The notes under the pieces: model-generated | What the model was told of the DNA's origin: nothing | The model's input: only the letters and a program-made list of their open reading frames with translations | Databases searched by the model: none | Shown: piece by piece, positions 1-33,271 of the stretch | Layout of the letters: the number at the start of each line of letters is the position of its first letter | Position numbering within the stretch: position 1 is the first letter of the stretch | Position numbers and translations under genes: made by a program | Assembly (NCBI GenBank): GCA_009379735.1 | Contig: WHTB01000016.1 | Span: 1 to 33,271 of the forward strand | Length of the DNA: 33,271 nucleotides | From: Propionibacteriales bacterium | GTDB lineage: Bacteria > Actinomycetota > Actinomycetes > Propionibacteriales > Nocardioidaceae | Reading direction: 5' to 3'

Positions 1-84
1 GAACGCGGCAGCCAGTCGGGCGCGGTAGCGACCGCCGGCGTGTCCGGCGAGCGCACCGTGGGAGTCTCCGTGTCCTGCACCCAT
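1..84 (-). CDS. cation diffusion facilitator, N-terminal fragment (cut by window edge)
   Basis: Only the first 28 codons are inside the window. They read MGAGHGDSHGALAGHAGG and then RYRARLAAAF. A His/Gly-rich cytoplasmic head followed by a basic stretch entering the first membrane helix is typical of CzcD-type CDF exporters, which move Zn, Cd or Co out of the cell in exchange for protons. The ATG (84-82) overlaps the TGA of the upstream transporter gene as TGATG, so translation is probably coupled and this is the third gene of the ArsR-led operon. The identification rests on the N-terminus only; the membrane domain lies outside the window. Confidence 0.6.
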   Translation of the reverse strand, partial: MGAGHGDSHGALAGHAGGRYRARLAAAF

Positions 85-836
85 CAGTGGCTCTCCTTCT
101 TGAGCTCGCCGAGGGACATGAGCACGGGGCTGTCCGAGGCGGGGCTGCAGCAGCCGTCGTCGCAGCGGGCATCGGATTCGGCGCCCCGTGCGCCCGAGCC
201 GGTGGGCGCGCAGCAGCCCTCCCCACGCCAGGCCTCGAGTCCTTCCTTGACCGCGACCGCGGCGATGACCAGGCCGGCGATCGGGTCAGCCCATGACCAG
301 CCGAGGGTCGCGTTGAGGACCAGGCCGACAAGCAGCACGGCCGACAGGTAGGTGCACAGCAGGGTCTGGGTGGAGTCGGCGACGACCGCGTTGGACCCCA
401 GCGCCTTGCCGGTGCGGCGCTGCGCCCATGACAGGAACGGCATGATCACCAACGAGGCCGCTGCCAACCCGATGCCGACCGGCGAGGAGTCCGGGTCGTG
501 CCCGCTCACCAGAGCTCGAACCGATTCGAACGTCACGTAAGCGGCGAGGGCGAAGAACGAGAATGCCATCAGCCGCAGTGCCAGTCGTTCCCGGGACTCG
601 GGCAACCGGTGGCGGAACTGCCACAGGATGATGACCCCGCTGGAGACCTCGACCACGGAGTCCAAGCCGAATCCGACCAGGGCGACGGAACCGGCCGCGA
701 GGCCGGCGGTGATCGCGATGATCGCTTCAATGACGTTGTAAGTCACCGAGGCAGCGGCCAATTGCTGCGCACGACGTTCCAGCCTTGCCTTCTCGGTTGC
801 GTCGAGGATCGGATGGGTGTGCACGTGGGCGCTCAT
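84..836 (-). CDS. CDF-like cation transporter with Cys-rich C-terminal tail
   Basis: This is a 250-residue membrane protein of the short cation-transporter group related to CDF exporters. It is probably a heavy-metal exporter in the cytoplasmic membrane. Several hydrophobic helices are visible; one carries the acidic GFGLDSVVEVSSG motif and a later one ADSTQTLLCTYL, which correspond to the two metal-binding helices of the CDF fold. The normal cytoplasmic CDF domain is absent. It is replaced by a short tail with two Cys pairs (GEGCCAP and DDGCCSP), a likely soft-metal binding site. The ATG at 836 is chosen because it overlaps the stop of the ArsR gene as ATGA. An upstream in-frame start at 875 would lie inside the ArsR gene. 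It is the second gene of an ArsR-CDF-CDF operon, so Cd, Pb or Zn is the likely substrate; which metal is inference. Confidence 0.85.
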   Translation of the reverse strand: MSAHVHTHPILDATEKARLERRAQQLAAASVTYNVIEAIIAITAGLAAGSVALVGFGLDSVVEVSSGVIILWQFRHRLPESRERLALRLMAFSFFALAAYVTFESVRALVSGHDPDSSPVGIGLAAASLVIMPFLSWAQRRTGKALGSNAVVADSTQTLLCTYLSAVLLVGLVLNATLGWSWADPIAGLVIAAVAVKEGLEAWRGEGCCAPTGSGARGAESDARCDDGCCSPASDSPVLMSLGELKKESH

Positions 837-1216
837 GACGCGACCACCGAGGTGGCGACGCCGAAGTTCGGGCACAGCGTGACGGCGTCACCGGTCTCGG
901 CGAGCAGCCGCTCGGCGGCGGAAAGCAACTCCATGACGGTGTCGGTGTGGTTCAACGACCACATCGAGGCCCGGCCCTCCGGACGGGAGGTCACCAGCCC
1001 GCAGTCCTTGAGGCAGGCAAGGTGCTTCGAGACCGTGGACTGCGCGAGGCCGAGGTGATCGGTCAGGTCCACCACGCGGTGCTCGCCCAGCGCGAGGTGT
1101 CGCACGATCGCCAGCCGCGAGGGGTCGGAGAAGCCGTGGAACAGGCAGGCCGCCGCCGTGAGCGCCGCGCGCTCGTCGGGGACGGTCGTCTCGCCGTTCA
1201 TCGCTTTCATCGTCAT
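833..1216 (-). CDS. ArsR/SmtB-family metal-sensing repressor, CmtR-like
   Basis: This 127-residue winged-helix repressor has the ArsR signature FSDPSRLAIVRHLALGEH (about residues 29-46). The recognition helix region LAQSTVSKHLACLKDCGLV follows at 57-75. Cys68 and Cys72, four residues apart in the recognition helix, and a Cys115 in the C-terminal helix reproduce the Cys-x3-Cys plus distal Cys ligand set of mycobacterial CmtR, a Cd(II)/Pb(II) sensor. An extra Cys24 is present. Its stop overlaps the start of the transporter gene, so it very likely represses its own operon and releases on metal binding. The ATG at 1216 follows a TAACAT hexamer by six bases, consistent with a leaderless transcript; ATGs at codons 3 and 6 are alternatives. 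The family call is secure, while the metal identity is inferred from ligand spacing. Confidence 0.9.
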   Translation of the reverse strand: MTMKAMNGETTVPDERAALTAAACLFHGFSDPSRLAIVRHLALGEHRVVDLTDHLGLAQSTVSKHLACLKDCGLVTSRPEGRASMWSLNHTDTVMELLSAAERLLAETGDAVTLCPNFGVATSVVAS

Positions 1217-1228
1217 ACGGCGATGTTA
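1217..1228 (-). promoter_or_regulatory. candidate leaderless promoter (-10) of the ArsR-CDF operon
   Basis: On the minus strand TAACAT (1228-1223) is followed by six bases and then the ATG of the ArsR gene. This is the spacing expected when transcription starts at the initiation codon, a common actinobacterial arrangement. There is no convincing Shine-Dalgarno sequence. The -35 hexamer and a repressor operator are not obvious. Confidence 0.4.
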
Positions 1229-1235
1229 TCCGACT

Positions 1236-1706
1236 TCAGCCGTCGTTCGTCAACCGAGCGGCCAAAGTTCTTGGGCATCCCTCGCCACGACCCGCCCGGT
1301 CAGCCGGGTGGCGCTGGTGGTCGAGCCATGATCTCTTGCCGTGGCCTGATCCGCGGTGCATCACGACCGAGGTCCCTCGCAGCCGTTCCTCCGCCTCCCG
1401 GCCGCAGCGCGCGCAGATCGCGGGAAACGCGAGGGCCTTCGGGCTGCCCCGGAGCGTCACCCGCTCCCACGACGGATCCAGCCCGGCGTCCCGGTACTGC
1501 GGGGTCGAAGCGCTCCACGGTGATCTCCTGCCCGTGCCCGACGCTGGCCTGGAACGCAGTCAGTCGGCGAGCGCGGCGCGTGCCAAGGTGACCGCTTCCC
1601 GAAGCGAGCTAAGGACCCGCGCTGGCGTGTAGGGCTCACGCGTAGTCGCGACGTGGAGCGTTTGCCGAGTTCTTCTCCCGCGATCTCGGCGAGAGTCGAG
1701 CAGCGG
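1236..1706 (-). pseudogene. decayed coding sequence with CxxC motif, multiple frameshifts
   Basis: No single reading frame spans this stretch, but successive frames of the minus strand keep a strongly G/C third position and join into plausible protein. LAEIAGEELGKRSTSRLR comes first, then VLSSLREAVTLARAALAD, then LTAFQASVGHGQEITVERFD. The last segment is YRDAGLDPSWERVTLRGS, then ALAFPAICARCGREAEERLR. The frame changes fall near 1640, 1565 and 1506. The CARCG pair suggests a small zinc site. I do not recognise the family. The reading is inference from codon bias and continuity and could be wrong in detail. The alternative is non-coding GC-rich sequence. Confidence 0.3.
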
Positions 1707-1733
1707 CCCGATTGGGCGATGGACCGCCCTGAG

Positions 1734-1847
1734 TTAGGCGAGGACCAGAACGATGACCGCCATCGACGCGACGCCGACAACGATGGCAAGGATCGCGTGG
1801 GCGCGCGGCGGCGGTGCGGGCCGCCCGTCGAAGATCGCAGCTTCCAC
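1734..1847 (-). CDS. possible small membrane peptide
   Basis: A short minus-strand frame beginning at GTG 1847 (or TTG 1853) encodes about 37 residues. The head EAAIFDGRPAPPPRAHA is followed by one hydrophobic helix (AILAIVVGVASMAVIVLVLA) that runs to a TAA stop at 1734. The short Pro-rich head plus a single helix is the pattern of a small single-pass membrane protein. It lies just downstream of the sensor kinase gene on the same strand, so it may be co-transcribed with it. No good ribosome binding site is visible, so the call is tentative. Confidence 0.3.
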   Translation of the reverse strand: MEAAIFDGRPAPPPRAHAILAIVVGVASMAVIVLVLA

Positions 1848-1902
1848 ACCCAATGAGTTCGGCCCTGATGCACGCGATCCGAGGTGCACCAAGGCTCGCG
1901 CG

Positions 1903-3285
1903 TCACTCGTCGAACGGTGTCGCCGTCGCCGTTGCCTCGTAGGGCAGCATCAGCACGAAACGGGCCCCCCGCGCGCCGGCCTGCACGGAGAGGCTCCCGC
2001 TGTGTGCTGCGGTGATCTCGCGGGCGATCGCCAGCCCAAGGCCGGTGCCACCACTGGCGCGGGTGCGGCTCTCATCGAGGCGCACGAACCGTTCGAAGAC
2101 GCGTTCGCGGTCGGCCTCGGGGATGCCTGGCCCGTCGTCCTGGACCGCGAGCTCGACGTTGTTGCCGCGGATCTGCAGACTGAGGTCGACGTGACTCGCG
2201 GCGTGCCGCGCGGCGTTATCGGCCAGGTTGCGCAGTGCCCGGGCGAGCTGGACTGGATCACCTTGGATGCGCACTGGCGGCGCCGCCACGGTCACGGTGA
2301 GGGTGCCGAGCTTGGCTAGTCGCCCTGCCTCCTGGTTGAGGAGATCGTCGAGGTCGACGTCGGCAGATCGGACCGTGAGTCCGTGTTCGTCTGCCCGAGC
2401 AAGTAGAAGCAGATCTGCGACCAGGTGGTCGAGGCGGTCGAGTTCGGCGAGCACGTCGCGGCTGGTCGCGGTGAAGTCGCGGCTCTCGGGGTGCAGGGCC
2501 GCGATCTCATGGGCGGCCCGGATGGTAGCCAACGGGCTGCGCAGCTCGTGGGAGGCGTCCCCGACGAACCGGCGCTGCCGCTCGCTACCGGCCTGAAGTC
2601 GCTCGAGCATCGCGTTCATCGTCACCGCCAGCCGGGCGATCTCGTCGTCGCCGTCAGGTACGGGCACCCGCGCATCCAGTTCTGAGGTTCCCTGGACCTG
2701 CGCGACCCGGGTCCGGATGGCCTCGACCGGAGCAAGTGCCCGACCAGCAAGCCAGTAGGACGCCAGCGCAACCCCCAGCAGGACCACGGGATAGCCGATC
2801 AGCAGCAGCGTGACCACCACGGCTGTTGACTGTCCGACCAGTTCAAGGCTTTGCGCGACCAGCACCACCACCGGACCGTCCGGACCCGAGACTCCGCGGG
2901 CGACCACCACGAAGTCCTCGCCCTCACCGATGGGCAACGCAGTCGAGCGGATGGTGCTGGTTGAGCCGGGGTCTGGTCGGGCGTCGATGACCGGCGGTTC
3001 TCCCTCCACGGAGGGGCTCGAGGCGAGGACGTTCCCGGAAGCGTCGACGATCTGTACCAAGGACTGGTCCCCGGCGCCGGCCGCGAGGTCAGCGCCTGCC
3101 CCGTCCCGAGCGACCTGCGTGGCGATGTCGCTGGCCTGCTGTTGCGCGGCTTCGGTGATGGAGGCTTCGAGCTGCTGCCGCTGGGCGAACGCGAACGCCA
3201 GCGCCGCGACGGCCAAGAAGATCGCGACGGCGAGAGTGGCTGCCGCGGTGGTCCGCCACCGCACCCCGCGGAACCTCCCCCTCAT
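1903..3285 (-). CDS. two-component sensor histidine kinase (HAMP-HisKA-HATPase)
   Basis: This 460-residue membrane kinase has one N-terminal transmembrane helix (about residues 11-34) and an extracytoplasmic sensing domain (about 35-150). A second helix (about 153-181) leads into a HAMP linker. The H-box is FVGDASHELRSPL with phospho-accepting His246. The ATPase domain follows, with the N-box around NLADNAARHA (353-362), DDGPGIP (383-389) and GGTGLGLAIARE (412-423). All catalytic motifs are intact. The ATG at 3285 overlaps the regulator stop as ATGA; the frame remains open further upstream only inside the regulator gene. The partner is the OmpR-type regulator directly upstream. The signal is unknown. 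The divergent genes and shared upstream repeats suggest that it controls the phosphatase, acidic protein and ABC block. Confidence 0.95.
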   Translation of the reverse strand: MRGRFRGVRWRTTAAATLAVAIFLAVAALAFAFAQRQQLEASITEAAQQQASDIATQVARDGAGADLAAGAGDQSLVQIVDASGNVLASSPSVEGEPPVIDARPDPGSTSTIRSTALPIGEGEDFVVVARGVSGPDGPVVVLVAQSLELVGQSTAVVVTLLLIGYPVVLLGVALASYWLAGRALAPVEAIRTRVAQVQGTSELDARVPVPDGDDEIARLAVTMNAMLERLQAGSERQRRFVGDASHELRSPLATIRAAHEIAALHPESRDFTATSRDVLAELDRLDHLVADLLLLARADEHGLTVRSADVDLDDLLNQEAGRLAKLGTLTVTVAAPPVRIQGDPVQLARALRNLADNAARHAASHVDLSLQIRGNNVELAVQDDGPGIPEADRERVFERFVRLDESRTRASGGTGLGLAIAREITAAHSGSLSVQAGARGARFVLMLPYEATATATPFDE

Positions 3286-3968
3286 CGGTCCCCAGCTCCT
3301 TGCCCGGTGAGGCGGTAGCCCACGCCGCGGACCGTCTGGATCGACTGGCGGCCGAAGGGGTGGTCGATCTTGCGGCGCAGGTAGCCGACGTAGACCTCGA
3401 CGACGTTCTCGTCGCCTTCGTAGTTCAGGTCCCACACGGCCTGGAGGATCTCCAGCTTGGAGACCACGTCCCCGGGGTGGCGCATCAGGAAGTGCAGCAA
3501 CCCGAACTCCCGGGGGGTCAGGTCGATCTGGGTCTCGCCGCGCCGAACGACCCTGCTGGCCGGGTCGAGCGTCAGGTCGCCCACCGTCAAGACGGTGGGA
3601 CGCTCGGGCGCACCACGCCGTGCCAGTGCCCGGAGCCGTGCCACAAGGACGACGAAGGAGAACGGTTTCGTCAGGTAGTCGTCGGCCCCGAGGTCGAAGG
3701 CGTCGACCTGGTCGTACTCCCCGTCCTTGGCGGTCAACATCAGCACCGGTGTCCACACACCGGCCTCCCGCATGCCCCGGCACACGTTGTACCCGTTCAA
3801 CGAGGGCAGCATGATGTCGAGAATGATCACGTCGTAGTTCCGGGTCTGCGCGTGCTCGAGCCCCTCAGCGCCGTCATGCACGAGGTCGACGACGAAGCCC
3901 TCGGCGACCAGACCCCGCGCCACGGTCACTGCGAGACGGACCTCGTCCTCGACCATCAGTACCCGCAC
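3282..3968 (-). CDS. OmpR/PhoB-family response regulator
   Basis: With a GTG start at 3968 the product is 228 residues. The receiver domain has acidic Glu7/Asp8, phospho-acceptor Asp51 (IILDIMLP), Thr79 and Lys101 (LTKPF). A winged-helix DNA-binding domain ends in VEVYVGYLRRKID and TVRGVGYRL. I prefer GTG 3968 over ATG 3998 because an AAGGTAGG ribosome binding site precedes it and it gives the standard receiver numbering. It forms an operon with the kinase (ATGA overlap). A repeat pair matching those before two divergent genes lies just upstream (4012-4032), so autoregulation is likely. The regulon assignment is inference. Confidence 0.95.
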   Translation of the reverse strand: MRVLMVEDEVRLAVTVARGLVAEGFVVDLVHDGAEGLEHAQTRNYDVIILDIMLPSLNGYNVCRGMREAGVWTPVLMLTAKDGEYDQVDAFDLGADDYLTKPFSFVVLVARLRALARRGAPERPTVLTVGDLTLDPASRVVRRGETQIDLTPREFGLLHFLMRHPGDVVSKLEILQAVWDLNYEGDENVVEVYVGYLRRKIDHPFGRQSIQTVRGVGYRLTGQGAGDR

Positions 3969-4011
3969 CGCTGACCTACCTTCCCTGTCGGCTCCCATCT
4001 TGTCGGGTCAA

Positions 4012-4032
4012 GGCTGAGGACACGCTGTGAAG
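4012..4032 (-). promoter_or_regulatory. candidate response-regulator box upstream of the regulator gene
   Basis: The minus strand reads CTTCACAGC, four bases, then CCTCAGCC. The same two elements (TCACAGC and CCTCAG) occur on the plus strand before the phosphatase gene (4061-4078) and the acidic-protein gene (5121-5148). TCACAGC-type direct repeats are known targets of PhoP-like OmpR regulators in mycobacteria. Position and repetition suggest the site binds the regulator encoded here. Confidence 0.4.
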
Positions 4033-4060
4033 AGGCGCGGCGACGTCGGGCGGATCCGTT

Positions 4061-4098
4061 CCTCAGGGTCCTCACAGCCACCGAGGCGCACCCTGAGG
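4061..4098 (+). promoter_or_regulatory. candidate response-regulator box upstream of the phosphatase gene
   Basis: Direct repeats CCTCAGGGT (4061-4069) and CCTCACAGC (4070-4078) abut each other. The first is also an inverted repeat with ACCCTGAGG (4090-4098). The layout closely resembles the repeats before the acidic-protein gene. It lies about 85-120 bases upstream of the phosphatase start, suitable for an activator. Binding by the adjacent OmpR-type regulator is inference. Confidence 0.45.
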
Positions 4099-4182
4099 GG
4101 TTACTGCTCACGCGAGGGGATCTGTCGTGGCGGTCACCGAACTGGTGCGCTCCGAGTCGGCCGGAAGAAGGATCAACCCACC

Positions 4183-5082
4183 TTGAACAAACGAACGGCC
4201 ACTGGCCTCATCGCAGCGCTGACAGCAGCAGGATGCACTGTGGCCGCTCTGCTGGCTCTTGGGCTGACGGGTGACTCGACGTCGTCCAGCGAGCTTCCGA
4301 GAACCTCGGTCCCGGCTTTTCCGGATGCGACGCTGACCCGTGTTGCCGTGGCGGGCGACACCGGTACCGGGCCGGGCAGCGCCATCGAAGGGACTGTCAG
4401 GGCCATGGTCGGCCAGCATCGGCAGCGTGCCTACGACGGACTGGTCCTGTTGGGTGACCTGATCTACCCCGAGGGCGATGCGGATCAGGCCCCCGCGAGG
4501 ATCACCGACGTCTTCGCGCCGCTGACCAGTCAAGGTGTCCGTCTCGTGCCCGTGCTGGGCAACCACGACTACATGAGTGACGAGCAGGCCGAGATCCTCA
4601 CCGAGGTCGGGCGCGAACGGACCTGGTACGCCGATCAGGTCGGGATAGTCCGCATCGTCGTCCTCGACACCGAGCAAGTGGACGACCCCAGGCAAACCGT
4701 CTGGTTGCAAGAAACTCTCGACTCGCCGACGGACGCTGCCTGGACGATCGTCGCGATGCACAAGCCGGCCTACTCCGCCGGTATGCACGGCTCCGACCAG
4801 GCAATCCAGAACGAGTGGGTCCCGCTCTTCGAGCGATACGACGTTCCGCTGGTCCTCGCCGGACACGACCACGACTACCAACGGTCCAAGCCCATCGGCG
4901 GGGTCACCTATCTCGTCTCCGGCGGCGCAGCGACACTGCGCCCCACCGGGCGTGAACCCTTCACCGAGGTCAGCACCTCGACCCTTCACTACGTCGACAT
5001 CCTCGCCGCGCGGGATCGCCTGACACTGCGTGCGATCGACCAGTCCGGGATGCTTTTCGACTCCGTGGAGCTGACGCCGTAG
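4183..5082 (+). CDS. purple-acid-phosphatase-like metallophosphoesterase, membrane-anchored or secreted
   Basis: This calcineurin-like phosphoesterase of 299 residues starts at TTG 4183. An AGAAGGA ribosome binding site sits about 11 bases upstream, and an N-terminal hydrophobic helix (about residues 8-29) would anchor or export it. The five metal motifs are all present in order: GDTG (Asp59), GDLIYPEGD (Asp92, Tyr95), GNHD (Asn127, His128), MHKP (His193) and GHDHDYQR (His228, His230). The Tyr in the second block is the purple acid phosphatase ligand, so an Fe/metal phosphomonoesterase acting outside the membrane is likely; the substrate is unknown. The frame is open upstream to 4027, but that stretch holds the regulatory repeats and looks non-coding. 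It stands divergent to the two-component genes and is probably controlled by them. Confidence 0.9.
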   Translation: MNKRTATGLIAALTAAGCTVAALLALGLTGDSTSSSELPRTSVPAFPDATLTRVAVAGDTGTGPGSAIEGTVRAMVGQHRQRAYDGLVLLGDLIYPEGDADQAPARITDVFAPLTSQGVRLVPVLGNHDYMSDEQAEILTEVGRERTWYADQVGIVRIVVLDTEQVDDPRQTVWLQETLDSPTDAAWTIVAMHKPAYSAGMHGSDQAIQNEWVPLFERYDVPLVLAGHDHDYQRSKPIGGVTYLVSGGAATLRPTGREPFTEVSTSTLHYVDILAARDRLTLRAIDQSGMLFDSVELTP

Positions 5083-5110
5083 CGACGGGCGCCGTGTCCT
5101 GGCGGGTGCG

Positions 5111-5148
5111 CTGAGGAACCCCTCAGGATTCCTCAGCCTCCTCACAGC
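5111..5148 (+). promoter_or_regulatory. candidate response-regulator box upstream of the acidic-protein gene
   Basis: Three tandem elements lie in a row: CCTCAGGATT (5121-5130), CCTCAGCCT (5131-5139) and CCTCACAGC (5140-5148). CTGAGGAA (5111-5118) pairs with TTCCTCAG (5129-5136). It shares the CCTCAG and CCTCACAGC elements, with 9-10 base periodicity, with the site before the phosphatase. It lies about 60 bases before the acidic-protein ATG, an operator-like position. Confidence 0.5.
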
Positions 5149-5209
5149 GGCCCACCGGCAGTCTGAAGTCACGAGGTCGCAACCGGCGACCACCCACCGA
5201 GGAGACACC

Positions 5210-5581
5210 ATGAGGAATCTCAAGCGCAACGCTGCGATCACCGGGGCGGCCGCGATCCTGGCCGCACTCGGCGTGGGCGGCGCAGTCGCCGCCCAGGCTT
5301 CGGACAACCCGGCCCCGATCGTGCAGCAGTCCGACGGCGACGGCGAGGTCGACGACGCCACCGAGGGCGCCGAGACGGAGTCGCAGGAGGCCGAGGACGG
5401 TCCCAACCAGGGCCCGGACGCCAACCCGAACGAGCCCGGCCACCAGGACGCCGACGAGTCCGGCGAGGCTGAGGGCGCCGAGGGTGCCGAGGAGGCCAAC
5501 GACGGCCCGAACCAGGGCCCGGACGCCAACCCCAACGAGCCCGGCCACCAGGACGCCGACGAGTCCGGCGAGACCGAGTAG
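5210..5581 (+). CDS. secreted acidic protein with a duplicated 24-residue repeat
   Basis: This 123-residue protein has a signal peptide: a basic head MRNLKRN, a hydrophobic core to about residue 27, and AxA-type cleavage near AVAAQA/S. The rest is extremely acidic and without Cys, rich in Asp, Glu, Gly, Pro and Asn. A 24-residue unit beginning DGPNQGPDANPNEPG occurs twice without change (residues 63-86 and 98-121). The protein is probably unfolded until it binds cations or a partner outside the cell; a role as a metal or cationic-peptide sink is only a guess. The start has a clear GAGGAGA ribosome binding site. It sits between the phosphatase and the ABC genes behind a shared regulator-type repeat, and a strong hairpin follows. 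I recognise no family. Confidence 0.75.
   Translation: MRNLKRNAAITGAAAILAALGVGGAVAAQASDNPAPIVQQSDGDGEVDDATEGAETESQEAEDGPNQGPDANPNEPGHQDADESGEAEGAEGAEEANDGPNQGPDANPNEPGHQDADESGETE
5396..5572 (+). repeat. 72-base in-frame tandem-type duplication inside the acidic-protein gene
   Basis: Two copies, 5396-5467 and 5501-5572, encode the same 24 residues. They differ only at scattered synonymous sites (for example GGTCCC versus GGCCCG), so the protein is conserved more strictly than the DNA. A 33-base acidic linker separates the copies. Confidence 0.85.
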
Positions 5582-5631
5582 CCGACCGATCCCCCGTGAG
5601 GTCGCTGGCGCCGCCAGCGCGTCGGTACATC

Positions 5632-5667
5632 GGTGGGGCCCGTTGCCACCAGGCAGCGGGCCCCACC
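5632..5667 (+). terminator. strong hairpin between acidic-protein gene and ABC operon
   Basis: GGTGGGGCCCGTTGC (5632-5646) pairs with GCAGCGGGCCCCACC (5653-5667), a 15-base stem with one G-U pair and a six-base loop. No T tract follows, as is common for actinobacterial terminators. A second smaller hairpin, CGCTGGC/GCCAGCG, lies at 5603-5619. Together they probably end or attenuate the upstream transcript. Confidence 0.6.
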
Positions 5668-5736
5668 TCTCCGTCCGGACGCCCCGCTCCGAGACACGCA
5701 CCACAGCCCATCTACCCGCACCGAAGGACGAACGTC

Positions 5737-6471
5737 ATGAGCGAACCTGTGATCGAACTGCGGGGCCTCCAGCACCGTTACGACACCGACCTGGTGCTGC
5801 GCGACGTGGACCTCAAGATCGCGCGAGGCGAGATCTTCGGCTTCCTGGGGCACAACGGCGCCGGCAAGACCACCGCGATGAACATCTTGACCACCCTGCT
5901 CACGCCCACGGGCGGGACCGCGACGATCTGCGGGTACGACGTGGTCACAGACCGGCGTCATGTGACCCGGCAGATCGGCTACCTGCCGGCCGACGTCCGC
6001 ATGTACGGGCACTTGACCGCGGCGGAGAACCTGGAGTTCCTCGCCAAGCTCTCCGGCGTCACCGACGCTCGCACTGCAGCACGGGAGACCCTCGACTACC
6101 TCGGATGTGCCGATCTCGCCAAGCGACGGGTGGGCACTTTCTCCACCGGCATGCGGCAACGGATCGGGATCGCCCAGGCGATCGTGCACCGCCCCCAGGT
6201 GCTGTTCCTCGACGAACCCACCTCCGGCCTGGACCCGATGGGGGTGCGGCAGCTGCGCGAGACCGTGCAGCAGCTCAACCGCGACCTGGGCATGACCGTG
6301 TTCATGAACACCCACCAGCTCAGCGAGGTCTCCAAGGTGTGCACCACGATCGGGGTGCTCAACCACGGCGAGCTCATCTACAACGACAGCATCGAGGCGA
6401 CGCTGCGCCGATTCCCCGATGAGGCCTCGCTCGAAGACATCTATGTCCGTGTCGGCGAGCTCGCGCCATGA
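5737..6471 (+). CDS. ABC transporter ATP-binding protein (ABC-2 type exporter)
   Basis: This 244-residue nucleotide-binding protein powers the two permeases encoded downstream. Walker A is GHNGAGKTT (38-46), the signature FSTGMRQR (135-142) and Walker B VLFLDEP (155-161), followed by the D-loop SGLDP and the switch His193 (NTHQLSE). All catalytic elements are intact. ATG 5737 is chosen for its GAAGGA ribosome binding site; the frame is open further upstream only through the hairpin region. The next gene starts within its last codons (ATGA at 6468). The family (drug, antimicrobial peptide or lipid exporters) does not define the substrate. The neighbouring two-component system suggests envelope stress or peptide defence. 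Confidence 0.93.
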   Translation: MSEPVIELRGLQHRYDTDLVLRDVDLKIARGEIFGFLGHNGAGKTTAMNILTTLLTPTGGTATICGYDVVTDRRHVTRQIGYLPADVRMYGHLTAAENLEFLAKLSGVTDARTAARETLDYLGCADLAKRRVGTFSTGMRQRIGIAQAIVHRPQVLFLDEPTSGLDPMGVRQLRETVQQLNRDLGMTVFMNTHQLSEVSKVCTTIGVLNHGELIYNDSIEATLRRFPDEASLEDIYVRVGELAP

Positions 6472-7382
6472 TCACCACCATCGCCTCGCAGCAGAGCCAA
6501 CTCCTGCGACGCCAACACGTCACCCTTGTTGGACTGGCCACGATGCTGGCCGTCACGGCCATGGCCGGGATCCTGGGCTGGTCCAGCCATCACACGATCG
6601 TGCGGGTCTTCGACGAGGCGGTCCGGTTGCAGGCGGCCGCGGGTCAGCCCGCTCCGGCCAACCCGTTCCTGCTCAAGCCGAACCTGTCGCTGCTCTCCAA
6701 CATGGTGGTCTACATCCCGCTGATCGGATCGCTCCTGGCCCTGGTGGTCGGGCACCTTGCCCTGGTCGAGGACCAGGGCCAAGCGACGGGGCGGCTCCTG
6801 TTCACCCGGCAGGTCACCCGCTCCCAATACGTCCTGGGCAAGATCCTGGCCTGCACCAGGTTCCTGGCCGTGACCATGGCGGCCTGCGCGCTGGTGAGCG
6901 TGGCCGCGCTGGTCGTCGTGAACCGGGCACTCAGTGCGTCCGACGTCGGCAGGCTCGCCGGGTTCTACGTCCTCTCCTGGGCCTACCTGACGGTCTTTGC
7001 CCTTGTCGGGATGCTCACCGCGCTCCTCGCCCGCCGACGTTCCCTGGCACTGCTCTCGGCCATGGGCGTGTGGCTCGTCATCACCTTCGTGGTCCCCCAG
7101 TTCACCTCAGGTCTACGACCCACGCAGTCACTCAACCCGCTCACCGAACCGGTCGGCACCTCCCAGGCCTTCTTCCGGGCGACCCAACGGGCTCAGCCGC
7201 TCTCGATCGTCGAGCAGTACAAGACCGTCTCCGGGACCATCCTCGGCACCGCGCCCAACCCCACGACCGGCGACACACTGCTCGCGATAGTGCCCATCGT
7301 CAGTGCCGCGATCCTGCTCACCCTGCTGGTCCTGTGGAAGGTCCAGCACCACGACTACGCCAGGAGCGTCACCGATGAGTGA
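6468..7382 (+). CDS. ABC-2 family permease, first subunit
   Basis: This 304-residue integral membrane protein has about six hydrophobic helices (about 20-40, 84-105, 130-153, 164-186, 192-212, 270-290). The cytoplasmic segment GQATGRLLFTRQVTRSQYVLGK between helices 2 and 3 is the coupling-helix region typical of ABC-2 permeases that replace or modify membrane domains under NosY-like folds. A longer extracytoplasmic loop (about 213-265) separates the last two helices. It overlaps the ATPase gene by four bases and the second permease gene by eight, so the three are co-translated and should form one heteromeric exporter. Confidence 0.88.
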   Translation: MITTIASQQSQLLRRQHVTLVGLATMLAVTAMAGILGWSSHHTIVRVFDEAVRLQAAAGQPAPANPFLLKPNLSLLSNMVVYIPLIGSLLALVVGHLALVEDQGQATGRLLFTRQVTRSQYVLGKILACTRFLAVTMAACALVSVAALVVVNRALSASDVGRLAGFYVLSWAYLTVFALVGMLTALLARRRSLALLSAMGVWLVITFVVPQFTSGLRPTQSLNPLTEPVGTSQAFFRATQRAQPLSIVEQYKTVSGTILGTAPNPTTGDTLLAIVPIVSAAILLTLLVLWKVQHHDYARSVTDE

Positions 7383-8361
7383 GTCCAGCACCCGCATCCT
7401 GCAGGTTGCCCGGCACGAGTACCGCGCCGCCCTCCGGAGCCGGGCACTGACCGTCCTGCTCGTCATCCTGGTCACGGCCACCGCCGTCTCCGTGTTCGTG
7501 AGCGCCACCGACTACGCCTCCCAGCTCGCGGAGTACGACGCCTACCGCGCCGCCGCCCAGGCACAAGGCCTGACCCGCATCGCCCCCTCCCCGCTGGCGG
7601 TGCTGTCCCTGCTCCGCGGCGCCTTCGAGTACATGGAGATCATCGGGGCGATCATCGCGATCACCCTCGGCTACCTCTCGGTGTCCCGCGAGCGGACCAA
7701 CCGCACACTTCCCCTGCTGCGCTCCCGACCCTTGACCGGCACGGAGCTGGCTACCGGCAGCTTCCTCGGCGCACTGGGAATCTTCACCACCCTCATCGCG
7801 GCGACCGCCGCCGTCGGCGTCGTCGCGCTCGGCACCATCGGGCACGACTGGATCAGCCCCCCACAAACCCTGCGGCTCACGCTGGCCTGCGTCGCGGCCC
7901 TGCTCTACCTCAGCGCCTTCTACTGCCTCGGCGCCATCGCCACCGCCAAAGTCAAGGTCCCCGCCAACGGGCTGCTCATCGCCCTGGGCATCTGGCTCCT
8001 CGTCGTCCTGATCCTTCCCCAGATCGGCGACACCCTCGACGCGGACAACCAGCTCCCCGGCGGCCTGTTCCAGGCCCTCGGCCTCAACCACGACGGCGAA
8101 GTCGCCGTACTGACCCACTTCACCGGATACGAACGGGTGCGGACTGGCATCGAAGAAGCCTCGCTCGCCAAGCACTTCGAACGGTTCGCGTTCGCGATGA
8201 GCGACGTCAAGGAACGCTACCGGCCCTACGGCCTCCCCTGGCTCCTCAACGAGACCCGCAACGACATCGGCTGGCTCCTCGCCTACGCCACGGTGCTCTT
8301 CCTCGGTCTGCGCCGCACCCTCACCCGCCAACAGCCCATCCCCACCGGAGGAATCTCATGA
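7375..8361 (+). CDS. ABC-2 family permease, second subunit
   Basis: This 328-residue membrane protein starts at ATG 7375, inside the end of the first permease gene. It begins with a cytoplasmic head (ILQVARHEYRAALRSRALTV) leading into helix 1, then an external loop and helices near 83-103, 127-147, 160-185 and 190-215, and a terminal helix near 300-318. The cytoplasmic RERTNRTLPLLRSRPLTGTE segment after helix 2 matches the interface with the ATPase in this family and mirrors the first permease. The two permeases are only distantly alike, indicating a heterodimeric channel. The lipoprotein gene starts in its stop (ATGA). Confidence 0.88.
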   Translation: MSESSTRILQVARHEYRAALRSRALTVLLVILVTATAVSVFVSATDYASQLAEYDAYRAAAQAQGLTRIAPSPLAVLSLLRGAFEYMEIIGAIIAITLGYLSVSRERTNRTLPLLRSRPLTGTELATGSFLGALGIFTTLIAATAAVGVVALGTIGHDWISPPQTLRLTLACVAALLYLSAFYCLGAIATAKVKVPANGLLIALGIWLLVVLILPQIGDTLDADNQLPGGLFQALGLNHDGEVAVLTHFTGYERVRTGIEEASLAKHFERFAFAMSDVKERYRPYGLPWLLNETRNDIGWLLAYATVLFLGLRRTLTRQQPIPTGGIS

Positions 8362-8945
8362 CCAAGCAAGACCACACCGCCACACTCACCACCCGACTGG
8401 CGTTGGCAGCAGGAGCAGTCGCGACCGTCCTGACCCTTGCCACCGCGTGCGGCGGCACGAGCACCAGCTCCGCAGGCGACACGACCCCATCCGCCAGCGG
8501 CTCAGCGGTCCTGCCGGTCACGTCCAACCCGATCAAGAACACCTCGACGACCAAGGCGCTCACCATCGACAGCGTCCTGGTCGAGAACAACGTCGACGCC
8601 TCCGGGACGGCCGTGGACGACCACCTCGAGATCGCGGTCACCAACAGCGGCAGCGCCGAGCTGGCCGCGTTCGAGGTGTACTACACGATCACGGACCCGA
8701 AGACCTCTGAGGCCGAGTCCTACTACACCAAGCTCCCCGGCTCATTCACCGTCGCGCCGGGGGCCAGCCGAGTCATCCACTTCGACAACACCGGCGCGGC
8801 CGACCACTTCCCCGCCAACCAGTACAGCCTCTACTACACCGACGCCAACGCCCTCGACGTGAGCGTCGAAGTCAGTGCAGCCGACAGCGCTCCCCAGACC
8901 CTCACTGTCGCCAAGGACGCCGGCGGCGCCGAGGAAGCCGACTGA
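8358..8945 (+). CDS. lipoprotein of the ABC operon
   Basis: This 195-residue lipoprotein has a signal peptide ending in the lipobox LATAC (Cys at about residue 31). A Ser/Thr-rich linker follows, then a beta-rich domain (about 65-165) with the pattern DDHLEIAVTNSGSAELAAFE and YSLYYTDANALDVSV. That pattern resembles an Ig-like or FxLD-type extracellular fold. It should sit on the outer face of the membrane. Its ATG overlaps the permease stop, so it is the last gene of the exporter operon and may be its substrate-binding or accessory subunit. The specific family is not recognised. Confidence 0.8.
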   Translation: MTKQDHTATLTTRLALAAGAVATVLTLATACGGTSTSSAGDTTPSASGSAVLPVTSNPIKNTSTTKALTIDSVLVENNVDASGTAVDDHLEIAVTNSGSAELAAFEVYYTITDPKTSEAESYYTKLPGSFTVAPGASRVIHFDNTGAADHFPANQYSLYYTDANALDVSVEVSAADSAPQTLTVAKDAGGAEEAD

Positions 8946-8991
8946 GAGGGCGCCCCCGCTCCGCACGGCGACGCTGCCTAGGCTTGGCAAT

Positions 8992-10293
8992 GTGGCTATT
9001 CGTCGACCGCCCGCGGGGCTCGCTGGGTCGATGAGGGCCTCCGCGCCGGGCCCGGTACCACCCACGCAGCCCGCGTGGTCGTCCTGGCGGACGGTGGTGG
9101 CGTTCGGAGCTGTCAGCCTCGCGGGCGACATGGTCTATGAAGGCATGCGCTCGATCGCTGGGCCGTTCCTAGGAAGTCTGGGAGCCTCAGCGCTGCTGGT
9201 CGGGCTCATCACCGGCGCCGGCGAAGCGATGGCGCTGATCCTGCGGTTGTTCTCTGGTCCGCTCGCGGACCGCAGTGGACGCTACTGGTCGCTGACCATC
9301 CTCGGCTACGCCATGACCGCCGTCTGCGTTCCCCTGCTGGCGGTAGCACCGTTCGTCGGCAGCGTTGGTCTCGCCCTGGCCACCACGCTCATCCTGCTCG
9401 AGCGCGCCGGGAAGGCCATCCGGAGCCCGTCGAAGTCCGCCCTGCTCGCGCGCGTCGCCGTCTCGGTGGGCCGCGGCCGCGGATTCGCCGTACACAAGGC
9501 CCTTGACCAGGTCGGGGCGTTCGCCGGACCCCTCGTGGTCGCCGGTGTCATCGCCCTCGCCGGTGCCCAGTGGCCCGCCTTGGCGGTGCTGGCCATCCCG
9601 GGCACGGTGTGCATGCTGCTGCTGCTCACCCTCAAACGCCACTCGGACGATGCGCGACCCGAGTCCGACGCCCCTCAGGACAACGACAAGGCTGGCGACA
9701 AGTCGGCCCATGTGAGCACCATCGTCGAGCCACGAGCGCTACCAGCCCACTTTTACGCTTTCGCCGCCTCGTGCGCGCTCGGCACGCTGGGGTTGATGAC
9801 GTTCGGGGTCATCTCCTACCACCTCGTCGACGCCGGACTGGTCACGACGGCCGTGGTCCCGCTCCTGTATGCCGCGGCGATGGCGACCGAGGCGGTGGCG
9901 GCCCTGGTCACCGGGTTCGCCTACGACCGCTGGGGAGCACCCCTCCTGTACACACTGCCGGCCCTCATCGTCGCCGTCCCCGCGCTCGCCCTCTCCGACA
10001 CCTGGTCCCTCGTGCTGGCGGGTGTCCTCATCTGGGGTGCTGTGACCGGCGTCCAGGACTCGACCGTCAAGGCACTGGTGGCCGACCTGGTCCCCCAACA
10101 CCGACTCGCCACCGCCTACGGCGTCTTCGCGGCGTTCCAGGGCGTCGCGGCCCTGGCCGGAGGGACGCTGGCCGGCGGCCTCTACACCGACCACCGCACC
10201 CTTCTCATCGCCTTGGTGGCCGTGGCGCAGGCTCTCTCCGCGGGCCTGCTCTGGGTCGCGCTGCGGCGTCCCGGCGCGCACACGCCGGGCTGA
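8992..10293 (+). CDS. major facilitator superfamily transporter
   Basis: This is a membrane transporter of about 420-433 residues with roughly 12 helices in two halves joined by a charged loop (DDARPESDAPQDNDK). The first half contains GAVSLAGDMVYEGMRSIAGP and LRLFSGPLADRSGRYW, the latter being the MFS helix 2-3 motif. The second half contains the related AYDRWGAP. The cargo cannot be told from sequence. Start: GTG 8992 lies seven bases after TAGGCT, a leaderless pattern in the only intergenic gap; ATG 9031 is the alternative. A hairpin (10270-10276 with 10283-10289) falls at the end of the gene. It may be expressed separately from the ABC operon. Confidence 0.88.
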   Translation: MAIRRPPAGLAGSMRASAPGPVPPTQPAWSSWRTVVAFGAVSLAGDMVYEGMRSIAGPFLGSLGASALLVGLITGAGEAMALILRLFSGPLADRSGRYWSLTILGYAMTAVCVPLLAVAPFVGSVGLALATTLILLERAGKAIRSPSKSALLARVAVSVGRGRGFAVHKALDQVGAFAGPLVVAGVIALAGAQWPALAVLAIPGTVCMLLLLTLKRHSDDARPESDAPQDNDKAGDKSAHVSTIVEPRALPAHFYAFAASCALGTLGLMTFGVISYHLVDAGLVTTAVVPLLYAAAMATEAVAALVTGFAYDRWGAPLLYTLPALIVAVPALALSDTWSLVLAGVLIWGAVTGVQDSTVKALVADLVPQHRLATAYGVFAAFQGVAALAGGTLAGGLYTDHRTLLIALVAVAQALSAGLLWVALRRPGAHTPG

Positions 10294-10742
10294 CCACCAT
10301 CGCGGCCGGGTATCGCGCCGTGTTCTCCGCCTGGGGCCGAAGCCGGCCCGCACACCGCCCCCTCATGGGCCCCCACCGAGGCAGCGCCAACCGACGTCGA
10401 CGCCGCGCAGGCCATGCCAAGCACCGGAGTGGTGGTGATGTTGAAGGCTCCGCCGGCCAAACGAGGGCGCGATGTCCATATGATCAAGCCACGTTCGCGA
10501 TCGGCTCGCCGGTCTGTGCACGCGTATGCGCTGGGCCGTTCGGCGCGGACTGCCTCTGAGCAGGTGACCGTTCGCCTCACCTGGCCCTCGACCGGTTTCT
10601 GCCCGGACCGCGCGGCCGGATAGCGCGTCACTTCTCGTGCCTCCCGCTCGGTGGACCGCCCGAGCGGGTGCTAGATCGCCGCCAACTCCAGCGGCCACCG
10701 CCCTTCATGCTGCTGTCATGTGTGCTGCCTAGCGTCGATGAC
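10294..10742. other. 449-base intergenic stretch
   Basis: No convincing gene is present: short frames on both strands lack codon bias, ribosome binding sites or recognisable protein. CCCGCTCGG (10643-10651) pairs with CCGAGCGGG (10660-10668) to form a nine-base-pair hairpin, perhaps the terminator of the MFS gene or a leader structure. A TAGCGT hexamer (10730-10735) seven bases before GTG 10743 is a candidate leaderless promoter for the glycosyltransferase gene. Confidence 0.5.
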
Positions 10743-12401
10743 GTGAGCGTGCAACCGAACCTCGACCGGGCAGCCCTGCCCCGTGATACTGCCCCTGAGT
10801 CGGTTGCTGGAGCACGCCGAGTCCTTGGAGCTGCCCAGACGGCGTCCTCGATCTCGCCGATTCGTCCGACCCACGACCCAGCGACGATCCGAACCTTCGC
10901 GCAGCGGCATTCGGTGCTGCTTGCTTGCCTGGCCACGCTGTCGGTCCACCTGCTCTCGCTTACCCGCCAGCTCGGTTCCGACGAAGGCGGCTTTGCCATG
11001 GTCGCCCGGCACTGGCGCGACGGCGGACCGTTCCTGTACGGACCCCAGTGGGTCGACCGGCCACCCGGTCTCATCGCCCTGTTCGACGTCGCCCAACGAC
11101 TCGGCCCGTACGGTGTGCGGCTCACCGCCGCCTTGCTGGCCGTTGCCCTCGTCGCGGCCCTCGCCTCCGCTGCGGGGGCGATCGGAGGTCGTCCCGCCGC
11201 CAAGTGGGCGGCCTGGACCGGGTTCGCGTTCGGTTCATCGGTCCTGTTGCAGGCACAACGCCTCAACGGAGAACTCGCCGCCGCGGTCTTCGTGACCGTG
11301 TCCATCGCCGCGCTCCTACGCGCCGTGCGCGTTTCGACCGACCGGACCCAGACAGTGCTGCTCGCCACCCTGGCCGGCGCCACCGCGACCGTGGCGGTGT
11401 TGATGAAGCAGAACTTCGTCGACGCCTTCGTGTTCGCCGCAGTCCTCCTCACCATGGGTGTAGCCACCCGCACGAACCGGCTCACCTACCCGCCCCGCAA
11501 GGTCCTGATGATCGCGACGGCGTTCACATCCGGTGTCGTCATACCCGGCGCCGTGACCCTGGCCTGGGCCACCGGCCACGGTGGCGTGGATGCGCTGGCG
11601 TACGCCACATTCGGGTTCCGGGCAGACGCATCAGCCGTGATGGCGAGCTGGTCGTGGAACGCACCGCTGCACCGCTTCGGGCTCCTCGCGCTACTCGCCT
11701 GCGCGTCCGGACTGCTCGTCCTGTTCTTGCACCTGGGCTGGAGCCACCGGCGACGACTTCGTCACCTGGACCCGCTTCCGTGGGCGGTCGCCGCGACCGC
11801 GGCTGTCGAGGCACTCGGAGTGCTGGCCGGAGAGAACTTCTGGCCGCACTACCTGATGGCGCTGATCCCGATGGTGGCACTGGCCGCAGGGCTCAGCGTG
11901 CACCGCAGGGTGCCGGGCTCGCGGTGGACCCGTCGTCTGATTGTCGTGGCCGCTGCCACGACAGCGTTGGTTTCCCCCGTTGCCGCCGTCATCGCCGCAA
12001 CCGGGTCAAGTGAGGCGTACACGACCGGGCGATGGGTCGCCGCTTCGGCGCGGCCGGGCGACACCCTGGTGGTGCCGTTCACGCATGCCAACGTCATTAA
12101 CGCCTCCGGGCTCTCGCCCGGCTACCCGTACGCGTGGAGTCTGCCCGCACGGACCCTCGACTCGCACCTCACGCTGCTCACGCGCACCCTGACCGGTTCG
12201 GTCGCACCGACCTGGGTGGTTCGCTGGGACCCGGCGCACACATGGGGCCTCGACCCTGACGACCGCGTGGACGCGGCGCTGCGCACCCACTACCGGGCCG
12301 TGGCCGTGGTGTGTGGGCACACCGTCTGGCTGCACGACGGCGTGAACCGTCCTCTCGCGACGATTCCGCCGCTGTCGACGTGCGGAGTGGGTGCTCAGTG
12401 A
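10743..12401 (+). CDS. GT-C fold glycosyltransferase (GT39/ArnT/PMT-like membrane protein)
   Basis: This 552-residue polytopic membrane protein starts at GTG 10743, seven bases after TAGCGT. After a soluble head, helix 1 ends in LTRQLGSDEGGFAMVARHWR, with Asp80-Glu81 in the first external loop. That is the catalytic acidic pair of GT-C transferases that use polyprenyl-phosphate sugars. The conserved YGPQWVDRPPGL segment follows. Ten or so further helices and a soluble external C-terminal domain (about 430-552) complete the family layout. It should move a sugar from a lipid carrier to a lipid or protein on the outer face. The next gene starts at its stop codon (TGATG), and the cluster downstream encodes the matching carrier enzymes. 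Sugar and acceptor are unknown. Confidence 0.85.
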   Translation: MSVQPNLDRAALPRDTAPESVAGARRVLGAAQTASSISPIRPTHDPATIRTFAQRHSVLLACLATLSVHLLSLTRQLGSDEGGFAMVARHWRDGGPFLYGPQWVDRPPGLIALFDVAQRLGPYGVRLTAALLAVALVAALASAAGAIGGRPAAKWAAWTGFAFGSSVLLQAQRLNGELAAAVFVTVSIAALLRAVRVSTDRTQTVLLATLAGATATVAVLMKQNFVDAFVFAAVLLTMGVATRTNRLTYPPRKVLMIATAFTSGVVIPGAVTLAWATGHGGVDALAYATFGFRADASAVMASWSWNAPLHRFGLLALLACASGLLVLFLHLGWSHRRRLRHLDPLPWAVAATAAVEALGVLAGENFWPHYLMALIPMVALAAGLSVHRRVPGSRWTRRLIVVAAATTALVSPVAAVIAATGSSEAYTTGRWVAASARPGDTLVVPFTHANVINASGLSPGYPYAWSLPARTLDSHLTLLTRTLTGSVAPTWVVRWDPAHTWGLDPDDRVDAALRTHYRAVAVVCGHTVWLHDGVNRPLATIPPLSTCGVGAQ

Positions 12402-13006
12402 TGTGGCAGAGCACGCAAAGCGATTGGTTCCTGGCCGTCAACCAGTTCGCCCAGAGCACACCCACACTGCACGCCCCGATGAGGCTCTACGCCGAGTACG
12501 GCGTCGTGTTGTTCGCCGCCGTCCTGTTGGCGGCGTGGTGGTGGGCACGCCGCGACCGGAACCCGACGGGCATGGCCGCGGCCCTGTGGGCGCCGGCGGG
12601 GGCGCTGCTCGCGATCGGTCTCAACCAGCCGCTGGTCAACCTCGTCCACGCGCCACGGCCCTACACGGTCTTCCCGCATGCTCTCGTCCTGGTCGCCCAC
12701 AGCAGGGACTACTCGTTCCCCAGCGACCACGCGGTCATGGCGGGCGCGGTAGCCGCTGGCGTGCTACTCACCCACCGACGCCTCGGAGTGGCGGCCGCAG
12801 TGGCTGCGGTGGTGATGGCGTTCGCCCGCGTCTACGTCGGCGCGCACTTCCCCCTCGACGTCATGGTCGGGCTGTTGCTCGGCGCGGCCGTCACCTGCTC
12901 GGGCTACCTGGCGGTGCGCCGCCTCCTCATCTGGGGTGTGACCGGGTTGACCCGCACACCGCTGCGGCCGCTCTTCACTACTGCCGAAGCGAGCCTGTCC
13001 CGATGA
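12401..13006 (+). CDS. PAP2 phosphatase, undecaprenyl-diphosphatase (BcrC) type
   Basis: This 201-residue membrane phosphatase carries the three PAP2 motifs. These are LVHAPRPY (Arg86-Pro87), FPSDHAVMAG (Pro107-His110) and ARVYVGAHFPLDV (Arg143, His149, Asp153). The Asp in PSDH is usual for BcrC-like undecaprenyl-diphosphate phosphatases, which regenerate the C55-P carrier on the outer face of the membrane. ATG 12401 overlaps the stop of the glycosyltransferase gene by one base, and the fusion gene begins at its own end (13003). The frame is open further upstream only within the preceding gene. Its role in carrier recycling for this cluster is inferred from context. Confidence 0.9.
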   Translation: MWQSTQSDWFLAVNQFAQSTPTLHAPMRLYAEYGVVLFAAVLLAAWWWARRDRNPTGMAAALWAPAGALLAIGLNQPLVNLVHAPRPYTVFPHALVLVAHSRDYSFPSDHAVMAGAVAAGVLLTHRRLGVAAAVAAVVMAFARVYVGAHFPLDVMVGLLLGAAVTCSGYLAVRRLLIWGVTGLTRTPLRPLFTTAEASLSR

Positions 13007-15315
13007 TGAGCGCCATCGCTTCCCACATGCTCGCGCTACCGCCCTGGGTCGCCCTGCTTGTCGTGTTCGCGCTCCCCGCGCTCGAGTCCTCCGCGTTCAT
13101 CGGTTTCATCTTCCCCGGCGAGATAGCGCTCATTCTCGGCGGCGTCATGGCCTACGAGGGCAACGTCTCCCTCGGTGCCGTACTCGCGGCCGGAATCGCG
13201 GGTGCCATCGTCGGCGACAGCGTCGGCTACGCCGCCGGCCGCCGGTACGGAAGACGCCTGCTGGACGGGACCGTGGGCCGGTTCGTGAAGAGCAGCCACC
13301 TCGACCGGGCCGAGACCTACCTGGCCGAGCGCGGTGGCAGGGCAGTGTTCTTCGGCCGTTTCACCGCCGCGCTGCGGGTCATGATCCCCGGCCTGGCCGG
13401 CATGTCCGGTCTGCGCTACCGCACCTTCTTGACCTTCAACGTCGCCAGCGGCTTTGTCTGGGGAACGATGTCGGTGCTGCTGGGCTATCTGGGCGGCAGC
13501 AGTTGGCGGCACGTCGAGCACCTCGCGTCCCGCATCGGGCTCGCCGCCCTGGCCGTCGTCGTGGTCACGCTGCTGGGCGGGTTCCTGCTTCGTCGTACCG
13601 GCGCAGCGCGGTTCACCCGACTCGCAACCCGGATCGCCTCGAGCCCTGCGGTGCACGGAACTCGAAAACGGTTCCCCCGCACAACCCGCTGGATCGGCGC
13701 ACGCCTCGACCCGACCAACCGCACCGGACTCGCTCTGACCGCTGCGCTCACGGTCGACGTCGCGGCCACCTGGACATTCCTCGGGATCACCCAGGACGTC
13801 CTCGCTCGCGAAGAGCTGGCGCTGCTGGACCCGCGCATCCACGCTTGGGTCCTCGATCACCGGGGCCCGAACCTCAATGCGTTCTTCAAGACCGTCACCT
13901 GGCTCGGTGCCACCGCGGTCACCGTGCCCCTTCTGGTCCTCGGTGGAGGGCTCTTCGCCCGACGCCGGCGGACCTGGGCTCCGGTGCTCGACATCATCGC
14001 CGTCTACGGGACCGCTGTTCTCCTGCACGCCGTCGTCGGTCAGTTCGTGCATCGGCACCGACCGCCGGCCGCCGACTGGCTCGCGTCCGCCGGCGGATGG
14101 GCCTACCCGTCCGGGCACACCACCCAGGCCGTCGCGGCGTGGAGCATCCTCGCGGTCATCGTCTGCGCCGGTGCCTCGCCACGCACCCGGGTTGTCGCCG
14201 GCTCGGCAGCCGCGGGCGTCGCCGTGCTGGTCGCGGTCAGCCGCGTCTACCTCGGGGTGCACTGGGCCACCGACGTCCTGGGAGCGGCCGCGATGTCTGT
14301 GGCGGTGCTCGCGACCTGGAGCGTCGCCCGCCGGTCCCTGGTCACGCCGGTAGGGACTGCCCGACGACTTCTCCCCACCCCCTCAAACATGACGTCGACA
14401 GCCGTCGCGCTCACACCCTGGAGTCAGACCATGCACAACCCAAGCCCGTCCGCTGCCTTCGACTCCCGTCGCGCGGTGGTGATCATCCCGACGTACAACG
14501 AGGCAGGCAACGTCACCACGGTCATCGACCGGGTCCGAGCCGCCGCCTCCGACGTCGACATCCTGGTGGTCGACGACAACAGCCCCGACGGCACCGCGTC
14601 ACTCGTCATGCAACACCGCGGCTACCTCGCAGACCACCCCGAGTACCGGGAAGGACCGGGCCGCGTCTACCTGCTCTCGCGGATGGCGAAGGACGGCCTC
14701 GGTGCCGCCTATCGCGCCGGATTCACCTGGGCACTCGCCCACGACTACGAGGCCGTCGTCCAGATGGACGCCGACCTCTCCCACCCCGCTGAGCGCATCC
14801 CCGACCTTCTCCATGCGCTCACGGGTGCCGACGTCGCGGTCGGGTCCAGGTACATCCATGGGGGAGCAGTGAGCAACTGGTCACTGAGCCGCCGGCTGAT
14901 CTCCCGGGCCGGCAACCTCTACGTCCGCCTCGTCCTCGGGCTCCCCGTGCACGACACGACCGCGGGCTTCAAGGCTTTCCGCCGCGACGCGCTCGAACGC
15001 CTCGGCGCCGTCGAGTCCGCGTCGAACGGATACTGCTTCCAGGTCGAGAACACCTGGCGCGCGGTCCGGCTCGGACTCTGGATCACCGAGCTGCCCATCA
15101 CGTTCACCGACCGGAAAGTGGGCACCTCGAAGATGTCGGGATCCATCGTCGCCGAAGCGCTGACCCGGGTGCTGGTCTGGCGTTGGAACGAACTTCTCCA
15201 CCGCAACGGACAGGGATTCCGGGACGACGGTGCCGGTAGCGACGCACCAGGAACGGCCACCAGCCGCAGGGTCGGTGCGCTCCACAAGCCGGCCGAGCGT
15301 CATGCGGTTTCGTGA
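13003..15315 (+). CDS. three-domain fusion: DedA - PAP2 phosphatase - polyprenol-phosphate sugar synthase (GT2)
   Basis: One uninterrupted frame of 770 codons. Residues about 10-165 are a DedA/VTT membrane domain with LPALESSAFIGFIFPGE and the signature FFGRFTAALRVMIPGLAG (Arg125, Pro129). Residues about 235-450 are a second membrane unit with complete PAP2 motifs: RHRPP (351-355), YPSGH (368-372) and SRVYLGVHWATD (413-424). Residues about 488-735 are a family 2 glycosyltransferase of the DPM1/Ppm1 type with IIPTYNE (494-500), VVDDNSPDG (522-530), the metal-binding MDADLSH (588-594) and KVGTSKMSGS. DedA proteins include undecaprenyl-phosphate translocases, PAP2 releases carrier phosphate, and GT2 recharges the carrier. 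An internal ATG at 14431 (residue 477) has GGAG seven bases upstream, so a separate GT2 could also be made. DedA-PAP2 fusions are known; the added GT2 is unusual. Confidence 0.9.
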   Translation: MMSAIASHMLALPPWVALLVVFALPALESSAFIGFIFPGEIALILGGVMAYEGNVSLGAVLAAGIAGAIVGDSVGYAAGRRYGRRLLDGTVGRFVKSSHLDRAETYLAERGGRAVFFGRFTAALRVMIPGLAGMSGLRYRTFLTFNVASGFVWGTMSVLLGYLGGSSWRHVEHLASRIGLAALAVVVVTLLGGFLLRRTGAARFTRLATRIASSPAVHGTRKRFPRTTRWIGARLDPTNRTGLALTAALTVDVAATWTFLGITQDVLAREELALLDPRIHAWVLDHRGPNLNAFFKTVTWLGATAVTVPLLVLGGGLFARRRRTWAPVLDIIAVYGTAVLLHAVVGQFVHRHRPPAADWLASAGGWAYPSGHTTQAVAAWSILAVIVCAGASPRTRVVAGSAAAGVAVLVAVSRVYLGVHWATDVLGAAAMSVAVLATWSVARRSLVTPVGTARRLLPTPSNMTSTAVALTPWSQTMHNPSPSAAFDSRRAVVIIPTYNEAGNVTTVIDRVRAAASDVDILVVDDNSPDGTASLVMQHRGYLADHPEYREGPGRVYLLSRMAKDGLGAAYRAGFTWALAHDYEAVVQMDADLSHPAERIPDLLHALTGADVAVGSRYIHGGAVSNWSLSRRLISRAGNLYVRLVLGLPVHDTTAGFKAFRRDALERLGAVESASNGYCFQVENTWRAVRLGLWITELPITFTDRKVGTSKMSGSIVAEALTRVLVWRWNELLHRNGQGFRDDGAGSDAPGTATSRRVGALHKPAERHAVS

Positions 15316-15802
15316 GCTGGTCGCGCGCCTGCTGACCCGCGAGGTGCTGACCTTCCTCGCGGTGGGTGGCACCGGGTACGTCGTCGACGTCGTCGCGTTC
15401 AACCTGCTGCGCTCGATGCACCCGTTCGTGAGCCTCGACCCCTCAGTGGCCCGTACCCTCGCGGTCGCAGTCGCGATGTGCGTCACCTACGCCGGGAACC
15501 GCAGCCTGACGTGGCGGCACCACACCTTGGGGAACCGGCGACGCGAGGTGAGTCTCTTCGTGCTGTTCAACATCATCGGGTTCGGGTTCTCCATCTTCAC
15601 CCTGGTCCTCTCCCACGTTGTCATCGGGCTCACCAGCCGCCTCGCGGACAACATCTCCGCGAACGTCATCGGGCTCGCACTCGGCACCGTCTTCCGGTAC
15701 GTGACCTATAAACGGTTCGTGTTCGCGACGCCCTCCACGGACACCCCCTCGTTCGCGCAGCAGCGCACGGACCTGCCGGTCTGCGAGGTGCCCGTTGCCT
15801 AG
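15302..15802 (+). CDS. GtrA-family membrane protein (putative lipid-linked sugar flippase)
   Basis: This 166-residue protein has four hydrophobic helices and the GtrA hallmarks. FLAVGGTGYVVDVVAFNLLR lies in helix 1, VTYAGNRSLTWRH follows helix 2, and VIGLALGTVFRYVTYKRFVF closes helix 4. GtrA proteins are thought to flip polyprenyl-phosphate-linked glucose or mannose across the membrane. The ATG at 15302 lies 14 bases inside the end of the fusion gene, giving tight coupling with the domain that should make its substrate. A 45-residue tail follows helix 4 without known motifs; it continues as about 25 polar residues (STDTPSFAQQRTDLPV). Confidence 0.88.
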   Translation: MRFRELVARLLTREVLTFLAVGGTGYVVDVVAFNLLRSMHPFVSLDPSVARTLAVAVAMCVTYAGNRSLTWRHHTLGNRRREVSLFVLFNIIGFGFSIFTLVLSHVVIGLTSRLADNISANVIGLALGTVFRYVTYKRFVFATPSTDTPSFAQQRTDLPVCEVPVA

Positions 15803-15833
15803 CGTCCTGGCAGCCTACGCGACGCCACTCACC

Positions 15834-15845
15834 TACGCTGACCGC
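15834..15845 (+). promoter_or_regulatory. candidate leaderless promoter of the second two-component system
   Basis: TACGCT (15834-15839) is followed by six bases and then ATG 15846, with no ribosome binding site. The same hexamer and spacing precede the truncated gene at 28917 on the minus strand. A -35 element is not clear. Confidence 0.4.
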
Positions 15846-16520
15846 ATGCACGTGGTGGTGGTCGACGACGAACGTCGGATGGTCGAGCTCATTGCGAGCT
15901 ACCTCGAGGACCAGCGCGTGACCACCGTCGGATGCTTCGACGGGCCTAGTGGTCTCGCCGCAGCCCGTGGGCTCGATGTCGACGCGGTGGTGCTCGACCT
16001 GATGTTGCCGGGGATCAGCGGCATCGAGGTCTGCAAGCAACTGCGCCGTGAGGGCAACGACGTGCCCATCCTGATGCTGACCGCCCGCGGCGCCGTCCCC
16101 GAACGGGTCGCCGGTCTCGAGGCCGGGGCGGACGACTACCTGGTCAAACCGTTCGCGCTCGAGGAGCTGCATGCGCGCCTGTGCGCCATCCGCCGCCGCC
16201 TCGACCCCGACACCGATCATCGACTCGTCGTCGGCGACATCACCCTTGACCCGCTCGAGCAACGTGTCTGGGTCACCGACACCGAGGTCACCCTGTCTCG
16301 CCGCGAGTTCGCCATGCTCACCTCGCTGATGGAGGGCCGAGGCCACGTCGTGAGCCGAGCCCGGCTCTACGACGACGTCTGGGACGGCGAGGTCGACATC
16401 CGCAGCAACGCCCTCGACGTCCACATGTCCCGGCTTCGCAACCAGCTCGCAGCTTCCGATCTGGTCACGATCCGCACCCTACGAGGCGTCGGATACCGAC
16501 TCGAGAACGCCCAAAGATGA
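15846..16520 (+). CDS. OmpR/PhoB-family response regulator
   Basis: This 224-residue regulator has Asp7/Asp8, phospho-acceptor Asp51 (VVLDLMLP), Thr79 and Lys101 (VKPF). Its C-terminal winged helix ends ALDVHMSRLRNQLA and TLRGVGYRLE. All receiver residues are present. ATG 15846 is chosen over an upstream in-frame start at 15795 because the upstream codons overlap the GtrA gene and a TACGCT-N6-ATG leaderless signal is present. It precedes its kinase by 18 bases. The position directly after the glycosylation cluster suggests that it regulates those genes or the metal exporters beyond, but no operator was recognised. Confidence 0.94.
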   Translation: MHVVVVDDERRMVELIASYLEDQRVTTVGCFDGPSGLAAARGLDVDAVVLDLMLPGISGIEVCKQLRREGNDVPILMLTARGAVPERVAGLEAGADDYLVKPFALEELHARLCAIRRRLDPDTDHRLVVGDITLDPLEQRVWVTDTEVTLSRREFAMLTSLMEGRGHVVSRARLYDDVWDGEVDIRSNALDVHMSRLRNQLAASDLVTIRTLRGVGYRLENAQR

Positions 16521-16538
16521 CGCAGAGATGATCCCGGT

Positions 16539-17891
16539 ATGACGCTGTGGCGCCGCCTCGTCGGTGACCGACCCATCGTCACCCGCCTGGTGCTGGCCGT
16601 CGCGGCCACCATGACCGCCGTGCTCCTCATCGCCGGAGCGTTCGTGTTCTGGCGCGTCGGATACGCCCTGAACCGGCAGCTCGACCAAGACCTCGACGCC
16701 TACCAACAAGTCGTCCAACGCGCCATCGCCACCGGCGACACGCCACCGACCGACACACCCGGCCAGAGCTACCAGGTCTACGACCCGCGAGGACAAGTCA
16801 TCGCCGGCAACGCCAAGACTCGGCTCGCTGACCAGGACGCCCTCGCGCGGGCAGCGACCGGAACCGATGTTCGCGAGGACGTCGGCGACCTCCTCCCCCC
16901 AACTGACCACCCCTACAAGGTCGTCGTGGCAGCAGTCGACGCCCCGCGCGGCAACGTCGTGGTCGCATCGGCCATCAGCAAGAACAAGCACGACGAGGCA
17001 TTGCGTGAGCTGCTGCTCCAGCTCGCCATCGCCGACCTCGCCACCCTGATCGCCGCCTCGCTCGTCGGCTACGGAACCGCCCGGGCAGCCCTCAACCCGG
17101 TCGAGAGATACCGCCTCGCCGCGGAGAACGCCGACGGGGCGCCGCTGCTCCCCGTCGCCACCGGCAAGGACGACGAGGTCACTCGCCTGGGACACACCTT
17201 CAATGCACTGCTCGAACGCATCCGGCAGGCCAACGACCGCGAACGACAGTTCCTCGCCGACGCCTCGCACGAACTACGTTCACCGCTCGCCCTGATGCGC
17301 ACCGAGCTCGAGGTAGCGCTGCTGCGCCCCCGAGGCGAAGCCGAGACCACGACAACGTTCGAGTCCCTGCGCAGCCAGGTCGAGCGGCTCATCACGCTGT
17401 CCAACGCCCTCCTCGACCTCGAAGAGCTCCGCGCCTCCGGCAAAACCCCGCACGACCCCGTCGATGTCGACCAGCTCCTCATCGACGTCACGAGCCGCTT
17501 CGCTACGCAGGCAGATGCGGAGGGCCGGCGCCTCGAAACGTCGGCACTGACCGGCCTGGCCATCACGGGGAACAAGCACTGGCTCGAACTTGCCCTCGCG
17601 AACCTCGTCTCCAACGCACTGCAGTACGGCGAAGGCACCATCCGGGTCAGCGCCACAGGAACCCACGAACGGACCCGGCTCGCTGTCAGCGACGAAGGGC
17701 CCGGGTTCCCCGCCGACTTCGTCGACCACGCGTTCGACCGGTTCACCCGCGCCGACACCAGCCGCACCACCCGAGGCACCGGCCTCGGGCTCGCTCTCGT
17801 CCAGGCAGTCGCCGAGGCCCACGGAGGGACCTCTGCCATCACTGGTGCTCAGGTCGTCCTCGATCTGCCGACTCGCCCGGCCTCGACGTAG
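16539..17891 (+). CDS. two-component sensor histidine kinase
   Basis: This 450-residue membrane kinase has helix 1 at about 13-37 and a periplasmic-type domain at about 40-155. Helix 2 (about 158-180) leads into a HAMP-like linker. The H-box is FLADASHELRSPLALM with His244. The ATPase motifs are NLVSNALQYG, SDEGPGFP and GTGLGLALVQAVAEAHGG. All are intact, so it should be active and partner the upstream regulator. The last 200 or so codons are covered on the other strand by an open frame continuous with the CDF gene, which makes the 3' ends overlap by 612 bases. The kinase reading is the well-supported one there. Confidence 0.94.
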   Translation: MTLWRRLVGDRPIVTRLVLAVAATMTAVLLIAGAFVFWRVGYALNRQLDQDLDAYQQVVQRAIATGDTPPTDTPGQSYQVYDPRGQVIAGNAKTRLADQDALARAATGTDVREDVGDLLPPTDHPYKVVVAAVDAPRGNVVVASAISKNKHDEALRELLLQLAIADLATLIAASLVGYGTARAALNPVERYRLAAENADGAPLLPVATGKDDEVTRLGHTFNALLERIRQANDRERQFLADASHELRSPLALMRTELEVALLRPRGEAETTTTFESLRSQVERLITLSNALLDLEELRASGKTPHDPVDVDQLLIDVTSRFATQADAEGRRLETSALTGLAITGNKHWLELALANLVSNALQYGEGTIRVSATGTHERTRLAVSDEGPGFPADFVDHAFDRFTRADTSRTTRGTGLGLALVQAVAEAHGGTSAITGAQVVLDLPTRPAST

Positions 17892-18938
17892 CACCCGCAC
17901 CTCGGCGGTTGTCCTCGTCGGGCGGCTCGTGGCTCGCGGGTAGGCGTGGACCACGGCCGTGGCGAGTTTGGGCACGGCATGGGTGAGCTCGTGTTCAGCG
18001 GTGTGGGCCAGCTGGTGTGCCTCGGCGAGCGAGGTGCCGCTGTCGATGGCGAGGTCGGCGTCGGCGTGGATCTCGTGGCCGATCCAGCGCATCCTGACCC
18101 GTCGTACTGAGAGCACGCCGGGAATCGCCTGCAGGCTCGACTCGGCCGCGTCGATCAGGTCGGGATCCACGGCGTCCATCAGTCTGCGGAAGATGTCCCG
18201 CGCGGCGGTCCGCAAGACCGCGAGGATGGCCACGGTGATGAGCAAGCCCACGAGGGGGTCGGCGGCTTCCCAGCCGGCGGCGACCCCTGCCGCGCCGATC
18301 AGGACGGCCAGAGAGGTGAACCCGTCGGTGCGGGCATGCAAGCCGTCAGCGACGAGGGCGGCCGATCCGATCTGGCGGCCGACCCTGATGCGGAAGATCG
18401 CGACGGCCTCGTTACCCAGGAATCCGAGGAGTCCAGCCAGCGCGACCCAGCCGAGTTGGTTGACGGGTTGTGGGTGGATCAGCCGGGCGATGGACTCGTA
18501 GCCCGCGACAACGGCAGACATGGCGATCATGGCCACCACGAAGAGCCCGGCCACATCCTCGGCCCGCCCGTAGCCGTAGGTGTAGCGACGCGTCGGTGCC
18601 CGTCGACCGATCGCGAACGCCAACCAGAGCGGCAAGGCGGTCAGGGCGTCGGAGAAGTTGTGGATGGTGTCGGCCAGCAGCGCCACCGACCCCGAGATCG
18701 CCACCACCGCGAGCTGCGCGAGGGCGGTCACGCCGAGCGCCACGAGGCTGATCTTGACCGCACGGATGCCGTGCGCACTGGACTCCAACGCGTGGTCGAG
18801 CGAGTCAGCCGCATCGTGGGAGTGAGGGCGCAAGAGATGGCCGAGGCGGCCTGGCAGACCGGGGGGCTCGCCGTGGTCGTGATCGTGGTGGCCTGCGTCG
18901 GTGTGCTGGTGGCCGTGGCCGGGATCCTGGACGCTCAT
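17280..18938 (-). CDS. cation diffusion facilitator (Zn/Cd exporter type) with readthrough C-terminal extension
   Basis: The frame encodes 552 residues, but only about the first 335-345 resemble a CDF protein. There is a His-rich head (HGHQHTDAGHHDHDHG), six helices, metal motifs DTIHNFSDAL (His93, Asp97) and GLHARTDGF (His201, Asp205), then the cytoplasmic domain ending near TAVVHAYPR. CDF proteins normally stop about here. In this copy no stop codon occurs, and the frame continues about 200 residues antisense through the kinase gene to 17280. That tail has the composition of a shadow frame and is probably not functional sequence. The start (ATG 18938) overlaps the ArsR stop as ATGA. It exports divalent metal (Zn, Cd or Co) under control of the adjacent sensor; the original 3' end was probably lost. 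Confidence 0.85.
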   Translation of the reverse strand: MSVQDPGHGHQHTDAGHHDHDHGEPPGLPGRLGHLLRPHSHDAADSLDHALESSAHGIRAVKISLVALGVTALAQLAVVAISGSVALLADTIHNFSDALTALPLWLAFAIGRRAPTRRYTYGYGRAEDVAGLFVVAMIAMSAVVAGYESIARLIHPQPVNQLGWVALAGLLGFLGNEAVAIFRIRVGRQIGSAALVADGLHARTDGFTSLAVLIGAAGVAAGWEAADPLVGLLITVAILAVLRTAARDIFRRLMDAVDPDLIDAAESSLQAIPGVLSVRRVRMRWIGHEIHADADLAIDSGTSLAEAHQLAHTAEHELTHAVPKLATAVVHAYPRATSRPTRTTAEVRVLRRGRASRQIEDDLSTSDGRGPSVGLGDCLDESEPEAGASGGAAGVGAGEPVERVVDEVGGEPGPFVADSEPGPFVGSCGADPDGAFAVLQCVGDEVREGKFEPVLVPRDGQAGQCRRFEAPALRICLRSEAARDVDEELVDIDGVVRGFAGGAELFEVEEGVGQRDEPLDLAAQGLERCRGLGFASGAQQRYLELGAHQGER

Positions 18939-19339
18939 TTCGCTCCCTGGCGCGGTGTCGCACGCAGCGGGGTCGCTTCATCCTGGTGGTGCCTCGGCAC
19001 ATCCGCGCCGGCGTGCTCGGCGTTGAAGACGGCGTCGCGGACCAGCCGTGCGACGTGGTCGTTCTCGACCCGATAGAAGACCTGCGTTCCTTCGCGACGC
19101 GTGTGCACCAGTCGAGCCATCCGCAGCTTGGCCAGGTGCTGCGAGACCGAAGGTGCGGGCTTCCCCACCAGGTCCGCCAGCTCGTTGACCGGCAGCTCCC
19201 GGTCGAGCATTGCCCAGAGCAGCCGCACCCGGGTGGGCTCGGCGAGCATCCGGAACACCTCGGCCGCAAGTTCTGCCTGCTCGACCGCGAGCGAACCCCC
19301 TTCTTCACTATCTGCATGTATGCGCAGATAGTACAGCAC
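18935..19339 (-). CDS. ArsR/SmtB-family metal sensor (CzrA/NmtR-like)
   Basis: This winged-helix repressor has MLAEPTRVRLLWAMLDRELP, a recognition helix PAPSVSQHLAKLRMARLV and the wing TRREGTQVFYRVE. The C-terminal helix has ENDHVARLVRDAVFNAEHA, resembling the alpha-5 site (Asp-x-His and His-x2-His) of CzrA/NmtR Zn/Ni/Co sensors. Two of the four usual positions (His95, His109) are clearly present. The only NTG start giving the whole domain is GTG 19339, which overlaps the crcB stop. However, the promoter-like TACTAT (19333-19328) and the palindromic operator lie inside that frame. The family's usual N-terminus (a Met followed by His-Ala-Asp) aligns with an ATA codon at 19321, six bases after TACTAT. 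The true start may therefore be ATA. It heads the CDF operon (ATGA overlap). Confidence 0.85.
   Translation of the reverse strand: MLYYLRIHADSEEGGSLAVEQAELAAEVFRMLAEPTRVRLLWAMLDRELPVNELADLVGKPAPSVSQHLAKLRMARLVHTRREGTQVFYRVENDHVARLVRDAVFNAEHAGADVPRHHQDEATPLRATPRQGAK
19307..19333 (-). promoter_or_regulatory. ArsR operator overlapping a -10 element
   Basis: ACTATCTGC (19307-19315) and GCAGATAGT (19324-19332) form a perfect nine-base inverted repeat with an eight-base centre ATGTATGC. On the minus strand the outer arm contains TACTAT, six bases before ATA 19321. Interrupted AT-rich palindromes over the -10 region are typical of SmtB/CzrA-type operators, so metal-free repressor would block its own operon here. 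Confidence 0.65.
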
Positions 19340-19888
19340 TAGGTGTCGCCATCCGCACCGCTAGCGCGAACGCGGCCAGCGCGACCAGCGCGAGCACGAG
19401 GATGCCTGTGGTCGTCGACGTGCTTGGTGACGGGGTGCGCTGGTTCCTGGCGTCGTCGTCTTCGGCGCAGTGAACCGGAGGCGGCCAGGCGCGCCGAGGC
19501 GATTCCGAGCCATACCGCCGCCAGCCCGGCCAGCAGTGAACCGCCCAGATAGGTGAAGGCGGTGGCAATCTGGTCTTCGGCCAAGAGGTGTCGCGAGTCC
19601 AGCATGTAGGTCGAGAAGGTCGTGTAACCGCCGAGGAGGCCGACGCCCAGGAACGGGCGCAGATAGCGCTGCGGCGGCCACACGTCGAGCACGAACACCA
19701 TGGGCACCCCGAGGGCGAAGCTGCCGGAGATGTTCTCGATGAACGTCGCCCACGGGAACGACTCGCCCGAGGACGGCAGGAGCTCACCGACACCCCACCG
19801 GGCCAGGCTCCTCCAGAGCGCCCCCGGCGCCGATGACCAGGAGCACGTCCCACCGCGACCTCAAGAACGTCAGCCATCGGTGCGCCAC
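19339..19888 (-). pseudogene. crcB: crcB-like fluoride channel, frameshifted
   Basis: Fluc/CrcB channels are about 110-130 residues and expel fluoride. Here the 5' part from GTG 19888 reads VAHRWLTFLRSRWDVLLVIG, then AGGAL. The rest continues in another frame as ARWGVGELLPSSGESFPWAT and the hallmark LGGYTTFSTYMLD, then SLLAGLAAVWLG. An apparent one-base insertion in the CTCCTCCAG tract (19808-19816) separates the two frames; in the first frame a TGA follows soon after. Beyond the last helix the tail changes frame again, with a hydrophobic LVLALVALAAFALAV segment in a different frame. Either the gene is dead or there is a base-calling error in this short repetitive tract. It lies upstream of the ArsR gene on the same strand. 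Confidence 0.7.
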
Positions 19889-20078
19889 GTTCGTGAGGGT
19901 GCCCGTCGCCTAGACAGTCGCCGGGTCGGGATGAGAGTTGACCACTGGACGTGTCAGCAACCAGTGCAGTCCACTCAGACGAGTCGGTGATGGTTGGCGA
20001 CAAGGTGCCGGAGTCTTGGCCGCCAGTTCGAGCGGTCCGCGCTCGGCCGAGGCCGATTCATCCGTTTCGACCTGGGGT
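19889..20078. other. 190-base gap between crcB remnant and recombinase, with inverted repeat
   Basis: No gene is seen. CACTGG (19943-19948) and CCAGTG (19961-19966) are inverted around 12 bases, close to the 3' end of a tyrosine recombinase gene. This is where a core attachment site of an integrative element is often found. Only one copy is recognised, so the role is speculative. Confidence 0.25.
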
Positions 20079-21095
20079 TCAAAGTCCGAGGTCCTTGCTC
20101 GAGGTGGTGGCGAGGGCTTCGAGGGGCCGGATGTAGCGGTTGACGAGGACGCCGAGGTCCTTGTGCCGGGTCTGGGCGGCGATCCGGTTGAGCGGGACGC
20201 CCGCGAGGGCGGCGGCGGTGGCGTGCCCGGCGCGCAGGGAGTGGGCGGTGATGCGGGTGCCGTCGAGTCCGGCGGCCTCGGCACGGGCGCGGAGCATGCG
20301 GGAGGGGACGTGGCCGGTGAGCGGTTCGAGGCTGACCCTGTTGCCCCAGATCCGGGTGAACAGTGCACCGGGGGCCTCACCCCGGACGGCGCGCCAGGCG
20401 TTGAGGGCGGCGACGGGGTCGGTGGCGGCGTGCTGGCCGTGGGCGACGGCGACGGTCTCGCCGTGGCCTTCTTGGTCCATCTTGGAGCGGCGGATGTGGA
20501 GCAGCAGTCCGGCGGGCTTGTGTTCGACGTCGGCCAGCGTGAGCGCGACGAGTTCGGCGCGACGCAGAGCGGAGGCGTAGCCGAGCAGGATGATCGCGGC
20601 GTCCCGGATCCCGATCGGAGTGGTCCTGTCGATCCCGGCCACGATCTGGCGGATCTCCTCGACGGTGAGGGGGCGGGCCAGGCGGCGGGGTGCGGCGCCG
20701 TAGGTGCGGACCAGGCCGCGGCGGACCTGCCGGACGGCCTCGGAGGCGACCGGGTCGTCGGTGCCGGTCATCCGGTGGACGTGCCGGATCACGGTGCAGG
20801 ACATGTCGAGGGTGCTGATCGCCTTGCCGTGCTCGGCGCGTTCGGTCAGGTAGGCCGACAGGGCCAGCGGGTCGGCCGGTAGCGCAATGGTGCCGCGGTG
20901 GGCGCACCAGCGTTCCCAGTGCCCCCAGACCTGGGCGTAGACGCCGCGGGTGGTCTCGCTCTTGGCGGCGGCGATCGCGCGGGTGATCCGGGCGGGGTCG
21001 GTCTCGGTGAGCCCGGCGGGCAGCGCCGGCGGTTCGGGCCGAATGCGGTCGAGGGTGGTGCTGGTGGGCAGGGTGCAGTTCATGAAGTGGGTCAT
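20079..21095 (-). CDS. tyrosine recombinase / integrase
   Basis: The product is 338 residues from ATG 21095. The N-terminal SAM-like core-binding domain (about 30-125) contains TRGVYAQVWGHWERWCAHRG. The catalytic domain has Arg178 (YASALRRAELVAL), Lys205 (RRSKMDQEG), His285-x2-Arg288 (AHSLRAGHATAAALAG), His311 (TRHKDLG) and nucleophile Tyr321 (VNRYIRP). The full catalytic set is present, so it should cut and rejoin DNA through a 3'-phosphotyrosine. A TACAAC hexamer six bases before ATG 21095 hints at a leaderless start; the frame is also open to 21188. It stands at the left edge of the mobile region, facing the chromosome-like genes. Confidence 0.93.
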   Translation of the reverse strand: MTHFMNCTLPTSTTLDRIRPEPPALPAGLTETDPARITRAIAAAKSETTRGVYAQVWGHWERWCAHRGTIALPADPLALSAYLTERAEHGKAISTLDMSCTVIRHVHRMTGTDDPVASEAVRQVRRGLVRTYGAAPRRLARPLTVEEIRQIVAGIDRTTPIGIRDAAIILLGYASALRRAELVALTLADVEHKPAGLLLHIRRSKMDQEGHGETVAVAHGQHAATDPVAALNAWRAVRGEAPGALFTRIWGNRVSLEPLTGHVPSRMLRARAEAAGLDGTRITAHSLRAGHATAAALAGVPLNRIAAQTRHKDLGVLVNRYIRPLEALATTSSKDLGL

Positions 21096-21205
21096 GGCCG
21101 GGTTGTACCGGCCCTGAGAGCGCCGCGGTCTGCTCCCCCATCTCCGGGTTCGTCGCTCACCGGGCCGCGCCGGCACGGTGTTGATCACATAAGGCTGACC
21201 TTTCG

Positions 21206-21394
21206 ATGACGAGTCAAGATCTGGGCAATGGGTCGGGCATCGAAATTCCTGACATCGTTGACCAAGCCCAACGACACGGCCAAGCCGCTGAGACGTTGGC
21301 GAACCGCTGCGTCCGGGGCGATCTCACGGCGATCGAGAAGCTGGGCAGGAGACTGGTCAAGTGTCGCGGATCGGCGACTTCGCGCGAGCGGTGA
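21206..21394 (+). CDS. small hypothetical protein
   Basis: A 62-residue frame divergent from the recombinase gene. The product is polar and helical (QRHGQAAETLANRCVRGDLT), with a basic end. G/C bias at third positions is only moderate, and no ribosome binding site is clear. It could be a small DNA-binding or excision factor, which often lies beside an integrase, but nothing in the sequence proves this and it may not be a gene. Confidence 0.3.
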   Translation: MTSQDLGNGSGIEIPDIVDQAQRHGQAAETLANRCVRGDLTAIEKLGRRLVKCRGSATSRER

Positions 21395-21430
21395 GCTGAA
21401 GCGGTGACGGCCATCGGCAGTTCCTCCAGG

Positions 21431-22000
21431 TCAGGCGCCAGAGCCGGGCAAAGCTGCGACCGCGGCCTCGAGAAGCGCGATGCTCGCGACAAGGGTCTGC
21501 TGGACGCCTGCAGCATCCTCGGCCAGCTTCACCGCTGCGGCAACCACGGCCGAGTGCTCATCGACCTGGGTCTTCAGGTCCTGAAGCGCGGAGCGTACTG
21601 TCGCGCCATCGCCGGAAGAAGGACCGACCGTGGTCAGTCGGCTTGTGGCCGCGGCGGCCGCTTCAACGCTCGTGGACCGTTGAGGCGGACGGCTCAACGG
21701 GTCGGCAGTGAAACTCTCGCGGTACTGCTCGAGCACCTGACGAGTGGCGTGAAGTTTCGGGTTGGCCCTGCAGAAGTCGAGGAGGTGACGCCAGGTGTAC
21801 ATCGCATCACCGCTGGGCACCTGGACCGTGGCGAGCGGCGCTTGGTCGCGCGCCACCCAGTTCGCCAGCGTTGTCGACGCGACCCCGGACTGCTTCGCCA
21901 TCGCCGAGCGGGTAAACAGTTCGTCGAGCCGGTCCGGGACCAGATCGTTCACTGGCCAAGGCTCGCACAGTTTCACGACACGATCCAAGAAATGTCGCAC
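21431..22000 (-). CDS. HTH DNA-binding protein with helical C-terminal domain
   Basis: This 189-residue protein has an N-terminal helix-turn-helix segment, FTRSAMAKQSGVASTTLANW (about 29-48), followed by a MerR/excisionase-like wing region VPSGDAMYTWRHLLDF. The C-terminal part (about 110-185) is Ala-rich, helical and coiled-coil-like (TQVDEHSAVVAAAVKLAEDA), as in KfrA-type plasmid proteins. It is probably a local transcriptional regulator or a partition/maintenance factor of the mobile region. The GTG start at 22000 lies in a repeat-rich divergent promoter that it may bind itself; GTGs at 21976 and 21952 are alternatives. Confidence 0.7.
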   Translation of the reverse strand: MRHFLDRVVKLCEPWPVNDLVPDRLDELFTRSAMAKQSGVASTTLANWVARDQAPLATVQVPSGDAMYTWRHLLDFCRANPKLHATRQVLEQYRESFTADPLSRPPQRSTSVEAAAAATSRLTTVGPSSGDGATVRSALQDLKTQVDEHSAVVAAAVKLAEDAAGVQQTLVASIALLEAAVAALPGSGA

Positions 22001-22028
22001 AGTTGTGCAAATGTGTGAGCATGTGTGA
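21997..22028. promoter_or_regulatory. repeat-rich divergent operator region
   Basis: GCACA-GT-TGTGC (21997-22008) is a near-palindrome. It is followed by direct repeats GTGTGA at 22013-22018 and 22023-22028, ten bases apart (one helical turn). It lies exactly between the starts of the HTH protein gene and the divergent unknown gene, a typical autoregulatory position. Confidence 0.4.
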
Positions 22029-22716
22029 TGTGAGCAGCCTTCCCCTTGCCGACCACCCGATCCGGTGGCGTGACCCGGTTACGCCTACGGATGTGGGCGT
22101 TGGCGGGCTGCATCTTGTCCCTGGCGGAGCCCTTGCGTCCGGTACGCGAGCCGACGCGCTGATGGCGCTCGACTCCCACGAGGCCAAGCGGCGCGCAGAT
22201 GCATACCTGGAATCCATCCCCTCTCTCGCAGTGCTCGACGTGCTCTTGGGCCTGCCCCTGGGGTGCCCAATCGACGTCGAAGACCTCACCGAGCACGAAG
22301 ACCGGATGCTGCGGACGGCGCCGCACGGATGTGTCGAATTCACCGACACCTCGGTGACGCGACGACTACAGGTTCCGACGACGGTCGTCGCCGCGGTTGT
22401 CCGCGGGTCGCGGTGGCGCGCATCGCTGCTGCGTGCCGCAGCGTTCTCGGCGTTTACACAGCGGATCGTCGCACTGCAGTCTCCCCCGAGATCCGCGGCC
22501 GTTCTGGAGGCGCAGTTCGTTGGAGTCGGCATCTGGGTCGAGAGGGATGCGGGCAGCTTCGACGAGCACCTCGCGCCCCAGCCGTTCGTTCCCAGGTACT
22601 TCAAGGCTGCCGGATGGCGATTCACCGAGAACGCCTTCAAGGCTGCAACAGAAGCACGCATGCTGTCGCACGACTACACCCTGGGCAGAGCTTCAGCAGG
22701 CTGCCTTTGCTGCTGA
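22021..22716 (+). CDS. hypothetical protein of mobile region
   Basis: This protein of about 231 residues is taken from ATG 22021; TTG 22003 is possible but lies in the operator-like repeats. No signal peptide, membrane helix or known motif is seen. The middle is an alpha/beta-like segment (VPTTVVAAVVRGSRWRASLL), and the extreme C-terminus is unusual, ending AGCLCC with three Cys, which might be a metal or lipid-modification site. Its third-position bias supports real coding. It is divergent from the HTH gene and may be controlled by it. I cannot assign a function. Confidence 0.65.
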   Translation: MCDVSSLPLADHPIRWRDPVTPTDVGVGGLHLVPGGALASGTRADALMALDSHEAKRRADAYLESIPSLAVLDVLLGLPLGCPIDVEDLTEHEDRMLRTAPHGCVEFTDTSVTRRLQVPTTVVAAVVRGSRWRASLLRAAAFSAFTQRIVALQSPPRSAAVLEAQFVGVGIWVERDAGSFDEHLAPQPFVPRYFKAAGWRFTENAFKAATEARMLSHDYTLGRASAGCLCC

Positions 22717-22839
22717 GGTGCCCGCCGGCGCCGAGTACACAGGCCGACCAGCACAATGACTCAGCTCAAAGGTGTGAAGACGGTCTTCGACTTCATAGAG
22801 GCATAGTCATCGACCAAGGTGCAAGCCGGACTCGGGCTC

Positions 22840-23952
22840 CTACTTCCAGGCGCCGGCTCGGCTCATCGACCGCATCTGGGGATCGTCAAGCTCGAGGAAC
22901 TTGTGCAGGCCACGGTTGAGCACCATGTCGCCCAGCGGGTTGAGTTGCATGTGGCGGGTGTGTGCCTCAAGCCGGACTTCGCGCAGGTAGGCCGCCCGCG
23001 CCTCGGGGGCATGTGCAACCAGGCGGGCGATGTGCGCGGTGGTCTGGTGGAGGTTGTGGCCAATGATCACAGCCTTGTCGGCCGGGGTCGTGTCGAACAC
23101 ATCCAGCGGACGGGCGCAGGTTACGCAGTGCGGGGAGCGCGAGTTGGCGTACCAGTCGGCGTAGATCATCGGGCTGCGCACTTCGAGGAGCTCCTCAAGG
23201 AACAGGCCCGGCAGGTAGCCCACAGAGTTCCTGCCGCCGCCCTTGTCGCCAGGCCGACTGGGCATCCGTCGTGCGCTGGATGCACCGACCCCGGCCCAGC
23301 TCGCGCCGCTGGCGAGCGCGTCGGCGGCGATGAGAGGGTCGACGTGATCGACCTCACTGCCTGGGTGCTCGCCCAGGACCTGACGCAGACCTTCGATGCG
23401 CTGGTACTCCGCGATCGGGTCCTTCTTGTCGGCGAAGATGAACGAGAACTTCCGGCCCTGGTGCACCGACAGGTCGTCGAGGAAGTCGTCACGGCGGGCG
23501 GCCTCAAGCACCGCCGCCTCGATCGCGAGCCGTGTGATGATGTTCGGCGGCAGGCCCGCAGTCTGCTCCAGCAGCGCTTGCCGAGCCGGACGGTCAGAAG
23601 CCCGAAGGAACTTCGACGGGGTGTAACCGTCGACGGGTCCGCCGACCGGGAAGTTCTGCTCATACCATCCGGCGATCCCGAAGAGGTTGTCGACCTCTGC
23701 GAGCGGTTGGTCCGCGGTCGCGTGCCCGTGCCGCCAGGCGCCGGGGTCAGCGCGGACGCGCAGGCGCGGCATCCGTCGGACCAGGTCGAGGGCCAGTGGC
23801 AGTGCCCGGTCGTCACTGACCACAAGGGTCTGCCCGGTTCGGTGGCAGTGCTCCGCGGAGACCTCGAGCTCGTTGCACAGGCTTTTCTCGGACGCAACGA
23901 ACCCCACTGGGAGTACGTCGACCGACACCTGGCTCATGATCCCATCATTCAT
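22840..23952 (-). CDS. uncharacterised 370-residue protein next to the E1-like gene
   Basis: This soluble protein starts at ATG 23952 or at ATG 23937 (residue 6). It has a segment TLVVSDDRALPLALDLVRRM (about 42-61), a Cys pair HCVTCARPLDVFD (about 274-286) that may bind zinc, and a His-rich helix HNLHQTTAHIARLVAHAPEA. The C-terminal helices contain RLEAHTRHMQLNPLGDMVLN. No fold is recognised. It follows the E1/ThiF-like remnant on the same strand by about 46 bases, suggesting a former operon. Such partners of bacterial E1 proteins can be targets, E2-like proteins or nucleases, but that is only a possibility. Confidence 0.7.
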   Translation of the reverse strand: MNDGIMSQVSVDVLPVGFVASEKSLCNELEVSAEHCHRTGQTLVVSDDRALPLALDLVRRMPRLRVRADPGAWRHGHATADQPLAEVDNLFGIAGWYEQNFPVGGPVDGYTPSKFLRASDRPARQALLEQTAGLPPNIITRLAIEAAVLEAARRDDFLDDLSVHQGRKFSFIFADKKDPIAEYQRIEGLRQVLGEHPGSEVDHVDPLIAADALASGASWAGVGASSARRMPSRPGDKGGGRNSVGYLPGLFLEELLEVRSPMIYADWYANSRSPHCVTCARPLDVFDTTPADKAVIIGHNLHQTTAHIARLVAHAPEARAAYLREVRLEAHTRHMQLNPLGDMVLNRGLHKFLELDDPQMRSMSRAGAWK

Positions 23953-23998
23953 CTCGACCCCTACATCTACCGTTCGACACGCTGAAAGCGCCCGACAT

Positions 23999-24715
23999 CT
24001 AGTGGGTGCTTGACTTGCTGTCGCTCTCGCCGTACGCGTTCATGGACTGGGTCGGTCGGGCAGCGGCGCGAGCGGCGACTGCTGCGGGATGTCGGCCGGT
24101 GACGTCGACCCCGGCGGCGTCACCGCGACCCTGGAGCTGGGTCGGGAACGGGCAGCCGGCCCGGCAGCCGTCGACGTCGCGCTCGGTGGTGGCCGTTGTC
24201 CAGTGGGTCAACGTCGCGCCGACGTCGTGGATCTTCGAGGGGCCGAGGACCGCGCGGAGCAGCTCGAGTACCTCAGCAGCAGCACAGGCCATTGAGAAGG
24301 CAAAGACGTTCTCACCGCGGCGCAGGTGGTGGTCGGCGGGCAGGGATGCGATGTAGGCCGGGTCGTCGAGCAACCCAGCCCGCTCCATCCCGACCTCACC
24401 TGGGTCGTACTGGCCCAGGCACTCCATGCACTCGCGGTTCGGGCCTACCAGGTGGGCGCGCCACTCGGCGCCGATCAGCCGGAACGGCGCCGCCGCGGTA
24501 GCGAGGCCCTGGTAGTTGCCGGCTCGTACGTCCACGGCGACGCCGCCGTCCACGACCGGGATGAGGTGGGCGTACGCGGCCACGTTTAGCGCGAACCGGG
24601 GCCACGGCCGATCGACGCAAGAGAACAGGACGTCGCAGTCGAGCGCGCGCAGCCACCCCTCCTGCTCGATCACGGAGTCGTCGAAGCCGTGCACGACGGC
24701 GTCTGGGGTGACGGT
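23999..24715 (-). pseudogene. E1/ThiF-family adenylyltransferase, 5'-truncated
   Basis: The segment carries the C-terminal half of a ThiF/E1-like enzyme, which adenylates the C-terminus of ubiquitin-like or sulfur-carrier proteins. Diagnostic pieces are DCDVLFSCVDRPWPR, AYAHLIPVVDGGVAVDVR, the zinc-type CMECLGQYDPGE, and the later pair DGCRAGCPFP. The nucleotide-binding GxGGxG loop and the first acidic residues that should precede these are absent. Upstream of about 24715 the frame stays open to 24952 but is antisense to a plus-strand gene and looks unrelated. The gene therefore lost its 5' part at a junction with the Tad-like module. The remaining product would not bind ATP. The 370-residue protein gene follows in the same direction. 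Confidence 0.7.
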
Positions 24716-24970
24716 GTGCTCCAGTCGGTCAACCTCGACAACTCCGATCCTCAGGCCGGCAAGGTGCCAACCGTGCAGATCGATGTGTGCTTCGACGTCA
24801 GCGACGTCGACGTACTCGACGCGGACGGAAAGTCCGTCGTAAGCCCCGAGCGACCCGACACCGGCTGGATCCGGTACTCGGTCGCGAACTACCAGTGGGA
24901 TTCCGATCCCGATGGCGCGTGGCGAGTCGCCTCCAGCCAGGACATCGAGCAAACGCCATGCGACGCCTGA
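24689..24970 (+). pseudogene. 3' fragment of a secreted/lipoprotein-like gene of the Tad-like module
   Basis: From about 24715 the frame reads GVLQSVNLDNSDPQAGKVPT, FDVSDVDVLDADGKSVV and DTGWIRYSVANYQW, ending QDIEQTPCDA. This looks like the C-terminal domain of an extracytoplasmic protein of the kind encoded just before Tad-like genes in actinobacteria. The signal sequence is missing; the ATG at 24689 lies within DNA belonging to the E1-like gene on the other strand. The fragment overlaps the start of the next gene by 13 bases, showing the original operon order. Confidence 0.6.
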
Positions 24971-25917
24971 TCACCCGTGTCGTCCTCACCGCACTCGCAG
25001 CCGCGAGCCTGATCCTCAGCGCCGGCACAAGCGCGGTCGCTGACACGACGTGTCAGGTCACCGATCCGGAGACCGGCGTCTGCCTGATCTGGATCGAGGT
25101 CCCGGGGAATCCCGGCCAGCCAGGCGAGCCCGGCGATGACGGGCCGAAGGACACGGGATCCGGACAGTCCTGCTACTGGGACGGGACGGCTCAAGACATC
25201 CACAAGCCACCGCCGGGGCCCGTCCCGTGTTCGAGCGAGTACGGCTACTGGTCCAACAACTACAACTGCTACATCCAGCTTATCGACCCACAACCTCCTG
25301 CCGGTGACCCTGCGTGGCAGGGACACGAGCCGGGCGACGGCGCCGTGTATCGGTGCTACCAACCGCAGACCGACATCGATATCTACGTCTGGTCCGCCGA
25401 CCCTCCGCCCAACTCAGGCTCCGGCCCGACCCCGCGGGAGGTGGCAACGCTTGCGATCGATCAGATGAACCTGTCGGCGATCAACATCGGAATCGCTCCG
25501 AAGCCCGGGAGCGGCAGCATCGGGATTGTCGGCATGCCGGTCTGGATGTGGGCAGCCAATCCCGACAGCCACACGGTTGGACCGATCAGCGCCTCGGCAT
25601 CAGCCGGCGGGATCACCGTCACCGCCACCGCTCGTCTCCATCGCGTCACGTGGGACATGGGAGACGAAACCGAGGTCATCTGCAACGGGCCCGGCACGCC
25701 GTACAAGGCGGAGTACGACGATCGGTCGTCACCGACGTGCGGCCACACCTATCAGAAGTCGAGCGCCGGCATTCCCGGCGACAAGTACACCGTCACGGCT
25801 ACCTCGGACTGGGTGATCACCTGGGCCGGCGCCGGGCAGACCGGAACGATCCGACTGAACGGCTTAACCCGTGCTGTCGAGATCTCCATCGGAGAAGCGC
25901 AGGTGCTCGTGAACTGA
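24958..25917 (+). CDS. secreted protein with PKD-like domain, Tad-like module
   Basis: The 319-residue product has a signal peptide (RRLITRVVLTALAAASLILS, cleavage near SAVAD). A Gly/Pro-rich linker (NPGQPGEPGDDGPKDTGSGQ) and a Cys/Tyr/Trp-rich region with YGYWSNNYNCYIQL follow. The beta-rich C-terminal domain has the PKD-like WDMGDE and SPTCGHTYQKSS. It should act outside the membrane, perhaps as a surface or pilus-associated subunit. Its ATG overlaps the stop of the preceding fragment, and the CpaB-like gene follows after 32 bases. The specific role is unknown; the domain reading is by pattern. Confidence 0.78.
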   Translation: MRRLITRVVLTALAAASLILSAGTSAVADTTCQVTDPETGVCLIWIEVPGNPGQPGEPGDDGPKDTGSGQSCYWDGTAQDIHKPPPGPVPCSSEYGYWSNNYNCYIQLIDPQPPAGDPAWQGHEPGDGAVYRCYQPQTDIDIYVWSADPPPNSGSGPTPREVATLAIDQMNLSAINIGIAPKPGSGSIGIVGMPVWMWAANPDSHTVGPISASASAGGITVTATARLHRVTWDMGDETEVICNGPGTPYKAEYDDRSSPTCGHTYQKSSAGIPGDKYTVTATSDWVITWAGAGQTGTIRLNGLTRAVEISIGEAQVLVN

Positions 25918-25949
25918 GCGAGCTGTGCGGGGAAGACAGCGAGGGACCC

Positions 25950-26621
25950 ATGACCACTTCCATTCGGGACGACAAGACCGTCGGCCGCGAACTGAGTTCG
26001 ACCGAAGGCGGGATCGCCCCGCCTCCGAAGCTTCGTCGGAGGCCCGGGATGGTCGCCATCGCGATCGTCGCCATCTGTCTGGGTGCGGTGGTCGCAGGCT
26101 GGACTTGGTCGGCGACCACCGACAGTCAGGAAGTCCTTGTTGCCCGGGCCGACATCGAGCGCGGTTCGATCATCGGCGAGAGCGATCTGACGACCGTTCG
26201 GCTCAGCGCCGACCCGGCCCTCACGCCGGTGTCTGCCGACGAGTTCGAGTCGGTGGTCGGCCAACGCGCGGCCTTCGACATCGCGAGTGGATCGGCACTG
26301 ACTCCGGAGTCCTTCACGACCGCGTCGCTGCCGCCGACGGGCCAGTCCGTCGTAGGAGTCGCGCTCACGCCAGCGCAGGCGCCCGGCCTGGCGTTGCACT
26401 CCGGTGACCGCGTCCGGGTCGTAGTGACACCAGCCCAGGACGGCGATGCTCCTGGCGGCACCCCGGAGTACAGCGACGCCGAGGTAGTCGCAGTGCACGT
26501 CAACGAGGAGACCGGCGAGACTGTCGTCGACCTGCTGGTTCGCCACGAGGATGCAGCGGTGCTGGCAGCTCGGATCGCCACCGGGCACGTTGCTCTGGTC
26601 CTGGATTCGCGGGATCGCTGA
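25950..26621 (+). CDS. SAF-domain protein, CpaB/RcpC-like pilus assembly factor
   Basis: This 223-residue membrane protein has a cytoplasmic head of about 40 residues and one helix (VAIAIVAICLGAVVAGWTWS). The SAF domain contains VLVARADIERGSIIGESDLT and AAFDIASGSALTPESF, the pattern of CpaB/RcpC proteins that act at the base of Flp/Tad pili. A beta-rich domain (GDRVRVVVTPAQD) completes it. ATG 25950 has a GAGGGA ribosome binding site. It overlaps the CpaE-like gene (ATG in its TGA). The order CpaB-CpaE-CpaF is the Tad operon order. Confidence 0.85.
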   Translation: MTTSIRDDKTVGRELSSTEGGIAPPPKLRRRPGMVAIAIVAICLGAVVAGWTWSATTDSQEVLVARADIERGSIIGESDLTTVRLSADPALTPVSADEFESVVGQRAAFDIASGSALTPESFTTASLPPTGQSVVGVALTPAQAPGLALHSGDRVRVVVTPAQDGDAPGGTPEYSDAEVVAVHVNEETGETVVDLLVRHEDAAVLAARIATGHVALVLDSRDR

Positions 26622-27388
26622 TGGCCGTCGTCGCTCTCACCTCAGCGTCCGGCTCGCCCGGTGTGACCACCACAGCGGTGGCCTTGGCATTCCTCTGGCC
26701 GCGGCCGGTGGTCTTGGTCGAGGCCGACCCGACGGGCGGTTCCGCCATCCTGGCCGGCTACTTCCGGGGCACCCGCGAGTACGACGTGGGCATTGTCGAG
26801 CTCGCCCTCTCGGCGCTATCGCCATCAGACGCACTGAGGGAGGCCATCCGACTGATTCCCGACACGCATGTCAGCTTGCTCGCCGGCACACGCTCTCGCA
26901 CCCAAGCCGCCGCGCTGCGTGATGTGTGGGCTCCGCTCGCCGAGACCCTGGGCCAACTCGAGGAGAACGGGCAGGACGTCGTCATCGACGCGGACCGGCT
27001 AGGGCTGTCGGGATCTCCAGCGGCGCTGTTGGACGCAGCAGACCTGACTCTGTTGTTGACTCGCACCAACCTCCCGGCGCTCTCGGCAGCGCGGACGTGG
27101 GCGGACGCGATTGCCCGACCGGCAGGCGATCTGCGGCAGGCAGGCATCCTCCTGATCGGTGAAGGCAAGCCCTACGGCGCCGCCGAGGTGAGCTCGGTCG
27201 TCGGTCAGCCTGTGGTCGCCGGCATCGCCGACGAGCCCGAGGGCGCTGCGGTATTCCACCGCGGATCTCAGCAGCCGAAGCACTTCGACACTGCCCCGTA
27301 CGTCAGGAGCATTCGGGCCAGCATCGAGGCGATCCATGGAGTCATCCAGCGGCGCCGTTCCGCACTACTCGCACAGGTGAACTCATGA
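26621..27388 (+). CDS. MinD/ParA-fold protein, CpaE/TadZ-like, with degenerate Walker A
   Basis: This 255-residue protein has a ParA/MinD layout. The loop ALTSASGSPGVTTTAVALAF stands in the deviant Walker A position, followed by VVLVEADPTGGSAILAGYF (switch I, Asp36) and DVVIDADRLGLSG (Walker B/switch II region). The invariant Lys before the Thr pair is replaced by Val (Gly14-Val15-Thr16) and the signature Lys is absent, so ATP hydrolysis is doubtful. TadZ/CpaE proteins in Tad systems place the pilus machine at a cell site and are often degenerate in this way. It is coupled to both neighbours by 1-4 base overlaps. Confidence 0.8.
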   Translation: MAVVALTSASGSPGVTTTAVALAFLWPRPVVLVEADPTGGSAILAGYFRGTREYDVGIVELALSALSPSDALREAIRLIPDTHVSLLAGTRSRTQAAALRDVWAPLAETLGQLEENGQDVVIDADRLGLSGSPAALLDAADLTLLLTRTNLPALSAARTWADAIARPAGDLRQAGILLIGEGKPYGAAEVSSVVGQPVVAGIADEPEGAAVFHRGSQQPKHFDTAPYVRSIRASIEAIHGVIQRRRSALLAQVNS

Positions 27389-28593
27389 CGTCCGGGCGGT
27401 TCATGGACGATCCACAATCGCTGCCGCTGTTCTCCGGGCCGACTGCCGACGTCGCGACTGCAACGCCGCGACACGTCGGGTCCGTGTTGCGGATGCCACT
27501 CGCGCCACCGCAATCCGCCGAGGGCGTCGACTGGCAATTGGTCGCTGCCCTGCGCGCGAAGGCCTCAGACCAACTCAGCCAAGCAGTAGCGGCCGACCGC
27601 GGTCGCCTCGACAAGACCGGCCAACAGGAACTCGGACGTTCGATCGTCCTTGAGCTCATCGACACGGCCATGGTCGACCGCGTGAACGCCGGCTCCGCCG
27701 CGATGTCCGCGACTGACCAGTCCCTTTTGGCCCACGCGGTGTTCGACTCGCTCTTTCGTCTCGGTCGCCTCCAACCGCTCGTTGACGACGACCGCATCGA
27801 GAACATCATCATCACCGGCCACGACCGTGTTTTGCTCGAGCTGATCGACGGTTCGCTGCTCGAAGGTCCCCCGGTCGCCGACTCCGACGAGGACCTCATC
27901 GACTTCCTGGTCTTCCTCGCCTCTCGCAGCGAGGTGAACGCACGCGGCTTCTCAGAGGCGCAGCCTCGACTCCACCTGCGCCTCGACGGCGGATCCCGAC
28001 TCGCAGCCGCGGCCTGGGTCACCCCTCGCCCCTCCGTTGTCATCCGCCGCCACCGGCTCATGGAGGTCAGGCTGGATGACCTCGTTGATCGTCAGATGCT
28101 GACGCCGGTGGCCGCCTCCTTCCTGTCGGCCGCGGTGAGGGCACGCCGAAGCATCGTCGTCTCGGGATGCCAAGGAGCCGGCAAGACCACCCTCGTCCGC
28201 GCGTTGTGTGCCGAGATCGACCCGCTTGAGGCGATCGGCACCTTCGAGACCGAGTACGAGCTGCACCTCCACGAGCTGCCCGATCGGCACCGCATCGTGC
28301 ACCCGTGGGAGGCACGGCCGGGCTCCGGCGAGCGTGGCGCCGACGGACGACAGGCTGGAGAGTTCACGCTCGACGAGGCTCTCGTCGATTCCTTCCGGTT
28401 CAACCTCGCGCGCCAGATCGTGGGTGAGGTTCGCGGCAAGGAGCTCTCGCTCGAGGACATCAGCAACGGGGTCCACGGCATCGCCATCAACGCACTCTTC
28501 GGGCGCGAACTTCGAGAAGTAGCCGTTCGACAGAAGGTCTGCGATCAGCGCTGCCCAATCACGTCTGGCCGTCGCTCCCAGGTCGGTGCCTGA
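27385..28593 (+). CDS. CpaF/TadA-like secretion ATPase, 3'-truncated and chimeric
   Basis: This type II/IV secretion ATPase drives Tad pilus or conjugation-like transport. The N-terminal domain (to about 230) and Walker A SGCQGAGKTTLVRAL (260-274) are followed by the acidic GTFETEYELHLHELPDRH region. The catalytic core goes as far as FNLARQIVGEVRGKE (339-353), where family members continue with a conserved helix and an STTHA box. Here the sequence changes abruptly after about 28442, and the last 50 residues are antisense to another gene. The His box and C-terminal third are missing, so the enzyme is very probably inactive. TadB/TadC genes that should follow are absent. Confidence 0.85.
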   Translation: MTSGRFMDDPQSLPLFSGPTADVATATPRHVGSVLRMPLAPPQSAEGVDWQLVAALRAKASDQLSQAVAADRGRLDKTGQQELGRSIVLELIDTAMVDRVNAGSAAMSATDQSLLAHAVFDSLFRLGRLQPLVDDDRIENIIITGHDRVLLELIDGSLLEGPPVADSDEDLIDFLVFLASRSEVNARGFSEAQPRLHLRLDGGSRLAAAAWVTPRPSVVIRRHRLMEVRLDDLVDRQMLTPVAASFLSAAVRARRSIVVSGCQGAGKTTLVRALCAEIDPLEAIGTFETEYELHLHELPDRHRIVHPWEARPGSGERGADGRQAGEFTLDEALVDSFRFNLARQIVGEVRGKELSLEDISNGVHGIAINALFGRELREVAVRQKVCDQRCPITSGRRSQVGA

Positions 28594-28917
28594 CTGCTGC
28601 GTCGGGCTGACAGCACCCCAGTACGGCCGCGGGCTCCGGTGCCTGGGCAGCTCATGCGCCTGGTCGATGAGGAGCTCCAGTTGGCGACGAGACGCGGCCG
28701 ACGAGTCCTGTGACCATGGATCAGCCGCAGGCGCCCAACTTGTCGGGCGCGACAGGTCAAGGACGGGACCTTCCCCCCAGAACGCTTCCTCGAGAACCCG
28801 CTGAATCTTGCCGTCACTCGGGCCATATAGCTTCAGCACCTCCGCGAGTTCCTCGGCGAAGACGTCCGCTGGCCACACAAGCTGATAGTCGGGATCTGCA
28901 TCCTGCTCGCCAAACAC
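28445..28917 (-). pseudogene. uncharacterised gene, 3' end lost at junction with cpaF-like gene
   Basis: From GTG 28917 about 157 native codons can be read: FGEQDADPDYQLVWPADVFA, EVLKLYGPSDGKIQRVLEEA, then ARRDWAALIADLLSNGYFSK and FAPEECVDGD. After about 28445 the frame is antisense to the CpaF-like gene and has no independent support. The acidic helical head with a later ALIADLLSNGYF resembles N-terminal domains of some defence-island proteins, but I cannot name a family. TACGCT lies six bases before the GTG, an apparently leaderless promoter. The direction is opposite to the Tad-like module. Confidence 0.5.
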
Positions 28918-29362
28918 TCGACGAGCGTAACCAGTCGAGCCACGGCTGCGACCAAAGACGGATGACCTTTCGGCGGTTCCTCACCAGCGCCGGTGTCGTT
29001 GACGGGTCACATGCCAGCGCCCCGGATGCCCCGAGAAGCAAGGGTGGATGGACCGAACGGGTCGGCCCTGGGCACGCAGCTGGGTCAAAGCGCGGCGAGC
29101 GAGCCAGCGGTTGGCGTACGGGATCTTGGTGCACATGGCGACTCCACAGACGCGACTGAGTGGAGTGACGCCTCGCCTCTATCGACGAACGGCACGGCGG
29201 CGGTGTGCGCTGATGCGCCCGGCTCACCCGCATTCCAAGGTCCATGGAGCCGAAGGGACGTTTCGAGGGTAGCAAGCGTAGTCCGCTCTGCGGCCGGGCT
29301 TTCCCACCTCATTCCTGAGAGCGGATGCCATCCGAGGCTCCGCGAGATCGCAGGAGTCAGCA
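28918..29362. other. 445-base stretch without a convincing gene
   Basis: Several short frames exist on both strands, but none has consistent codon bias or a recognisable product. TCCGCTCT (29282-29289) and AGAGCGGA (29318-29325) form an eight-base inverted repeat ahead of the SSB-like gene, whose GGAG ribosome binding site lies at 29351-29354. The promoter of the truncated minus-strand gene occupies the left end. Confidence 0.5.
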
Positions 29363-29791
29363 ATGACCATCCCGACCCAGCTGAGCCTCCACGGGTTCAT
29401 CGCTACCGCACCCGAGTTGAGCAAGCCCGACACCAAGGACGCCCGGTTCTACGCCCGCGTCGGCGTCGAGCACTGGCGTAAGGAGCCCGACGGCTCGTTC
29501 ACCAAGCTCGACCCGACCTTCCACAACCTGGTGATGTACGGCGAGTCCGCCAAGCGTGCGTACGCCCGATTCCGGGTCGGCGACCAGTTCGTCGCCTCGG
29601 GCTACATCACGGAGTACGAGAAGACGTGGAACGAGCAGACGGTGACGCGGGAGCAGTTCGTCGCCAAGCACATCGGCCACGACACGACCTGGACTCGCTA
29701 CTCGGTCGACCGGGCGCCGGCGAACCAGCCCGACCCGCCGGCCGACCAGTTGACTGCGGCGAGTGAGACGCCGCGAGTCGTCGGCCTCTGA
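29363..29791 (+). CDS. single-stranded DNA-binding protein-like OB-fold protein
   Basis: This 142-residue protein has an OB-fold core of the SSB family. TQLSLHGFIATAPEL opens it, then DARFYARVGVEHWRK, FHNLVMYGESAKRAYARFRV, and GDQFVASGYITEYEKTW. The latter two correspond to strands that carry the DNA-binding face and the GD-VxVxG turn of SSB. The tail is Pro-rich without the acidic DDDxPF tip of chromosomal SSB, as in many plasmid or conjugative-element homologues. It probably protects transferred or replicating element DNA. GGAG stands eight bases before the ATG, and the DUF4913 gene follows after 15 bases. Confidence 0.8.
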   Translation: MTIPTQLSLHGFIATAPELSKPDTKDARFYARVGVEHWRKEPDGSFTKLDPTFHNLVMYGESAKRAYARFRVGDQFVASGYITEYEKTWNEQTVTREQFVAKHIGHDTTWTRYSVDRAPANQPDPPADQLTAASETPRVVGL

Positions 29792-29806
29792 GTCGGGGCA
29801 CCGGCA

Positions 29807-30388
29807 ATGCCGACGGTCGATGGACCGCAGGAGTCGCTGCTCGATCCCGACTTCGACGCGAGCATCCATCCGATGTTCAGCGGCTCCGCCGAATACTCCG
29901 GACCCGAGGAACCCGAGGAACCGCTCCGTCCTCTGAACTGGAACCTGCTGTCCAGCGAAGAGGCGGAGGCTGAGTGGCTGGACCTCAACGCTTGGGTGGA
30001 CTGGCTCCGCTCGACCTACGGGCTGCCGCCGACGGTGATTCCGCCGTACTGGCACCGCCACGACGAGCTGATTTGGGAGCTCTCGGCGCTGCACCTGCAC
30101 TGGCTGAACTCCTACGACGCAGACGGATCGCCATCAGCTCCGATCATGTGGCACCGCGACTTTGCCGACGCCCGCCAGAGGTTGCGCGAATGGGTGGCGA
30201 CTTGCGGGACCCGTCTCGATCGTGACCGGCCGACACGACAGACGACCTGGCCGGGTGAGGACGCCCCGCCAGCCGGGGTCGAGGTCGTCATCGAGGACCG
30301 CGGTGCTGACTTCGTCGAGTTCGTCATCGAGGACATCGCCGCCCGGCGGCGTATCGAGGACCGGGTGCGTGCTGCCCGGGCTGGCTGA
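29807..30388 (+). CDS. DUF4913-like protein of actinobacterial mobile elements
   Basis: This 193-residue acidic protein has a Trp-rich middle: WLDLNAWVDWLRSTYGLPPT, then PYWHRHDELIWELSALHLHW, then WHRDFADARQRLREW. It matches the W-x-W and H-x-E pattern of DUF4913 proteins common in actinobacterial plasmids and integrative elements. The function of the family is not established. A polar C-terminal region (VEVVIEDRGADFVEFVIED) may form a small extra domain. It follows the SSB-like gene closely and is probably in the same operon. Confidence 0.72.
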   Translation: MPTVDGPQESLLDPDFDASIHPMFSGSAEYSGPEEPEEPLRPLNWNLLSSEEAEAEWLDLNAWVDWLRSTYGLPPTVIPPYWHRHDELIWELSALHLHWLNSYDADGSPSAPIMWHRDFADARQRLREWVATCGTRLDRDRPTRQTTWPGEDAPPAGVEVVIEDRGADFVEFVIEDIAARRRIEDRVRAARAG

Positions 30389-30508
30389 TCCACAACCACG
30401 GCGCCGACATGCGCCGTCCACAGAACTCCAGGCAGGCGGCGTCCGCAGAGCGTCCCAGCGGTGGAGTCATCAAGCGGGACTCCGATCCCGGACCGAAAGG
30501 AACCATCC

Positions 30509-30805
30509 ATGTTGCTCTCTCACGCGATCACTCTCGCCGAGGCCCGCTCGCACCTCGCGGCGCTCGCGAGGCGCGCGTACAACGACGAGGCATCTGCCGA
30601 GTACGAGCGTGTCCTGCTCCATCTCGACGTCATCCACGGCGACCACACCCCCGGCATCAGCGACGTCGAAGACGAGAGCGCCGACATCCTCTACGGGATC
30701 GCCGAGCACGCCATCGAAGACCTCGTCGTCCACGGCATCGACGCACTCCAGGTCGAACTGCTCCTCGACATGCTCGACGCGGCCAGGGCGAAAGACGTCC
30801 CCTGA
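30509..30805 (+). CDS. small helical protein, hypothetical
   Basis: This 98-residue acidic, all-helical protein starts at ATG 30509 with GAAAGGA eight bases upstream. The head MLLSHAITLAEARSHLAALA faintly recalls Phd/YefM antitoxin N-termini, but the rest (HAIEDLVVHGIDALQVELLL) does not support that. Its TGA shares bases with the ATG of the next gene (TGATG), so the two are coupled and the products may interact. No family is recognised. Confidence 0.7.
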   Translation: MLLSHAITLAEARSHLAALARRAYNDEASAEYERVLLHLDVIHGDHTPGISDVEDESADILYGIAEHAIEDLVVHGIDALQVELLLDMLDAARAKDVP

Positions 30806-32121
30806 TGTACGCCGAGAACGGCGGCCACCTACGCGCCGAACTCAGCACTCTGCTCCGCCAGCACCGCGTGCAGCAGCGCCTCGGTGGCGCCGGAAGCCAC
30901 AGCATCCCCGAGACGACCACAGTCGACGAACGTCGGCTCCTTGGGGAACAGATCGGCCGCTACCGCCACTCAGTGCTCGTGTGGTGCGTTCAAGCCGTGC
31001 GCGCAGCCAACCCACGGATGAACCTCACCGTCACCAGCACACGGACCCGGGGTCCAGCCGAGGAACTGCGCCATCGCCTCGACGTCGCGGTCGAGCACTC
31101 CCCCGGCCTGCCGGCGCTCGATGAGCTGACCACCGAACAGCCGTTCGCGATGGTCGACTCCTGGCGACAGGTCGCCCGCGCCGCAACGTTCGGCGAACAC
31201 GACTTCGACGCTGGCCTCGGATACGGGCGGATCTCCCAGATCCAGTGCATGACCCTGCTCAAGGACGCCTCAGAAGTGGCCCGGGGCCTGGTCGGCCTCG
31301 ACCGCCGCTACGCCAACATCCCCGGCTGGCAATCCCTGAAAGACGCCGGCTGGCTCGGCCGTGCGGCCGAAGTGTGCTCAACCTTCGCCGGCTACGACGG
31401 GCCTGACTACACGATCGACCTCCGCGGGTGGCAGCCGCGACGCACGCTTGTCGAGGGACCCGGATTGCCCGGGCTGACCGGCGTTGTTCAGGCCCAGCAC
31501 AACCTGCTCGTCCACCTCGAAGAGTTCCCCGACGCTCGCAGCCTGCGTCTGGTGCTCGACTCCCAGCGCATCGTCTCCCGGGACGCCACCGCCCTGGACC
31601 CGACCGCAGCCGCAGACTGGGCACGGCGCGCGTCGACCTACCTCCGGCTGATCCACGCGACCCACGACATCGGTGGCATGGTCGGCAACGGCAGTCCGGC
31701 CGCTGGCGAGGCAGCCCTCGCCGCATGCCGCATGGAACGGTTCACCCGCGCCGTTCATGCCGGAACTGACACGGCCGTACCTGGAGCACTCCGGCACCTC
31801 GCGCGACTGGGACGCGAGATCGACGAACGCATCACCCAGGTAATCCGGCAGGGCGCCCGAGAGCGGATCTACTTCGCCCGCGTTCCCTTCCCACGCGTCG
31901 ACAAGGACGCGGCAGCTCTCGTGAAGTCGACTCGACAGCGCTATGTCCCGATGACGGCAGACGTGTGCCAAGAGCTCCTTGATCTGGTGAGCAACGACCT
32001 CCGACCCAACGCCGAGGCGCCCCAAGCACCGACGAGGGCCGCTGCGAGTCGAGAAGAACTCGCAGCAGCCCTCGTGCACCGTCCTGAGCCCCGGCGCACC
32101 AGGTCGGGACTGTCGTTGTGA
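30805..32121 (+). CDS. large helical hypothetical protein of mobile element
   Basis: This 438-residue protein has no membrane helix or signal. Its helical segments include LRAELSTLLRQHRVQQRLGG and HSVLVWCVQAVRAANPRMNL. SQIQCMTLLKDASEVARGLV follows, and near the end come ARERIYFARVPFPRVDK and RQRYVPMTADVCQELLDLV. The C-terminus is Arg-rich. It starts in the stop of the small helical gene and ends immediately against the convergent antitoxin gene (TGATCA at 32119-32124). Codon bias is strongly coding. The partnership with the 98-residue protein suggests a two-protein unit, but I cannot assign a role. Confidence 0.75.
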   Translation: MYAENGGHLRAELSTLLRQHRVQQRLGGAGSHSIPETTTVDERRLLGEQIGRYRHSVLVWCVQAVRAANPRMNLTVTSTRTRGPAEELRHRLDVAVEHSPGLPALDELTTEQPFAMVDSWRQVARAATFGEHDFDAGLGYGRISQIQCMTLLKDASEVARGLVGLDRRYANIPGWQSLKDAGWLGRAAEVCSTFAGYDGPDYTIDLRGWQPRRTLVEGPGLPGLTGVVQAQHNLLVHLEEFPDARSLRLVLDSQRIVSRDATALDPTAAADWARRASTYLRLIHATHDIGGMVGNGSPAAGEAALAACRMERFTRAVHAGTDTAVPGALRHLARLGREIDERITQVIRQGARERIYFARVPFPRVDKDAAALVKSTRQRYVPMTADVCQELLDLVSNDLRPNAEAPQAPTRAAASREELAAALVHRPEPRRTRSGLSL

Positions 32122-32445
32122 TCAGGCGCTGAGCGCCTTGCGCCGCACAGCAGCCAGATCGCTTTCGAGCCGGTCGAGCGCGGCCTTGAGGTCGTCGGCA
32201 GGTGCGATCGCCTGGAGCACGAGCATCCGAACCACCGTGGACACTGGCAGCCCGCGCTGGTCCGCGTACGCGGCCAGCTCGTCGAACTCCTCGTCACGGA
32301 AGCGGACCTGGAGATTCTTGGATCGTGCCGTCCCCCGGGTGACCTTCACGTGCGCGGGAAGCGGCGCGTTGGGGTCGCTCGTCGCCTCGGCTGCCTCAGC
32401 GGCTTCGGCCTCAGCTGCGAGCAAGTCCTCAATCTTGGTGCTCAT
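32122..32445 (-). CDS. ribbon-helix-helix antitoxin, BrnA-like
   Basis: This 107-residue protein has an Ala/Glu-rich helical head (residues 7-22) and the ribbon-helix-helix pattern NLQVRFRDEEFDELAAYADQ followed by RGLPVSTVVRMLVLQAI (about 44-80). That fold binds DNA as a dimer. It overlaps the toxin gene by 17 bases and lies downstream of it, the order seen in BrnT-BrnA type II systems, where the antitoxin both blocks the RNase toxin and represses the operon. The 23-base palindrome at 32744-32766 is its likely operator. Confidence 0.75.
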   Translation of the reverse strand: MSTKIEDLLAAEAEAAEAAEATSDPNAPLPAHVKVTRGTARSKNLQVRFRDEEFDELAAYADQRGLPVSTVVRMLVLQAIAPADDLKAALDRLESDLAAVRRKALSA

Positions 32446-32803
32446 CGGCTTCTCCCTCGCTCTGGTCGGCGTAGTACCGCCGGTCTCTCTGGTTCGCTGC
32501 CCACCCGTTGACGCCGTACTCGGTCCCGTCGTTCTCCAGCACGATCACGGTGATCACATCATCTGCGGTCACCGAGAACCCGATGATCCTGACGCTCTTG
32601 CCGCTCTCGCTGTTGTAGTCGGGGTCGATCACGACCCGGTTGGGGTCTTCGAGCGCCTCGTCCGCAATCGCTGGCGTGACGCCGTGGTTACGCTTCATGT
32701 AGGCGCCGCGCTGCGACCAGTCGACGCGCTCGAACACTCGACCATCGTAATGCATTGCATTACGATTCGGAAGAGGTGTCGGCGCCACGATCTCGTCGTT
32801 CAT
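32429..32803 (-). CDS. BrnT-like RNase toxin
   Basis: The 124-residue product has the BrnT-type core. FERVDWSQRGAYMKRNHGVT stands for the usual WD-x-K-x-x-x-N-x-x-KHG start, then ADEALEDPNRVVIDPDYNSE, SVRIIGFSVTADDVITVIVL and a terminal AANQRDRRYY for the catalytic Arg-rich end. BrnT toxins cut RNA and stop growth. ATG 32803 overlaps the recombinase stop as ATGA and has GGAGGGG eight bases upstream. The homologous part begins near a second ATG (32755) inside the palindrome, so a shorter product is possible. Toxin before antitoxin is the BrnTA order. The assignment is by pattern; the family resemblance is moderate. Confidence 0.7.
   Translation of the reverse strand: MNDEIVAPTPLPNRNAMHYDGRVFERVDWSQRGAYMKRNHGVTPAIADEALEDPNRVVIDPDYNSESGKSVRIIGFSVTADDVITVIVLENDGTEYGVNGWAANQRDRRYYADQSEGEADEHQD
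32744..32766 (-). promoter_or_regulatory. perfect 23-base palindrome, probable BrnA operator
   Basis: ATCGTAATGCA, one central base, and TGCATTACGAT form a perfect inverted repeat with 11-base arms. It covers codons 13-20 of the long toxin frame and includes the in-frame ATG 32755 at its centre. An RHH antitoxin would bind such a site. If so, a promoter for the toxin-antitoxin genes lies just upstream, inside the first codons of the long form. Confidence 0.6.
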
Positions 32804-33271
32804 GACTGCCCCTCCGCTCGCTTCGGGGCCAGCGACTCCAAGATCTCGGCCGTCACCGGATCGACTGCCTCGTCGGGCTGGATGTAATGCTCCTTGGTGA
32901 TCTTCGACGAGGTGTGCCCAAGCAGTTCGGCAGCGAGATCCGGCCCACTGGCCCGGTCAAGAACTGTCGCGACCGTGCGGCGGAAGGCATGCGGGGTGAC
33001 GCCCTCGATCCCGGCTTCCGACAGCACCGCCCGCAGGCGCCGGCGAATGTTGTTGGTCGTCAGAGGCGTGCCGTTGCGGGTGAAGAACAGCAAGTGATCC
33101 ACCTCCTCGGCACCAACGACGACGAGTCGTTGCCGGATCACCTCTGCTGCGAAGCTCGGGATCGACACCACACGTGTCGACTTCTGCGTCTTCGGGTGAG
33201 GCTGTCGGTAGGTCGGTTTGCCAGCCGGCGACACGATGGTGCCGCAGATCCGAACCGTTGCCGGGGAGACC
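32800..33271 (-). CDS. tyrosine recombinase, C-terminal part (cut by window edge)
   Basis: The frame is open to the window end; the visible 156 residues are the C-terminal catalytic part of a phage-type integrase. TQKSTRVVSIPSF contains the beta-hairpin Lys region, HAFRRTVATVL carries His-x2-Arg, and ELLGHTSSKITKEHYIQPD carries the second His and nucleophile Tyr. The first catalytic Arg lies beyond the edge. The stop overlaps the toxin start (ATGA), so integrase and toxin-antitoxin genes may be one transcript. With the recombinase at 20079-21095 it brackets the mobile region. Confidence 0.9.
   Translation of the reverse strand, partial: VSPATVRICGTIVSPAGKPTYRQPHPKTQKSTRVVSIPSFAAEVIRQRLVVVGAEEVDHLLFFTRNGTPLTTNNIRRRLRAVLSEAGIEGVTPHAFRRTVATVLDRASGPDLAAELLGHTSSKITKEHYIQPDEAVDPVTAEILESLAPKRAEGQS

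Follow-up and report, generated by a model that had tools for sequence, protein, structure and literature searches.

A probable defective ICE of a Nocardioidaceae family, apparently shortened by two large internal deletions

The stretch of DNA analysed here, 33,271 nucleotides long and called the window below, is contig C431 (WHTB01000016.1) of a 483-contig, 4.52-Mb draft assembly (GCA_009379735.1) of a Propionibacteriales bacterium. Our results suggest that it probably carries a defective integrative conjugative element (ICE) of a Nocardioidaceae family, which would have lost two large internal stretches, its transfer machinery among them. A preliminary description had recognized in it a Tad/conjugation operon fragment, cut at both of its ends and apparently pasted into another gene set. 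The fragment and its two truncations stand, but the pasting is not supported, the right neighbour of the fragment being the right arm of the same ICE. As it is, the element is no longer capable of self-transfer.

Materials and methods

The limits of the Tad-like block were set by comparing its DNA with that of 32 loci in Nocardioidaceae and related bacteria. In the key synteny search, window positions 21000-33271 served as query against 341 genomes of the host family. Domains were called with Pfam and NCBIfam at curated cut-offs, and matches below cut-off are flagged. The own genome was searched for the missing ICE regions at the DNA level with N. jensenii sequences as queries.

Results

Table 1. 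Features of the window discussed in the text, with their coordinates and the evidence for each.
Feature	Position	Strand	Evidence
Tyrosine recombinase (Phage_integrase)	20079-21188	-	Pfam PF00589
Orphan ORF, 370 aa, presumed cargo	22840-23952	-	good coding bias; relatives absent
JAB-E1 (ThiF) fusion gene, 3' remnant, N-terminal ~270 aa missing	23999-24721	-	alignment to homologues
Junction 1, ThiF remnant/lipoprotein gene; ICE homology begins at 24720	24713-24725		DNA alignments
First gene of the operon (lipoprotein-like), C-terminal 82 aa	24722-24970	+	DNA/protein comparison with relatives
Secreted protein of the Tad-like operon, complete	24958-25917	+	homology
SAF/CpaB-like protein, complete	25950-26621	+	Pfam PF08666
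TadZ/CpaE-like ATPase, complete	26621-27388	+	NCBIfam TIGR03815, below cut-off
CpaF/TadA ATPase, N-terminal 354 aa only	27385-28446	+	PF00437; TIGR03819 below cut-off
Junction 2, CpaF joined into the interior of a minus-strand gene	28443-28447		DNA alignments
Hypothetical gene (~385 aa when intact), 5' remnant, 157 aa	28447-28917	-	alignment to homologues
Right arm of the ICE, up to the contig end	28981-33271	+	86% identical over 4303 bp to N. jensenii
SSB-like protein	29363-29791	+	PF00436 below cut-off; 96% aa in N. jensenii
Three conserved ICE genes, function unassigned	29807-30388, 30461-30805, 30805-32121	+	homology
Two-gene toxin-antitoxin-like cassette	32122-32803	-	weak RelB antitoxin/DUF6290 match
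ICE integrase, C-terminal part, cut by the contig end	32800-33270	-	PF00589

Four genes are truncated at two junctions

Among the 32 loci, most of those that span the limits of the Tad-like block place them at 24720 and 28447, or a few bases off, and similarity is absent beyond (Table 1). The preliminary description had placed these junctions at about 24715 and 28442, correct to about 5 bases. On the left, N. jensenii, G115 and N. daeguensis all become similar to the window at a sharp edge, position 24720 (TCCAGTCGGTCAACC...), everything upstream being background. On the right, CpaF identity stops at 28443-28447, where intact relatives read GGCAAGGAGATCTGGGCG and the window reads GGCAAGGAGCTCTCGCTC. 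Both block ends lie inside genes, since the first gene and CpaF are longer in the intact operon: the lipoprotein-like product retains 82 of about 204 aa and CpaF 354 aa of the roughly 490 found in intact homologues (208 and 492 aa, respectively, in the operon of the Microbacterium plasmid pYJNG).

The opposite-strand neighbours, which had also been described as truncated, are indeed cut. The product of the left one aligns only with the C-terminal part of JAB-E1 proteins of about 490 aa. Full-length homologues begin with a JAB-like domain, whose HSHP motif was read off the alignment, followed by the E1/ThiF domain; the window gene has kept neither the JAB domain nor the GxGxxG part with which the E1 Rossmann fold begins. 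The right neighbour matches residues ~7-157 of hypothetical proteins of 380-390 aa and has lost its 3' half. This alignment of the flanks to intact homologues, a check proposed in the preliminary description, shows all four truncations to be real by that comparison. As to the microhomology that was to be looked for at the same time, a stretch of up to 6 bp is possible at 24720, judging from a conserved Val-Asp codon pair, and one of about 3 bp (CTC/GAG) at 28447, judging from conserved residues, both being read from homologues and not from parent sequences. Neither a direct repeat nor a target duplication was detected flanking the junctions, in agreement with the earlier remark that no transposase and no clear target duplication could be seen.

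The frames of the Tad block are all open, and its singleton N/S ratio is 0.26 versus 0.36 in N. jensenii. Relaxed selection was considered for the block and rejected, nonsynonymous changes not being in excess. Since the block is undecayed, the events that made the junctions are either recent or not real. It does not encode a complete Tad system: CpaF stops at residue 354, and TadB, TadC and the pilin of this operon are absent from the window and were not found in the own genome at the DNA level. A Tad annotation derived from this operon would thus mislead, as no pilus can be built from the operon as it stands. At positions 1-5208 of contig C168 the same genome has another Tad-like operon, more distantly related (its CpaF is 37% identical) and directly adjoining the intact tRNA-Met; this is possibly another ICE.

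The block and the right arm belong to one ICE

In three genomes, N. jensenii (G177), the complete genome G115 and N. daeguensis (G179), the block shares a contig with the segment 28981-33270; order and strand are those of the window, and the distances are 22.6, 33.7 and 38 kb, respectively. G378 also carries both in this order and strand. The two pieces are similarly diverged from the closest relatives: the block is 88-89% identical to them (88% to N. jensenii) and the right arm 86%. The toxin-antitoxin-like pair is 95-99% identical in amino acids to its N. jensenii counterparts, and the integrase 93% identical to the N. jensenii integrase located next to tRNA-Met, where a helix-turn-helix (excisionase-like) gene and then the tRNA follow the integrase gene.

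In the window the integrase is interrupted by the contig end. The continuation, with the ICE right end and the tRNA-derived att core, lies on contig C423 of the same genome beyond a gap of about 1 kb; this joining rests on synteny with G433 and G348. The element thus retains an integrase and, by this synteny, an attachment site, and its integrase end may still be functional. On C423 (positions 100-2062), the ICE right end, a 38-bp att core derived from tRNA-Met, a second tyrosine integrase and tRNA-Pro come in succession. This order recurs in G115, G348, G349 and G433, two tRNA sites being used in tandem. Elsewhere in the assembly, contig C450 contains at 10612-10650 an exact 39-bp copy of the tRNA-Met 3' end with no surrounding tRNA gene, possibly an old attL. 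Within the window, a search for attL with the tRNA-Met and tRNA-Pro att cores returned matches of chance length only, one of them a 13-bp match at 28601 within the cut minus-strand gene.

In intact members of the family, the order is left cargo, MobF relaxase (minus strand), Tad-like operon (plus strand), T4SS genes, TraG/VirD4 coupling protein, optional cargo, SSB module, integrase (minus strand) and att site at a tRNA. What the window lacks in between is made up, in N. jensenii, of the remaining Tad operon genes, a LysM protein, an M23 peptidase, weakly matched TrbL/VirB6-like and AAA genes, and TraG/VirD4; this last and the MobF relaxase, situated left of the operon, both score above curated cut-offs. 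A 577-aa ICE gene is not claimed as VirB4, its AAA_10 match being weak.

At the DNA level the MobF-LysM region of N. jensenii has no substantial match in the own genome of the window, and the N. jensenii T4SS region has a single 51-bp match of chance level. TraG is absent between block and SSB in the window. Relaxase, T4SS and coupling protein are therefore missing from an element in which the block and the right arm, two backbone modules, remain collinear with the intact ICE.

The cut neighbours resemble ICE cargo

Block and right arm are separated in the window by 0.53 kb, occupied by the truncated hypothetical gene. Among eleven related ICEs, the interval between TraG and SSB measures about 0.4-0.5 kb in five (G177, G115, G378, G339 and G270) and holds 2.7-20 kb of cargo in the other six (G179, G348, G390, G349, G377 and G334); in N. 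daeguensis this cargo lies on the minus strand. As the interval often holds cargo, the truncated gene sits where cargo is expected. Its homologues are found on Streptomyces and Rhodococcus plasmids and in a few Nocardioidaceae; a full-length one is cargo in the ICE of G334, at a different spot, between LysM and T4SS genes.

On the left, the tyrosine recombinase has a same-strand homologue in N. jensenii (72% aa), where some 33 kb separate it from the block to its right, and in N. phosphati its homologue is directly left of MobF. N. phosphati also has a JAB-E1 homologue at a distance of about 17 kb from a second Tad operon, likewise related, and JAB-E1 genes also occur on actinobacterial plasmids, including plasmids of M. 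abscessus and Nocardioides. The 370-aa ORF in between has no Pfam match and no relative in 245 genomes of the order or in plasmids. Since homologues of the left recombinase, of JAB-E1 and, in G334, of the hypothetical gene are found near ICEs or on plasmids, both truncated neighbours may plausibly have been cargo of this one ICE.

Further left, the window contains cation efflux (CDF) and ArsR-like genes at 84-1216 and 17280-19317. In the ICE of N. phosphati the TraG-SSB interval carries homologues of the latter pair (63% and 51% aa) as cargo, and much of the left half of the window may thus be ICE cargo. An 83-bp direct repeat, 94% identical and with a start-to-start distance of 105 bp, lies at 5385-5572.

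Discussion

We suppose that two deletions occurred in a resident ICE. The first would have begun inside a left-arm cargo gene (JAB-E1), taken in the relaxase and ended within the opening gene of the Tad operon, creating the junction at 24720. The second would extend from CpaF, across TadB to TraG, into a cargo gene between TraG and SSB, with its junction at 28447. The four truncated genes would then be the deletion ends, and the joins would have been made by end-joining or through microhomology of a few bases; the short microhomologies proposed at both joins would suit end-joining. This is the simplest account because the right arm is native in order and orientation and the cut genes are best read as cargo. 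An intact parent ICE carrying precisely this JAB-E1 gene and this hypothetical gene did not turn up, and it is thus from their homologues that we infer both flanking genes to be cargo of the same ICE. That the search of the window returned no left-end att site counts against this reading.

The two causes first considered for the junctions, illegitimate recombination and assembly error, are both kept, the former as end-joining. An assembly error, in which parts of an intact ICE were wrongly linked to other DNA and neither junction is real in the living cell, is unlikely, though there is room for it. The draft is in 483 contigs and no 16S gene was detected in it, and the open frames and N/S ratio of the block are what would be expected if the real copy were intact. 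Moreover, the junction sequences have no second carrier among the 341 family genomes or in viral contigs. On the other hand, two independent false joins would be needed, and the second would have to bring back the same ICE with its native order and orientation. Misjoins by graph assemblers usually arise where k-mers are shared, and the joins of the block have no flanking repeat. Nor was the remainder of the element found on other contigs of the assembly, though it could be unbinned, and the right end continues coherently in C423, as it does in G433 and G348.

Insertion of a 3.7-kb Tad fragment by illegitimate recombination into an unrelated gene set could account for two truncated block ends, for neighbours that differ on the two sides and for the absence of decay. 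It is nevertheless very unlikely, because 28981-33271 forms the right arm of this very ICE, with native order and orientation kept and divergence similar, and the intervening cut gene lies in a known cargo interval. That a transposon or site-specific recombinase moved the block is scarcely credible: tyrosine recombinase genes are present at 20079 and 32800, but the block ends in coding sequence at unrelated sites, contains no transposase and has neither repeats, direct or inverted, nor a target duplication at its ends.

A defective ICE with two internal deletions is therefore the reading we retain. It is extremely doubtful that the shortened element represents a stable mini-element, made of integrase, SSB, toxin-antitoxin-like cassette and part of the pilus operon and mobilised in trans by intact sister ICEs, instead of a dead remnant. 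What appeared to be a chimera is better read as two deletions, an ordinary type of genome decay, and the case illustrates how a widespread Nocardioidaceae ICE family with a MobF relaxase and a Tad-like pilus operon decays.

ICEs of this MobF/TraG type with a Tad-like operon are common in Nocardioidaceae; we found no published description of the family in the literature searched. The window shares with the Nocardioides members (N. jensenii NZ_BCRJ01000008.1, G115, N. daeguensis and G378) the block, the right arm, the integrase type, and their order and orientation. Unlike them, it is without the relaxase, the genes from TadB to LysM, the T4SS and the coupling protein, and its flanking cargo is different.

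Mobile E1/JAB operons are known on ICE-like elements and plasmids (PMC1779556). These and the plasmid JAB-E1 genes have the C-terminal E1 half in common with the window gene, from which the JAB domain and the nucleotide-binding beginning of the E1 fold are missing. The Microbacterium plasmid pYJNG (NZ_CP060403.1) displays the same order of lipoprotein, secreted protein, SAF, TadZ and CpaF genes, adjoined by a divergent MobF relaxase. There, the plasmid-borne operon is intact and goes on with TadB, TadC, a small gene, TadE, a TadF-like gene, a Tad-domain protein and a LysM protein.
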